Assembly: GCA_025716815.1 (NCBI GenBank)
Contig: JAIXMN010000032.1
Location: forward strand, 302,423 to 366,422
Source of the DNA: Dichotomocladium elegans
Lineage: Eukaryota; Mucoromycota; Mucoromycetes; Mucorales; Lichtheimiaceae
Direction: 5' to 3'
Length of the DNA: 64,000 nucleotides
The translations under genes and the position numbers were made by a program. Of this stretch, positions 1-64,000 are shown piece by piece (the stretch's first letter is position 1; each line of letters opens with the position of its first letter). Under the pieces are notes generated by a model. It did not search any database. It had not been told where the DNA came from and worked only from the letters and a program-made list of their open reading frames with translations.

Positions 1-1005
1 TTCCCCAGCGAAAGGATACAGACATTCGGATGAAAGGAGCCCGGATCAAGCGCAATTACATAGCGTACACTGACCAAGACAAGGTCAGATTTTTCAAACG
101 GATGTTTGTGAAGATCTTGAGTGCATCAGCTGCTAGGAATCCATGTTCGTTCAGCCCAGCGATGGGTATTACAGTACGGAAAGGACCTGACAGCATTTTT
201 AAGAAACGTAGAGGCAGAGGTCGTTCACGTATTCTAAACGAAGACCATAAGAGTGCTATTATAGAATGGGTTAATGAGAATCCGTCAATTGTCCTAGAGC
301 AGCTGATAAAGCAACTGCTCCAGAGATGTGAGGGTCTCAAGGTATCCAAAACAACGCTCCAGAGATTTATGAAGAACGAATGCAACTTGTCATTGAAAAT
401 GACTCGGTTTCAGCCTGTAGACAGGAATAGCGATGCAAATGTCCAGGAACGCCTTGACTGGGTGCGCAGATGGGACATGTCCGACATCGACTTTAGAAAA
501 AACTGCGTTTTTCTTGATGAGTCTGGATTTCGTATTAGTATAAAACGCAGCATGCATTGTCCAAGAAAGGATCCCCTGCAGTGGTCACAATACCAAAGAC
601 AAGAGCAAAGACAATCGCAATCTTGGGAGTAATTTCAGCATAAGCCATCATTAAATGTAGCTTGAGACTTCTGCAACCACCATCCAAGAAAAGAGAGAGG
701 GCATGTCCATCTGAAGTTGCGAGCAGAGGGACTGTAACTGAACATTATCTCAACTTTTTTAAAGCTACAATGGACGAGATGGATAAGTATGAACATATGA
801 AGGGGCCATTCTTCAATAACGGATAATGCACCTATCCATAAGGCTGAGGATATCTCTACATACATTGAGTGTCGAGGATATCGATGCGTTTATCTTCCAC
901 GATACTCGCCCGAACTCAATCCGATTCTGCAGCTTTGGTCAGTTGTCAAGAGCAAAGTAAAAGGCAATAGCCTACCCTTGTTTCCATTCTGCAATATTCT
1001 AATAT
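1..1005 (+). pseudogene. Decayed Tc1/mariner (IS630-like) transposase, copy A
   Basis: An open stretch from about 30 to 632 translates into a mariner-type transposase: a basic linker (KKRRGRGRSRIL), a second helix-turn-helix region, the QPVDRNSD block before the catalytic domain, and the first catalytic Asp in FLDESGF (around 520-530). After about 560 the frame breaks. The second Asp region is recognisable near 820-850 (TDNAPIHKAEDI) and the end of the catalytic core near 890-960 (YSPELNP...LWSVVKSKVK). The third acidic residue is lost: the expected IEQFW reads ILQLW. The 5' end lies outside the window. It is closely related to the copy at 5,400-6,640, in the same orientation. Frameshifts and the lost Glu mean it cannot make an active enzyme. 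Confidence 0.85.
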
Positions 1006-1059
1006 TCCGGAATCCTCTGTAGATAACGTTATCAGCCTAACTTAAGTGGCTCGAGAGGA

Positions 1060-1489
1060 GAGGGTATGGGTTTTGGGTGGGACCGTGGGTTGACTGCATC
1101 CACGCAGGTCTCCTACCACGGTTTCGTCGAGGTGCTTTTGTCTCCGTCTGCTACCTCTGTTGCTTCACCAGATGTTTCTGCTGCTGGTGTTATTGTTGGT
1201 CTTCGTTGTCCCTCTTCGTTCCTTCCTCCAACCCTTCCGCCTTCGCATCCACCGTCGACGCTCAACAGCTCCGGCTCCTTCCTTTCCTCCCTGTTCCGCC
1301 ATTGTTACCGCAATAGAACACCGTGCTACCTTCGGGGTGAATTGAATGATAAGAAGAGGCTGATATTCTCTGTTGACTAACGGGTATGTTTTTGAAAATG
1401 ATATATCAGTCCTCGTTCTCTACCCAAAAACATAAGAAGGGCCATGAAGCAGAAAGGATAGCATTGTACATCTCACCTAGCGCGGCAGT
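1060..1489. other. CT-rich block and left flank of palindrome 1
   Basis: A pyrimidine-rich, low-complexity stretch runs from about 1,066 to 1,345 and gives overlapping open frames in several phases. They share no motif with any family I recognise, so I do not call a gene. The block ends near CTGTTGACTAACGGGT at about 1,369-1,385. A very similar signature (TGTTGACTAACAGGT) ends the CT-rich block at 6,880-7,100, so both may belong to one dispersed repeat. Nothing else is recognisable up to the palindrome. Confidence 0.4.
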
Positions 1490-3189
1490 AGCTAAAATTC
1501 TTGAGAGAATAAAGAATGCAATTCAACATGCTAACCGCCTGGTTTCTACCATTTATGCACATGCATCCGCGAATATCAAGCTGAGAAAATTCTATTAGAG
1601 CGTTTGGTTTATTAATACATTAACATAAAACAATAGAAGTTGGCCATGCAAGTGGCGGAGTGCGATTGCCGATGACCGGAACTAATACGAAATGGGGATC
1701 CGATATATGAAAGGAATCTGCTGATAGCAGGACTTTCACTGTAGGGACCTGCTGCAACGACAAGCGTCTAGCCGGTGGCTTGCGGTTTGGCGCCCAACAG
1801 GTATACAGCTACTCGTTGACTGCGTCCAGAGAACCTCACATGTGGCACTCAATAAAGAGAAGAGTAGGCCGCTTGAGTGCAGTACTGCTATAAAAGCAGG
1901 AGAGAGAAAGCCTTGCCCCCGCAGAGAAGATGGCCTTGTTTCTGAAAAGAGGAGGGTCTTGGATGAAGGAGGAAATATCTTTGGTTCTAGTACAGGAGGA
2001 GTCAGTATTGTCCATAACAGACAGTGAAGAGGTGCTTACTTTGAAATGGAAGCATAGACGGCAGGCAGTGGTTGGGATCTAATATGACGTGGCGATCCCA
2101 GACATGAAAGGAACCTGGCTGAGAGCAGGACTTTCACTGTAGGGACCTGCTGCAACGACAAGCGTCTAGCCGGTGGCTTGCGGTTTGGCGCCCAACAGGT
2201 ATACAGCTACTCGTTGACTGCGTCCAAAGAGCCTCACATGTGGCACTCGATAAAGAGAAGAGTAGGCCGCTTGAGTGCAGTACTGCTATAAAAGCAGGAG
2301 AGAGAGAGTCTTGCTTCCCGCCGATGGCCTTGTTTCCGAGAAGAGGAGAGTCTTGATTGAAGGAGGAAATATCTTTGGTTCTAGAACAGGGGGAGTTAGA
2401 CTTGTCCGTAACAGACAGTGAAGAGGTGCTTACTTTGAAATGGAAGCATAGACGGCAGGCAGTGGTTGGGATCTAATATGACGTGGCGATCCCAGACATG
2501 AGAGGAACCTGGCTGATAGCAGGACTTTCACTGTAGGGACCTGCTGCAACGACAAGCGTCTAGCCGGTGGCTTGCGGTTTGGCGCCCAACAGGTATACAG
2601 CTACTCGTTGACTGCGTCCAAAGAGCCTCACATGTGGCACTCGATAAAGAGAAGAGTAGGCCGCTTGAGTGCAGTGCTGCTATAAAAGCAGGAGAGAGAG
2701 AGTCTTGCTTCCCACCGAGAAGATGGCCTTGTTTCTGAGAAGAGGAGGGTCTTGTTTCCAGATGATAAGACGGCTGCTGCGTCTTTAGGCTTGTCAATAT
2801 CGGCCGAGCCAAGAAGGTGCTTATTTTGGATCTGGTCTTGATAATATCTGTCATGGATAGCAGAGAGAAAGAGTATATTGCTTCAGCCGCTCTGATTGCG
2901 GCAAAGGACCAAGCGATTACTGCTGCATTATCATTATAGACTGTGGAAGTAAACGAGAAGTGAAGAAGAAGTGTGCGGTCCGGTGAAAAAATAGGCATGT
3001 GCGCTTTATTAACGAATGTCATTGGTTTAACAGTACTGGCCTAGCCATTTTTCTACCTGACTCGTTCTCACGCCGCCGCTGAAAACTTCCAAGCATGTCC
3101 CATTATCCTCAATACAATCGTCCCATTTATCACGGTGCACAAGAAATTTACTCCAACGCAAAAAATCGCTTCATCATCGATGAAGGTCA
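1490..3189 (+). repeat. Left arm of palindrome 1 (foldback-like), three tandem ~395-bp units
   Basis: This stretch is repeated in inverted orientation at 3,413-5,112; paired positions add up to 6,602. Identity is very high from about 1,519 inward and drops in the last ~30 bp at the outer edge. The arm contains three tandem copies of a unit that starts at GACTTTCACTG (1,731, 2,129 and 2,523; periods 398 and 394). Each copy has a TATAAAA box on the plus strand, at 1,889-1,895, 2,287-2,293 and 2,681-2,687. Short open frames here (for example a 164-codon frame at 2,528-3,022 minus) recur in mirror image in the other arm and match no family I recognise, so I treat them as repeat DNA rather than genes. 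Confidence 0.92.
1889..2687 (+). promoter_or_regulatory. Three repeated TATA boxes pointing toward the palindrome centre
   Basis: TATAAAAGCAGGAGAGAG-type motifs occur at 1,889, 2,287 and 2,681, one in each tandem unit and each preceded by GCAGTACTGC or GCAGTGCTGC. The consistent position in every unit suggests a duplicated Pol II promoter. In the other arm the mirrored boxes at 3,915, 4,309 and 4,707 (minus strand) point back at this arm. Transcription from either side would therefore cross the 223-bp spacer and the opposite arm. Confidence 0.5.
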
Positions 3190-3412
3190 ATCTCCTTTTG
3201 TCCTGGTAGAGAGCAACAGTGAAGCAGAAATGACCGTGTGTAATACCCCAACGATGGTTCCACAGCTAGCTCTATCGGCAGCCATTCCGAAGCGGTGATT
3301 GAATCCGACATCCTCATGACCATTACTCCTTTTGGAACGGTTATCTGCTCGCATTCACGCGGTTTCGTTTTTCGCTTCCGTATTACGTACTTCATTCTAC
3401 GAAAAAAGAAAC
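3190..3412. other. Spacer (loop) of palindrome 1
   Basis: This is 223 bp of unique sequence between the two arms. Short frames cross it from the left arm (3,095-3,298, plus) and into the right arm (3,295-3,534, plus), but neither shows a recognisable domain. It would form the loop of any hairpin transcript. Confidence 0.8.
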
Positions 3413-5112
3413 TGACCTTCATCGATGATGAAGCGATTTTTTGCGTTGGAGTAAATTTCTTGTGCACCGTGATAAATGGGACGATTGTATTGAGGATAAT
3501 GGGACATGCTTGGAAGTTTTCAGCGGCGGCGTGAGAACGAGTCAGGTAGAAAAATGGCTAGGCCAGTACTGTTAAACCAATGACATTCGTTAATAAAGCG
3601 CACATGCCTATTTTTTCACCGGACCGCACACTTCTTCTTCACTTCTCGTTTACTTCCACAGTCTATAATGATAATGCAGCAGTAATCGCTTGGTCCTTTG
3701 CCGCAATCAGAGCGGCTGAAGCAATATACTCTTTCTCTCTGCTATCCATGACAGATATTATCAAGACCAGATCCAAAATAAGCACCTTCTTGGCTCGGCC
3801 GATATTGACAAGCCTAAAGACGCAGCAGCCGTCTTATCATCTGGAAACAAGACCCTCCTCTTCTCAGAAACAAGGCCATCTTCTCGGTGGGAAGCAAGAC
3901 TCTCTCTCTCCTGCTTTTATAGCAGCACTGCACTCAAGCGGCCTACTCTTCTCTTTATCGAGTGCCACATGTGAGGCTCTTTGGACGCAGTCAACGAGTA
4001 GCTGTATACCTGTTGGGCGCCAAACCGCAAGCCACCGGCTAGACGCTTGTCGTTGCAGCAGGTCCCTACAGTGAAAGTCCTGCTATCAGCCAGGTTCCTC
4101 TCATGTCTGGGATCGCCACGTCATATTAGATCCCAACCACTGCCTGCCGTCTATGCTTCCATTTCAAAGTAAGCACCTCTTCACTGTCTGTTACGGACAA
4201 GTCTAACTCCCCCTGTTCTAGAACCAAAGATATTTCCTCCTTCAATCAAGACTCTCCTCTTCTCGGAAACAAGGCCATCGGCGGGAAGCAAGACTCTCTC
4301 TCTCCTGCTTTTATAGCAGTACTGCACTCAAGCGGCCTACTCTTCTCTTTATCGAGTGCCACATGTGAGGCTCTTTGGACGCAGTCAACGAGTAGCTGTA
4401 TACCTGTTGGGCGCCAAACCGCAAGCCACCGGCTAGACGCTTGTCGTTGCAGCAGGTCCCTACAGTGAAAGTCCTGCTCTCAGCCAGGTTCCTTTCATGT
4501 CTGGGATCGCCACGTCATATTAGATCCCAACCACTGCCTGCCGTCTATGCTTCCATTTCAAAGTAAGCACCTCTTCACTGTCTGTTATGGACAATACTGA
4601 CTCCTCCTGTACTAGAACCAAAGATATTTCCTCCTTCATCCAAGACCCTCCTCTTTTCAGAAACAAGGCCATCTTCTCTGCGGGGGCAAGGCTTTCTCTC
4701 TCCTGCTTTTATAGCAGTACTGCACTCAAGCGGCCTACTCTTCTCTTTATTGAGTGCCACATGTGAGGCTCTTTGGACGCAGTCAACGAGTAGCTGTATA
4801 CATGTTGGGCTGCGAACCGCAAGCCACCGGCTGGACGCTTGTCGTGGCAGCAGATAGCTGTAGTGAAGTCCTGCTATCAGCAGATTCCTTTCATATATCG
4901 GATCCCCATTTCGTATTAGTTCCGGTCATCGGCAATCGCACTCCGCCACTTGCATGGCCAACTTCTATTGTTTTATGTTAATGTATTAATAAACCAAACG
5001 CTCTAATAGAATTTTCTCAGCTTGATATTCGCGGATGCATGTGCATAAATGGTAGAAACCAGGCGGTTAGCATGTTGAATTTCACTTTTTACTCTCTCGA
5101 TACCGTGTTAAA
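3413..5112 (-). repeat. Right arm of palindrome 1
   Basis: This is the inverted copy of 1,490-3,189. The tandem unit appears three times in reverse orientation, with TTTTATA (TATAAAA on the minus strand) at 3,915-3,921, 4,309-4,315 and 4,707-4,713. The mirror ORFs (3,580-4,074 plus; 4,575-4,760 minus) are identical in translation to those of the left arm, so the arms are nearly identical. The outermost unit has diverged slightly (around 4,800-4,870). Confidence 0.92.
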
Positions 5113-5400
5113 TACTTGAAAGTTATTCTGGATTTGTTCGGGGCGTGCATATCGCGTTCTCTAGATTAATACGCCTGTAGAGTTGTTCAGACTACCCATC
5201 CATATCACCAACGATTATACACTATTTTCAAAATCAAAGTCGTGCTCTGCCAGTCCTGAAGTCGCAGGATCGCAAAAATACAAATCGCATTTTGCCCAGA
5301 AATTCTTTAGGCGTGATGACTAATCGAATGTGACATACATACACGGAAAGGTGTCGCACAAAGAAAAGGGTTTATCTTCTATACATTTTTCCATTCTGAA

Positions 5401-6640
5401 ATGGGCAACCTATTTTCTAAGAAAATGGCCAAGGCCATATCGTTGATGAGCGTGGCTGTCTTGAACCTACGGACTATGCCATTGATGAGGAAATGTACTC
5501 ACTTCAATCCGTTTGTTCTCACACTGAATATCTGCGTAGCATATCGTGCAGAGATAACCCTGAGCTTACTTCCGCACATATTCCCCAGCGAAGGATACAG
5601 ACATTCGGATGAAAGAAATTGGAGATCAAGCGCTGTTACACAGCATACGCTGACCAAGACAAGATCAGATTTTTCAAACGGATGTTTGAGAAGATCTTGA
5701 GTGCATCGGCTGCTAAGACTCCATATATTCGTTAAGCCCAGCGAGGGGCATTACAGTACGAGAAGGACCCTGACAGCATCTTTAAGAAAGCTAACGCGGG
5801 AGGGGTCGTTCGCGTGTTCTCAATGAAGAGCATAAGCGCATTGTTTTAGAATACGTTGATGAAGACCCATTCATTGTCCTAGAGTAGCTGCTCCAACGAT
5901 TTGAGGGTCACAAGCATCTAAAACGACGCTCCATCGATTTATGAAAATTTATGCAACTTGTCATTAAAAATGGTTCGGTTTCAGCCTATAGACAGAAATA
6001 GTGCTGCGAAGATCCAAGAGCGCCTTGACTGAGGACGCAGATGGGATAGGACCGACATCGACTTCGAAAATCTGGGGTTTTCTTTGATGTGTCTGGATTC
6101 CATACTAATATGAAGCGCAGCATGGCATAGTCCAAGAAAGGGACTCCTGCCGTAGTCACAGTGCCGAAAATAAGAGCAAAAACAAGTACCATCTTGGGAG
6201 CAATCTCAGCATCAGGCGTCATTCAATGTAGCTTGAGACTCCCACAGCCACCAATGAAGAAAAGAAGAGGGCAGGTCAATCTAAAGTTGCGAGCAGAGGA
6301 ACTGGAACTGTATATCATCACAGCTTTCTTAAGGCAACAATGGACGAGATGGATAAGCATCAACGTATGAAGGGCCATTATTCGGTAATGAATAATACAC
6401 CTGTCCATACGGCTCAGGATATCTCTGCGTACATCGAGTCTCGGGGATATCGAAATGCTTATCTTCCACCATACTCGCCTGAACTCAATTCTATTGAGGA
6501 GTTTTGGTCAGTGGTCAAGGGCAAAGTTAAATGAAATAGGTTCTTGGAAAGCGAGACGTTGATAACACAGATCTGCGAGGCATCCAAGCTTAAAGCTGAG
6601 CGATTTCGAAGGTTTCGTTTCTCATTCTCATATGTGATTA
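5401..6640 (+). pseudogene. Decayed Tc1/mariner transposase, copy B
   Basis: It is related to copy A from 5,581 onward (CCCCAGCGAAGGATACAGAC). Here the upstream part is also present, with DNPEL-like residues around 5,560. The helix-turn-helix region (around 5,690) and the first catalytic Asp (around 6,080-6,100) are frame-shifted. The C-terminal half is open from 6,340 to 6,534 and contains the second catalytic region (HYSVMNNTPVHTAQDI) with Asn in place of the usual Asp, then YSPELNSIEEFW with the third acidic residue kept. A tail resembling ESETLITQICEAS follows to about 6,600. Several frameshifts and the D-to-N change make it inactive. Copies A and B flank palindrome 1 in direct orientation. 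Confidence 0.85.
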
Positions 6641-6764
6641 GTTAACTGCCGCTGTATCTACTGCAGCATCGTTTATCACAAAGGAATTTCTTCTGCTCCT
6701 CCTTGATTTCCTATAAATAATGGACAACTGAGAAATCTCCTTTCTCCGTCGACTTCATCCCGAC

Positions 6765-6868
6765 CCTCTCTTCCATGGTCTTATCCGGTATGATTATTGC
6801 AACTAACATCCACTGTCTTTTATAGATTAACCAATCGTACCCGTGCTTGATGAGCCATGGAAGAGAGG
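6765..6868 (+). mobile_element. 104-bp MITE with 14-bp inverted termini (copy 1)
   Basis: CCTCTCTTCCATGG at 6,765-6,778 is repeated inverted as CCATGGAAGAGAGG at 6,855-6,868. The same element lies in the opposite orientation at 46,017-46,143, sharing the termini and internal segments such as ACCAATCGTAC next to one end and TTAT.C.GTATGA next to the other. No target-site duplication is obvious. It is non-coding. Confidence 0.65.
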
Positions 6869-7358
6869 AGTTCCTGAACACCCTTCCGCTCCTTCCGCTC
6901 TTTTTCGCTGCCACCGCAGGCCCCATTTCGCTCCTTCCCTCCGCCGCCCCCTGTCTCTTCTGGTGTGCTGGCTCTCTCCTCCTGTCTCCCCGTCCCGGTT
7001 ATCGCCGGGACTACCCAGGATAACTCCTGGGTCCTTCGGGGCCCTTGAGTGTAAGTTAAAGCGTATGGAGGAGTAGTGTTTTTCTGTTGACTAACAGGTT
7101 TTAATCCATGGATGCGAAATCTTTTTGCCTATTGATACGACAAATTTATATAATTCAATGCGACATTTCTTTGTATTTTGCACGACATTATTTTATCTTG
7201 TTTACGACATTTATTTTTGAAAATAAAGTAGATTGCCCATGCCAACCCGTATCCAACAAATGAATCATCGAAAGGAGGGAGATTCTGCTCCCGCTCATTT
7301 TGTATAATCCTTGCTCGCTATAATATAGTGTTTTATTATTAGGAGTGGAGCCTGTTAT
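6869..7358. other. CT-rich block and dispersed-repeat fragment 3' of ORC5
   Basis: A pyrimidine-rich stretch (about 6,880-7,080) resembles that at 1,066-1,380 in composition and ends in TGTTGACTAACAGGT at about 7,086-7,100. It is followed by GATGCGAAATCTTTT at 7,111, which recurs at 29,174 with about 50 bp of imperfect similarity. Repeated ACGACATT motifs follow (7,160-7,220). No gene is supported. Confidence 0.4.
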
Positions 7359-9305
7359 TCAGCAGAAATCGAACAAGTATTTATCAATCTCAAACCGCAC
7401 GCTGTGCGCAACAGCTCTAATAAACTCAAAGCTAACATTGCATTTGAACCTTGCGCCGTCAAGTCGATCAAGATTATTTGCACGCACAAGAAGCCGGAGC
7501 GTGGTTAGACTTGTTATCTATTCATCCACGAACACAACACATAAGTATCATTCTCGTTATTGCATGGTTTGACGTTACCTGCATTTGTATATCGATAGAG
7601 TCTTCCAGGGTATCATCGATAATGCTATAGAAGATAGCTAGCATACGCTCTACAGGAAATGCCTTTGGTCCAAGGAGCTGGGTTCGCATCTAATACCAGC
7701 AGTTAGTGTCGGGTCAACACACTTTTCTGGATCATTATTTTCAGTACCTTGCCGCCAGTATTGTCCGCCTTTCCCTTCCGCGTTCCTCCACCTTTCTTTT
7801 TCCGTCGAGCCTCTGCTGTTTTTGCAAAATATCGAACATCGTATCTCGGCGGATTATATGATGCCAAAAATGATGCTAATAGTAGGAACTTTGTATAATA
7901 TGGAAGTGCAAAATAACCTGTATCATTTCAGGAATGTCAGAGACAGAAAAGAAACAAAGAGCCGTGATAGGAATTCTTACCTTTGTCACGGGAACCTGTT
8001 TGCTTGAGAAACGTCGCCTCTGCTTCATCGTCATCTTCTATGGCTTCAATGCGCTTTGTTTCCTTCGTCCACTCTGCACTCGATATTTCGCGCAGGTAGA
8101 GTTTGTCGGTAGCCTGTGCAAAGAAAGGCGCTGCTAACTTGTAGAGTCTTGCTTTTTCATGAACTTGTGCTATCATTGCCACAGAGGAATGGTCAATACC
8201 GCTATCAGACAAGGTCGCCTTCCGTCTATCACGCATATCCATATATCAGAAAGAATAATACTCACTGTCGCCTTCGCGTAATGGCTTTATATAGAGCGGG
8301 AATAGGAGTGCAGCAAGATATCGTAGTTCGTTAAGATCCTTGCAGTTGTGGTTAAAAATGGAATAAATCAAATCCGAGAAGCTATCGATAAAGTCGTCGT
8401 CGAGCTCAATGTCACCGTCCGGCGTCTGAACAATGCGGTTTGTAAACTGAAGTCGTAGAATTTGGATTGTGTCTTGCTTTGTATACTCGGAGAAGCGCAT
8501 GACTAACGGTTCATAAGCACCCCCTTTGATGCGGAATTTGTCAAAGACAATAGTGCTGATCAGGATCACACAAATATTTCGTTCTGTCTAAAAAGCCAGG
8601 ACCTTTTTCAGCGCCATACTCTCCTCTCTGATTGACATGGGTATAAGAACGTTTACCATTTCTGCTAAACGAAGCAGAGAATAGAGTAGTGTGCTTCCCA
8701 TGTCGCGCACCCTTTCCGCATGATCTAGCACCTAAAATACTCCCGCGCAGCCGATTTAGCAGCTTAACCCAAGGGGACGCCATCCACCGTCAACCGCCCT
8801 TCCATTACCAAGTACCGCGTTTCGCTCTCTCCCAATCGAATACTTGTCTCTTCGTTCAGAGTGACGCCTTCCTGGATAATCTTTATAAATTGATGGATAT
8901 TGTCCACCCGCCGAACTCCAGTGAACTGATTCTCAAAAGAAGGTGTCCAGCTACACCATTGGTTCAACGTGTGCTCAAAGATCATGCGTGGCGTATGGCA
9001 TTCGATACAATTAATGTATGACCACATCATTCGATCCAGTGAATTCTCAAGTACTGCACGAACGACACTCGTTTTGCCGGAGGACGGGTGGCCGTAGACA
9101 AATATACTGGGCACAACAGGATCGGCGGGCTGCATTCATTTTAGAAAAAAAAAGGACATTGTGTTACTCGCACACATTCGAATTTGAGTTTCAGGAAAAG
9201 TCATTGCTGCTGCCCAGCTTTACATACTTTTCCCATGAGTTTGAGAAGCGTTGCGATTTGCTTTGATCGTCCGGGAAATTGCGATTCTAGTTTATGCCTG
9301 ATCAT
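7359..9305 (-). CDS. ORC5: Origin recognition complex subunit 5 (Orc5), 8 exons
   Basis: Orc5 is an AAA+-like ATPase subunit of the nuclear origin recognition complex, which loads MCM helicase at replication origins. Spliced from 9,228-9,305, 8,809-9,129, 8,657-8,731, 8,266-8,587, 7,981-8,169, 7,748-7,812, 7,579-7,689 and 7,359-7,517 (listed 5' to 3'), it gives 439 residues, the usual length. Walker A is GHPSSGKT (residues 39-46) and the Walker-B-like strand is RYLVLDHAE (131-139). Further family blocks are FDKFRIKGGAYEPLV, CKDLNELRYLA, DKLYLREISSAEW, LLGPKAFPVERMLAIFYSI and the C-terminal FKCNVSFEFIRAVAHSV. A Lys/Arg-rich insert (ARRKKKGGGTRKGK) comes from the 65-nt exon 6. The start at 9,305 is the first ATG in frame with the splice to Walker A. 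The C-terminal winged-helix region is complete. Exon phases agree throughout. Confidence 0.95.
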
Positions 9306-9499
9306 ATTGGGAATGTTGGGAATAAAAGGAACAAGCAAAAAATTCAAGATCTTTTTTTATCGGTCCTATAGAAATGCGAATAATATGAATTTATCCATGT
9401 AGTTTGATAACGATATTAAATGATTATGGTATAGATGGAAGAAGGACACGCGTTGTACTATCAAGAGGGTTAAGAAATGGAGAGGGAAAAAGACTTGTC

Positions 9500-10695
9500 T
9501 TAGGTATTGAAGTCTCGAAGTTCAAGCTGAACAAAAGGGAAACATTGATGTTAATGTTCTTCAAAAGTATTTTGCTCCCTTCGTCTGGACTTACGAAAAG
9601 GAATGCAACTCGTACGGGGTTAGCAATCAAGATATTTTGAGGCTGATATACAGTCTCGTTTTCGGTTTGAATAAAATGCTGCAGACGTTGAATGCACTGG
9701 ATAGAACAAGATAGATCAGTAAATGGCTTTAGTCGATTTCTGTTTCTGCTGCTGCTTCCTTTTACCCGTTGATAATGAGTAGAAAAAAAGATGGGCCAGA
9801 TGTAGAGAGTAAGGCACTCCATGATGTTATCGAAGACCGAGTTCCACGATACCCTTTCCGCATCAAGGAGGATTTCATTTATGCGCTGGACAGTATGTCG
9901 AAATTGCTCCTCTGTTATCTAATTGTCGGGCACAGCATGGGCCCATAAGAATTCAGCTAAGCGTTTCTGATTATCATATGGGGCAGTATTTGTTATTTTT
10001 ATCGTACCCTCCCCGCCAAAAGTGGGGGATAATCGCTGGAGAATCGCGTAATGCCATCTCCCCGGCTATAATCACGCTCAACACGGATGGCTTGCTGGGG
10101 AACTCGTCTGGTGATATCAATTATTCGATGGTCGATAGATTCTCGAGAATGAAAGAGCGGCATCGATGAACGAATTGTCATGGCATTATGCTGATCGCAT
10201 TCGTGCGTCTGATGAGGCGGGTTGCTGCTATAGCGGGCAATCTTAGGGTCTAGATGGCCTGTATGTTGGTGAACTTTCTACAAGGAAGGAATGGAATAGC
10301 GAAAAGGAAAATATGGAGAAAATACGCAAAGGAGCACAATGGTAGAAAAAAAACTCCGTGGTACCCTGACAAGCTAACGGCTCAGTGGTTACATTCAAGG
10401 CGGTGTAAGAACGCATGTTATTGCGCTGTAAAAGAGGAGTTGTATCAAACGACTGAGGCTTTCTGCAAAGGGATGCGTTATGCTTATCGACACCCCCTCT
10501 GACGCTGCTATTGCTGCTGCTGCCGCCACCGTTGTTGCTGGTACTATGCTCTTTTGGGGCGATCACAGGTGCGGAGTGTCTCCTCTGGCTAACAGCACTA
10601 CGGAGGTAACCGTGTGCTGTGAACGAATCAATGGTAATGGAAAGGCTCGCTTGTCGGTCACTGTCTTTATTACAGCGTATATCGTGTGGCAACAT
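9500..10695 (-). CDS. ERF4: ERF4/GOLGA7-family palmitoyltransferase accessory subunit, 5 exons
   Basis: Erf4 (animal GOLGA7) is the partner of the DHHC palmitoyltransferase Erf2 on ER/Golgi membranes, needed to acylate Ras-type proteins. Exons are 10,365-10,695, 10,008-10,258, 9,766-9,918, 9,595-9,696 and 9,500-9,526, giving 287 residues. Residues 1-165 are low-complexity, rich in Ser, Asn and Gly. The family domain begins at IRVERDYSRGDG (about 168) and continues with SSDYPPLLAGR, TVQRINEILLDAERV, CLTLYIWPIFFSTHY (hydrophobic segment), RLQHFIQTENETVY and NPVRVAFLFLELRDFN at the end. The last exon encodes only eight residues and the stop. An in-frame ATG at 10,767 would add 24 residues; 10,695 is chosen because the extension is not needed by the family, but this is uncertain. 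The catalytic DHHC subunit is not in this window. Confidence 0.85.
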
Positions 10696-10908
10696 TATGA
10701 ACAAGAAGTGAAGGAGAGGTGACAAAGAAAGGAACGTATACACGCGCGCGCACAAGCGTGGACACATTTGGATAACATCCTCTCACGAAGAAAGACTTTA
10801 TTGTTCCTCGTGCAACAAATATCATCAGTTCATCTTCGTAACTTGTGTAACCAATCGCAATTTGTGAATTATCTGTCCTGGCCACCTATGAGCTTGAAGG
10901 ACAAGCGT

Positions 10909-12483
10909 CTACGTCATTCGTGAATGGGTAAGTGCAAATACGATCGCATATGAGAAATCAGAGCGTGACTTGCCTGACTTTATAGCAACCACTTTGTTCA
11001 GAAGTTCGTTATTGGTTGAGTCCTGGTCAATCGACCAGACCATGGCACCGCCGAGGCCTTTGCAGATCGCATAATTGATCTTGATCTCGACTGAGGTAGG
11101 ATCGTCGTAGGAGATGAAGGTTCTGTCTGTTGTGCGAAACAACCATGGGGTCTGTGTGACGTTGTCCCAGAACCGAACCCAAGGAGCGGCCGCCTCTGTA
11201 GGCGTAGTCAGCACACCCTGTGACCGCAGGTTACCGTAACGCCAGATACCCGAGAGTCCCCCGGGGTCCTTTGCGCAGTAAGGGTCTTGCCAATACGCGT
11301 CGAGCGAATCGCCGCTTGGTGCTTGACCGGCGACTTGAGGTTGATACTGAGATCTGCTGATCGTCATATCCTCCTTGGCAGCTACATCGATGGGGAATGA
11401 GTGTCAGACTGAATTAGTTTTATTTGGGGGGGGGAATAGAGCTAATGTTTCTCACTTGCAGACCGGCCGTAGAATGCAATCCCAGGAACCAGCTTGGCTG
11501 CTGGAGCGCCGGCATCTGTCCAACTCTGGATAGCAGACACGTAGCTGTCGGCATCACCAAAGCCTGGCTGGAAATTGAAAGGCGCGTTGGGGCCCGTGGT
11601 ATCATTCCAGGCTCCGTTGATGTCATATGTCATGAGATTGAAGCGGTCCAGGACAGCTGCAAACTTGCTGATAATCTGGCTGTCCTTTGCAGAGGCCATC
11701 GGCCGGACGTGGGCTGCAATCGATATCTCCTTTTGGGTGCCATTGAGTCTGCTGAAAGCGTCCCGTAGTTCCTGGATGAGGACAAGATAGTTATCGACGT
11801 CGTTTGCAGCATCCACTATGTTACAACCGGCGCCTTGGCGGCCGGGGTACTCCCAATCTTCCAGGAAGTGTCAATAATAATACCCAAGCATGTGGGGTAG
11901 AGCGCAATAGAAGTTCGATTAAAGTTTGTGCTTACCGAGATCAATACCGTCGACGCCATAGGTGGCGATTTGATTGACGCTCCATTGGATAAATGTGGCT
12001 CGTTGTGCAGGATCAGCGGCCATTGAGCTGAAAGTGAGGCAGCCGGACCAACCACCTACAGAAATGAGAACCTTGGCATTGGCCGCATGCGCAAGATTGA
12101 CAAGCTGAGGTAGCTGAGTAGAGACGTATTGCGGATCCGTCCAGATAGGCGTGGCACCGCTGGTCAAAATGGCAAAGGCATAGTTGATGTGCGTGTACGA
12201 AGAAAAGTCGATATTGGAAACTAAAGATGTTAAATACCGGTTAATCATCCAAAGAAACGGCTGCTCCCTGCTACAAAACCCACCTGGATACCGAGCATAG
12301 AGCCCTGTGTATTTTGGATCAGCATAACATAGAGATACAGACATTTAGTAGACCCAACGGCATGTCTATCCAGCGATACTTGCAATTAGGGAAATAGCCG
12401 ACCACCACCGCGCCCGAGGTAATAACAGCAGCAGCAGATGCTGTTAGCAGGAAGAGTGACACATTTGAAAAAAGTTGGTGCAT
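10909..12483 (-). CDS. Secreted GH18 chitinase, 5 exons, first intron GC-AG
   Basis: It hydrolyses beta-1,4 N-acetylglucosamine chains for cell-wall remodelling or chitin use. Exons are 12,384-12,483, 12,284-12,304, 11,936-12,220, 11,456-11,857 and 10,909-11,381, giving 426 residues. A hydrophobic signal peptide (MHQLFSNVSLFLLTASAAA) precedes the barrel. Strand 1 is VVVGYFPNWLYARYP, then SYTHINYAF, KVLISVGGWSG and the active site DGIDLDWEYPG, with catalytic Glu at residue 138. FNLMTYDINGAW and GGAMVWSIDQD follow. The GYFPNW motif only appears if intron 1 is spliced with a GC donor (GCAAGT at 12,383-12,378), which also reveals a 21-nt exon. No chitin-binding module or GPI signal is seen at the C terminus, so it is probably a free extracellular enzyme. 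Confidence 0.92.
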
Positions 12484-12599
12484 AGTGGCAGGTAGATATA
12501 TCGATATCGTATATTTAAAGTCTTTTGTTCCAGCAGTAAAGAACATCTTTTTATATACTCGCATTCTTCACTTCTTACGCAGAACTGGTAGGCCGCTAT

Positions 12600-13936
12600 T
12601 ATTGTCACGGCTAGTATTGAAACTGTTTGGATAAGAACATCATTCAACATGATTCTCTGTTTGTTATGGATAGGACTTCACATGCCTAAAGTCGTAGCTT
12701 TCTTTCTCTCTCTTCCCCTTTTTTATTAGCCTATCTACGTTCATGTAGATAAAGTTACAAACAAAATAGAGATGCGTTTATATGAAGGACACGTGAGGAC
12801 ATATTGATGGCTTCGGGCAATGGAAATAACCGATGTCAAGCGACCCATTTGGCAGCTTTTCCCACCTTCCTTGGATGACCGTTTTCTTATGCTCGTTACT
12901 ACGGAGTAAGTAGGTGCGAGAATAAATGATGAGTGGATATCTTTTGTCCAAAAGATCAAGTCTCATGAAGAAGTCCATTGTTGTACCGTACGCCACCCGT
13001 ACGCCATCGATCAGGTGTATCGTGTTTACTTTCCACATCATCCACGAGCCATCCACAAATCGTGTGGTTCTGAAAGTTCCTCATAGGCTGGATGAGGAGG
13101 ACCCTTTTGCTGAACCCTTGGATGAAACGCGAGGGTCCATTAATAATAAACCACATGATCGTTCGACGATGTCCATAGCTGATCGCTATCCGCGGAATGC
13201 GGTCCATTTTTAGCCTCCTGCAGATGATAAGCACATGGAATCACGCTGTTCACCGCGAATCTTTTTCGTTTGAGCCGTGGGTATATTTTTTTCATTTCAA
13301 ACAACGCAAGTCCTACTGTTGTATAGGATAGAGCAGAGCGAAAAAGGTGGGAAACAGGATGGCAAGGAAACTTAGGAACCAGTGGAACATGAACCCAGCT
13401 TTGCGCAGGATCGATCTATCGCTGTGGGCTGCTAGCAGAGCAAAACAAACCAGACCACAGGGACACTATTTCGTGACTATAAGAAGGTTCGCATGACTCT
13501 GATCGTTTAACAGTGACTCATAGAGGGCATCGGTGTACCGGATAGAAGGAATTGAGTAATCTGGACAGACGTAATTGCATAAAGAAGAACGGTTGGTCCC
13601 ACAGCGAGCGCACCGGTAACATGTTTAATTGAAGAGCATCGTATCTCCGAACGTGGGATTAACTTTAAAATATGGGATAACTCCAGAATTCCGTTCGGTC
13701 TACGGTAGAATTGATGGCAATTCGGCAATCAACATCCGTCTATCCCGTCTCTTTTGGTCCTGTCGTTTTGCGGTTGGTCATTGACTCAGCACGGGAAGAT
13801 GATGATTTGAAATGAATCATTGATGGTACAAGTTTTGCACTACTTCAAATTCAAAAGCAGCGACTTTGACTATTTTATCCCGAAGATTCGGACAGAACCG
13901 TCCCCCACTCGCTCTCTTTTCCCTCTACCTTTCACT
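12600..13936 (-). other. Uncertain multi-exon locus between chitinase and GGT
   Basis: I cannot name a gene here, but three minus-strand segments look coding. Near 13,507-13,728 there is a frame with a possible membrane helix (GALAVGPTVLLYAITS). Near 13,180-13,410 an open frame contains RSALSYTTVGLALF and FAVNSVIPCAYHLQEAK. Near 12,778-13,070 a last exon contains GSWMMWKVNTIHLIDGVRVAYG and a basic/aromatic stretch ending at 12,778. Splice junctions joining them in phase were not found with confidence, and a TAA interrupts the middle segment. It may be a small membrane protein gene or its remnant. It would be divergent from the GGT gene, sharing the ~200 bp around 13,730-13,937 as promoter. 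Confidence 0.35.
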
Positions 13937-16317
13937 ATGCCACAAAACAGCCTACCATTTATATCGCGCCGCTCAGCCGTTTACAGCACCCATGGCATGG
14001 TTGCCAGTTCGTAAGTCACAAAGAAAAAATATATAGCATTTTTGAATGTAATGGATGATCCAGCGTGAGCTCACCAAATACACAAGTCAACCGCTTGCGA
14101 CGCAGGCTGGTCTCGATATCCTAAAGAAGGGAGGCAATGCTGCTGTAAGCATCCGTATAGAATATTACCGTAAAGTAAGTCGACTAAATACAAGTTTCCT
14201 CAATCTAGGACGCAGCCGTCGCTGTGGGTAAATTAGCAAACAAATAACAGAAAGAAGGGACAGCCTCAGTGAGCTAACGGAGAATGCGTGTGACATGCAT
14301 AGCTGCTGCATTGAATATCTTTGAGCCTGCATCGACTGGGATTGGCGGCGATGCGTTCTGCCTGTATTATGATGCTAAGAAGCGAACTGTCGCTGGCCTG
14401 AACGGATCGGGCAGGTGTGTATATGGAATAGCAAGCTGCGCAAGCGAAAAGGATGCACACAAAAGGATAACTAAGGTGTGCGAATTCTTACACATAGAAC
14501 GCCCGCTAAACTGACAGTTGAATATCTTCGCAAAGAAGCTGGATATCAGGGCAGCAAGTTGCCCGATCTGAGCCCTCATGCTGTGACAGTGCCAGGTGCA
14601 GCTGCTGCATGGGTAGACACTGTTGAATGGTTTGGATCTGGAAATGTTGATTTGGCCACCATCCTCGAACCAGCGATGAAATTTGCCAGACAGGGGTAAT
14701 GTATTAAAGGAAAACGGCATGCCGAAATCCAGGGTGACTCATTTGCGTGTGGATTGACGTCGTGTTTTGTGCCAAAGCTTTCCTGTTTCGCACATTGCAG
14801 CCCATATGGTACTTTGAAAGAATATCATATGCATCTTTTTTTGCTGACACCGACATGTCTAGTGGGGCCAAGAAGCATCTACTCTTAAAGCCCAAAACCC
14901 TGGCAAGTGTAACTTGCTGATCGACAATGAACGTGCACCAAAGGAAGGCGAGATCATGAAGTTTCCCGAACTTGCCGAGTTAGTGATGATGGAACAGGGC
15001 GGGGGAGAATGGCTTCACTTATTCACGTATTCACTTGCTTCGCTTACATAAGAACATTTAACTTGCTGGCCCAGCAGGGGAAGGACGGATTTTATAAGGG
15101 CCGTATTGCAAATGCCATTGTCAATGCGATCCAGTCACGTGGGGGTCTAATGACCCAAGAGGATCTCGAGTGTCATACCTCGGAGCTCATTGAGATCCCC
15201 ATCTCCATCGATTACCATGACTGGACCATTTGGGAAATCCCACCCAATGGATCAGGGATCACCACATTGATCACGCTGGGTATTATCCAGGCTCTGGAGG
15301 AGGAACACGGGATTGATTTCAAGACAATGGACCCCCATTCGCCCGAGTATCTACATATTCTTGCCGAGGCCCTTCGTGTTGCCTTTGCTGATACCCGTTA
15401 CTATGTTACCGACCCCCAAGTTCAGCCTTGCCCTACCGAAAAACTCCTCAGTAAAAAGTATCTCTCCGAGCGCGCCAAGTTGGTCAATCTGACGCATCGA
15501 AACAACGATGTCAAGAAGGGATATCCCGATGATGACTCGAACACTGTCTATTTTTCTGTCGTCGATAGCGAAGGCAATGCATGCAGCTTCATTGTAAGTT
15601 TCTTGATGGCTATTGCGATGAAAACGTGGATTGTTCACGCGCCTAAAACTCCCTATTAGAATTCGAACTTTATGCATTTTGGCGTAAGCAATCAAAAAAA
15701 AAGAAATATTTGGCAAGCGAAGGATCTAACGAAACGAGAAAAAAAAACCATTCTAGTCCCATATTGTGCCCGATCGTACGGGCTTTGTGCTCCATAACCG
15801 TGGCTGCAACTTCGTGTTGATCGAAGACCACCCCAACTGCGTCGGCCCCCGGAAGCGACCTTACCACACAATCATTCCATCAATGATCACCCGGAAGGCT
15901 GCTGACGGCAGCCATGATCTTGAAGCGTGCTTTGGGGTGATGGGCGGATTCATGCAACCCCAGGGTCAGGTCCAGGTCATCATGAATCTCAAGCACTTTG
16001 ATCCGAATCCGCAACACGCGCTCGATTCTCCGAGGATCTGCATCTCCCCGCCCCCCGCTAAAAGCGATGGGGATGCTGTCGCGTACAGCTTCACTGACGT
16101 CCAGGACACGGTCATTTACGTCGAAGAAGGTATTCCTCTCAAGACAATCGAGCGGCTTGAGGCCATGGGCCACAAGTGCCATCGACTCGGAGGTTATTCC
16201 AGGGGCATGTTTGGACGCGGCCAAATCATCCGTGTCAGGCAGGACGAGTGGTCTCGTCAACGTGTGCTTGCTGCGGGCAGCGATCCTCGCGGGGACGGTC
16301 AAGCTGCTGGCTGGTAA
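13937..16317 (+). CDS. Gamma-glutamyltranspeptidase, 10 exons
   Basis: An N-terminal-nucleophile hydrolase that removes or transfers the gamma-glutamyl group of glutathione and related compounds. Exons: 13,937-14,010, 14,087-14,144, 14,209-14,227, 14,303-14,414, 14,498-14,695, 14,778-14,808, 14,863-14,978, 15,053-15,593, 15,660-15,683 and 15,757-16,317; 577 residues. Family blocks: [60 protein letters not shown], the self-cleavage site [10 protein letters not shown] with nucleophile Thr367, [20 protein letters not shown] and [15 protein letters not shown]. The small-subunit start lacks the common TTH triplet (TVY instead) but keeps the Thr. No signal peptide or membrane anchor is evident, so it resembles soluble bacterial-type GGTs more than the animal ectoenzyme. 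Exon 3 is 19 nt and exon 9 is 24 nt. It is transcribed convergently with RPL13. Confidence 0.93.
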
Positions 16318-16663
16318 AAAAAATACGTATGCCGAATCATAACATATCCCTCTCTCTTTCTTGTCAACAAAGTACATCTTTGACAGATGCGTTGATATCT
16401 GATCTTTTTTCTCCCGATTTACGGTTTATTATGGTACATTGTAGTGTGTGCGCGAATACCCATTGCATGCGTATGTGTATGAGTCCGTTGGATGTGTTGC
16501 AGGCGTGTAGATGGGATGGGTTCTTTTATGAGTTGGCGTATTGTGATCTGGTGCTGGTAAAAATAAAAGGGATGGGGCAGGAGTGAATGGCTGATCAATC
16601 GTTTATTTTTTCTAAAAGAGAGGTTTGTTCCTTTGTTAGCATGCGCGCTAGTTTCGCCCCCTT
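16318..16663. other. Convergent 3' region GGT / RPL13
   Basis: 346 bp between two stop codons facing each other. It must hold the terminators of both genes. AATAAA-like AAATAAAAG lies at about 16,560 on the plus strand. I see no gene. Confidence 0.6.
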
Positions 16664-17311
16664 TCACCCTTTCGTTATCCTTACCTTGTTGGCCTCCTCC
16701 TCAGCCTTGTCGCGAGCGCGCTTCTCGCGAGCGCCGAGGGTACGGGCAGCAGAGCGAGCATAGCGGAGCTTCTGATAAGCATTGACCTTCTTCTCGTCTG
16801 CCGTGATAGCACGTGCCTCGGGGGCGGCCGCAACCTGCTCAACGGGAAGAATGGCACCGCTGTACTGCACCGCAGTGGCAACCTCAGCAGCCTCAGAGTC
16901 GCCCTTCTTGGGCTTTGCAGGGTTGCGAGGGAAAACAATGAGCTTGGCCTTGTAGGCCTTGAGTCGCTGAACATTAAGCTCAAGCGATTCCTGGGACTTG
17001 TTACGGCGGCGGTGGTCGACGGCGATGCCGATCGTGCGGGCCACCTTGCGATGGATACCGGCCTCCTTAAGCTCATCGAGCGTGAAACCCCGTCCAACAC
17101 GGAGTCGCATGTTGTAGCGCTGGGTGGGACAGCGGACGGCTGGGCGCAAAAGACCATCCACAGGGCGAGGGGCGATGCGGGCAGCCTTCTGCACGCGCGC
17201 AATACGTCTCGACTTCTTACGACCAGGCTGGTCGAACCAGGTCTTCACGCGGCGCTGCCAGTCCTTGCGGAAATGTTGGTTGGGCAGTTGGTTGTTGTGT
17301 TTCAAAACCAT
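16664..17311 (-). CDS. RPL13: 60S ribosomal protein L13 (eL13)
   Basis: A structural protein of the large cytosolic ribosomal subunit. A single uninterrupted frame of 215 residues starts at the ATG at 17,311 and covers the whole family: N-terminal MVLKHNNQLPNQHFRKDWQ, the basic KKSRRIARVQKAARIAPRP, RYNMRLRVGRGFTLDELKEAG, the TIGIAVDHRRRNKSQESL block and a lysine/alanine-rich helical tail. No intron is present in the coding part, unlike its neighbours. The upstream DNA carries a pyrimidine-rich run of ATCC/TTCC repeats (17,364-17,398), as often seen near ribosomal-protein genes. Confidence 0.97.
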   Translation of the reverse strand: MVLKHNNQLPNQHFRKDWQRRVKTWFDQPGRKKSRRIARVQKAARIAPRPVDGLLRPAVRCPTQRYNMRLRVGRGFTLDELKEAGIHRKVARTIGIAVDHRRRNKSQESLELNVQRLKAYKAKLIVFPRNPAKPKKGDSEAAEVATAVQYSGAILPVEQVAAAPEARAITADEKKVNAYQKLRYARSAARTLGAREKRARDKAEEEANKVRITKG

Positions 17312-18404
17312 GGTGGTCTATAAAGTTTCTCCTAGGGCGAGGAAGCAGGATCAAAACCCATCCGTTCATTCATCCATCCATCCATCCTTCCTTCCTTCGA
17401 CACGACGTTTTTATTTCGGTCGAGAGGGTGTCAATGCTACGCATATCGACATACCTTTTGGAACCGGATGGGGAGGGAAAGAGAGTCGGGATTGAAACTA
17501 CTCTGATTACCTAGACAAGAGCGGCCGCTGTGTGTATGCGCTGGCGGCACCCTCTCACCCCACAACCCAGTTCAAAAGAAATTGAACAGATACAGCCAAG
17601 TTGCAGCTTTCCTTTCCTTCATTAGGCGTTTTATTTTCTGCTACGAGCATCTACTCTTTAAAAGGGTGGGCAGCACAACCTGCTGATGGTCATCCCTCTC
17701 CTGAGCATATGTAAAAATGTCGATGATGGCATCATGTATTATTATCAGGAGCTCCTTAAATATTGAGTGACTTCCCAAGTGAAGTGTAATCTTGCTTTAG
17801 TCACTTATTTATAAGTTACAACGCATATTTCCTTTGCTTCATGCCACTGTTCTAAAGCGGATAATCATCCTTAATCACAAAGCTTCGTCCAAAATACGAC
17901 GCATCGGGGATAGTACGTAAATTCTTCGGCCCATATTCCAACGACTCACTGGCCCTCCTTGACTGACGCTGTGGTCGACGTGTCTAGAATACTCCAAGAT
18001 CTCCTTTATGCTATTGCTTTCCCTCGTCACCAAGTTTGATATCTTTTGGGGGCAGAGAATGAGAGTGAGAGTATGTGTGTGTACGTTTTCTACCGTTCAT
18101 CGGTTATGGAACAAAACTGATAGGTCAATTATGGCGGACACGGCTTCCGTGGCAACCGCGTGTAACCTCATTTCTGGGGTAACGGCAGTAACAAAAGTGC
18201 GTGCGGCGAATGTTTCCATCAACTATAATGCACATCATGATAGCAAAAAAAGTCTGTCTTGTTTATAATATAATGTATAAGAACTCTAGATTGGATATGG
18301 CGCGTATGCAGTTGAAAATAGTAAACGATCGATGTGGTTGGTTGTTAGTAAGTGGCTGTATGGGTGTATACACATGAAATAGAAGAAGAAATGGAATAAG
18401 CAAT
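17312..18404. other. Intergenic, RPL13 promoter and NDE1-like 3' flank
   Basis: About 1.1 kb. It holds the ATCC/TTCC microsatellite at 17,364-17,398 and a short GT-rich run near 18,060-18,080. An open frame at 18,008-18,268 has no recognisable domain and I do not call it. Nothing else is visible. Confidence 0.5.
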
Positions 18405-20408
18405 CTACTCTCTCGAAATATCGCGACCAAGGATAGTCTTCTTCAACCAGTCAGTAATGACCAATGTGCGGTTTCGGGATGAGAAAAGATTGGAGATATA
18501 GGCAGAGCGCCAGAATGCATAAGTTGCTAAAATAGAAGTTTAGTAATCCTGTATATCTAAAAAAAAAGTTTTCAAGCCGCTTACCAACACCGCCCGATGC
18601 AACGTTGCCAGGACCGAAAGGCAGATCAGCAATGGCTTTGTCCGAGCCAATGTAACTATGCGCGCACAAGGGATATTAATGGTATGATAGGTTTGCAAAA
18701 AGAGTCCGCTACTTACCACAATGAACCCTGATGGGAGTAGTGGAAAGGTTTGATATCCTTCGCCTTGGCCAGCTTGCGCTCCTTCTTTTGCCGCTCTTCC
18801 TCAGACTTGATGTCCTCCAACTCAGCTTCCAAGGTTTCCTGAACAGCCATCTGCTTGAAGACACGTGCAAGGTACTTGCCTTGCTGAGCAGCCACCTGAG
18901 CGGTGGGTGCGTACTTGGTGGCGCTTGCATCACCAAGAGCAAAGATGTCCTCAGGGCCCTTCATACGGAGCCAGTCGTCCACGGCCAAGCCACGACGCAC
19001 ATTCTGCATCTCCGGATACTTGGCCATCAAGTTCCGGATCAAAGGTCGAGTGGTGTTGCCGGTAGCCCACACCAGAAGACCATAGGGAATGGTGTCCAGT
19101 TCGCCACTCGGTCGCTGGACAACAATTTCCTTTTCGCGAACTTCCTTGACCATTGTCTTGGTGTGAATCGTGATGTTCTGCTCCTTGAAGGTTGATTCAG
19201 TATATTCGATCAGCTGCTTTGAAAAGGCGGGAAGCACATTAGGGAGTGCCTCAACAAGTGTAATCTTAATTTTTCCGGCAAGTTCTGTAGCGTTTCATGG
19301 AGATCCATGCATGAGCAAACCTTATCTCATCCAAGATGGCAGATGATAAGGGGTTGTCCTTTTTTACCTGGGTACCATGAGCTCAAGTCATCCTCCAAGA
19401 AGTCATGAAGTTCGGCGGCATATTCGATACCTGTTGGGCCTCCGCCAACAACTACCATATGCAAAAGACGATCAATTTCCTCAGTGGATTGGCCAGGGAA
19501 GGCAGCAGTCTCGATACAATCCATGAGCTTTGTGCGGATTTTTTGGGCATCCCAAACTTCCTTCAGGAAGCATCCATGCTCCTCTACTCCTTTGATGCCA
19601 AATGTAGCATTTGTCGCTCCAATGCCAACGACCAGGTAATCATAGGGGATTTCACCGACTGCTGCAGCACCCTTGATTTCAGAATTATCTATATATATAT
19701 ATATAAGTATCGTCAGTATCCATACAGACACACTTGATGCCTGTCCTGTTACTCTCATTTACCTGTAATGGTGATAACCTTGCGCTCTGGATCCACATCA
19801 GTGCATTCGGCTTCGTAGACCTTGACATCACGCGACTTGTGACGAGTGATGAAGCGAACCGGTTCCACTAAGGAGCGGACATCGATCGTGCCAACTGTGC
19901 AGCTCGGCAAGAGCGGAGTGAACAAAAAGTAGTTGCGAGGGGATACAACCACCACGTTGTAATCGTCGGTGTCAATAGCCTTGAGGAACGATGTTGAAGC
20001 CCAACCACTACCAAGCACAACGATTGTCTTCTTGGACGGGTCAAACTCGGCCTGTTGTGTGGGGTGACGCTGTTCATACATGGCTAACCCGAATAAGCAA
20101 AAATGGAAAGAAAAAAGCCACCATATCCATTGCCAGAGGATAGCGTACCATAAACACCATAGCCCACACTAGCGAGCAACCCGTACTTGACCAAGTTCTT
20201 GGTCAATGCCCACTTGGAAAACGTCTTCTTCGGGACGGTGTTACCAGCAGTGGTGCTGTTGAATCGGATCTGTGTTGCAACAACCGGCCGTGCGCGGCTA
20301 CCGAAACGTGCACCTACATATACCAGTCGATAAGTAATCCCGGCATTTCGGACTTGCTCCATTCCGCATTGCGTTACCGGCTCGAATAATTCGAGAAGTA
20401 GCTTGCAT
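18405..20408 (-). CDS. NDE1: External-type (type II) mitochondrial NADH dehydrogenase, 7 exons
   Basis: A rotenone-insensitive, non-proton-pumping NAD(P)H:ubiquinone oxidoreductase on the mitochondrial inner membrane. Exons: 20,354-20,408, 20,149-20,313, 19,763-20,083, 19,368-19,688, 18,717-19,284, 18,585-18,655 and 18,405-18,526; 540 residues. The N terminus is a typical basic presequence (MQATSRIIRAGNAMRNGA, FGSRARPVV) followed by a possible membrane anchor (YGLLASVGYGVYA). The FAD-binding motif is VVLGSGWAS (98-103) and the NAD-binding one is VVVGGGPTGIEYAAEL (262-267). RNYFLFTPLLPS, GLLVWATGNTTRPL, DIFALGDAS, YIGSDKAIADLP and the C-terminal WRSAYIS...DWLKKTILGRD follow. No EF-hand is seen. 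External versus internal orientation cannot be settled from sequence; the membrane segment after the presequence favours the external (Nde) type. The intron 4 donor side is ordinary; the exon 1 donor (GTCCGA) is weak. Confidence 0.94.
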
Positions 20409-23400
20409 AATGATGTGCGATGAAAATAGAAGGTCTCGGGGGAGGAGGGAGAAGAAGAAGAGCCAACAATAAAAGGGGAAGCTGGTTAGACAAGAAAAAG
20501 GAGTGATAGAGAGAGAGGAAGGAAGAGAGATTTTTTGGAAGAAGCGGGAGTCAAGGACTGAGCGTATTCGGTTGTCGATTCGGAGCATTTCCATTTGAAT
20601 TCAAATGTCAGGGCTCAGTTGGATAATCGTTTCCAGGGTTACCCGCGCCTTCAACTGTTTTGCCCGCGGAGCGAACCTTTCAGCATTAATAATAGCCAGC
20701 GAATGAGCAAGTGCGCCCTCACTGGGGGGAGGGGTGGCAACACTTAAAAGGAAAAGTTCCCGACGACGATCATCGTGGTAAAAAAGCGTTTCTCAATTTC
20801 CTTCTTCTTCCTTGCGGATTGCTCTGCTTTTATCTAATCAAGCCATTGTCCGTACCATAGATTGATAGACACGAAGAGATATAAAAATAACGATGATGAT
20901 AATATCACTTCCCAACAAGTTTTTGCCAATCTCGGCGTTAAAAAAATGAGTCATACAGTAAAACAAGTACCGACAGAACACGCACCGAGAAGTCCGCTTT
21001 GATTCACGCGTAACCACAAACAACGTATCATCATGACGGCAATCAACGTAGTCTCGGTTATTCCCCCAAAAGGATATGCAAAATAATTCGTCTTTGTTTG
21101 TTTTTGAGATCCATGCATATCCCTTATTTTTCTTGCAATGGATGCACTTCATGGGGGAACACAAGAATCGTGCATGCTCCTCCCTCGGAACGCGTTCTTT
21201 CTAAATAGTATATACTTTTGTTGGAGTCAGTACCCTGATGGATTAGAACCATCAATGACTCTCGAGCGGGAGCGGGAACATATACAGCAGCTTAGACGGG
21301 ATAGATTGAAAACGTCCAGGACAGACATTCACGGAATTGACGTCGTTCATGCGACACAGATGCTTTTACTACGGTATTCGGAAGGCGTCCGGAGGCTGAG
21401 GGTCACTGAAGAAAGCAGGATGTATTTGGTTATCTGGAACTCTGTCATATCAGAATTCACTTTTATCCACCACAATAAATATTGACCATTTGTCTTATCG
21501 TTGCAACTATTGAGATAACATGATAAGCTTGCTGCGCAATGCATTTATCGCGACCCGTTTGCATAATGTTATTGGACCCATCTGGAAAACGACATCCTTA
21601 TCTGTGTCCGCGAGAATGCCCGTGATCCTAGAAACAGCATCAAAGATAAAATGAGTACAGTATCACTTCTGGTGGATCAGTCTGCGTTATTTGGTCTAAT
21701 GCGAATCAAATTGGCTAAAATTGCAGCTTATCGGACATTTCAGCTATGGGTTGTAATCGAGGCCAGCTGCATAAACGGTTAAAGGTCGTAGCGAGGAGCG
21801 CATAACCCTTGATTCAGATCACCCGGATACTCTCGGAGTAAGAACGCTCTTTTGAAATTACTAGCCATTATCCATCATGCACTAGATTGAAGACTGGGAA
21901 AAGTACTGCAGTGTCACGTATCTGCCTCTCAGCCTGGAGATACATGGCCATAAAGGATTCTCTCGTTCCCATAGACCATACATTTATTGTTCATGACACG
22001 CTATTCCCATAGCTATATGAGTGAATGAGCTTACTGATTTTCCCTTTACCATGTGCAAGTACAGCTTGACATCACAGGGGTACCCACTGGTCTGATCGTC
22101 GTCGCCTTAGTCTAAAACGCCGAATGTGCGGGAATTTTTTGCTACATCAACAAACTACAATTCCGCGTTAACTCTCCAAATCGACGGAGATGACAGCGCT
22201 TTTTCCTGGCACTCTTAAGGCATGATGGAAGGTATATTATGCAAGAAATTGGCCATGACATTCTCACGTCCGTTGAAGGAATTGGGCATCATTTATTAAT
22301 TTGAAGACCATACACACTCTCCTGCTGGTGACAGAATATTTTGGTGATTATGTTGATCTTTGAACGACGAAGGATTGTGGGAAAAGAAACATCATCCGAC
22401 TCCCATCCACCGTCTGATTCTAGCAAGGATGGGTATCGTTTTTTCCGCATTCCGATTTGAGTGATAGCCTGACGGTGACGGTCTTTGTTTCCAGCGTCTA
22501 TGCTATGATCTCGAAGAAATGATGCGAAGTCAGATTAGTATGTGTCTAATAGGAGAAAAAGAGAGGAAATATCATCGAAGCTGAGATGAATAGGATCTGA
22601 TGCGAGAGCAAATATAGAGACCTTGTCAACGAAGTTGCTAAGAAAATTACAATTAGACTATTAGAAACTTGGCTGATTCTTGTAGTCAGGGTCAACGTTT
22701 CTAGGGATTTGTTAATTTTAATAGTTAGCCAAAACTGTTCAGTTGGATTAAGCTCTGACGAATAGAGAAGGAAGCAAATCGCGTAAGATTATGGCCCACA
22801 TCTACACTGTAACTATGGTTCTCCTGATTGATCTAATTGTCGAAACTGAGCATCATATGAACCTTCGACGCCATGGATGATAACTTTTATATTTTCATCA
22901 TTGTCAATATGAGCTGGAAAGATGCCCGTAACGTCTAGACCGTAACAGCTAGATATGTTAAATGCTGACAGTAGTCTCGTGATATAGTTTTTCCACGCTG
23001 GCGGCGTAATGGTGGCACGTACGGGTCGCTTGCCGATATGGACGGTCCTGACTTTGATGCATCAGCCGATCCAGACAAAGAAAGTATCGCTTTGGTATCA
23101 GACATACGAAGGATACTTGGGAAATAAAGTCACTTGAACTTGTTCGCGCATACCTTTTAGTGAAGGTCGTTGATTCCTGGCAACCTAGACAGTGCATCTA
23201 TGAAAATACTGTATTTACTAGTTCGTTCGGCCGCCGTCAAATTTCGAATATGAAATCTTATGCAAAAGCCACTTTTACTGTATTGCTGCATACTTATAGC
23301 GTAGCAGATATCCAAAGGTGCAAGTTTGTTCATAATATAAAAAATTGGAAGACCTGGTTTTCTTGATTAGTATCGAAAACAGAACTTCTCATTCTGAAAA

Positions 23401-23683
23401 TCGTGATATCGCAAAGACGTGGGTGCGATTGAGGATGACATCGTTGGTTGTTGCTAGGATATACATGCTTGCATTTTCGCAGAATAAGCCAAATCTGAGG
23501 ACACTGGCGCAAGAAGCTAATGATGCTCTCACCACAAATGCAGCGGTAGCAAGATTAGGCGAATCTACTTGCTGTTAGGGGAAGATCTGTCAATTTCTAT
23601 TTATACATTTTATTCAAATGAAAGGTTGCCCGCTCTGTTTGCATGAAAGAAAATAAGAATGTATTGTATGTGTATGCGTAAGT
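20409..23683. other. 3.3-kb gene-poor region
   Basis: Between the NADH dehydrogenase 5' end and the thioesterase 3' end. Open frames at 20,838-21,164 (minus) and 21,138-21,485 (plus) show no recognisable motif; the plus one has a charged helical stretch (SMTLEREREHIQQLRRDR) but no context supports it. A mariner fragment lies at 22,600-22,960 (separate entry). Otherwise I see nothing. Confidence 0.5.
22600..22960 (-). pseudogene. Mariner transposase C-terminal fragment, copy C
   Basis: On the minus strand around 22,660-22,790 the translation reads YSSELNPTEQFWLTIK, then SLETLTLTTRISQVSNSL. This is the last part of the DDE core of the same mariner family (compare YSPELNPIEQFW elsewhere in the window). 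Upstream sequence to about 22,960 is too decayed to align. It is a remnant only. Confidence 0.65.
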
Positions 23684-24953
23684 CTAGAGTTTGCTAGAGC
23701 CGTCACCCTTTCCAAGCTCCCGATCAGATTCGTTCTGCTTCCTCCGTCGCTCCTGTTCGCGCTCTGATAGGCGAACAATTCCTTCTTGGGCAGTGGTAGC
23801 GACAAGGGTACCATCTTGTCTAAAGAGGCGACCAAAGACCACCCCGCGACCTTCGCTTGTACGCGGGCTATTCATTTCATAAAGAAGCCATTCGTCTGCG
23901 CGGAGTGGGGCATGGAACCACATGCTGTGATCCAAGCTGGCCATCATCCCAATGGCGCGAGGTGCGACACCGTTAGCCATAGCAGCCGTGCCAATAAAGG
24001 CCGAGTCCGATGCATAGGCAACGACACAGGCGTGGAGACGATGGTCATCATCGAGCTTGCCGCGTGTGCGAAGCCAGCGGTGCTGAGTCTCGCGCGCCTC
24101 TAGGCGCCCGGTAAATGCTTCCTTCTTACTCAGCTGGTGGACATTACGGTAATCCATCGGCGTGGTCTCTTCAAGATGAGATTCTAGATATTGGCGGTAT
24201 TTTGGTGGCAGATCATCGCTCTCGAGCGTCTTGAGCATGCGCTCATATTCACTTTTTTTTTAAAAAAAAAAAGATGTAAGAGTGGTTATAGAGAACAAAG
24301 TAGAAAAATATTGAAAAAAAGGAACTTACGAAGGGAGTGAATCGGGCGGTGGCACATCTGGCATGGTAGCCTGATGTTCCAGTGTGACACTTTTGCTAGG
24401 CTTGGTAAAGCTGAAACTGCCAACGAAGATCGCCTTACCACGCTGCTTCGCCGTCAAAAATCGAGTAGCAAAGGATCGACCGTCGCGAAGCCGCTGTACT
24501 TGATAGATTACTGGAATATCGACGTTACCCGGGAGAATAAAGTAGTTATGCAAGGACTTGTAGGAATTGAGTCAACCAAATAGAAAAAAGAAACAGTACC
24601 GCCTGTAAGCAATACTTACATGGATATGAAAGTCTTCAGGGACAGTGTTATAAGCAGCCCGCAATGCCTGAGCGACGATCTAGATCAAAGTTATTTCCAA
24701 TCTACAATCAGTAAAGTTAATCAAGACCTCGAGAAAAGCCAATGAAAACCTGTCCACCGAAAACACCTCGAGCACCAGGAGGGAGCCAGAGCTCTTTGCT
24801 CATGTAAAGATTTGTGTCGATCTCCTGAACATCGACGGCTTCCGCAATGTGTCTGGCGTAATCGACGTCGTCATTGGCAGGTGCTAAGCTCGTCTCAGAC
24901 CTAGGCACCTGCTTACCGAAAGAGACGACAGGTGGAAAGACTTTATGGGGCAT
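23684..24953 (-). CDS. TES1: Peroxisomal acyl-CoA thioesterase (TesB/ACOT8 type), 4 exons, SKL tail
   Basis: It hydrolyses acyl-CoA to free fatty acid and CoA, assisting peroxisomal beta-oxidation. Exons are 24,750-24,953, 24,620-24,679, 24,330-24,556 and 23,684-24,251, giving 352 residues. It is a double-hotdog protein: the N-terminal half has ARGVFGGQ-IVAQAL, FHIHSLHNYFILPGN and DGRSFATRFLTAKQ, and the C-terminal half has MASLDHSMWFHAP and TTAQEGIVR. By comparison with bacterial TesB, the catalytic residues are Asp271, Thr294 or Ser295 in NSPRTSEGRG, and Gln319. The last three residues are Ser-Lys-Leu, a canonical PTS1 peroxisome signal. Intron 1 uses a weak donor (GTTTTC), and intron 3 ends in a T-run followed by an A-run directly before the AG. 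Confidence 0.95.
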
Positions 24954-27900
24954 GTTTGTGAATAGTATGAGCTTCAGGAAGGAAGACTTGTATGCAAATC
25001 ACCAGCGAGCTCATATACCGCCTGCGGGCGGACTCCTAAAAAGTGATCTTTGTCATTGGAAATTACTCTGTCGGTAATACTACCGCTTCGGGACAACTAA
25101 ATTGCTGCACAATGGTAAGCGACAGCTATTATCACTACATTTAAGCCGACAAACAATTCGCAGCGGCGGGGAGCATAAACAGATTTGCATAAAGGCGCGT
25201 TATTTTCCCATAGACTGTACTGTACTTGTTCAATTTGTCATGATTTTCTGGCAAAAAGAGAAATTTCTATTTTTGTGATTATGCGACACTTTTTTTTGGG
25301 ATTGCGGAAAAATGTTTTTGAGATTTTCAGTTTGTTTCACCATCCATTGCTTTAAGCCGCATATCATTATGGGATATTATCACCACCTTGAAATCGGGAG
25401 TAGACGGAAATAAGGTCATTCACCTTATCCTGGATGCTGCGATAGAGATGGGAGATGCGCCGTGTTCAGCTTCCTTAATCTTGTTAATCGTGTTTCTTGC
25501 TTTCTTGAAACCCAGCAAGTCTTTTTCCGGTCCGAAAAAGATGACAAAGGAATGATAACCCTGTAGCATTCCTTCCATATGTACTATAACAGTTAATGGC
25601 TGTAAATGATGAATACATCAAGCGATGACGTCTTCGTTACAATACCTCTTTGAAAGTATCGCTTGCAGTTTTGAATAATGACTACCTTCATAGATTTCTG
25701 CGATCATCCACCTTGGCATTCCCCGCCACAACATGCGTCGTCGATCAGCACTGCGATTCCAGTACGCACTACCTTTTTCCTATATATAACAGCAGTTTCT
25801 ATTGAGCTTGTTGGCGATAAAGGATGACTGCTGGCCATTTCTGAATTCTCAAGTCCGCAAGGATAATCACGGACCAACCATCCTGAGCATAACCACGTGC
25901 TAATAAGTGCATTTCATCCCGTCCTCAACACGGTAAATATGCGTCCTCTCACATATCTTCCTCCTACTGAATATATAGTAGTGTCCAACGTACAAAAGAT
26001 GGGCCATCCACAAAACAATCTATATATGTATTTTTGTGAAAAACAAAATACCGAGAGACGCAGTGTCGTAAGAGAACGCGACGATGGTATCGTCTAGGCA
26101 ACATTTCATGAATAAGATAACCGTGTTGAATTGCTCCAATTGCATCCTTGGATTAGTTCTCCATCCTCTCAGGAGATTACATAGCAAGCCACTCGTGGAA
26201 GCACGACGACAGGTAAAAAAAGCAAAGACTAGGAGAACAGCTATCCGTACACCATTGTTCTATTTAATCATAGTACAGTATCTGCCACCTAAAAGAAGTC
26301 CAAAACAATCGGTATCCTATGAATTCCAACTTGGACTGGTAAAACTCGTGCTACTTGTTAAAAATGTTTTTTCTTAGAGTCACTTGTTCAATATCCTTCA
26401 GAATAAGGATAAATATCCAAGACATATTAGGGTGACAACGTTTTAAGACGAACCAGTTGGAAAAAAACCGAAACGTGCTGGTGCTTGTGGGATAAATGAA
26501 TAAATATTCAACCGGTTCGATTGATTGCCAGGTTATCATGCACAGTGAAGCAAGTTGATTTAAAGAAAGCGAAATAAATGGTGGCATCTGACAGAATGAA
26601 GCGGATCTATTAGGTAAATGTCGGGTTTGCTTTTGTGTATTCCTCACAGTCTAGGCCTCTCGGACAAGTTCTCCAACCAATGTTCACGTCCGCCCTCCAC
26701 CAATTTTATGGCTGAGAAGATGTCGCTATGAAGTAGTAGATAAAACGATATAATGGTAAATATGAGTCTTTGGGATGATATCTCCTTTATTGAATAAAGG
26801 CAGCATTCTTATTGATACGAACTATGCTGGACCAGTATCGCACTAGTGGTAACAAGCGAAAACAATGATTATTGGGTTTCTACCTTTTCTGACCAGGTAT
26901 TACCAACGCGCCGTACTCCCATCGGAAGAAAGTCAGCGATATCAACAGTATCCTTGGCAAAAATTGCTAAAAACAGCAGATCATGGCATAGTGACGGTAG
27001 AGCATCACAGCTGATGGGACTGCAACTATTTCTAAGTTATGCCAGCCAGCTTTTGGATCTGGCGAAGTAAAGTTGGCGAGTCCGTCCCGGGATAATCATT
27101 GTAAATAGTTCATATCCCCAATTGAGGGGATTTTCCTGAACGACCTTACGCATAAATTCGGTACATGTTGAAGAAATCACTTTCTATATCTGCTATGCTG
27201 AATCTCATCGGCACATGCCACTTTTACCCGATAGAATTAACATTACAGTATCACTTGTCGAGAAATAGACATATGAAAATAAAAGTGCAAAAAATTGCCC
27301 AAACGCGTATCTCGTTATTCAACGGCGCGGATCCAGTGATCCACCTTCTACTCCCTTGATTGCTCTCTTCTCTCTCGCCGATGATAAAAAAAAAAGGTGG
27401 GATAGGTAAATATCTCTTTTTTATACAAGTTCCTCGAGACAAAATAAAATGTGACACGAAATCTCCTACAGTGGTAATAGAAACTGACTGGTTCGCATGA
27501 TAGATAAATAAGACACGCCAGCAATAGCAGCATGGATCATGAGAACTATTTTTACGAAGCTACCACACACATTATTCTTTTTCATTTTTTACACACCCCC
27601 ATTTTACAATTTTTCGATCGAATGGTTTACGCAATTTGAAGAATGCTTGGGATTAGTATGTTCTGCCTTTGTTTAGGCCTGAAAGGATCTCAAAGGACCT
27701 CAACGGTTGGAAATCTTGGAAACAGTTTCGGGGATGGATCTGGAATACTTTGGACTAGTTTGTTTTGTATTTTGTTAAAAAACCATAACCGAGCGCTCTT
27801 GAAACTGTTTCCATGATGGAAGACTTCCCACAGTTGGAAACCTTGGACCCAGGTTTCCGGATGTCCCAAAACACATGCACACAAACTAGTAGCAAGTCAT

Positions 27901-29468
27901 TTTTGTCGGTTTCGCTGTAAGGAAAACGGCAATATTAAATATCGAAATTTTCTACAGTGGTTGGGTACGAGCGTGCAAATCGTAGGTAAAGCATTAACAA
28001 GCTCTGTATTTCCATGCTGCTTTGAAGAATTGGCACCCGTTTTAAATTGGGAACACCTACATTCTGCTGCTGCGGGCAGAACATTTTTTTTTTAGCTGTG
28101 CAGCTCTTTGAACAAAAATACATAAAAAAAGCAAAATGGGTATGTAGGCCTGAAAACTTGAAGTGTATTGTAAGGTATGTTTAAAGCAAATATCTTAGGT
28201 AGAATTATCTATCTGACTGAGTCAATTCGACGGAGCGGTTGATCCGACTGTTGATACAGCTGCTGTGAAGAAAAGATAATGTAAGGAAGAAGATAGAAAC
28301 CATCATTGATTCGCTTCAGGCAGAGTTAACCCATCCGATTGGAATCAAGAGTGAGGTAATATACAAAATCTGAAGCATTGAAGTTGTATTCGCGAGAAGG
28401 ATCACGAAGAAACGCGCAGCTCGGCGCTCATATCTCTACCATCGTTACAGTAGATGCAACAAAACCAGCATCCACGAAGAATTTATCATCAGATACTGTT
28501 AGTTCGACATCACTCGATACCGGCGTTCAACCAAAAATACCACTATCGTCATGGATTTCAAACGCATGGATGTGGTAGAATCATTCTAAAGCTGTATGTC
28601 TTCATATATAAATGAAAGAACCATGGGTACTGTTCAAAAACCAAAGTGTAAAAGCATTATGAAGATGGTATGGTCTGCTATAATACGAAGAACTATCATA
28701 TTGTAGCGTTTTTCCAATCGAATGAATTGATGTGCCCAATAGATAGCCGTGTCAAGAACTGCTCAGCATATATGGCAGAATGTGTACTCAACCAAGGTTG
28801 CAAAATCGCGATGGCGGGGTGATTTTAAGCATGCATACTGTAATATCCTTCGCGGGACTTGAAGAAGATAGTATGTATCATTTCAATAAGGTTTTGTGGA
28901 GGGTTTACCGCTCGAAGATCTGCAGCCGCTGGAGACTTCGTTTGCCTGAACCAGAGCAGTGGAGCATGGGAATACGACGGGAAAGGGCGGAAAGACCGCA
29001 AGATACATATGCAAGCCGATGGAAACAAGCACAATAATGCAAGAACTTTCCGTGTCTATCACTGCTCACACTCTGGAGAGCAACGATCCTTGGAGTTGGG
29101 CAGACAACCTTCTTTAGGAAGGACGGTGTGCTGTGAGTAAATGGATTTGGAGGCCAGTCGATTTCAACCTATCGATGCGAAATCTTTTACCCATTGACAC
29201 TACAACTTCATGCAATCTAATGGGAAATTTATTTGTACGTACAGAATGGTGCCATTACACAAGTCGAGGTCATCCAGCTATTAAAAGAAAGATATTTCGT
29301 ATGTGGCGAGTGCGAGAAAAATGTACGAGAATTACATAATGAAATGAGGGATTCTCTCTCTATCTGTTTTTTGAAGGGCATAGCATACATAGAAGGGTAA
29401 AGGATTACGCAAAAACAGGCATAGGGCTGCGCAACATATGAAAGGTATAGATGTTTAGGCGGTGGTCG
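24954..29468. other. 4.5-kb gene-poor region
   Basis: No family-level coding signal was found on either strand. Frames of 60-100 codons (26,084-26,377; 26,351-26,647; 28,378-28,578; 28,780-29,140) lack motifs. Two features stand out. A pair of imperfect copies with an internal hairpin lies at 27,690-27,865. A stretch at 29,174-29,225 resembles 7,111-7,160. The AT-rich DNA around 25,200-25,350 and 27,380-27,600 may be decayed repeats. Confidence 0.45.
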
Positions 29469-32400
29469 CTAGACTAGACTATCGCTAGGTAGCGAAACTA
29501 CTTTAAAGTCATCCACCTTGACAAAGACACCACGTTGTGGGTCTGTTCGGAAGTATCGTACGCCCTCAACTTCACCGTCATTCTTTCCTACTAAGTAATT
29601 TTAGTCGTGAACGTTAGCCATTCTGCTTCCCAAATATTTTATTGTGCATCACCACTTACATCGACTCTCAAGTTCGACACCAACCCAGGTCCCTCTTGCA
29701 AAGTTAACATTGCCAACAAATTTGATCGTGCCGAGAGTGGGTAGTGGACGCCGCAAAAGTTCGACCTTGGCCCCGATAACAGGCGTGACCATAGTGATCA
29801 GCTCCTCATCGTCACTCACATCACTATTACTGCCGCCAAGACCCCACTTTGATCGGCGTGGCGAACGGCCACGTTGTCGGAGGCGACCACTGCTGCCGTG
29901 TGCATGTTCGTTAGGGGCGGCGATGGGCGCTAAAAACGGCTTCTGCACTGGCGATTTCGCCCGTAAAGGGGTAGTTGGCAATTCAAATTTGAGCCGAGAC
30001 GGTCGAGAGATTGGTGTATCGGACCCATCTTTCTTTTTTTGCTGTTGTGCAGAAATCAGAGGCATAAAATCGAGAGGCAAGAGCGCGTCAGCAAGCGATG
30101 AGGGCAATGGAAACGACTGAATCGGATTGCTGAGGGTATCACTGTGTTTCACTAGCTCCTTCTTTTGATGATGCAGCTTGTTCGCAGTTGAGGAAAGGCC
30201 AATAGAGGTCTGAAGCGAGGATGGCTTCTCAGAAAACTTGCTAATATTATCGGCACTCAGACTTTCGGATAGAGTGTTTCTAGTCACCATCATATCATCG
30301 GAAAGCGACCTTGTGCGAGTCAGCTGTGGTACGTCGTCTTGTGATTTTAACGTTCCGTTGGAGCGCTGCGGACGCAAGCTACCGAGCGACAATCTCCTCG
30401 ATCGACCGTGTTTGCTATTGTTACTATTGTACACGTCGTCTGAGAAGAATTTCCTATATTTGTTGGATCTAGATTTGAAGCTAAACATAGTGGCAAAATC
30501 GGAATCAATAGAATTCTTGGATAAGCTACGATAAGGCACACCGGTATCTATCGTGCATATGTGAGCAACTGTGATTACACGAAAGCTATGTCTGTTAAGG
30601 CGGACGCATGACAAAGCTTACCTTCGGACATGCGACGCATAGTATCCTTGTCAACCTTGCTGAATCCATTTTGAGCTTTTATGTTTACCCAATGGCGTGC
30701 AATATACTCGGCGCAGCGTTTTCGGGCATCGATGAGAACACCATCGACAGCGACGTTCTTTACCACTTCCTGGCGACCGACCAGGTCCCTGACGATGCCT
30801 TGATAGAGAATTCCCGCGTTTGAGTAGCGCATGCTTTCGCTCAGCACGCGGTTAAGCAGAAACTCGAGAAAATCGACTGAAAAGCCAACGCCGATGCCGT
30901 CGACACATGATAATAGAATCGGGTACTCGACGCAATAAAAATCGAAATTACTAGCGACCATTTCCACCGTATGCCTTAAGATTGGATCGAGTAAATCGAG
31001 AACGGGTTTTGACCAGGTTGGAAAGGGATTGGCGCTTCTGATTTTTGAGAGACAGATATGCAAAGATTGCAGCACATGAATGGCATTGTGTTTGGTAACA
31101 TTGGCAAGTGTCCGCTGCCGCATATTCCCTATTAACGCACTGGGCTCATCATCTTGGGCTATATCGCTGGCTAGTCTGGATAGCGCGGAATTTGAGCGAT
31201 TCTCACCAGATATGCCCAAAGTGCCAACCAGAACAGCAAACGTTTGCTGAGACCATAGTGGTGCAATCGAATGAACAGGTTCCGAGTACAATTCAACAAG
31301 GGCCGGCCGCAAAAGGGGAATGGCGGCTACATTTTTGTCGCCAAACCAAAGCATCGAAGGCAATAGAACCGCACAGTCAGAACAGAGGCACTTGAAATTG
31401 TGGCAGATAGTCTCCATCTCATGCATGACCGCGTCGCACACCGTATCAGAATGACCAAGGTAGTCAGCCGCAGGAAAAACTTGCTGAAAGATGCGCAGCG
31501 AGTACTTTTTCAGCGCAAGGCGTAGCTGAGTGGCGGACAGACTGCTCAATGTCGGCAAGGGCGGTAGGACCAAAGTATCGGAGTATAAGTAACCAAGGAT
31601 TACCTCGGCAACTGTTGGGGGGAAAAGGTCAGCGGGTAAATGAACAGTGGAGCTGGATGATTCACTGAATTGTGTGCAAAAGAGAGCATAAAAGTATGCA
31701 GACTGAGCGGCGAGCATGAACTTGTGAGCAGGGAATGTCTCTTCTATATCACTGTCCACGTCGCCGTCTGCTGTTGGCGCAGTTTCTATATCTCCGTTAT
31801 CCATATCCGGCGCTTGGGTGAATAGGATAGATGGAATCTCTTTTCCGGAGGGTGTCGTCGGAGAGGGAGGAGGCGATTTTTTGATAGACAGCTGGGGTTT
31901 TGACTGCTTTGCAAGACGCTGGGGTTGAGACGGAAGGCGAATACGAACCGAAACGTCGCATGCAAGTTGCTCAGAGCGCATACGTTGAAGGTCAAAGATC
32001 AACTGATCAAAATCATCCTTATTATCAATGGTTCTTGTTAACAAGTCGCAGGCCAGCTGCTTTTCGAGATGCCGGATCTCGTCGCGAAGTGTGGGCACAG
32101 CCGATCGTTCGATTTCGTCTTTTGAACAAGCTAAGTCATCGGAGCTGGTGGTTGCGGCTGAGAGCATGCTGGACTTAGTAGTCGCCGTGGAAAAAGCTGA
32201 CGCATTTGAAATGGGAGATCCGATTAGGGAGGGCGGATCGCTCGAAGCGATGCTAGTGTTACTGTCTTTTCCGGAGCAGAGTTCCGCTGTGTACCAGAAT
32301 CGCAGGAGGGCCAGGAAAGTTGCATAAGGAACAAGCGCGCTAATGTCGATGGTGGTGGTTGTATTTGTCAAGGATATACGGGATTGGAAGGACTTTGGGA

Positions 32401-32614
32401 CTCGAGCGAAGAGAATGGCTAATGCATAATTAGGACGATAAGTCCTAATTAGTACGACTACCGATCAAGGAACAAGGAATTCACTCTTGTTACCTCTGTG
32501 AGCCCAAACTTTTGCTTCTGGGAATATGAAGCACACATCGGCGAGGTATTCGGGAGCGTTGTCTAAGAGGGTATGTAACGACGTTCGCAGAGTCTTTCGA
32601 GGGGCAGCAAACAT
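29469..32614 (-). CDS. Double BTB/POZ and C-terminal CAP-Gly protein, 4 exons
   Basis: Exons are 32,494-32,614, 30,622-32,418, 29,660-30,547 and 29,469-29,590, giving 975 residues. A first BTB-like half is at the N terminus (YLADVCFIFPEAKVWAHRAILFARVPKSF, then YATFLALLRFWYTAEL). A coiled or charged linker (LRDEIRHLEKQLACDLL) and proline-rich part follow, then a second BTB (FPAHKFMLAAQSAYFYALF, TVAEVILGYLYSDTLVLP; about 265-350) with a BACK-like helical region. The C-terminal third is Ser/Arg-rich and disordered, ending in a CAP-Gly domain (about 896-970: GAKVELLRRPLPTLGTIKFVG, GTWVGVELE, GKNDGEVEGVRYF, GVFVKVDDF). CAP-Gly binds EEY/F tails of tubulin and EB proteins; BTB mediates dimerisation or Cul3 binding. 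A link between microtubules and a BTB scaffold or ubiquitin adaptor is inferred, not shown. Confidence 0.88.
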
Positions 32615-33330
32615 TAAATTTGAAAGGCAGAAAAGAGAAAGGGGGAAAAGCGATAGATGTACACGAGCAGGGGGCCTTTTATAGAAAGGCATAAGCGTAT
32701 GTTGTCAAGGTGCCAACCAATGCTATACAAAAAAAGAAACACGAGAAGAGCATCCGCTTGCGGAATAAATGAGTGGCGGGGCCACTGGCTGTTAATGAAT
32801 ATCGATATCACCGGACTACATGCGGTTAGGTGATAAAGAGGGGAGGAGGTGTGTGCGCATTTGAGGATTCCCTACAGAAGACGGTCTTACATTGGGACTT
32901 GTGCCTTAAATGGTTCGCTGTTTATGCTGGGTTTGAGTAACACAACGACACACCTTATGGATGGGCCACAAATAACTCAAATAAACTAAGGATCTCAACC
33001 AATCCATTGCTGCATTGAGTGCTATGCTGTTTGAATCATTGTGTTTCTTTTATAAGCGGCCAGGAGAATAGGTGTTATAGATGCCATCATTCTTTTTTCT
33101 GATGAAGGCGGGGATGTTTGCTTTGTCTTTGCACGAGCAACTAAGCCGTGCCATTGCAGTTCCGTACTTGCTGCTAAATAGTCATCCTTTGAACAAAAGA
33201 AGGTGGCGTCCGCATTTTCATAAACTCAGACGCGTAACACATACACACACTTGGAAATGAGGCTGTTCTTTTGCCAAGAGTTTTGAACCGAGTACAAACA
33301 GGGAAATTGCCGCATCACCGCCTGGGTAGA
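32615..33330. other. Upstream region of the BTB/CAP-Gly gene
   Basis: About 700 bp. TTTTATAG lies at about 32,678-32,685 (CTATAAAA on the minus strand, about 65-70 bp upstream of the ATG), a plausible TATA box for the BTB/CAP-Gly gene. Nothing else is recognised. Confidence 0.4.
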
Positions 33331-34085
33331 GAACAAAATGCGGGTCGCACGAAAGATAAATAAGTGCTTGAGTGCGGCTGCTGCGACACAGCTTGGGATT
33401 CATGTTCGTACCGGCCAAAAATGGGCTGAACAGTATGAGAAGGATCCTGAGAGTATTTTTGAGAAACGGAGAATGCATGGCCATCCACGTATTCTCTATG
33501 AGAACACAAAAACATTATTTTCGGATGCATTGATAAGAATTCTTCCATCGTCGTAGGTCGATTATGGAAGTATTGAAACACCACTTACTTGATTTTGTCA
33601 ACAGCTTTACAATCTGTCTCTCGAAAAGCTCGGCTTCAATCCGTAATATTGTAATAGCGAAGAAAAAAGATTTTGAGCACTTGGATTGGATACGTGAATG
33701 GGAAAAAACTGCGTCTTTCTTGACAAATCCGCTTTTCATATTACTTTGAAACGCAGTATGGCATGGTCGAAGAGAGGTACTTCCTGAAGATTGCAACGAA
33801 TGAGATGGACTAGTATCCGCACATGAAAGGTCATTACCTTGTGATGGACAATGCTCCTATGATACATCGGCGGACATTACCAAAAATATAGAATCTCGTG
33901 GCTACCGGTTTTACTTGCGTTTATATTCGCCTGAGATCAACCCAATTAAGCAATTCTGGTCAGTGGTCAGAAGTAAAGTGAAACGTTACAAGTCCCTTGA
34001 GAAGGGAACATAGATGACACTGATCAGTGGAACATTTAATAGTTTACGTTCAAGTGACTTTGAAGGCATTATTAGCCATTTTTAT
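33331..34085 (+). pseudogene. Mariner transposase relic with internal deletion, copy D
   Basis: The N-terminal part is readable from 33,338: a helix-turn-helix (LSAAAATQLGIHVRTGQKWAEQY), the DPESIFEKRR linker and then a frameshift around 33,550. The first catalytic Asp region is at about 33,710-33,770 (VFLDKSAFHITLKRSMAWSKRGT). The sequence then jumps to the second-Asp region (MKGHYLVMDNAPM, 33,820-33,860), so roughly 200 bp of the core is missing. The end (LRSTQLSNSGQWSEVK-like in the shifted frame) lies near 33,930-33,990. It is not functional. Confidence 0.8.
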
Positions 34086-34139
34086 AAATGCTTGACAAGT
34101 GTCATAATGATCAACCTTTTTTTGTAGGAGACGAAATTT

Positions 34140-35300
34140 ATTCACAGCCGCGATGTTTACTTTTATTTCTGCGCCGAGTGACGAATCAGCTGGGTAGCGT
34201 GGGCGGCAACGGCATTCGGCTAGAAGCGTTCGTCATGATAACTGAGGTACCATTGTGAAGGCGATCACTTCACGGAGATCCAACTGGAGGTGGGGGCGAC
34301 ATGGAGCTGGGAGAGGGGTGTAGGTGAATGTGAGCGTACATTAGCGCCGAAGGGTGTTGAAGAAAACAGTGGACAATGGTATCCCAGACTTGGTGCTTGA
34401 TGGGGGAGGACCAGCGGAAATGTTCATCGGTGTTGTCGTGGTCGCAGAAAACACATGCGGGGCAGGTGAAAGTCGCGGGAAGAGGCGGTGGATGCTCACG
34501 CGAGATGGGAGTTTGCTGTGACAAAGGCGCCAGAAAATATCGCTGGTCTGATGGGGGATGGGGGCGGCCAGAAATCACTTTCAGGCAGACTGAGAGGGCA
34601 GATGAGGAGTGGGAATGGTGTGCAGTAGGCTGGCGAGTCGCAGATTTTTGAGTGTGAGCTGATCGAGGGTGCGGCTGTTAGAGAGCGTCGTTGCGCGAGA
34701 AGAGCTGGCTGTACGGGTAAGGGCAGGACGAGGGATGAGGATGACTGGGAGGCGGGCTGGGAGGCCATTGGATTTAAATCAAAGAAATGACGAAGTCCCG
34801 CGGGGATGGTGTTGGGACTGACCAGAGCAAAGAAAATGTGAAAGCACCTAGAGCGGTCGCCTTGACCGGAAGGCAAGAAACGACAAAAAGACCAGACGAA
34901 GGGCCGAAAAGGAAGGCGTACCTGAGCAGAACTCCATGAAGAACCGCCTGAAAGTCCCAGCTCTGGCGTATAGAAAGAGAAGATTGACATGATTACCAAG
35001 TGATCAGCTGCCGAAAACAGGATCTTCAGGGATGGGAAGGTCTTAGCTATCGTGTGGCGACAACTGGCAAACAGGAGGAAGAGCTGAACGATGACACAGT
35101 GAGTGTGATGAGACGAACACGAGCGAAGAATTGGCATCAGGAAGCATTCAGGATGGTCCGCATCGCCGTGAAGCAGGAGAATAATCCACCAAAGCGATAT
35201 GGCGACATGCTGGGCGGAAGGGCGGGGGACGCCAGGGCCGGGTTAAAATGCGCGGCGAGCAAGCGGCTATTTTTGAAAGTAAAGTAGGAGATGTCCAACA
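34140..35300 (-). pseudogene. 3' end of a LINE (non-LTR) retrotransposon
   Basis: Minus-strand frames, broken by several shifts, give the C-terminal region of a non-LTR reverse transcriptase polyprotein. The clearest part is a zinc-knuckle-like zf-RVT segment at about 34,360-34,620: FWRLCHSKLPSR, then CPACVFCDHDNTDEHFRWSSPIKHQVWDTIV, matching the usual C-x2-C...EHF-WxCP pattern with Ser replacing the last Cys. Upstream, at about 35,130-35,290, AAHFNPALASPALPPSMSPYRFG belongs to the same region. The catalytic fingers and palm are absent, so this is a 5'-truncated copy, as LINEs usually leave. Confidence 0.7.
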
Positions 35301-35359
35301 TGGTAAACAATTTGTCATTTAACTCGTTTGTTTTATTGAATTTGGCATCCTCAATCATC

Positions 35360-36145
35360 CTAGAGAATATATCTGTTGTATGAATACGTCAAAATCATAT
35401 GAAATTAGCCCTGGCATGAACAACCTTTAAAAACACTAGAAGTGCTAACCATATCGCTGGTAATCAAACTAAGCTTTCAATATATTAATATACCAGTAAT
35501 ATGATCATAAACCTTTAATGCAGTTATGGCTAGAAAAACTACGAGTTTGATGAATATTCCAATGATAAATACCTCTGCTGTCGGATTTCAACGGGATTCT
35601 CCTACAATCGCACATTCTATTCCCACGCCCTAAACGCTTAAATAAAATCAATTGTATTTGCATTCTTTCTTGAAGCAGGAAGCCCGCCCTTCGGACGCAC
35701 AAAAAGATCTCTTAAGAATAGCATGAAAGGTGCTAGTATGCGTCCACTCAACGAAGGAAAACCCCACACCCTCAGACTTCGTTTCGCCAGCTTTACGATT
35801 TTGTTCTACCCAGGCGAATTTACTTTCCCGAAAGAGTGTACACGGGCCGCTTGGTCCTTGAGCCATTTGACTGAAACCTCTTGTTCCGCTCTGCTTTTCA
35901 AGGTCTAGCATTTATCTTCCATTTATGATGCGATGATGAGTGCACTGTTGATACATTATTGGCAATCATATCTCTCCAATTCTGAACCTTAAACGGCATC
36001 TTGCCCCCGTCTATCGTGATCAGAGAAAAAGAGGGAGGCAGAGGTTCATTTACAGTGTTTGTTATGTGAGGATATACATAGAAGGAGAAAATATATAAAA
36101 AATGTGTATATGTTTAGAAGAGGAAGAGGGAAGTGTCACTGCAGT
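35360..36145. other. Intergenic, LINE remnant to BET3
   Basis: No recognisable gene. Complementary open frames at 35,648-35,911 (minus) and 35,723-35,908 (plus) share the same DNA and lack motifs, so neither is called. Confidence 0.4.
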
Positions 36146-36886
36146 TCAGTCTTCACCAGCAGGGACCTCTTCCTCGAGATAACGGATCAACTTGACGCGG
36201 ATCTCCGTCGCTTCGTCCCCGCGCAAAATGTCGCTTACAAAATTAACCTCTGCCTGCATGTGTACCATCTCTAGAGCGCCCCGTAGAACGCCACAGTAAA
36301 TGTTGGAATACCATAACCCGCCTTCAAGTGCTTCCTCCGGCAATTCCACAAATTCCGTCAGCGGATTCTCCTCAAACACGAGCGAGAACTCTTTGAAATC
36401 CGACGACCAGTTGCTCACCACTGGTGCAATGTTTAGGAACATCTTGAAGCCCACCTTACTGATCGCTTCTGCCGTGTCGCGGAAATCGATGCAACGCCCA
36501 ATACCTGATCGCGCCAAGAAGTCTTCAATCAGTCTCTGGCCAATGTTGTAGCCCCTGCAATTTAAAAGGAAAAAGCAAGCCACGTGAGACTTTTCTTCCT
36601 TGAGCAGAAACGCCGCAATGATACTTGCATGAGCTCAAGCTGCTTGTTCACTTCGCTGTAGTCTTCATAGTCCTTAGCAAGCTGGACGACTAGTGAACCG
36701 TAGGTCAAGGTGAAAAGCTCGGCATTCTAGAAGCAGTCGCATTAATCGATGCGTATACTGATGCGCGCATATGCACATATACTAAGGATGTGTGGAAAAA
36801 AAAATAGAATGACTTGCGATTTTCTCGACTTTGTTCTTCCAGACTTCTTCGCCCAGGGCTTTGAATTGCTTTGCCGATGTTGCCAT
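36146..36886 (-). CDS. BET3: TRAPP complex subunit Bet3 (TRAPPC3), 3 exons, both introns GC-AG
   Basis: Bet3 is the core subunit of TRAPP, the tethering complex and Ypt1/Rab1 exchange factor on ER-to-Golgi vesicles. Exons are 36,818-36,886, 36,629-36,726 and 36,146-36,554, giving 191 residues (family about 180-195). Blocks: [97 protein letters not shown], and the tail EVPAGED. Cys77 in IGRCIDF matches the conserved cysteine that is acylated in other Bet3 proteins. The reading frame is only kept if both introns are spliced with GC donors (GCAAGT at 36,817-36,812 and 36,628-36,623). It lies head to head with the carboxypeptidase gene, about 220 bp apart. Confidence 0.95.
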
Positions 36887-37105
36887 GATGGAAGGAGTCA
36901 GCAAAGTAGGACGTATGCTCGGAGTTTCACGTATTTTCCGTAGACGGAGGTTGAGCTTATTTTTTGGGGAAGCACTAAGTTCCTATTTGTTTCTCCAATG
37001 CTCATTTTGATTCGAGTATCGACTGCTCATGGTTTTTATCTTAAATGTATATGTTCATCGAGTAAACCTACTAGAAACGTTTTTATTCTTTTCCGCTGTC
37101 CATAC
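36887..37105. promoter_or_regulatory. Bidirectional promoter region BET3 / carboxypeptidase
   Basis: Only 219 bp separate the two divergent start codons, so both promoters must lie here or overlap the genes. No single TATA box is convincing. Confidence 0.5.
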
Positions 37106-38813
37106 ATGAACCGTTCTGTAGGGTGGATCTGGATTTGGCTATTCTTTTCTCTGCAACAACGGTTACTCGCTATCGCAGCAGTTGCCGCCATGCCGCCGCC
37201 TATTGACTCGGCACTCAAATCCTTCATTTCCATTTCCCATCCTACGTTTCCTGAATACGCTGTGCGCTATACTACTCCAGAATCTGACATATGTGATCCG
37301 AGCGTCAAACAGGTATTTATATACAAATCGCCATGTAGTAAAGATTCATGCAGCCGCGTTGATTGTGATATATACCTAGTACAGCGGCTATCTAGATGAG
37401 AGCAAAAATAATAAGCACTTTTTCTTTTGGTTCTTTGAATCGCGCAATGATCCCGTTAACGATCCGCTCCTCTTGTGGCTAAATGGTGGCCCAGGATGCT
37501 CGTCATTGACTGGCCTTTTCCTTGAGCTCGGGTATGGAGCAGCTTCAGTCTATATTCAAGCTGATTGTGCATCAGCTCAGTGTCAAAAAGCTAATTGGAA
37601 TGCCTCTTAGTCCTTGCCAGTTAAGTTCGTCAGGAGATGATACCAGTTTTAACCCGTATGCGTGGAATAGCAACGCAAGCATTATTTTCTTGGATCAACC
37701 GATCAATGTCGGTTACTCTTATGGCGAGAGTGACGTGCAAGATTCTATAGGCGCAGCAAACGATGTGAATGCTTTTCTCCAACTTTTCTTTTCAGAATTC
37801 CCGGGTAGGGAATAAGAATGATCCTGCTTCTTCCTTGGATAATATTCAACGTTTTAATCTATGTAGAGTACAGAAAGCTTGACTTCCATATTGCAGGTGA
37901 ATCATGTACTGTATCTAGTTGAAAATAATTGAAAAAGCCATTCCCAACTCATGCTCTCCAAGCAGATGCAGGGCACTATATTCCGGTCATTGCTTCACGG
38001 ATCGCTCGGACGTTAGCACCTAATACAGAAGAGCATGCCATCCGTCTCAAATCCATTTTGATCGGTAATGGTCTAACGGACCCTCTCGTGCAGTACGCTT
38101 ATTACCACGACATGGCTTGCGAGAGAAATAATCCAATTCTTGACTCCACGACCTGCAATAACATGAGCGTTACATTGCCCGAATGCGAGGCTCGCATCCG
38201 CGCTTGCTATGACAATCCTGACGCACGCACGTGCGTGGCTGCTGCAGCTTTCTGCAACGAGTCTTTGCTGGTCCCATATTACGACACAAGTGGGCGCAGT
38301 CCGTATGATATTCGTAAAAAATGCGCATCCGTCGATGACACACTCTGCGATCCACGTCTTGGCCTTCTCGAAAAGTTTTTAAACCAACCTGCACTCAAGT
38401 CCGCGGTTGGATCCAACAAAGAGATTGAATACGTTAATTGTAATAACCGCATCGGCCATATGTTTCGGGAAACAGGCGATTGGATGCGTCCCTATGTACA
38501 TCTCATCCCATCTCTTCTAGACCAGTCAAATATCAAAATGCTGGTCTATGCTGGCGACAAGGATTTTATTTGTAACTGGCGGGGAAACAGGGCTTGGACG
38601 CTTGCACTTCCATGGAGCGGCCAGATGACGTATAATGCGGAAGAGGACAAAGACTGGAATGGCGTCGGACAGCTGCGCACTACCCAGGATGGGCGCCTGG
38701 CCTTTCTGCGGGTATATGATGCGGGACATATGGTACCCGAAGATCAACCCATGAACTCCCTTACCTTTCTAAATGCATGGCTTCAAAATAAATTAAATCA
38801 CATGGATGTTTAA
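37106..38813 (+). CDS. Secreted or vacuolar serine carboxypeptidase (S10, CPY-like), 5 exons
   Basis: It removes C-terminal residues from peptides in the vacuole or outside the cell. Exons are 37,106-37,312, 37,380-37,531, 37,611-37,804, 37,867-37,908 and 37,966-38,813, giving 480 residues. A hydrophobic signal peptide ([22 protein letters not shown]) is at the N terminus. Family blocks follow: [43 protein letters not shown] (oxyanion hole), [15 protein letters not shown] and the nucleophile motif IAGESYAGHYIPV with Ser198. [20 protein letters not shown] (Asp398) and [10 protein letters not shown] (His453) complete the triad. The nucleophile sits at a splice junction: GAA TCA T is completed by AT from exon 5. 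Several Asn-X-Ser/Thr sites and paired cysteines fit a secretory enzyme. It ends in HMDV with no HDEL. Confidence 0.95.
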
Positions 38814-40015
38814 TATTTTCTGTACCCTATGGTAACTCCTTATCCTTTGATGATAGATAATGGTGTGAAACTCATTAAGTTCTGACCTCATATTCGAAAG
38901 CACTATAAAACTTTGGAGACTTAACTGGGAAATATTTCTATACGCAGATATCTGCTACAATACCTTTGCGAATGCTATACGTATTCTGATAAACTAAATA
39001 TATCCTCTCCTTTGGCATATCACAAAAGCATGCAAGTATTCCTCGACGAGGCGTTTTGCAAAATATTTGGCTTTAAATAAAGTCACTTAAGGAGAAGAGA
39101 AACATGCATGAAAAAACATCCTTATATTAGTAAGCCCGGATGATTATGACCAATCCACGATCAGCTTTATCTAATCCATGAAGAAATCTATCTTTGGGCT
39201 ATGACCATTGATGAGTAATGAAAAACAGTTACTCTGTACTTCTTATTTCAAGAAAAATCTTTCCGAATGAGAAAAATGGAATGCAGCATAGAGCATTGTA
39301 AGCTTTTAAATGGGACATAAGAAAGCGCCGATCTTTATCAAAGAAGAATGGTGGGGCCCATTTCGTATGAATATGAGCAGCTATTTCGAAAACTACAATC
39401 GATATTTCAGGGGAGTAAATACTTGCCCGGTTTACCGATACAGCAATCAGTCATTCTTTCTGTTCTTCGGCATCTCATGCTTCCTCGTATAATACACGTA
39501 CCTAGTACCGTATTTCCCACTCCGCAGCGGCACCGCGAAATCGCCATTCGTGCTATCCCACATGTTCTCTTTTATGCAGCTGCTATCGGTTGCCTCGCAG
39601 TAACTACATATCACCTTTCTTCTCCAGCAGATGTTGTCTGGACTCGAGCTGTCAAATATCTACATCGTTTCCCCGATTTTATCACGCTTGTTTCTCTCGG
39701 TTCGAATAAATAATATCCCGAAAATGCATTTCAACACTTCATAGTTATTTGCACCTGAGCGCGGAAAAAATCGATTTCACAGCTGGAAGCAGTGAGCACC
39801 ATATATATATATATATATATACCGTATAAATATGTTGGAGCTGCAGCGTTCACTATGGAATACTACAGTATCTCTATACGTGCTATTATTGCTTTTGGTA
39901 TTTAACGAGCGATGAGAAAGTAGATAAGGATACAGCAGTGAAGGAGTATAGCTAGAGATTAAGGAGACACTGGATGATATCAAATAGAAAATATGAGTCC
40001 GTGACAGGATACGAA
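38814..40015. other. Intergenic with a weak ORF and an AT microsatellite
   Basis: An open frame at 39,348-39,713 (plus, 121 codons) has a hydrophobic stretch (HVLFYAAAIGCLAVTTYHL) and could be a small membrane protein, but I recognise no family and see no supporting splice or promoter evidence. An (AT)n run lies at 39,801-39,821. The rest is AT-rich and empty. Confidence 0.3.
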
Positions 40016-42400
40016 TCAGAAATGTGAACCATTAGTCATGTCAAAGTTGCAGACCACGCGGTACGTCAGACCACGAATTACAGCTTCCACACGAAGTTCC
40101 ACCTCGCCAAAATACATCTTTCAACGAAAAGGCTAGTTTAGTTGTGATAATACTACTGACTGGTATTAACGCCATACCTTGATGATCAGGTCAATGCGAT
40201 CGCCTTGTATTGCATCCGGTAGCTCCGGCATAGGAATTTCAAAATCAAAGACTCTATGAACGCCGGGCTGCAGAGTGTAGCGAGGCTCCTCATCTGTGCT
40301 AGCAGCATAGAATGTGCAAGCGGTCGGACAAGGATAGTACGTTGTATATTTTTGAGTGATACAGCTGTCGATATCTGTGGGCGGGGGATATAGAGTAAGC
40401 CAGGTCCTCATGTGCAAACAAAATATTTGTAAATATCTTTTTACCGAGTGGTTCACCGCGGCGCACAAAAACAGAAAAGCGATTGTCACATCGGACGGTG
40501 CCATCCTGACGAACAATCTTGTAGGCTTCTGGATCCACACCTTCGACAAAGGTGTTTGTGATGTCAATACCATACCAATAACGAGGCACACGGGTGGCCA
40601 CCTTGTTCGGATTCATGGCAAGATATGCAGCGCCACGAGCAACGGCCAGTTCTAAATAAAGCGTTATCTTAGTTTTCTCAATTTCTCCCAGTGACAATCA
40701 CTTGGGGACCATTACCTGCACGGAATGGAGCAATGACTCGGATATTGAACTTCTTGAACTCTTCGGCAATTCGTCGTTGAAGATATTGCGAAGCGCCAAA
40801 TCCACCGACAGTAAAAATTGCCTTCAGATTATGAGCCTGTTGTTTCTGTGTGTACAAGAGAGCCAGGACCTCCTGTACGACTGGCTCAAATACGCGTTCT
40901 TTGAGTTCCTGTACAGTGAATCTTAAGCTCCCCTCGTCCAATCCGATGGTCGGATCAGACTGTTCCGTCAACCCCAGGCTCATCGGTAACGTCAAGTATA
41001 AGTCATCCGTGCCATCAAATGCGGGCTTCAATGTCTCTGGAACATGCAATTAGAGCCCTGCCATCCACTGTAAATTATTGCACATCCCTCTACCTGTAAA
41101 GGTTTCCATCATGGTTTCGAGCGCAGCTGGCGGAATCGATTCGACAACGCGCCGCAACTTGGAGCGTAGAAGCTTACGCATTCGTTTATCAACAAAAACG
41201 GATCCACACGACTTGCCAATACCCTTAGTACTCTCTTTAAATCGACGTGTACCATCCGATCCCATTTTGACCGAAAAGACAATCAAATCAACCGTGCCAC
41301 CTAAATGTGGGGCCATAATTTTAGGATATCGGGAGATCTCTCTTGCCTAATTAAGCTTTACCTCCTGCATCGCAGATCATAAATTCATCGCCATCGTTCA
41401 GATCAAAGTTCTCAATTGCTTTCTCGCAATAAATCGCAGCTGCCTCGGGTTCAGAGATCAGGATGAGGCGGTCATGAGGATCGTCTGCGCGGATGATACC
41501 CGCAAGAATAGCTGTTTCGCGCATGGCTTGCTTAGCCTTGTCAGACCACATTGCAGGCACGGTCAGACAATAGCGATATGTGCGCTCATCAAACTGCTGA
41601 GCAAAACCACGTTTCATCTCGGATAGGACGTGCTTGTGGAACTCTCTCAGATAATCTGTGTGATACATGCAGTTCATTCAGAAACCTACTTCGAACAATA
41701 CCCTACAAAAACCCGTGGACTCGTGAGAGAGATAATCTTTAACTTACCCGAAATCAAGTTCAGGGCCTTGAACCCCTCTGGAGGTGGCAAAACACCATCA
41801 AGACTGTCGTCAAGATAAAGTTTATATTGCTTCAAGAAAATATGGGCGCCCTTGCCGACCGGTTGCGCTCGTCGTTGGTGTGCTGCATTGCCCCATGCGA
41901 CCAATTTCTACGACGGGGAAAGAGAAGATATAGAAAGCATGAGCATTCCAAGGCGATCAATTTACTCGATTAACGTTCATACGCGAGTGTCGGTGCTGTA
42001 CAACTAAAAAAAAAAGGTTAGAAATCAATATGCCATTGTGGATAGATCAGTTTCTTTTTTCGTGCTCTTTCTAGCTGTGTACGTACACTGACGGTTGGTG
42101 CCTTTGGATATCTGTTGGCTGCCTGCTTTGGCCTGTAGAATTGTTAATTATATCGCTATTCCATGACAGAACGAGTATGTTTGGAGAGGCTGCAGCGAAG
42201 GTAAGAGAGTCACATAAAGAGGAACTCACCAAGAACCAATATCGGCCACTTCTTGCGACGACAAAATACCGTAAGCTGCACCACTATACGTTGTACCTGA
42301 CTGGGCGATAAGTAAAGAAAGTTTCATGATGAGAAAAGACTTTGGCAAATTGCTTACCAAAGTCAATGCCTACGACAACACGATAATCGCTAGCTGACAT
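40016..42400 (-). CDS. Hsp70-superfamily protein, HSPA12-like, 11 exons
   Basis: An actin-fold ATPase related to Hsp70. Exons: 42,358-42,400, 42,230-42,296, 42,087-42,132, 41,983-42,003, 41,748-41,907, 41,362-41,655, 41,094-41,300, 40,716-41,036, 40,445-40,651, 40,178-40,374 and 40,016-40,117; 554 residues. Phosphate 1 motif: VVVGIDFGTTYSG (about 8-20). Then KLVAWGNAA, CLTVPAMWSDKAKQAMRETA, LILISEPEAAAIYC, phosphate 2 MICDAGGGTVDLIVF, and IFTVGGFGASQYLQRRI (adenosine region), followed by ELAVARGAAYLA. After this a divergent, shorter C-terminal beta region replaces the Hsp70 substrate-binding domain, and there is no EEVD tail, which fits HSPA12-type proteins of unknown client range. Exon 4 is only 21 nt. 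Cytosolic location is expected; no targeting signal is seen. Confidence 0.9.
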
Positions 42401-43159
42401 TATTTGAAAACTGATCGAGAATGGGGGCGAGGGAAAGAAAAAAGAAGAGAAAGATAGCTTATAACGCTGTGCCAGACTTACCTGGGTAGAATAGTTGGCT
42501 AAGCCCGTTATTGGACGAGAGTCGGTTACACCTGTATACTTCTTTTTTTTTGAAGTCATACATAACCTACTCAGTAATAAAGAGCAACGTCCCATCACAT
42601 CAACAAAAGAAGATGACAAACTAACTTTCACCTTATTACATATGGAAAGTATTATACCCTATCTCACTTTTTAACTGATTCACTCACTTGCATGGTGTCT
42701 ATTTCAATCCATTATTTTTCACGAGTAGGCGGGGCTTAGTAAGATGCCTTTCGAGGCAACAGTGTGTGTCACCTAGGGACGAGACTAAATCCGCTTGCCA
42801 CGCCTGCAAGTGAATACTCGCAGCCTCTCAGAGCTTGCTCAAGAAGGAAACAATCCGGAATCGTGGGTCTTTGTCCAACAGTCATACTGTCACCCATTTC
42901 GGGGTCGATTATAGAAATATATTGTGGATTACACAATAAATATTAGGAACGCCAAGGTGGGACCTGAATGACAGGCAGCTAAGACAATGAAGTAAGTTTT
43001 GTTAAAAGAAATCGCCATGCTATGATTATTACGTGCAAAAAATAACAACGTTTCAGCGTCGCCTAAGGCGATTGAGCGTATCATGATAATCTTTTATTAC
43101 CTAATGCAAGTTGAACCATAGACATATGAAATTAAAAAAGGTACAGGTTTTCTCTCTGA
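42401..43159. other. Intergenic
   Basis: About 760 bp between the Hsp70-like 5' end and the transporter 3' end. A short frame at 42,764-42,946 has no motif. Nothing recognisable. Confidence 0.45.
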
Positions 43160-45173
43160 CTATGACAGCATACCAGCCATGGCTGCTGAGATCCAGGTTG
43201 ATGCCGCACCGCAGAGCATCGCTGAAATAGCTAACCGAGAAATATCGGCTGTCCGGCTAGGTGCGAGTGCCCCCAACGTACCGATTTGTATGCCAATACT
43301 GCCGAGGTTAGCAAAGCCGCACAAGGCGTAGGTGACCACTAATCGTGAACGATCACTGAGCTGCTCGGCATAGGTGGTGGTGAGCGCTTGGTACGCTGCA
43401 AATTCGTTTGCCCAGATCTTCAGTGCCATTAGCTCTCCCACCGAGAGAAGGTCTTTTGTATCAGCACCAATCAACCAAGCAATCTATCGAGCCGTAACAC
43501 CGTTAGTTTCTTTTCTCTTTCTCTTTTTTGCTTTTCAAATTTACCGGTACAAAAAGATAGCCTGTGATAAGCTGAAGAGTGAGATTTTCGACATTGATGA
43601 AATGTCCCAGCCAGGTGATGCCGGCATTAACCGCATATAGGAGCGACAGGATGGTGATCAGATTGGCAGCGATACATAGAACAATTTGAATTCCAATGCT
43701 GGCTCCAATGGAAGCAGCATGGAGCAGATTAGCGGCTCGGTCTTTCGGGTCTGGCGGTGGGATGCGCACATCAGAACCAGTCAGGGGTACGTCTGTCTCA
43801 GGATAGCGGATTTTGCTAACTGCAAGCGAGCACGGGATTGACATGATACACGATGCTAAGAGCGCTTCCCCCGATACTCCCATAGACATGTAGGCAAATA
43901 ACATTGATCCTGCAATCGTCGAGAAACCGGATGTCATAATTTGGTGGTATTCTGCCGGCGTCATGTACTCCAAAAATGGTCTAATCAGTAGGGCATTTTC
44001 ACCTAGTCCAAGGAAAGGCTGACACGGACCAAACTATCAGCTCTTCTCTCTTTTCTCAGCCGCCGCCGCCCCCCCCCCACACAATCCGCCCATGATATTC
44101 ACCGATGCTGTTGCTATCACGGCCTCCACGCCGGAAACATGAAATAACCCCATGAATATGACGGCAAATCGAGCGAGAATCGATTGAATGACGCCCAAAT
44201 GGTAAAGCATCTGCACTGTCGCCGAGAAGAAAATGATAGCTGGAAACGCTGAACCAGCAAATGTGCCTGCATCGGCAACGGACTCGTTAAACAGGAAAGC
44301 AAGACCGTACCATGACTTTCCCAAATAGCCCTGAACAAATTGTGCCAGCCATCCAAAGATTGAGTGGCCTACCGAGGAACGGAAGACGAATAGTGCCAAG
44401 AGGAACTGACAGAGTAGCGCACTGGATACGGTCATCCAATCGATTGCTTTTCGATCCTGTATGGAACAAGCAAAGTATATAAGGAAGCGTCCTACATCCT
44501 TTATTCACCCTTACCTTTGAGAAAACTGTCAGCACAAAAAGGAATACAGCGAGTCCAAATAGTGCGATGAGTCGCTGGAGCCTAGTCGAATTCGTCTCTG
44601 GGAGACTAAACACAGTAGCAACGATGGCTGTTCCCACTAAAAAGGCAAACAACAACATGCGCCAGCGCCTGTCTATTTTACCAAGAGATGGAGCGTAGAG
44701 AAGATGAGCAACACGCTTGATCGGCGTTGTGATGAATCTGATAGGAATATGCTGGAAGAGGAAATAGAGTGTAACCCAGCCATATAAGAGACCGAGGATT
44801 AAATTTTCAGAGTCATAGCCTTTGGGGACCTGGAGAGCGTAAGCGGCGCACAGAAAACCGGTAAACGCAAGCCATACTATCAGACTTTGATGATGGTTTT
44901 TATAAATATGGGAGGCCGAGCATTGTTCAACAGCAAACCACTCAACTGGAAATAAGGCCTATGTCGACTGTACAATTGTACCAACCAATTTTGTGGATCG
45001 TGTTTGCCCTCTTCAGTTTCATCGACTTGCTCTTGGGAAACCACATATGCTGCATCGGAGGAGTCTTGATGGTCCCCTCCTTTGCTGGGCATGATAATGT
45101 GAGTAGGCGCTGTGATGGTTATTGAATTGGCGTCCCTGTCGTCTTTGTCCTTTAAAGGTGGCAGTGGCTCCAT
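43160..45173 (-). CDS. Concentrative nucleoside transporter (CNT/SLC28 family), 5 exons
   Basis: A cation-coupled importer of nucleosides at the plasma membrane. Exons are 44,947-45,173, 44,515-44,884, 44,103-44,456, 43,545-44,018 and 43,160-43,483, giving 582 residues. The N-terminal ~70 residues are cytosolic and acidic, followed by RHRPYFHLIVWLAFTGF and multiple membrane helices. CNT core blocks are VQGYLGKSWYGLAFLF, ADAGTFAGSAFPAIIFFSATVQMLYHLGV, ASPFLGLGENALLIRPFLEYMTPAEYHQIMTSGFSTIAGS, the cytosolic loop FPxP-like RYPETDVPLTG, GYLFVP-IAWLIGADTKD, ALKIWANEFAAYQAL and RSRLVVTYALCGFANLGSIGIQIG. The intron between TAS and PFLG (44,019-44,102) contains a run of ten G and a GGC repeat on the minus strand and must be removed to keep the helical hairpin. 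Family assignment is firm; substrate preference cannot be read. Confidence 0.93.
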
Positions 45174-46016
45174 GTATCGAACAGAGGAAGAAGAAGGGAG
45201 GATATGGAGTATGCATTTAATTGAACTCGGAAGGGTATCATCAACTTAATTAGATCTTTTTCTTTCCTCTGCATGGTTATGCATATTTTTACATTTATTC
45301 TGCATAATGCTCAGCATTCAACTAAACGATGATGAGCCCCATTGCATCAGACTGTCAGATGCTTTGCACTAATACCAAAATGTGTGTGTGTGTGCTGGTG
45401 TCCCGCAAACACTGTTTAGCAAATATAGATGATATGCGTGTGTGTGTCTGTGCCCCAGTATCTGTTGCCCTTCGTCGGGTATTTGTAGTGCAGTATGTAT
45501 TTATGTGCATAATATAAACAAGTACTTTATTTTCCAAGATAAATTTCGTATACAAGGTGAAATAATGTCATTCAAAATACAAAAAATGCTATATCAACAG
45601 GTAAAAAAAAATCTCGCTAGTCAACAGAAAACATCCCCTTTATACTTTGACTTACCAACCCGCTCACATAAGGCGTATGCAGGTGCGCACATGGCTATAA
45701 CCATGGTGGAAGGTTGATTGTGCGCTAGGAGCAGCGCAGGAGCGAGGACAGGCAAGTCCAGAAGCAACGGCAGGGGTATACCAGGAGCACACTGGAGCAC
45801 AATGGCGGGCACGAAACCTGCGAAATCGGGGCATCAGCATTTTACACCAGGTGAGCGCGAGGAAATGGAAGACGACAGCAAAAAATGAGAGCATCCGAGA
45901 TGGAAGTTGACGGCAGGGACAGGGACAGGCAACACAAAAGACAAAAAATGAAGGGAAGGCCGTGCCCGCAGGCAGCCAAATCGTGGCCCCCGCCGGATGA
46001 CGCGATTCCGTTTCGA
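45174..46016. other. Gene-poor region with CT/GA-rich block
   Basis: Contains GT-rich stretches around 45,380-45,400 and 45,437-45,450. A purine-rich block from about 45,715 to 46,015 gives overlapping open frames in all phases of the minus strand. It resembles in composition the CT-rich blocks at 1,066-1,380 and 6,880-7,080, and like the latter it lies directly beside a copy of the 104/127-bp MITE. No gene is called. Confidence 0.4.
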
Positions 46017-46143
46017 CCTCTCTTCCATGGTTCATCAAAATACGAGTACGATTGGTAAATCTTCAAAGGATAGAGGGTATTACATTCGAATAACAAGCAA
46101 GTCTATATAACGATTCATACTGAATAACCCCATGGAAGAGACG
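46017..46143 (-). mobile_element. MITE with CCTCTCTTCCATGG termini (copy 2)
   Basis: CCTCTCTTCCATGG at 46,017-46,030 and an inverted, slightly decayed CCATGGAAGAGA at 46,130-46,141 bound a 127-bp non-coding element. It is the same family as 6,765-6,868 in opposite orientation: next to the first terminus both have a CAATCGTAC.CGT block, and next to the second a TTAT.C.GTATGA block. Confidence 0.65.
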
Positions 46144-46865
46144 CCAGGGGAAGGATTTGATAAAGAGGTAATAGTTCGCCTAAGAATCTTTATTACGTAT
46201 TTCTGATAAATCAGTCATCCATTTGATTGACAATGCTGAAACAAGTACCATGACGTATCAAATAATACCCTCTTTCAGAAGACTTACATATACGACTCTC
46301 ATCGCTGCTATTTCACGATGCTTCTTGTTTATCAGACCACAAACAGATTTAAACGGACTTTTTGATTTTCCATATTGTCATCATGATGATCAAGATACAC
46401 ACAAGAGATGACTCATTTGGAAACTATTGCATCAATGGTGATCCAATTTATCAGAATGTGACAGACGAATTGATATTGTTTGATTACAAGAGAGTCCATG
46501 CTGTTGTGTGCCACGAGCTGCGTATTAAAACCACTACAGCATCAAACTTGTTATCTCATATCCACGAACATGTGTTTACACTGATTATCAATGATAAACA
46601 AACGTACACTCCGCAAAGAACCCGCAGCCTTTCCTCTGCAAGAAAAAGTCCTTTGTCATCTGTTTCGTTGAGGGGTTGCCCTATACAATCAGACAAATGA
46701 CCATTCTTGCATCATAGTTATAGGAACTATGTCTCGACGATTCTTTCAACATATCCAAAGAAATCTAGGATCTGCTATCTTCTCGTATTCACTTTTTTCA
46801 ACCATTTTAATATATTCATATCCATATACATAGCGTGATGGTCTCTATAGAATTATCACCGGTCG
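46144..46865. other. Unassigned DNA
   Basis: About 720 bp. An open frame at 46,362-46,700 (plus) has no recognisable domain. Nothing else is seen. Confidence 0.4.
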
Positions 46866-47135
46866 GATCATAGTTTTTTCCCATTACGACAGTTAATTAG
46901 ACACCTTTAAGAATGAGAGACGAATCCTTCGAAATCGCTCAACTTCCAACTACTCGATGCTTCACTGATACGGGTCATCAATGCCTCACTTTCCAAGAAT
47001 CGATTACGTTTACTTTCCTCTTCACAACTAACCAAAACTGTTCAATAAGATTAAGCTCAGGGAAATAGGATGGAAAATAGACGCATCGGTGTCCTCGATA
47101 CTCGATGTATTTACAGATGGAAGTTTTCTGTGCGA
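46866..47135 (-). pseudogene. Mariner transposase C-terminal fragment, copy E
   Basis: On the minus strand from 47,130 down to 46,880 the translation runs through GYRGHRCVYFPSYFPELNLIEQFW, VVKRKVNRNRFLESEALMTRISEAS and SDFEGF. It is the third catalytic region and tail of the window's mariner family, closest to copy B. The N-terminal part is not attached. Truncated and inactive. Confidence 0.75.
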
Positions 47136-49852
47136 CATCTTTCGCCGTATATGCGACATTTGTTTTGACCTCGCGCGTAAAGATATCTGGGCAATACCCG
47201 ACTTCTATTTTTGTGACCTTGCGACTTCAGAACGGCTAGGATACGACTTCAATTTTAGAAAACGGTGAATAACAAAAGCCCTGCTGATTACCGAAGGATC
47301 TGAATCCGACAAAGATGATTTACAGCTTTTCTTAGTATCAAAAGTCATATATCACCCAAGCAATCGTTTGCCTGAGTTGTTAAACCAAATGGCGCCCGAA
47401 TTAGAAATGGAAAGCCTCATACTGAAAAGAAGTCGTCAAATTCATCTCTTAGAAATACGTCAGCCTTTTTAATCCTATCAATCCTTTTGCTTTTTTTATA
47501 CATATATACATATTCATCATTCTAAAATGAGTAATCAGATTCGTCTGAATCTACTAACAGATATTGTCGTTGATGAGAAAGATACTCTTTGTTCTCCACA
47601 TTAAATACCCACGTAGACTATCTTTCAATGATAACCCTGAGCTTGCTGCTACGCGAAAAGAAACGGACTGTCTGATGAAAAGAGCCGGAGGCTCAAGCAT
47701 AGCTAAACAGGAATTGGGAAGCAGACAGAATGTAACTGGGCCCATTTATCAAGAGTGCTCTACTTTGATGTCAGAAACCATGTTATCCGAGTTATTGGAT
47801 GTACCGCTGCAAGGCAGAAAGACAGGATATAGCTGTCCAACATATCCGCGCCGACAATGATTTGCTCTTCTCTGGGACGTGTTTGCAAAAAAAAACACAA
47901 TAGGCTTTGTCTGCGGGTATAGCGCGATCATGGCAAGGAATGGTGTTCGATGAGGGTCAGTATGAGAACTGGATCAAGGGCTAGTTGAGAAGTGCTTTCC
48001 GCTGATCCAAGCGACAAAAAATCAGACATACAGTTCATCCAAGAATATGTTGACGAATGACTTTTCACCGCAATAAAATAGCTTGGTTTAGAGATACTAC
48101 GAATGGCAATTAACAAGGGTTCTTCAAAAGGGTACCAAAAAAGTAGCGATATAACAGAGCTTCCAGGGGATAGCAGAAAATGTCATTAGATCGCACGGCC
48201 AGGATAGAACTAGGAAAATGCTACTGCTCAACGATGATGCCTTCAATTTTAAAATCTCGAAGCGACGATGATGTATATACCGGTTATGGCATGCTAGCAA
48301 TACGGTCAAAAGCCCTGTCTTCTATCTGTATATATTCCGCAATGTGCGCGATGAAGGCATGTACCGCGAGAACTTGTATTGTACATTCAACTGCGGTAGC
48401 ATCCTCCATTCTTCAACATCAGACAGCAAGTAGGTCAAATAATTTTGAGTTAACAGAAAGCGGGCGAACTTGATAGTTGCATAAAAACCGGAATATTTCG
48501 AAGCTCTTGGTCCATCTACATACCACGAATCACGACATATGACCTATGAATAATACTTCCTTGCTCTCGATCAAGCTGAATATGTCGATGCAAAATAGTC
48601 AGATGCGAAATTTGGAAGGGTGTGTAGCGGTTTTCCGGTTGATAATCCCCTTCTGTCGATTTGCTTATGAAATTCATATCATGGTAACAACATATCACTA
48701 AAGTCAGCACGATTCCGGAGAGCTGTTCCTATACTGTTCCATCGCTTTCACTTATTAATACGGGGAGATCATTGTTCTATGGGGTTTCGATTTATTATAT
48801 AGTCGATACAGTTGCTGCAGTATTGAGGCGCTGAGTTGGGGTGATTTTAGCCTACATGGCGCCGTCGACGTCCAGTTTGGTGAGTTGAGACAGTTGATTT
48901 AACACATCCAATGGGCTATCCTTACAAGAATTCAATGGATGCGCAGTATTCATTTGGTTCGTTTCGATACATACACATAGATACCCCTCCATACTGAAGC
49001 ATCGCGTGTGTCTCGTTCTTTTGTGTTTGGTTGCTTCTGAAAGAGGGTGACGACGATAAATCCTGTTTATAAAGCTGAGTTACCGCCTAAAGTTCTGTGA
49101 AACAGCTTTGTCACCAAGAATGCATCGCCCGGATTCGCTAGATGACAAGGCTTCGAGATGCTCCCTTTCAGGCAGATTTTGGCACAGTCTAGATTGTCTA
49201 TAATCTCTGCCAAATCCTTAAGTCTAAAAAAGGTCAATTATATGGCACACCTCGACCAAAAAATGGTTATAGCTTTGTTGCTGTCACATAACGAAAATGA
49301 CTACCACTTTATTTGTGCTTGGATATGACCAGTTTCTCTTAAGGCTGAATACCCCTTGTACGCATTCAGAGACAGAAGATCATTTTGTGATCTTTGGAGG
49401 GGATGCCTCTGAATGCTTATCGACGGACCGTGAGATTGAAACACAAGGTATCACATGAACTAACCTACCCAAAAAGCCAACAACAAACCGTCTTCAAAAT
49501 ACCGTACTACATTATAGTCATTTCAGAAAGTGAAGTCGCTAATATTGAGTTTGATGTTGTGCCAAAAAAAAAACCTATCCAACAACAATGTTCGACTGAT
49601 TCAAAAGTAAAGACAGTTTTGGCGTGTCTTTTTCCTATTTACTGTATATTTTTTTTGGAGACATTCAGGATGGATATGCAATATTTTATGAAGATGGGCA
49701 AGGACACGTTTTGATGAGAACGGAGTGAGCTCACGGATCCTGTTGGTGACGAAGAGTTATTTGCTAGCGAAACAATAAGTTCTCGTATTCAATTCCTAGC
49801 AGATAAACCTCCCGAGATATCTCATAATCCTGTAATGTGTGCCGTTGCGGAT
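47136..49852. other. Gene-poor region with possible mariner 5' remnant
   Basis: Around 47,120-47,260 repeated GCGACAT/ACGACTT motifs recall 7,160-7,220. Around 47,600-47,700 a plus frame contains DNPELAATRKET, reminiscent of the DNPEL segment upstream of the copy B transposase, so it may be a decayed 5' end. Open frames at 48,180-48,473 and 49,394-49,714 lack motifs. I see no gene. Confidence 0.35.
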
Positions 49853-50860
49853 TAGAGGAGCAGTGAGGACGTTTATATGGAGCAATGCAACAAGCACCCC
49901 TATACAATTTATTCTGCTGAAGATAAAACTCGATTTTTTCAGCAAATGCTTGAATGCTTCTGCAGCTGCGAGACAATTGGGCATTCATGTCCGAGCAGCA
50001 CAGAGATGGATTAACCGTTATTACGAGGACCCTGAAAGCATCATGGAGAAGAAGAAAAAGTCAGGTCGGCGTCATATTCTTGGTGAGGACCATAAGCAAT
50101 TTGTTTTAAAATATATTGGTTAGAATCCTTCTGCTCTGTAACTGAAGTGGCAGAAAGTTTAACGCAATTCACAGATCTTAATGTTTCTCGTAGCACCACT
50201 TATAACTTCATGACAACTGGGTGCAATCTATTCATTAAGCAGGCACAATTTCAGCCTGTGGAAAGAAACTGCGAAGAAAAGATTTGGCAAAGGTACGATT
50301 GGGTTCAAAGGTGGCAGCAAACTGACATGGGTTTCATTACAAATTGTCGCTTTCTTGATGAACCAGCCCTTCATATCAATTTGAAACAAGGCATGGCGTG
50401 GTCAAAGAAGGGAACTCCTGCGGTAATTACAGAACCCGTAACAAAAGCGAATGCAACATCAAGTTTAAGTGCCATATTTGCCACTGGCTTGATTAATGTT
50501 AGTTTGAGAGTTCCAAAGCGTATCAAAAAGAGAAAGCTTGGACGTGCAAATGATGGTTACAGCATAGGAACAGTAACAGGATATTATTTGAGCTTTTTAA
50601 AGGCGACACTTGACGAAACGCGCACGTATGCGGAAATGAAGGGACACTGTCTTGTCATGGATAATATATTCATTCTCGAGGATATCGCTACGTACATCTT
50701 CCTCCGTATTCTCCTGAACTTGATCCAATTGAGCAGTTCTGCTCTGTTGTTAAGAGTAAGATGAAGCGAAATAGACTATTGGAAAAAGAAACATTAATGA
50801 CTAGGATCAGTGAAGCATGCGGTAGCTTGTATTGAAATGATTTAAAAGGCTTTGTTTAAC
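49853..50860 (+). pseudogene. Mariner transposase at the outer end of the left arm, copy F
   Basis: From 49,920 a plus frame gives LNASAAARQLGIHVRAAQRWINRYYEDPESIMEKKKKSGRR, the helix-turn-helix and linker. A stop after LKYIG (50,123) separates it from 50,147-50,764, which carries the second DNA-binding part (LNVSRSTTYNFM), QPVERNCEEK, first Asp in CRFLDEPALHINLKQGMAWSKKGTPAV, and second Asp in GHCLVMDN. A small deletion near 50,680 then shifts the frame; the third region is intact in another frame (YVHLPPYSPELDPIEQF, around 50,690-50,740). Two disruptions only, so this is the youngest-looking copy with its twin in the other arm. Confidence 0.85.
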
Positions 50861-51129
50861 ATTCTGTTGAATATTTTGTTGAGAGCCTCGACTAGGAAAG
50901 ATTGTAGTATCTCTCTACCGACTTACAGGACGCCAGATTTCGGTGACTTTTAGCACTGATACAGTAAAAAAAAAGGGGGGATACTTCAAGTGTGTAGGAC
51001 ATGTGGAATAAGATGGCAGGAGACAGTCAAAAAAAAATGATGAGACTCAATAAAGGTGATTTATTCGAAAAGAAGGAGGGAGAGAGAGAAAAAAGACATC
51101 TGCAAGTTGTGGATTCATTGAAATTGTGA

Positions 51130-51260
51130 GTTGATAGGCGAGCCTGAAAAGAGGTGTGAAATCCCATTTTGGTGACTTGACGAACAGTGTGTCTGCATTT
51201 TCGTGACTTGGCGAACGGTGTGTCTGCATTTTACTGAGTTGGCGAACCCCGAAGGTGGAC
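51130..51260. repeat. Diverged minisatellite units in reverse orientation (left arm)
   Basis: Three degenerate units of the type GAACRGTGTGTCTGCATTTT...GAGTTGGCGAAC occur here. They are the reverse complement of the main array unit (GTTCGTTAACTCAATAAAAT), so the 51.3-52.7 kb segment with the IGYARKS ORF is bounded by inverted members of the same repeat family. The mirror copies are at about 61,985-62,115. Confidence 0.65.
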
Positions 51261-51762
51261 CCACCCTTTTTTCTTCTTCCTTAAGCTTTTTTCGTCACGG
51301 TCTGAATGCACAGACTTAGCTTTTCTCAGGCAGCTTGCCTAGCCCTTGGTTTCAAACAAACAAAACAACATCGGCTTCAAGCAGTCGCTAGACTATGAGA
51401 GTTGGATTTGGTTCCTATACATGTTACTGGCGCCAACCCACTGTCGCCGTCCCTGGTGTCAAAAACGATATATCAACTATGCAGACGATAGTAAGTGTGC
51501 TTGTAGTTTCATTAATAGGCTTGGGGCTGACATTAATGTATTCAGATGACCAAAGTGGCGGCTCCTCATCCTCTTACCCATGCATGACATTATCGACCGT
51601 TGTTCAAATGAAAGCCTGATCCCTTCATCTCCGTCCGGTGAAATGCTTGCAAATCAATTCAAAGGTAAAAGCAGCTTTTTTCCATGTAGTTTTCGTAAGT
51701 TGTAACGTTTTTGCGTAGTCACCATTTCAAAATAGGAAGCCCTGGCACATTTTAAGCAAATC

Positions 51763-52540
51763 ATGCATGTAAACCGATCCTTGAATGCTACCCTATTCGA
51801 GCGCATCTTCATGACGTCAGTTGAACAAAAATCGATATTGGAAAAATGCTTCGGACCAGTCACGAACTCCACGAAGCAGGTTGAGGGTTGGATCAATGGT
51901 TGTCATGCGTGGGGTGAACGCACAGCAATGAGGTCAAATGGCAAAAATTGGAAGGCCGATCGCAGTGGGTGTTACTGGACAAAATATTTGGGGATCAATG
52001 TTGCCGAAGACCTGGTCAAATACGAGCAACACTGCCGGCGCCACCCGATGACAACAATTGGATATGCAAGGAAATCCATAGGCAAAGAACGTATTAGCAC
52101 TAGATGCAAGCTTCTGAGCGAAATGGTTCGTCGAAGCAGATTGAGGGTTGGACCAATAGCCGTCATGCGTGGGGTGAACGTGCAGCAATGAGGTCAAATG
52201 GCAAAAATTGGAAGGCCGATCGCAGTGGGTGTTGCTGGACAAATATTTGGGAATCAATGTTGCCGAAGATCTGGTCAAATACGAGCAACACTGCCGCCAC
52301 CACCCGATGACCACAATTGGATATGCAAGGAAATCCATAGGCAAAGAACGTATTAGCATTAGATGCAACCCTCTGAGCGAAATGGTCCATCGTCTGCGCA
52401 CGAGAAGCTTATGCACCAAAGTCTACGAATCACCATATTGCGACGCAAATCAACCGATGGAATCTCGTGACAGCAAAGGAGACTATAAACAGCATTTGGC
52501 ATTGATCAAGAATTGTGACGGGGATATGACAAGTACATGA
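51763..52540 (+). pseudogene. ORF with IGYARKS motif and internal tandem duplication (left arm)
   Basis: The reading frame runs GWINGCHAWGERTAMRSNGK, NWKADRSGCYWTKYLGINVAEDLVKYE, HPMTTIGYARKSIGKERISTR and LLSEMV. The ~257-bp segment is then repeated (51,875-52,131 and 52,132-52,388); the second copy has lost one A in its AAAA run, so the two lie in different frames. After copy 2 the protein continues RSLCTKVYESPYCDANQ, ESRDSKGDYKQ and LIKNCDGDMTST, stop at 52,540. IGYARKS recalls the N-terminal Y-x-R-x-S of serine recombinases, but catalytic-domain context is not convincing. Substitutions between arms in 52,257-52,312 are mostly synonymous, which argues that this was a real protein. Function unknown. 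Confidence 0.5.
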
Positions 52541-52908
52541 ATGACGTTTTTATTCAATGCATAGATACTCATTCCTTTTTTTAGATTTAGTGCAATTGCT
52601 TAAAAACAAAGTTTAAGCCTATCCTTTTGGCGGCCATCGACTTTGGCGGGTTAAGTGCAGAGCCAAATGATATCCGTGCAGACGCACTGTTCGTTAACTC
52701 AATAAAATGCAGACACTGTAACAGTACAGGAACTGTTGTGCGAGTACTTATGAAGAACGTCTGATATACAGTGTGGAGGAAGCGCGAACGCGACGAGAAG
52801 AACGATGATTATAATAATATCGTCGCCAGAGATGCGGTATTGATCGTGATCGTTATCCTTGTAGTAACTTGGTTGTCTGTCGATAGTGACCCGTCACTGT
52901 AGCTACTG
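52541..52908. other. Segment between IGYARKS ORF and minisatellite (left arm)
   Basis: About 370 bp with one isolated minisatellite unit (52,678-52,720) and no recognisable gene. Its mirror is at about 60,337-60,704. Confidence 0.5.
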
Positions 52909-54522
52909 CTACAGACGCACTGTTCGTTAACTCAATGAAATGCGGACGCCCTCTGTTCGTTAACTCAATAAAATGCGGACGCACTGTTCGTTAACTCAAT
53001 AAATGCAGCACCTGTTCGTTAACTCAATAAATGCGCACGCCCTCTGTTCGTTAACTCAATAAAATGCGGACGCCCTCTGTTCGTTAACTCAATAAAATGC
53101 GGACGCACTGTTCGTTAACTCAATGAAATGCGGACGCACTGTTCGTTAACTCAATAAAATGCAGTCACACTGTTCGTTAACTCAATAAATGCGGACGCCT
53201 GTTCGTTAACTCAATAAAATGCGGACGCACTGTTCGTTAACTCAATAAAATGCGGACGCACTGTTCGTTAACTCAATAAAATGCGGACGCCCTCTGTTCG
53301 TTAACTCAATAAAATGCGGACGCACTGTTCGTTAACTCAATAAATGCGGACGCCCTCTGTTCGTTAACTCAATAAAATGCGGACGCACTGTTCGTTAACT
53401 CAATAAAATGCGGACGCCTGTTCGTTAACTCAATAAAATGCGGACGCCCTCTGTTCGTTAACTCAATAAATGCGGACGCACTGTTCGTTAACTCAATAAA
53501 ATGCAGTCACACTGTTCGTTAACTCAATGAAATGCGGACGCACTGTTCGTTAACTCAATAAAATGCGGACGCACTGTTCGTTAACTCAATAAAATGCGGA
53601 CGCACTGTTCGTTAACTCAATAAAATGCGGACGCCCTCTGTTCGTTAACTCAATAAAATGCGGACGCACTGTTCGTTAACTCAATGAAATGCGGACGCCC
53701 TCTGTTCGTTAACTCAATAAAATGCGGACGCCCTCTGTTCGTTAACTCAATAAAATGCGGACGCACTGTTCGTTAACTCAATGAAATGCGGACGCCCTCT
53801 GTTCGTTAACTCAATAAAATGCGGACGCCCTCTGTTCGTTAACTCAATAAAATGCGGACGCACTGTTCGTTAACTCAATGAAATGCGGACGCCCTCTGTT
53901 CGTTAACTCAATAAAATGCGGACGCCCTCTGTTCGTTAACTCAATAAAATGCGGACGCACTGTTCGTTAACTCAATGAAATGCGGACGCCCTCTGTTCGT
54001 TAACTCAATAAAATGCGGACGCCCTCTGTTCGTTAACTCAATAAAATGCGGACGCACTGTTCGTTAACTCAATGAAATGCGGACGCCCTCTGTTCGTTAA
54101 CTCAATAAAATGCGGACGCACTGTTCGTTAACTCCATGAAATGCGGACGCCCTCTGTTCGTTAACTCAATAAAATGCGGACGCCCTCTGTTCGTTAACTC
54201 AATAAAATGCGGACGCCCTCTGTTCGTTAACTCAATAAAATGCGCACGCCCTCTGTTCGTTAACTCAATAAAATGCGGACGCACTGTTCGTTAACTCAAT
54301 AAAATGCGGACGTCCTCTGTTCGTTAACTCAATGAAATGCGGACGTCCTCTGTTCGTTAACTCAATAAAATGCGGACGCACTGTTCGTTAACTCAATAAA
54401 ATGCGGACGCACTGTTCGTTAACTCAATAAAATGCGGACGCACTGTTCGTTAACTCAATAAAATGCGGACGCCCTCTGTTCGTTAACTCAATAAAATGCG
54501 GACGCACTGTTCGTTAACTCAA
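52909..54522 (+). repeat. Minisatellite, 31/33-bp units with 97-bp higher-order repeat (left arm)
   Basis: About 50 tandem units share the core GTTCGTTAACTCAATAAAAT and differ mainly in the link between units: GCGGACGCACT gives 31 bp and GCGGACGCCCTCT gives 33 bp; a few are shorter. From 53,666 to about 54,150 a triplet (31+33+33 = 97 bp, first unit with AATGAAATG) repeats exactly at 53,666, 53,763, 53,860, 53,957 and 54,054. Each unit contains GTTAAC, a small palindrome. The open frame through it on the minus strand (ELTNRGRPHFI repeated) is a by-product. Confidence 0.97.
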
Positions 54523-55436
54523 AATGCTAGTTGGTCTTTTCTTGTATTCAGTGCTTGGAGAAGCTCCGTTGTGCAGCACCCCCGCAATAGTCGTTGGTGG
54601 CGCTGAGGTAGTGACGGTTTAGGAAGAGAAGTGGTTTAATGCGACTGTATGACGGACCGTGGTGTATCTCCGCGTCCACGAGCACAGCATATGCTCCTTC
54701 TTCCCAGAGAGCTTCAAGGTCAGAAAGTATAAAGATAAAGCCAGACGGAGCACGCACTTTTTTGTTACAAAGGTCCGTTTATTTGAGTGTGACAAAAGGA
54801 ACCGTAAAAGAAAAGCAGCCAAACATTGTAATGGGGTAGTGGCGAGGCGTATACCCAAACCGGTATTTATTCAAGGGAAAAGAGAAGGCGAGAGGGCAAA
54901 GAAATGGCTCATCTGCAGAGAGCATCAGGAGGAAGAAGCATTGTCCTTGAAAGAGGACGTGGGAAAGAAACGGCTCGTCAAAAGACAGTGAGAAAAAAAT
55001 TTCAGGCCGTACAAGAGGGGCCTGCATTTCTTCTCTGTTCGACCATTGTTCCTACAAATCGCAATATCAAATTCAAGCGCCCGCAATGCCACTGTTCTTC
55101 AAGCCGACAGCGTCGCTGAAGCCAAGTAACCATAGTAGCAGCGCAAAGTGGGAGAAGAATATAAATGCCACGAATGGAGCGTATATTAAGAATTGCTAAA
55201 GGATTCGTGCGAAAAGTTGGTTTCAAGATTGAAGTCCTGAGCTGCACTCGTCTCGCGAACTCTCGAACGCATCTATTCCGCTTTCTGTTTTACGAAGCGC
55301 AGCATCACGAAACGACTATCACTCATTCGTGTCATTAGCCTGATGCAACCACTTCAGATTTGTTCAACCACAGTAGTGCGATCCGTGGTTTACCAACTTT
55401 CGTAACCAATCTTTCGTCAATCCTTCTGCAAGTCGC
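54523..55436. other. Inner unassigned segment of the left arm
   Basis: A plus frame at 54,659-54,991 (110 codons) is rich in Lys/Arg/Glu in its second half (KRNRKRKAAKH, EGERAKKW, EEEALSLKEDVGKKRL). Overlapping minus frames exist (54,548-54,757). I recognise no family and cannot decide which strand, if any, is coding. The mirror copy is at 58,241-58,573. The last ~200 bp before the spacer hold nothing recognisable. Confidence 0.3.
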
Positions 55437-55725
55437 ATTTACACATTGTTGGGGATTCACATCTCAGATGGCCGAATAATCTCTGTAAGAATGAACTGTG
55501 AACGCTTCATAATTCTTATTTAAAACCAAGGTCAAGTACGAAAAGATTAAGAAGGCAGAAAAGCAGCGCCGGTTTATTGAATTGGGAAAGCAAATCTAAC
55601 ATGAGCATTGCACTTTGCTGGAGAGTAATTGCTCAATACGTCAGTCATGCATCGAACAATTTCTCTTCTTTGATGCATCCAGGAATCTGCGATTTATAAG
55701 CAATAGCAAATTTTTCATTATGTAT

Positions 55726-56425
55726 TCAGCAGCATTCCAACTGATTTCTTCTTCGGGGAAGAAGGGACACGGCCGGCATTTCGATCTTAGTGAAGATAGG
55801 GGTTGCAACCTCTTCTGGTAAGATATCGAAGCCGAAGTACCACGTCTCCCGCTCCAAACTGGGCACGATAGGCAGGACTTCGTCGACGAAATCGAGGATC
55901 TGTTGTGCGGTGGTGAACCCTGAGGAGGAGCGCATGGAAGAAGTAAGTACGCCTCTACTATACATAGCATCTAGGACGCGGAGATCGGGCGTTAGTGTCG
56001 CTGGATCACTAGCGATGGGTGGCGACACTTTCGGCGATACCAGGCATGTACGGCGAGAGTTGACGGCAAAAACTGCTTCGGCAAAAAAAAAAAGCACATT
56101 ATCATCCTCCTTGAAGTCGTCCCTATCGACAACTTCATCAAAGCGAAGGAGCACGCCTTGCATCTCTTCCTCCGTCTGGCTGATGGGGAAACACCAAAAA
56201 TCGCTCGAAGGTGATCCTTGCATTTTTTTGCAGCCATTTCGGCAGCGCGATTTCCGATACCGCCTCTGTAGTTGCTTGCGAGCACGCAACCATCACGTCT
56301 TCTACGGTGCACGTGGGATAGGCATCAACATACTCAAGCACGAAACGAACGAACTTGCTGTCGAACTGCTTCGCCTTCTGGAGTTATCTTCTTTTGGGCA
56401 TTACGTTCAGACCTCTGGATGGCCT
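55726..56425 (-). pseudogene. Broken ORF of unknown family in the spacer
   Basis: Two overlapping minus-strand frames have protein-like composition on both sides of an A7 homopolymer near 56,226, suggesting a single gene with a frameshift (or an unrecognised intron). The upstream part has a regular helical pattern ending PKWLQK; the downstream part is acidic and hydrophobic (EEMQGVLLRFDEVVDRDDF, QQILDFVDEVLPIVPSLE, WYFGFDILPEEVATPIFTKIE). A stop codon precedes the first part at about 56,393. No motif matches a family I know. Confidence 0.35.
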
Positions 56426-56516
56426 GTACTGCGCGACATATGTTCTAAAAGTTGACGACGCCATATGCACGCTCTCTGTGGCACTGGCCTTGGACATGCC
56501 ATGATTGATGTGGTTA

Positions 56517-56688
56517 CAGTGGCCGCCCGTTATAGTGATACCCTCGGTTCCAGGAAATCGCAGCACTATAATGAATTATCACTATAACGAATTGGAATAA
56601 GCTCTACCTGGCAATTTTGTTCTTCATAAAGTGTATCGCTATAACGAATTATCATTATAATGAATATCACTATAACGAGCGGCCACTG
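56517..56688. mobile_element. 172-bp pogo-like MITE with TA target duplication
   Basis: The ends are CAGTGGCCGCCCGTTATAGTGATA (shown in full length at 56,517-56,540) and its inverse TATCACTATAACGAGCGGCCACTG ending at 56,688, with one mismatch. Both are flanked by TA (56,515-56,516 and 56,689-56,690). The inside repeats ATAACGAATT and CACTATAA motifs and codes for nothing. CAGTGG termini, TA duplications and imperfect internal repeats fit non-autonomous pogo/Tc1-type elements. Confidence 0.85.
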
Positions 56689-57795
56689 TATTAATAACAA
56701 CTCTCACAAGCTTTCGTCATGCTTTTGGCACACCCTCTTTTTGGTGGGTTTCTGGGTTTCGTGTTGCGCAGCTCGTTTCACACCGCTGGAACTGGACAAA
56801 ACCCCGTTCGCTTGGATGTTGGGATTGAGCTGCCTCATCTCCTCGTCCTTTACATTCACGATAAATTGTGAATGCGGTCTAACATTTCTACAGTCTAACA
56901 TTAACTTATGCTGGCTGGACACCGAGAAGGCTACATCACCGTTTACGATAGGCGTATCAACATCGTCTTATGTGCAAAGAAAAGGAAAGTGTAAACCACA
57001 AAAATATATTTCAAACTTCGTGCTCCATGTACAACAAGATCATCTTTAACCGTTTATCTTCTCGGAAAGTACGACCTTACGTCCCGAGTAGGATGTGACA
57101 TATCAGTAACTAAAGTCATTTGTTCATGTACTTTGCAGCCGTTACGCCTGTACTTTCTCAGTTTTCCATAGTTGATAGATCCGTGAAATAAATGTAGTCT
57201 TCATCGAACAAGCTTATGGTTCCCAGGATGGATAGGAATAAGCGTTGCCCCAAATCATCATACACAATCACTGCAACATCCTCGTTACCACCCCAACTCT
57301 AACACGGGTTTAACAATCGATGTTCCAAAAGTACAAATATGACTTCTCCCATCCGAATGACGTAGATACAGTACTGTTTTCCAATCTTTTCAAAGCCGGT
57401 TGAGTAAAAGTAGACAAATACTGTACTGCATTGATTAGTACGCCTGTTATGATAGAAACGCATGACTGCAGGCCGGTCAAGGTTGGTAAGGAAGACATAC
57501 GTACGTTGTCACCCTCTGAGAACCGGCTTGCCTTTTGGTATTTGCAATTAGATATTTGGAGGGCAAGGGGCAGAAGCATGGAACATAATAGCTGTAGTTC
57601 AAGTGATGTTGTAACTTCCAAATTTCATTTCCTGCCCCGTCCAGAAAAAGCCATTTGCTGTAAGACTGCGACATGAAAGGTGAGTTGTTTCTCGAGAAGT
57701 CCAAGGCTCAACTCCCAATCCTATTCCCGCGAAATGTGGACGTAAATGATCTCGATGTTCAATTATGACTGTGCCCGCCATGGGACGAAAATGAC

Positions 57796-58711
57796 GCGAC
57801 TTGCAGAAGGATTGACGAAAGATTGGTTACGAAAGTTGGTAAACCACGGATCGCACTACTGTGGTTGAACAAATCTGAAGTGGTTGCATCAGGCTAATGA
57901 CACGAATGAGTGATAGTCGTTTCGTGATGCTGCGCTTCGTAAAACAGAAAGCGGAATAGATGCGTTCGAGAGTTCGCGAGACGAGTGCAGCTCAGGACTT
58001 CAATCTTGAAACCAACTTTTCGCACGAATCCTTTAGCAATTCTTAATATACGCTCCATTCGTGGCATTTATATTCTTCTCCCACTTTGCGCTGCTACTAT
58101 GGTTACTTGGCTTCAGCGACGCTGTCGGCTTGAAGAACAGTGGCATTGCGGGCGCTTGAATTTGATATTGCGATTTGTAGGAACAATGGTCGAACAGAGA
58201 AGAAATGCAGGCCCCTCTTGTACGGCCTGAAATTTTTTTCTCACTGTCTTTTGACGAGCCGTTTCTTTCCCACGTCCTCTTTCAAGGACAATGCTTCTTC
58301 CTCCTGATGCTCTCTGCAGATGAGCCATTTCTTTGCCCTCTCGCCTTCTCTTTTCCCTTGAATAAATACCGGTTTGGGTATACGCCTCGCCACTACCCCA
58401 TTACAATGTTTGGCTGCTTTTCTTTTACGGTTCCTTTTGTCACACTCAAATAAACGGACCTTTGTAACAAAAAAGTGCGTGCTCCGTCTGGCTTTATCTT
58501 TATACTTTCTGACCTTGAAGCTCTCTGGGAAGAAGGAGCATATGCTGTGCTCGTGGACGCGGAGATACACCACGGTCCGTCATACAGTCGCATTAAACCA
58601 CTTCTCTTCCTAAACCGTCACTACCTCAGCGCCACCAACGACTATTGCGGGGGTGCTGCACAACGGAGCTTCTCCAAGCACTGAATACAAGAAAAGACCA
58701 ACTAGCATTTT
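57796..58711. other. Inner unassigned segment of the right arm
   Basis: The mirror of 54,523-55,436. The Lys/Arg-rich 110-codon frame is repeated with identical translation at 58,241-58,573 (minus). No function can be assigned. Confidence 0.3.
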
Positions 58712-60336
58712 GAGTTAACGAACAGTGCGTCCGCATTTTATTGAGTTAACGAACAGAGGGCGTCCGCATTTTATTGAGTTAACGAACAGTGCGTCCGCAT
58801 TTTATTGAGTTAACGAACAGTGCGTCCGCATTTTATTGAGTTAACGAACAGTGCGTCCGCATTTTATTGAGTTAACGAACAGAGGACGTCCGCATTTCAT
58901 TGAGTTAACGAACAGAGGACGTCCGCATTTTATTGAGTTAACGAACAGTGCGTCCGCATTTTATTGAGTTAACGAACAGAGGGCGTGCGCATTTTATTGA
59001 GTTAACGAACAGAGGGCGTCCGCATTTTATTGAGTTAACGAACAGAGGGCGTCCGCATTTTATTGAGTTAACGAACAGAGGGCGTCCGCATTTCATGGAG
59101 TTAACGAACAGTGCGTCCGCATTTTATTGAGTTAACGAACAGAGGGCGTCCGCATTTCATTGAGTTAACGAACAGTGCGTCCGCATTTTATTGAGTTAAC
59201 GAACAGAGGGCGTCCGCATTTTATTGAGTTAACGAACAGAGGGCGTCCGCATTTCATTGAGTTAACGAACAGTGCGTCCGCATTTTATTGAGTTAACGAA
59301 CAGAGGGCGTCCGCATTTTATTGAGTTAACGAACAGAGGGCGTCCGCATTTCATTGAGTTAACGAACAGTGCGTCCGCATTTTATTGAGTTAACGAACAG
59401 AGGGCGTCCGCATTTTATTGAGTTAACGAACAGAGGGCGTCCGCATTTCATTGAGTTAACGAACAGTGCGTCCGCATTTTATTGAGTTAACGAACAGAGG
59501 GCGTCCGCATTTTATTGAGTTAACGAACAGAGGGCGTCCGCATTTCATTGAGTTAACGAACAGTGCGTCCGCATTTTATTGAGTTAACGAACAGAGGGCG
59601 TCCGCATTTTATTGAGTTAACGAACAGTGCGTCCGCATTTTATTGAGTTAACGAACAGTGCGTCCGCATTTTATTGAGTTAACGAACAGTGCGTCCGCAT
59701 TTCATTGAGTTAACGAACAGTGTGACTGCATTTTATTGAGTTAACGAACAGTGCGTCCGCATTTCATTGAGTTAACGAACAGAGGGCGTCCGCATTTCAT
59801 TGAGTTAACGAACAGTGCGTCCGCATTTTATTGAGTTAACGAACAGAGGGCGTCCGCATTTTATTGAGTTAACGAACAGAGGGCGTCCGCATTTCATTGA
59901 GTTAACGAACAGTGCGTCCGCATTTTATTGAGTTAACGAACAGAGGGCGTCCGCATTTTATTGAGTTAACGAACAGTGCGTCCGCATTTTATTGAGTTAA
60001 CGAACAGTGCGTCCGCATTTTATTGAGTTAACGAACAGTGCGTCCGCATTTCATTGAGTTAACGAACAGTGTGACTGCATTTTATTGAGTTAACGAACAG
60101 TGCGTCCGCATTTCATTGAGTTAACGAACAGTGCGTCCGCATTTTATTGAGTTAACGAACAGAGGGCGTCCGCATTTTATTGAGTTAACGAACAGAGGGC
60201 GTGCGCATTTTATTGAGTTAACGAACAGAGTGCGTCCGCATTTTATTGAGTTAACGAACAGTGCGTCCGCATTTTATTGAGTTAACGAACAGAGGGCGTC
60301 CGCATTTTATTGAGTTAACGAACAGTGCGTCTGTAG
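58712..60336 (-). repeat. Minisatellite, 31/33-bp units (right arm)
   Basis: The reverse-complement array of the one at 52,909-54,522, with the same two unit lengths and the same 97-bp triplet structure in its middle. The outer part (59,600-60,300) has rearranged units compared with the left arm, for example a duplicated TGTGACTGCATTTTATTG unit at about 59,720 and 60,070. Confidence 0.97.
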
Positions 60337-60704
60337 CAGTAGCTACAGTGACGGGTCACTATCGACAGACAACCAAGTTACTACAAGGATAACGATCACG
60401 ATCAAGACCGCATCTCCGGCAACGATATTATTATAATCATCGTTCTTCTCGTCGCGTTCGCGCTTCCTCCACACTGTATATCAGACGTTCTTCATAAGTA
60501 CTCGCACAACAGTTCCTGTACTGTTACAGTGTCTGCATTTTATTGAGTTAACGAACAGTGCGTCTGCACGGATATCATTTGGCTCTGCACTTAACCCGCC
60601 AAAGTCGACGGCCGCCAAACGGATAGGCTTAAACTTTGTTTTTAAGCAATTGCACTAAATCTAAAAAAAGGAATGAGTATCTATGCATTGAATAAAAACG
60701 TCAT

Positions 60705-61482
60705 TCATGTACTTGTCATATCCCCGTCACAATTCTTGATCAATGCCAAATGCTGTTTATAGTCTCCTTTGCTGTCACGAGATTCCATCGGTTGATTTGC
60801 GTCGCAATATGGTGATTCGTAGACTTTGGTGCATAAGCTTCTCGTGCGCAGACAATGGACCATTTCGCTCAGAGGGTTGCATCTAATGCTAATACGTTCT
60901 TTGCCTATGGATTTCCTTGCATATCCAATTGTGGTCATCGGATGGTGACGACAGTGTTTCTCGTATTTGACTAGGTCATCGGCAACATTGATTCCCAAAT
61001 ATTTGTCCAGCAACACCCACTGCGATCGGCCTTCCAATTTTTGCCATTTGACCTCATTGCTGCACGTTCACCCCACGCATGACGGCTATTGGTCCAACCC
61101 TCAATCTGCTTCGACGAACCATTTCGCTCAGAAGCTTGCATCTAGTGCTGATACGTTCTTTGCCTTTGGATTTCCTTGCATATCCAATTGTTGTCATCGG
61201 GTGGCGCCGGCAGTGTTGCTCGTATTTGACCAGGTCTTCGGCAACATTGATCCCCAAATATTTTGTCCAGTAACACCCACTGCGATCGGCCTTCCAATTT
61301 TTGCCATTTGACCTCATTGCTGTGCGTTCACCCTACGCATGACAACTATTGATCCAACCCTCAACCTGCTTCGTCGAGTTCGTGACTGGTCCGAAGCATT
61401 TTTCCAATATCGATTTTTGTTCAACTGACGTCAGGAAGATGCGCTCGAATAGGGTAGCATTCAAGGATCGGTTTACATGCAT
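60705..61482 (-). pseudogene. ORF with IGYARKS motif (right arm)
   Basis: The mirror of 51,763-52,540. Open parts are 60,705-61,037 (second repeat and C-terminal part) and 61,054-61,317 (first repeat). The start has an extra change: the segment before the repeat is frame-shifted or lacks the upstream ATG. Between arms, codons for ADDLVKYEKHCRHH differ from AEDLVKYEQHCRHH mainly at third positions. Confidence 0.5.
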
Positions 61483-62399
61483 GATTTGCTTAAAATGTGC
61501 CAGGGCTTCCTATTTTGAAATGGTGACTACGCAAAAACGTTACAACTTACGAAAACTACATGGAAAAAAGCTGCTTTTACCTTTGAATTGATTTGCAAGT
61601 ATTTCACCGGACGGAGATGAAGGGATCAGGCTTTCATTTGAACAACGGTCGATAATGTCATGCATGGGTAAGAGGATGAGGAGCCGCCACTTTGGTCATC
61701 TGAATACATTAATGTCAGCCCCAAGCCTATTAATGAAACTACAAGCACACTTACTATCGTCTGCATAGTTGATATATCGTTTTTGACACCAGGGACGGCG
61801 ACAGTGGGTTGGCGCCAGTAACATGTATAGGAACCAAATCCAACTCTCATAGTCTAGCGACTGCTTGAAGCCGATGTTGTTTTGTTTGTTTGGAACCAAG
61901 GGCTAGGCAAGCTGCCTGAGAAAAGCTAAGTCTGTGCATTCAGACCGTGACGAAAAAAGCTTAAGGAAGAAGAAAAAAGGGTGGGTCCACCTTCGGGGTT
62001 CGCCAACTCAGTAAAATGCAGACACACCGTTCGCCAAGTCACGAAAATGCAGACACACTGTTCGTCAAGTCTCCAAAATGGGATTTCACACCTCTTTTCA
62101 GGCTCGCCTATCAACTCACAATTTCAATGAATCCACAACTTGCAGATGTCTTTTTTCTCTCTCTCCCTCCTTCTTTTCGAATAAATCACCTTTATTGAGT
62201 CTCATCATTTTTTTTGACTGTCTCCTGCCATCTTATTCCACATGTCCTACACACTTGAGGTATCCCCCCCTTTTTTTTACTGTATCAGTGCTAAAAGTCA
62301 CCGAAATCTGGCGTCCTGTAAGTCGGTAGAGAGATACTACAATCTTACCTAGTCGAGGCTCTCAACAAAACATTCAACAGAATGTTAAACAAAGCCTTT

Positions 62400-63357
62400 T
62401 AAATCATTTCAATACAAGCTACCGCATGCTTCACTGATTCTAGTCATTAATGTTTCTTTTTCCAATAGTCTATTTCGCTTCATCTTACTCTTAACAACAG
62501 AGCAGAACTGCTCAATTGGATTAAGTTCAGGAGAATACGGAGGAAGATGTACGTAGCGATATCCTCGAGAATGAATATATTATCCATGACAAGACAGTGT
62601 CCCTTCATTTCCGCATACGTGCGCGTTTCGTCAAGTGTCGCCTTTAAAAAGCTCAAATAATATCCTGTTACTGTTCCTATGCTGTAACCATCATTTGCAC
62701 GTCCAAGCTTTCTCTTTTTGATACGCTTTGGAACTCTCAAACTAACATTAATCAAGCCAGTGGCAAATATGGCACTTAAACTTGATGTTGCATTCGCTTT
62801 TGTTACGAGTTCTATAATTACCGCAGGAGTTCCCTTCTTTGACCACGCCATGCCTTGTTTCAAATTGATATGAAAGGCTGGTTCATCAAGAAAGCGACAA
62901 TTTGAACCCAATCGTACCTTCGCCGAATCTTTTCTTCGCAGTTTCTTTCTACAGGCTGAAATTGTGCCTGCTTAATGGATAGATTGCATCCAGTTGTCAT
63001 GAAGTTATAAGTGGTGCTACGAGAAACATTAAGATCTGTGAATTGCGTTAAACTTTCTGCCACTTCAGTTACAGAGCAGAAGGATTCTAACCAATATATT
63101 TTAAAACAAATTGCTTATGGTCCTCACCAAGAATATGACGCCGACCTGACTTTTTCTTCTTCTCCATGATGCTTTCAGAGTCCTCGTAATAGCGGTTAAT
63201 CCATCTCTGTGCTGCTCGGACATGAATGCCCAATTGTCTCGCAGCTGCAGAAGCATTCAAGCATTTGCTGAAAAAATCGAGTTTTATCTTCGTCAGAATA
63301 AACTGTATAGAGGCGCTTGTTGCATTGCTCCATACAAACGTCCTCACTGCTCCTCTA
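62400..63357 (-). pseudogene. Mariner transposase at the outer end of the right arm, copy G
   Basis: The twin of copy F. Frames are 63,087-63,357 (helix-turn-helix, linker), 62,860-63,063 (second DNA-binding part) and 62,480-62,911 (catalytic core). It has an additional frameshift: a deletion near 62,905 removes WVQRWQQTDMGFI-type residues that copy F still has. The same LKYIG stop and the same C-terminal shift are shared, so both copies descend from one already damaged gene duplicated with the arm. Confidence 0.85.
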
Positions 63358-64000
63358 CATATTAGACTACTGGGACACTGATGACCTTCTTGAAGCTCTT
63401 GCCCGCACTCCATTAGGTATTAGCCCCAGAATCGATGCATTCCGTATGAGCTCGTTTGTCATGTGTGCATGTCATCAGAGTATGCCCAATCCCTTTTTCT
63501 GCAGGTTCTTAACAACGCCCTCACCTTGCACCGGCTCCCCGCCTCTTGGCAACCATCGGTTTTCATCCTTCTCCATAAATCGGGGGGATCGCACCTTCCT
63601 CAAGAACTGGAGGCCTATATCCCTCATTTGCGCAGATGCCAAGCTTTTCACCCGTTTGCTCGCATCCCGTTTCAACCCGACCCTGCAAACAGTTATCGGT
63701 TCGCATCAAACTGGGTTCATGGCTGACCGGTTCATTGCCGACAATGGTCTGACAGCTCGCCTTGCAATGGAATTCGCCAAATACCATCGTTAGACGAGGT
63801 TGGGGTTCTCCTTGACCAAGAAAAGGCGTACGATCGAGTACATCCTCAGTATCTACGAGCCTGATTAAGACACTTTGGCTTGCCAGAGCCCCTGGTATCA
63901 TGTCTCTCACACTTGATTTTCGATACCACTCTCTGTATTAACCTCAATGGATACCTCTCGGCCCCTTGTCGACAGACGCGAGGCCTCTGACAAGGCGATC
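63358..64000 (+). pseudogene. LINE reverse transcriptase fragment, broken, runs off the window
   Basis: Plus-strand frames give an RT domain of the non-LTR type: LTLHRLPASWQPSVFILLHKSG in one frame, then DRTFLKNWRPISLICADAKLFTRLLASRFNP and IGSHQTGFMADRFIADN in another, then LLDQEKAYDRVHPQYLRA (motif A region, around 63,800-63,860) after a stop. CINLNGYLSAP and RREASDKAI-like sequence lies at the edge where the G-Q-G motif would be expected. At least two frameshifts. Same broad group as the 3' fragment at 34,140-35,300. The right arm of the giant palindrome ends directly against it. Confidence 0.8.

Follow-up and report, generated by a model that had tools for sequence, protein, structure and literature searches.

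We analyzed a window of 64,000 nucleotides from contig JAIXMN010000032.1 of Dichotomocladium elegans (Mucorales), covering positions 302,423 to 366,422. Toward its right end, the window contains two inverted arms separated by a spacer of 2,359 bp (Table 1). From position 50340 inward, BLAST aligns the arms with 99.06% identity over 5,110 columns, and their outermost piece (49853-50309) matches its mirror side at 97%. A total of 100 columns differ in the arm alignment, 52 of them substitutions, and several indels are present. No difference is found in the innermost 1,969 bp of the arms (53468-55436), where ~28 would be expected. The similarity of the arms is thus far beyond chance, and both BLAST and alignment bear out an earlier, sequence-only reading of two nearly identical arms of ~5.6 kb around a 2.36-kb spacer. 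Both arms represent copies of a transposon family, which we call T, and each contains a transposase relic, an accessory ORF, and a minisatellite; the content proposed before (transposase relic, ORF, and a tandem array of ~1.6 kb) is indeed mirrored in both arms. The minisatellites are composed of 31-33-bp units with ~50 copies per array, and the left accessory ORF relic carries an internal tandem duplication of 259 bp (51872-52386). The transposase relic matches the Pfam HTH and DDE_3 models below cut-off (E=0.13 for DDE_3). A nucleoside-transporter gene is located ~4 kb away in the left flank, and Rfam at gathering thresholds returned no match over 49400-64000.

Table 1. Features in and around the inverted arms, in window coordinates
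Feature	Position	Strand	Basis or remark
TA dinucleotide flanking left terminus, Tc1-type target site	49513..49514	.	position matches TA followed by CAGTC in L018, C37, C57, L012, L015
Left TIR of T element	49515..49536	+	4 mismatches to 25-base L018 pattern
Outermost left-arm segment, 338 bp, no right-side counterpart	49515..49852	+	relatives' homology
IS630/Tc1-type transposase relic, left arm	49659..50906	+	77% protein identity to L018 transposase, residues 53-243
Left inverted arm	49853..55436	+	5,584 bp; self-BLAST and alignment
Three degenerate 31-bp units, opposite orientation to main array	51165..51247	-	
Accessory ORF relic, left arm, GYARKS motif	51736..52540	+	
~200-bp dispersed repeat lodged in array	52717..52912	+	dozens of genome matches, 84-96%
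31/33-bp minisatellite array, left	52914..54522	+	tandem-repeat analysis
Nested second-family element	54526..58706	+	termini elsewhere TA next to CAGGTCTTTTC; lacks outer ~370 bp on each side
Spacer, unique interior of nested element	55437..57795	+	colinear with multi-copy relatives
176-bp dispersed repeat, TA at both ends, inserted in spacer	56515..56690	+	
Right inverted arm	57796..63357	-	5,562 bp; truncated at 63357
31/33-bp minisatellite array, right	58710..60331	-	tandem-repeat analysis
Accessory ORF relic, right arm	60705..61332	-	
Right-arm counterpart of 51165..51247, three degenerate 31-bp units	61998..62080	+	
IS630/Tc1-type transposase relic, right arm, 5' truncated, ~30-bp deletion	62338..63357	-	alignment
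Right flank, reverse-transcriptase fragment, non-LTR-like element	63358..64000	+	RVT_1 below cut-off; element type assigned by eye; not part of T

The T family and the outer ends of the window copy

By its sequence features, T is an IS630/Tc1-type DD34E transposon family of Mucorales. A 3.25-kb element (L018) has perfect 25-bp terminal inverted repeats (TIRs) and TA flanks, which indicates that T is a TA-target element, and TA is also found outside both ends in three further copies (C31, C57, and C13). The transposases of L018 and L062 match DDE_3 with E=3.6e-28 and E=5.5e-30, respectively, and in both the second aspartate and the glutamate (residues picked by eye) are 34 residues apart. No P-type transposase model occurs among the matches listed for T transposases, which are DDE_3 and HTH instead. 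A search for an empty site of T insertions found none.

The sequence-only reading had placed the ends of a single element at 49853 and 63357. In 11 of 11 relatives compared, the left arm remains colinear across 49853 to 49504-49684, that is, 169-349 bp further out, and in the same 11 the right-arm homology stops between 63309 and 63360. These positions are therefore ruled out as transposon termini. Rather than ending at 49853, the left element reaches a Tc1-type terminus at 49515, with a TIR whose first base is changed from C to T relative to its relatives. The right end of the window copy is a truncation, which leaves it without 338 bp including the TIR; the family TIR was found at the left end only. 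Target duplications at both outer ends had been suggested as a check and are absent, with neither a TIR nor a TA at the right end. The TA dinucleotides beside the two ends first drawn do not represent such a duplication, as the left one lies inside T. Insertion into a LINE-like element was likewise discarded: the fragment was seen on the right side only, its sole other match begins 97 bp away, and the left flank contains the nucleoside-transporter gene. With its right terminus missing, the window copy should now be immobile.

A nested element and recurrent inverted duplications

The central 4.2 kb, formed by the inner arm portions and the spacer, represent a separate element family rather than a part of T. 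This family is dispersed, TA-flanked, and has long inverted repeats of its own; one copy (C59) measures 4,940 bp, with terminal repeats of 1,402 columns. The spacer is mostly 83-90% identical to its multi-copy relatives, with a few at 74-79%. Contrary to what had been envisaged, the arms and a unique loop do not form one element. In the window, the nested element is cut at the identical base on both sides, the array/nested-element junction is the same left and right, and the true tips of the family would lie ~370 bp beyond these junctions. Together, this makes two independent events unlikely. A scan allowing up to 6 mismatches found the tip of the nested element nowhere in the window, which rules out an insertion of T into one of that element's repeats.

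A sole copy in the genome had been named as an observation that would speak against a foldback element, but the outer arm is also found on contig C37, ~99% identical. The C37 copy is cut by the contig end within a DIRS-like element and could be a second palindromic copy. Over 50340-52912, roughly equal distances separate the left, right, and C37 arms, suggesting that the palindrome was formed near the last movement of its subfamily and not long after. Over its outermost 487 bp, the right arm is 97.1% identical to the left arm and 96.9% to C37, with left and C37 sharing 99.4%, and at 49896, 50232, and 50285 it still has the base found in six relatives. Simply copying the left half would not be expected to yield this pattern.

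We examined nine T inverted duplications, a set that leaves out L016 (C35:1639000-1642200), where the inverted pair spans only 162 bp at 72%, and the pair at C43:321437/330369. Both ends retain a T terminus with TA in three of them, a single end does so in four (including the window copy), and neither end in one; the remaining one (C53) faces outward. The three complete palindromes, each with TA next to the TIR at both ends, measure 18,725 bp (C57), 7,528 bp (C31), and 1,469 bp (C13). The 1,926-bp arms of C31 are 99.95% identical, each with an open transposase frame of 452 codons, and both C57 and C31 contain minisatellites within their arms. No minisatellite motif is common to the T copies, with units of 31/33, 23, 41/43, and 33 bp. 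A near-loopless, asymmetric palindrome is found on C35. Among the at least 124 transposase copies, of which 124 were listed, neighbor pairs within 20 kb are inverted in 10 cases and direct in none. Two of 13 pairs within 30 kb in the same listing are direct, however, and a further direct pair lies inside the window (1-970 and 5581-6539), outside the transposase matches listed, which weakens the argument from orientation. Some T duplications are not transposons, as several have incomplete ends and C53 faces outward. What stands of the foldback proposal is a recurrent foldback-like class with long arms, tandem repeats, and three relatives with both termini; the ends and loop proposed for this copy do not.

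The accessory ORF is predicted to encode a serine-recombinase catalytic fold. Across 48 aligned family members, the GYxRxS motif has its serine in 39 of 42 rows with a letter at that position, its arginine in 41 of 42, and its glycine and tyrosine in 41 of 41 each. The serine of this motif is catalytic in resolvases, and serine recombinases have another pair of catalytic arginines beyond the third strand (DRLxR). These arginines are absent in the accessory family, where the commonest residues are D-Y/F-A-G-L-S/T (correspondence by eye). Pfam gave no informative match for the accessory ORFs: PF00239 matched only 2 of the 48 members, both below cut-off (best E=0.032), and had no match over cut-off in the D. 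elegans genome, with the control matched in 10 of 14 genomes. A first structure model reached a pLDDT of 44.5. Profile searches of solved structures returned nothing for one query (A1) and four weak matches for another (A3), with γδ resolvase fourth (E=0.91). Only Mucorales names occur among the matches listed for the accessory gene.

Origin of the palindrome and comparison with known systems

We consider it probable that the window copy is a palindromic T derivative with extended TIRs that arose when one half was copied onto the other during repair; at one end, 338 bp are now missing. The ancestor would have been a T element that began with the TIR at 49515 and carried transposase, accessory ORF, and minisatellite, and a second long-TIR transposon may have been lodged in or beside its array. 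During repair of a break, the inverted repeats of the nested element could have served as annealing or fold-back point, and synthesis would have reproduced the left half on the right, yielding two mirror-image arms. The right arm may have lost its outer 338 bp with the TIR by incomplete copying or later deletion. From the features above we infer this repair copying, the order of events, homogenization of the arms, and the loss of mobility. Sister palindromes with two TIRs could be movable by the T transposase. The right end, with neither TIR nor TA, lends no support to the 13.8-kb unit ever having moved as a palindrome, and this counts against our preferred explanation.

That same asymmetry of the ends would suit a one-off chromosomal fold-back independent of transposition, in which a T relic was duplicated together with the nested element and never became mobile, and C53 and C35 demonstrate that such products occur in this genome. 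We find this possible but rather unlikely: complete, TA-flanked T palindromes exist at C31, C57, and C13, and the equal distances among the left, right, and C37 arms place formation near the last movement of the subfamily. The alternative offered by the sequence-only reading, namely that a composite locus was duplicated in inverted orientation, hence fits the origin of this copy but not a singular event, because the same family recurs. That T represents a two-enzyme transposon of eukaryotes, built along the lines of Tn3, appears doubtful; in this scenario, a serine-recombinase-like protein would act beside the Tc1-type DDE transposase on neighboring minisatellite arrays, inverting or dimerizing element halves into palindromes that persist as mobile hairpins or RNA-silencing loci. 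A serine-recombinase-fold gene tied to Tc1-type elements would be unexpected. An assembly artifact, produced by palindromic chimeric reads or by polishing that equalized the arms, is very improbable. The exact identity of the innermost 1,969 bp would agree with it, as would the C37 contig ending inside its own copy and T copies on C92, C59, and C54 located within ~2 kb of a contig end, but the arms differ by 52 substitutions and several indels, the nested element is arranged as in its dispersed relatives, and other palindromes are present with different identities. Next to no weight falls on a true giant foldback transposon ending at 49853 and 63357: TA adjoins both positions, but family homology continues past 49853 in all 11 relatives compared, and a T-type TIR is located at 49515.

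To our knowledge, the origin of long-TIR and foldback transposons is unsettled. Tc4 and Tc6 of Caenorhabditis elegans are foldback members of the Tc1 superfamily of ~1.6 kb, and we know of no minisatellites in them. We found no description of palindromic Tc1-type elements in Mucorales among the titles and abstract openings listed. The Tc1-MP1 element of Mucoraceae and Rhizopodaceae (PMC9977792) measures 1,688 bp, with 141-bp TIRs and one gene for a DD34E transposase of 434 residues. Compared by description only, it resembles T in fungal order, DD34E type, and transposase length (427 residues in C31), but no palindrome is described in the portion of the report considered. Tetris, a Drosophila foldback element (PMC4079207), likewise has long TIRs holding tandem repeats, up to 1,735 bp with ~220-bp units; its description notes no apparent coding capacity. 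In the "2 recombinant TIR" copies of Galileo (PMC3573991), TIRs are lengthened by recruiting internal sequence and direct repeats expand within them, as in the T palindromes. Galileo, however, is described as a P superfamily element with 7-bp target duplications, and its longest TIRs (~1.26 kb) are not in nearly complete copies, whereas in C31, C57, and the window the T arms span 1.9-5.6 kb and take in the transposase region. Closest in layout to C31, C57, and C13, and to the window copy save for one lost end, is Mu killer, a MuDR derivative of maize (PMC3440606), described as two partial transposase copies in inverted orientation whose TIRs both derive from the transposase end. Silencing has been shown for this plant locus, whereas T is known here from its sequence and a single TIR remains in the window copy. 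Hairpin RNA silencing T, as proposed for Mu killer, would be a likely consequence. One fungal genome contains a graded T series of short-TIR element, mini palindrome, open-frame palindrome, giants, and one-ended remnants, so that a repair-copying origin, mobility, and self-silencing of the Mu killer type can be tested directly.

Architecture and termini of the window palindrome

The sequence-only reading had described inverted arms with tandem arrays around a spacer, and our arm alignment and array count bear this out as far as that description goes. From 50340 inward the arms share 99.06% identity across 5,110 alignment columns, their outermost piece is 97% identical, and each carries arrays of 31/33-bp repeats with ~50 units. 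The outer 1,648 bp match at least 48 places in the genome (39.4 Mb, 122 contigs searched). On the left, homology passes 49853 in all 11 relatives compared, reaching 49504 to 49684; on the right, homology to the same 11 stops between 63309 and 63360. A single-copy relative on contig C68 (L018) has a perfect 25-bp TIR at each end, 3.25 kb apart, with TA outside. A TIR of this type, its first base changed, is found at 49515 in the window copy, next to a TA (49513-49514), and no second TIR was detected in the window at up to six mismatches. On contig C37 the same arm is present with its TIR in different flanking DNA. The window arm is thus an element of the T family (an IS630/Tc1-type transposon family), and the right arm lacks its outer 338 bp.

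The L018 transposase matches DDE_3 (3.6e-28), and the spacing of its residues, picked by eye, is that of DD34E. It is followed by a minisatellite and then, on the opposite strand, by an accessory ORF. The window arms contain the same parts, but here the ORF precedes the array and lies on the transposase strand, unlike in L018 and the C57 copy. The accessory ORF of the C31 copy is 100% identical to an annotated protein of Dichotomocladium elegans across two blocks, one of 71 and one of 30 residues, and the 50 bp between these look like an intron. The C31 transposase has 551 relatives in a protein search, 120 of them listed; those of the listed matches whose names were read are Mucorales.

Recurrence of T-type duplications

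We read the window structure as a stranded palindromic Tc1-type element. It is one of a recurrent series, which makes its origin testable. TIRs are found at both ends in 3/9 T-type duplications examined, at one end in 4/9 and at neither in 1/9, and one of the nine faces outward (see table); L016 was left out as too diverged.

Features of the window and of other contigs (C) of the same genome; "pair" marks neighbour pairs compared as DNA
Feature	Position	Length	Termini	Details
Window palindrome, left arm	49853-55436		one TIR	
Window palindrome, spacer	between the arms	2,359 bp		
Window palindrome, right arm	57796-63357			
C57 duplication (pair)	C57:1597496	18,725 bp	TIR and TA, both ends	arms 3,819 columns at 99.3%, 3,645 of them at 99.945%
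DDE-like frame, left arm only of C57 palindrome (L010)	C57:1601324-1603483			open, 720 codons; within a 2.76-kb insertion
C31 duplication (pair)	C31:604791	7,528 bp	TIR and TA, both ends	arms 1,926 bp, 99.948%; 452-codon transposase frame in each
C31 accessory ORF	L062 4447-4799			
C13 duplication		1,469 bp	TIR and TA, both ends	arms 92.5%
C43 duplication (pair)	C43:191497		one TIR	98.6%
C35 duplication (pair)	C35		one TIR	97.9%; loop ~50 bp
C36 duplication			one TIR, loose match	97.7%
C68 duplication (pair)	C68:1482797		TIR recognised at neither end	98.5%
C53 duplication (L063; pair)	C53:7800-14000		outward-facing	1,141-bp transposase fragment, 99.2%; host-like coding DNA between
DIRS-like retroelement in C37-copy minisatellite	L009 1-2042			reverse transcriptase and gag-like frames, by eye; contig end
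Nested element	window 54526-58706			matches dispersed family, mostly 80-90%, a few ~75%
Dispersed repeat	window 56515-56690	176 bp	TA-flanked	95-99% alike among copies listed
Inverted pairs of nested-repeat relatives	C40:604206-611536; C59:94811-107608; C13:61156-77552			71-79%; 7-16 kb apart
Second palindrome	window 1503-5098			arms 1.7 kb at 98.8%; spacer 203 bp; 394-bp tandem repeats
Direct transposase copies	window 1-970; 5581-6539			80% alike
TIR-like start	window 5218			

The orientation census rests on 139 protein matches among those listed, merged to 124 transposase copies. Among the matches listed, ten neighbour pairs lie within 20 kb, six inward, four outward and none direct, for which we calculate a two-sided probability of ~0.002 if orientation were random. 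This count calls for caution: within 30 kb, 2/13 pairs among the matches listed are direct, and the matches omit both the direct pair in the window and the window palindrome, whose right arm is unlisted. All six pairs compared as DNA (six of the ten) are duplications with near-identical arms.

The second palindrome in the window, flanked by the direct T-type copies, belongs to a dispersed family, with arms in plus-minus order at about ten other loci. T-type transposase relics adjoin palindromes of this family in the window, C44 and C68.

The nested centre and the age of the arms

The centre is occupied by a nested element whose family starts with TA|CAGG at 9/9 ends read. A copy on C59 measures 4,940 bp, with terminal repeats 99.79% alike over 1,402 columns and TA at each end. 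In the window copy both repeats are missing their outer ~370 bp; the cut falls on the identical base on each side, and the junction with the array is identical on both sides. It is unlikely that two cuts fell on the same base independently; probably one half served as template for the other, and the nested inverted repeats would offer a natural annealing or fold-back point for such copying. The divergent inverted pairs on C40, C59 and C13 are possibly longer versions of this family.

Between 50340 and 52912 the three arms (left, right and C37) lie at similar distances from one another (98.3-99.4%), with 16 private differences in the left and 15 in the right arm; C37 has 13 over 49853-52912. 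In 49853-50339 the left arm and C37 agree at 99.4% and the right arm stands apart (96.9-97.1%), with 12 private changes versus 2.6 expected (P ~2e-5), some of them bases common to six relatives (49896, 50232, 50285). Over 53468-55436 there are no differences in 1,969 bp versus ~28 expected at even rates. We read the palindrome as having formed near the last movement of the window subfamily and its right tip as older, or exchanged. Its centre appears recently homogenised, a pattern that consensus polishing could mimic.

Comparison with known systems

For Tc1-type elements, the portions of the literature available to our search gave no description of transposase-engulfing arms with a TIR at both ends, of palindromes of 7.5-18.7 kb, of a palindrome centred on a nested long-TIR element or of a gene with a predicted recombinase fold. 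Tc1-MP1 of Mucorales is a plain Tc1 element (PMC9977792), Tetris carries tandem repeats inside its TIRs (PMC4079207) and Galileo has TIRs lengthened through recruited internal sequence (PMC3573991). The closest plan to the window type of palindrome is that of maize Mu killer, in which both TIRs derive from the transposase end and part of the transposase is duplicated in inverted orientation (PMC3440606).
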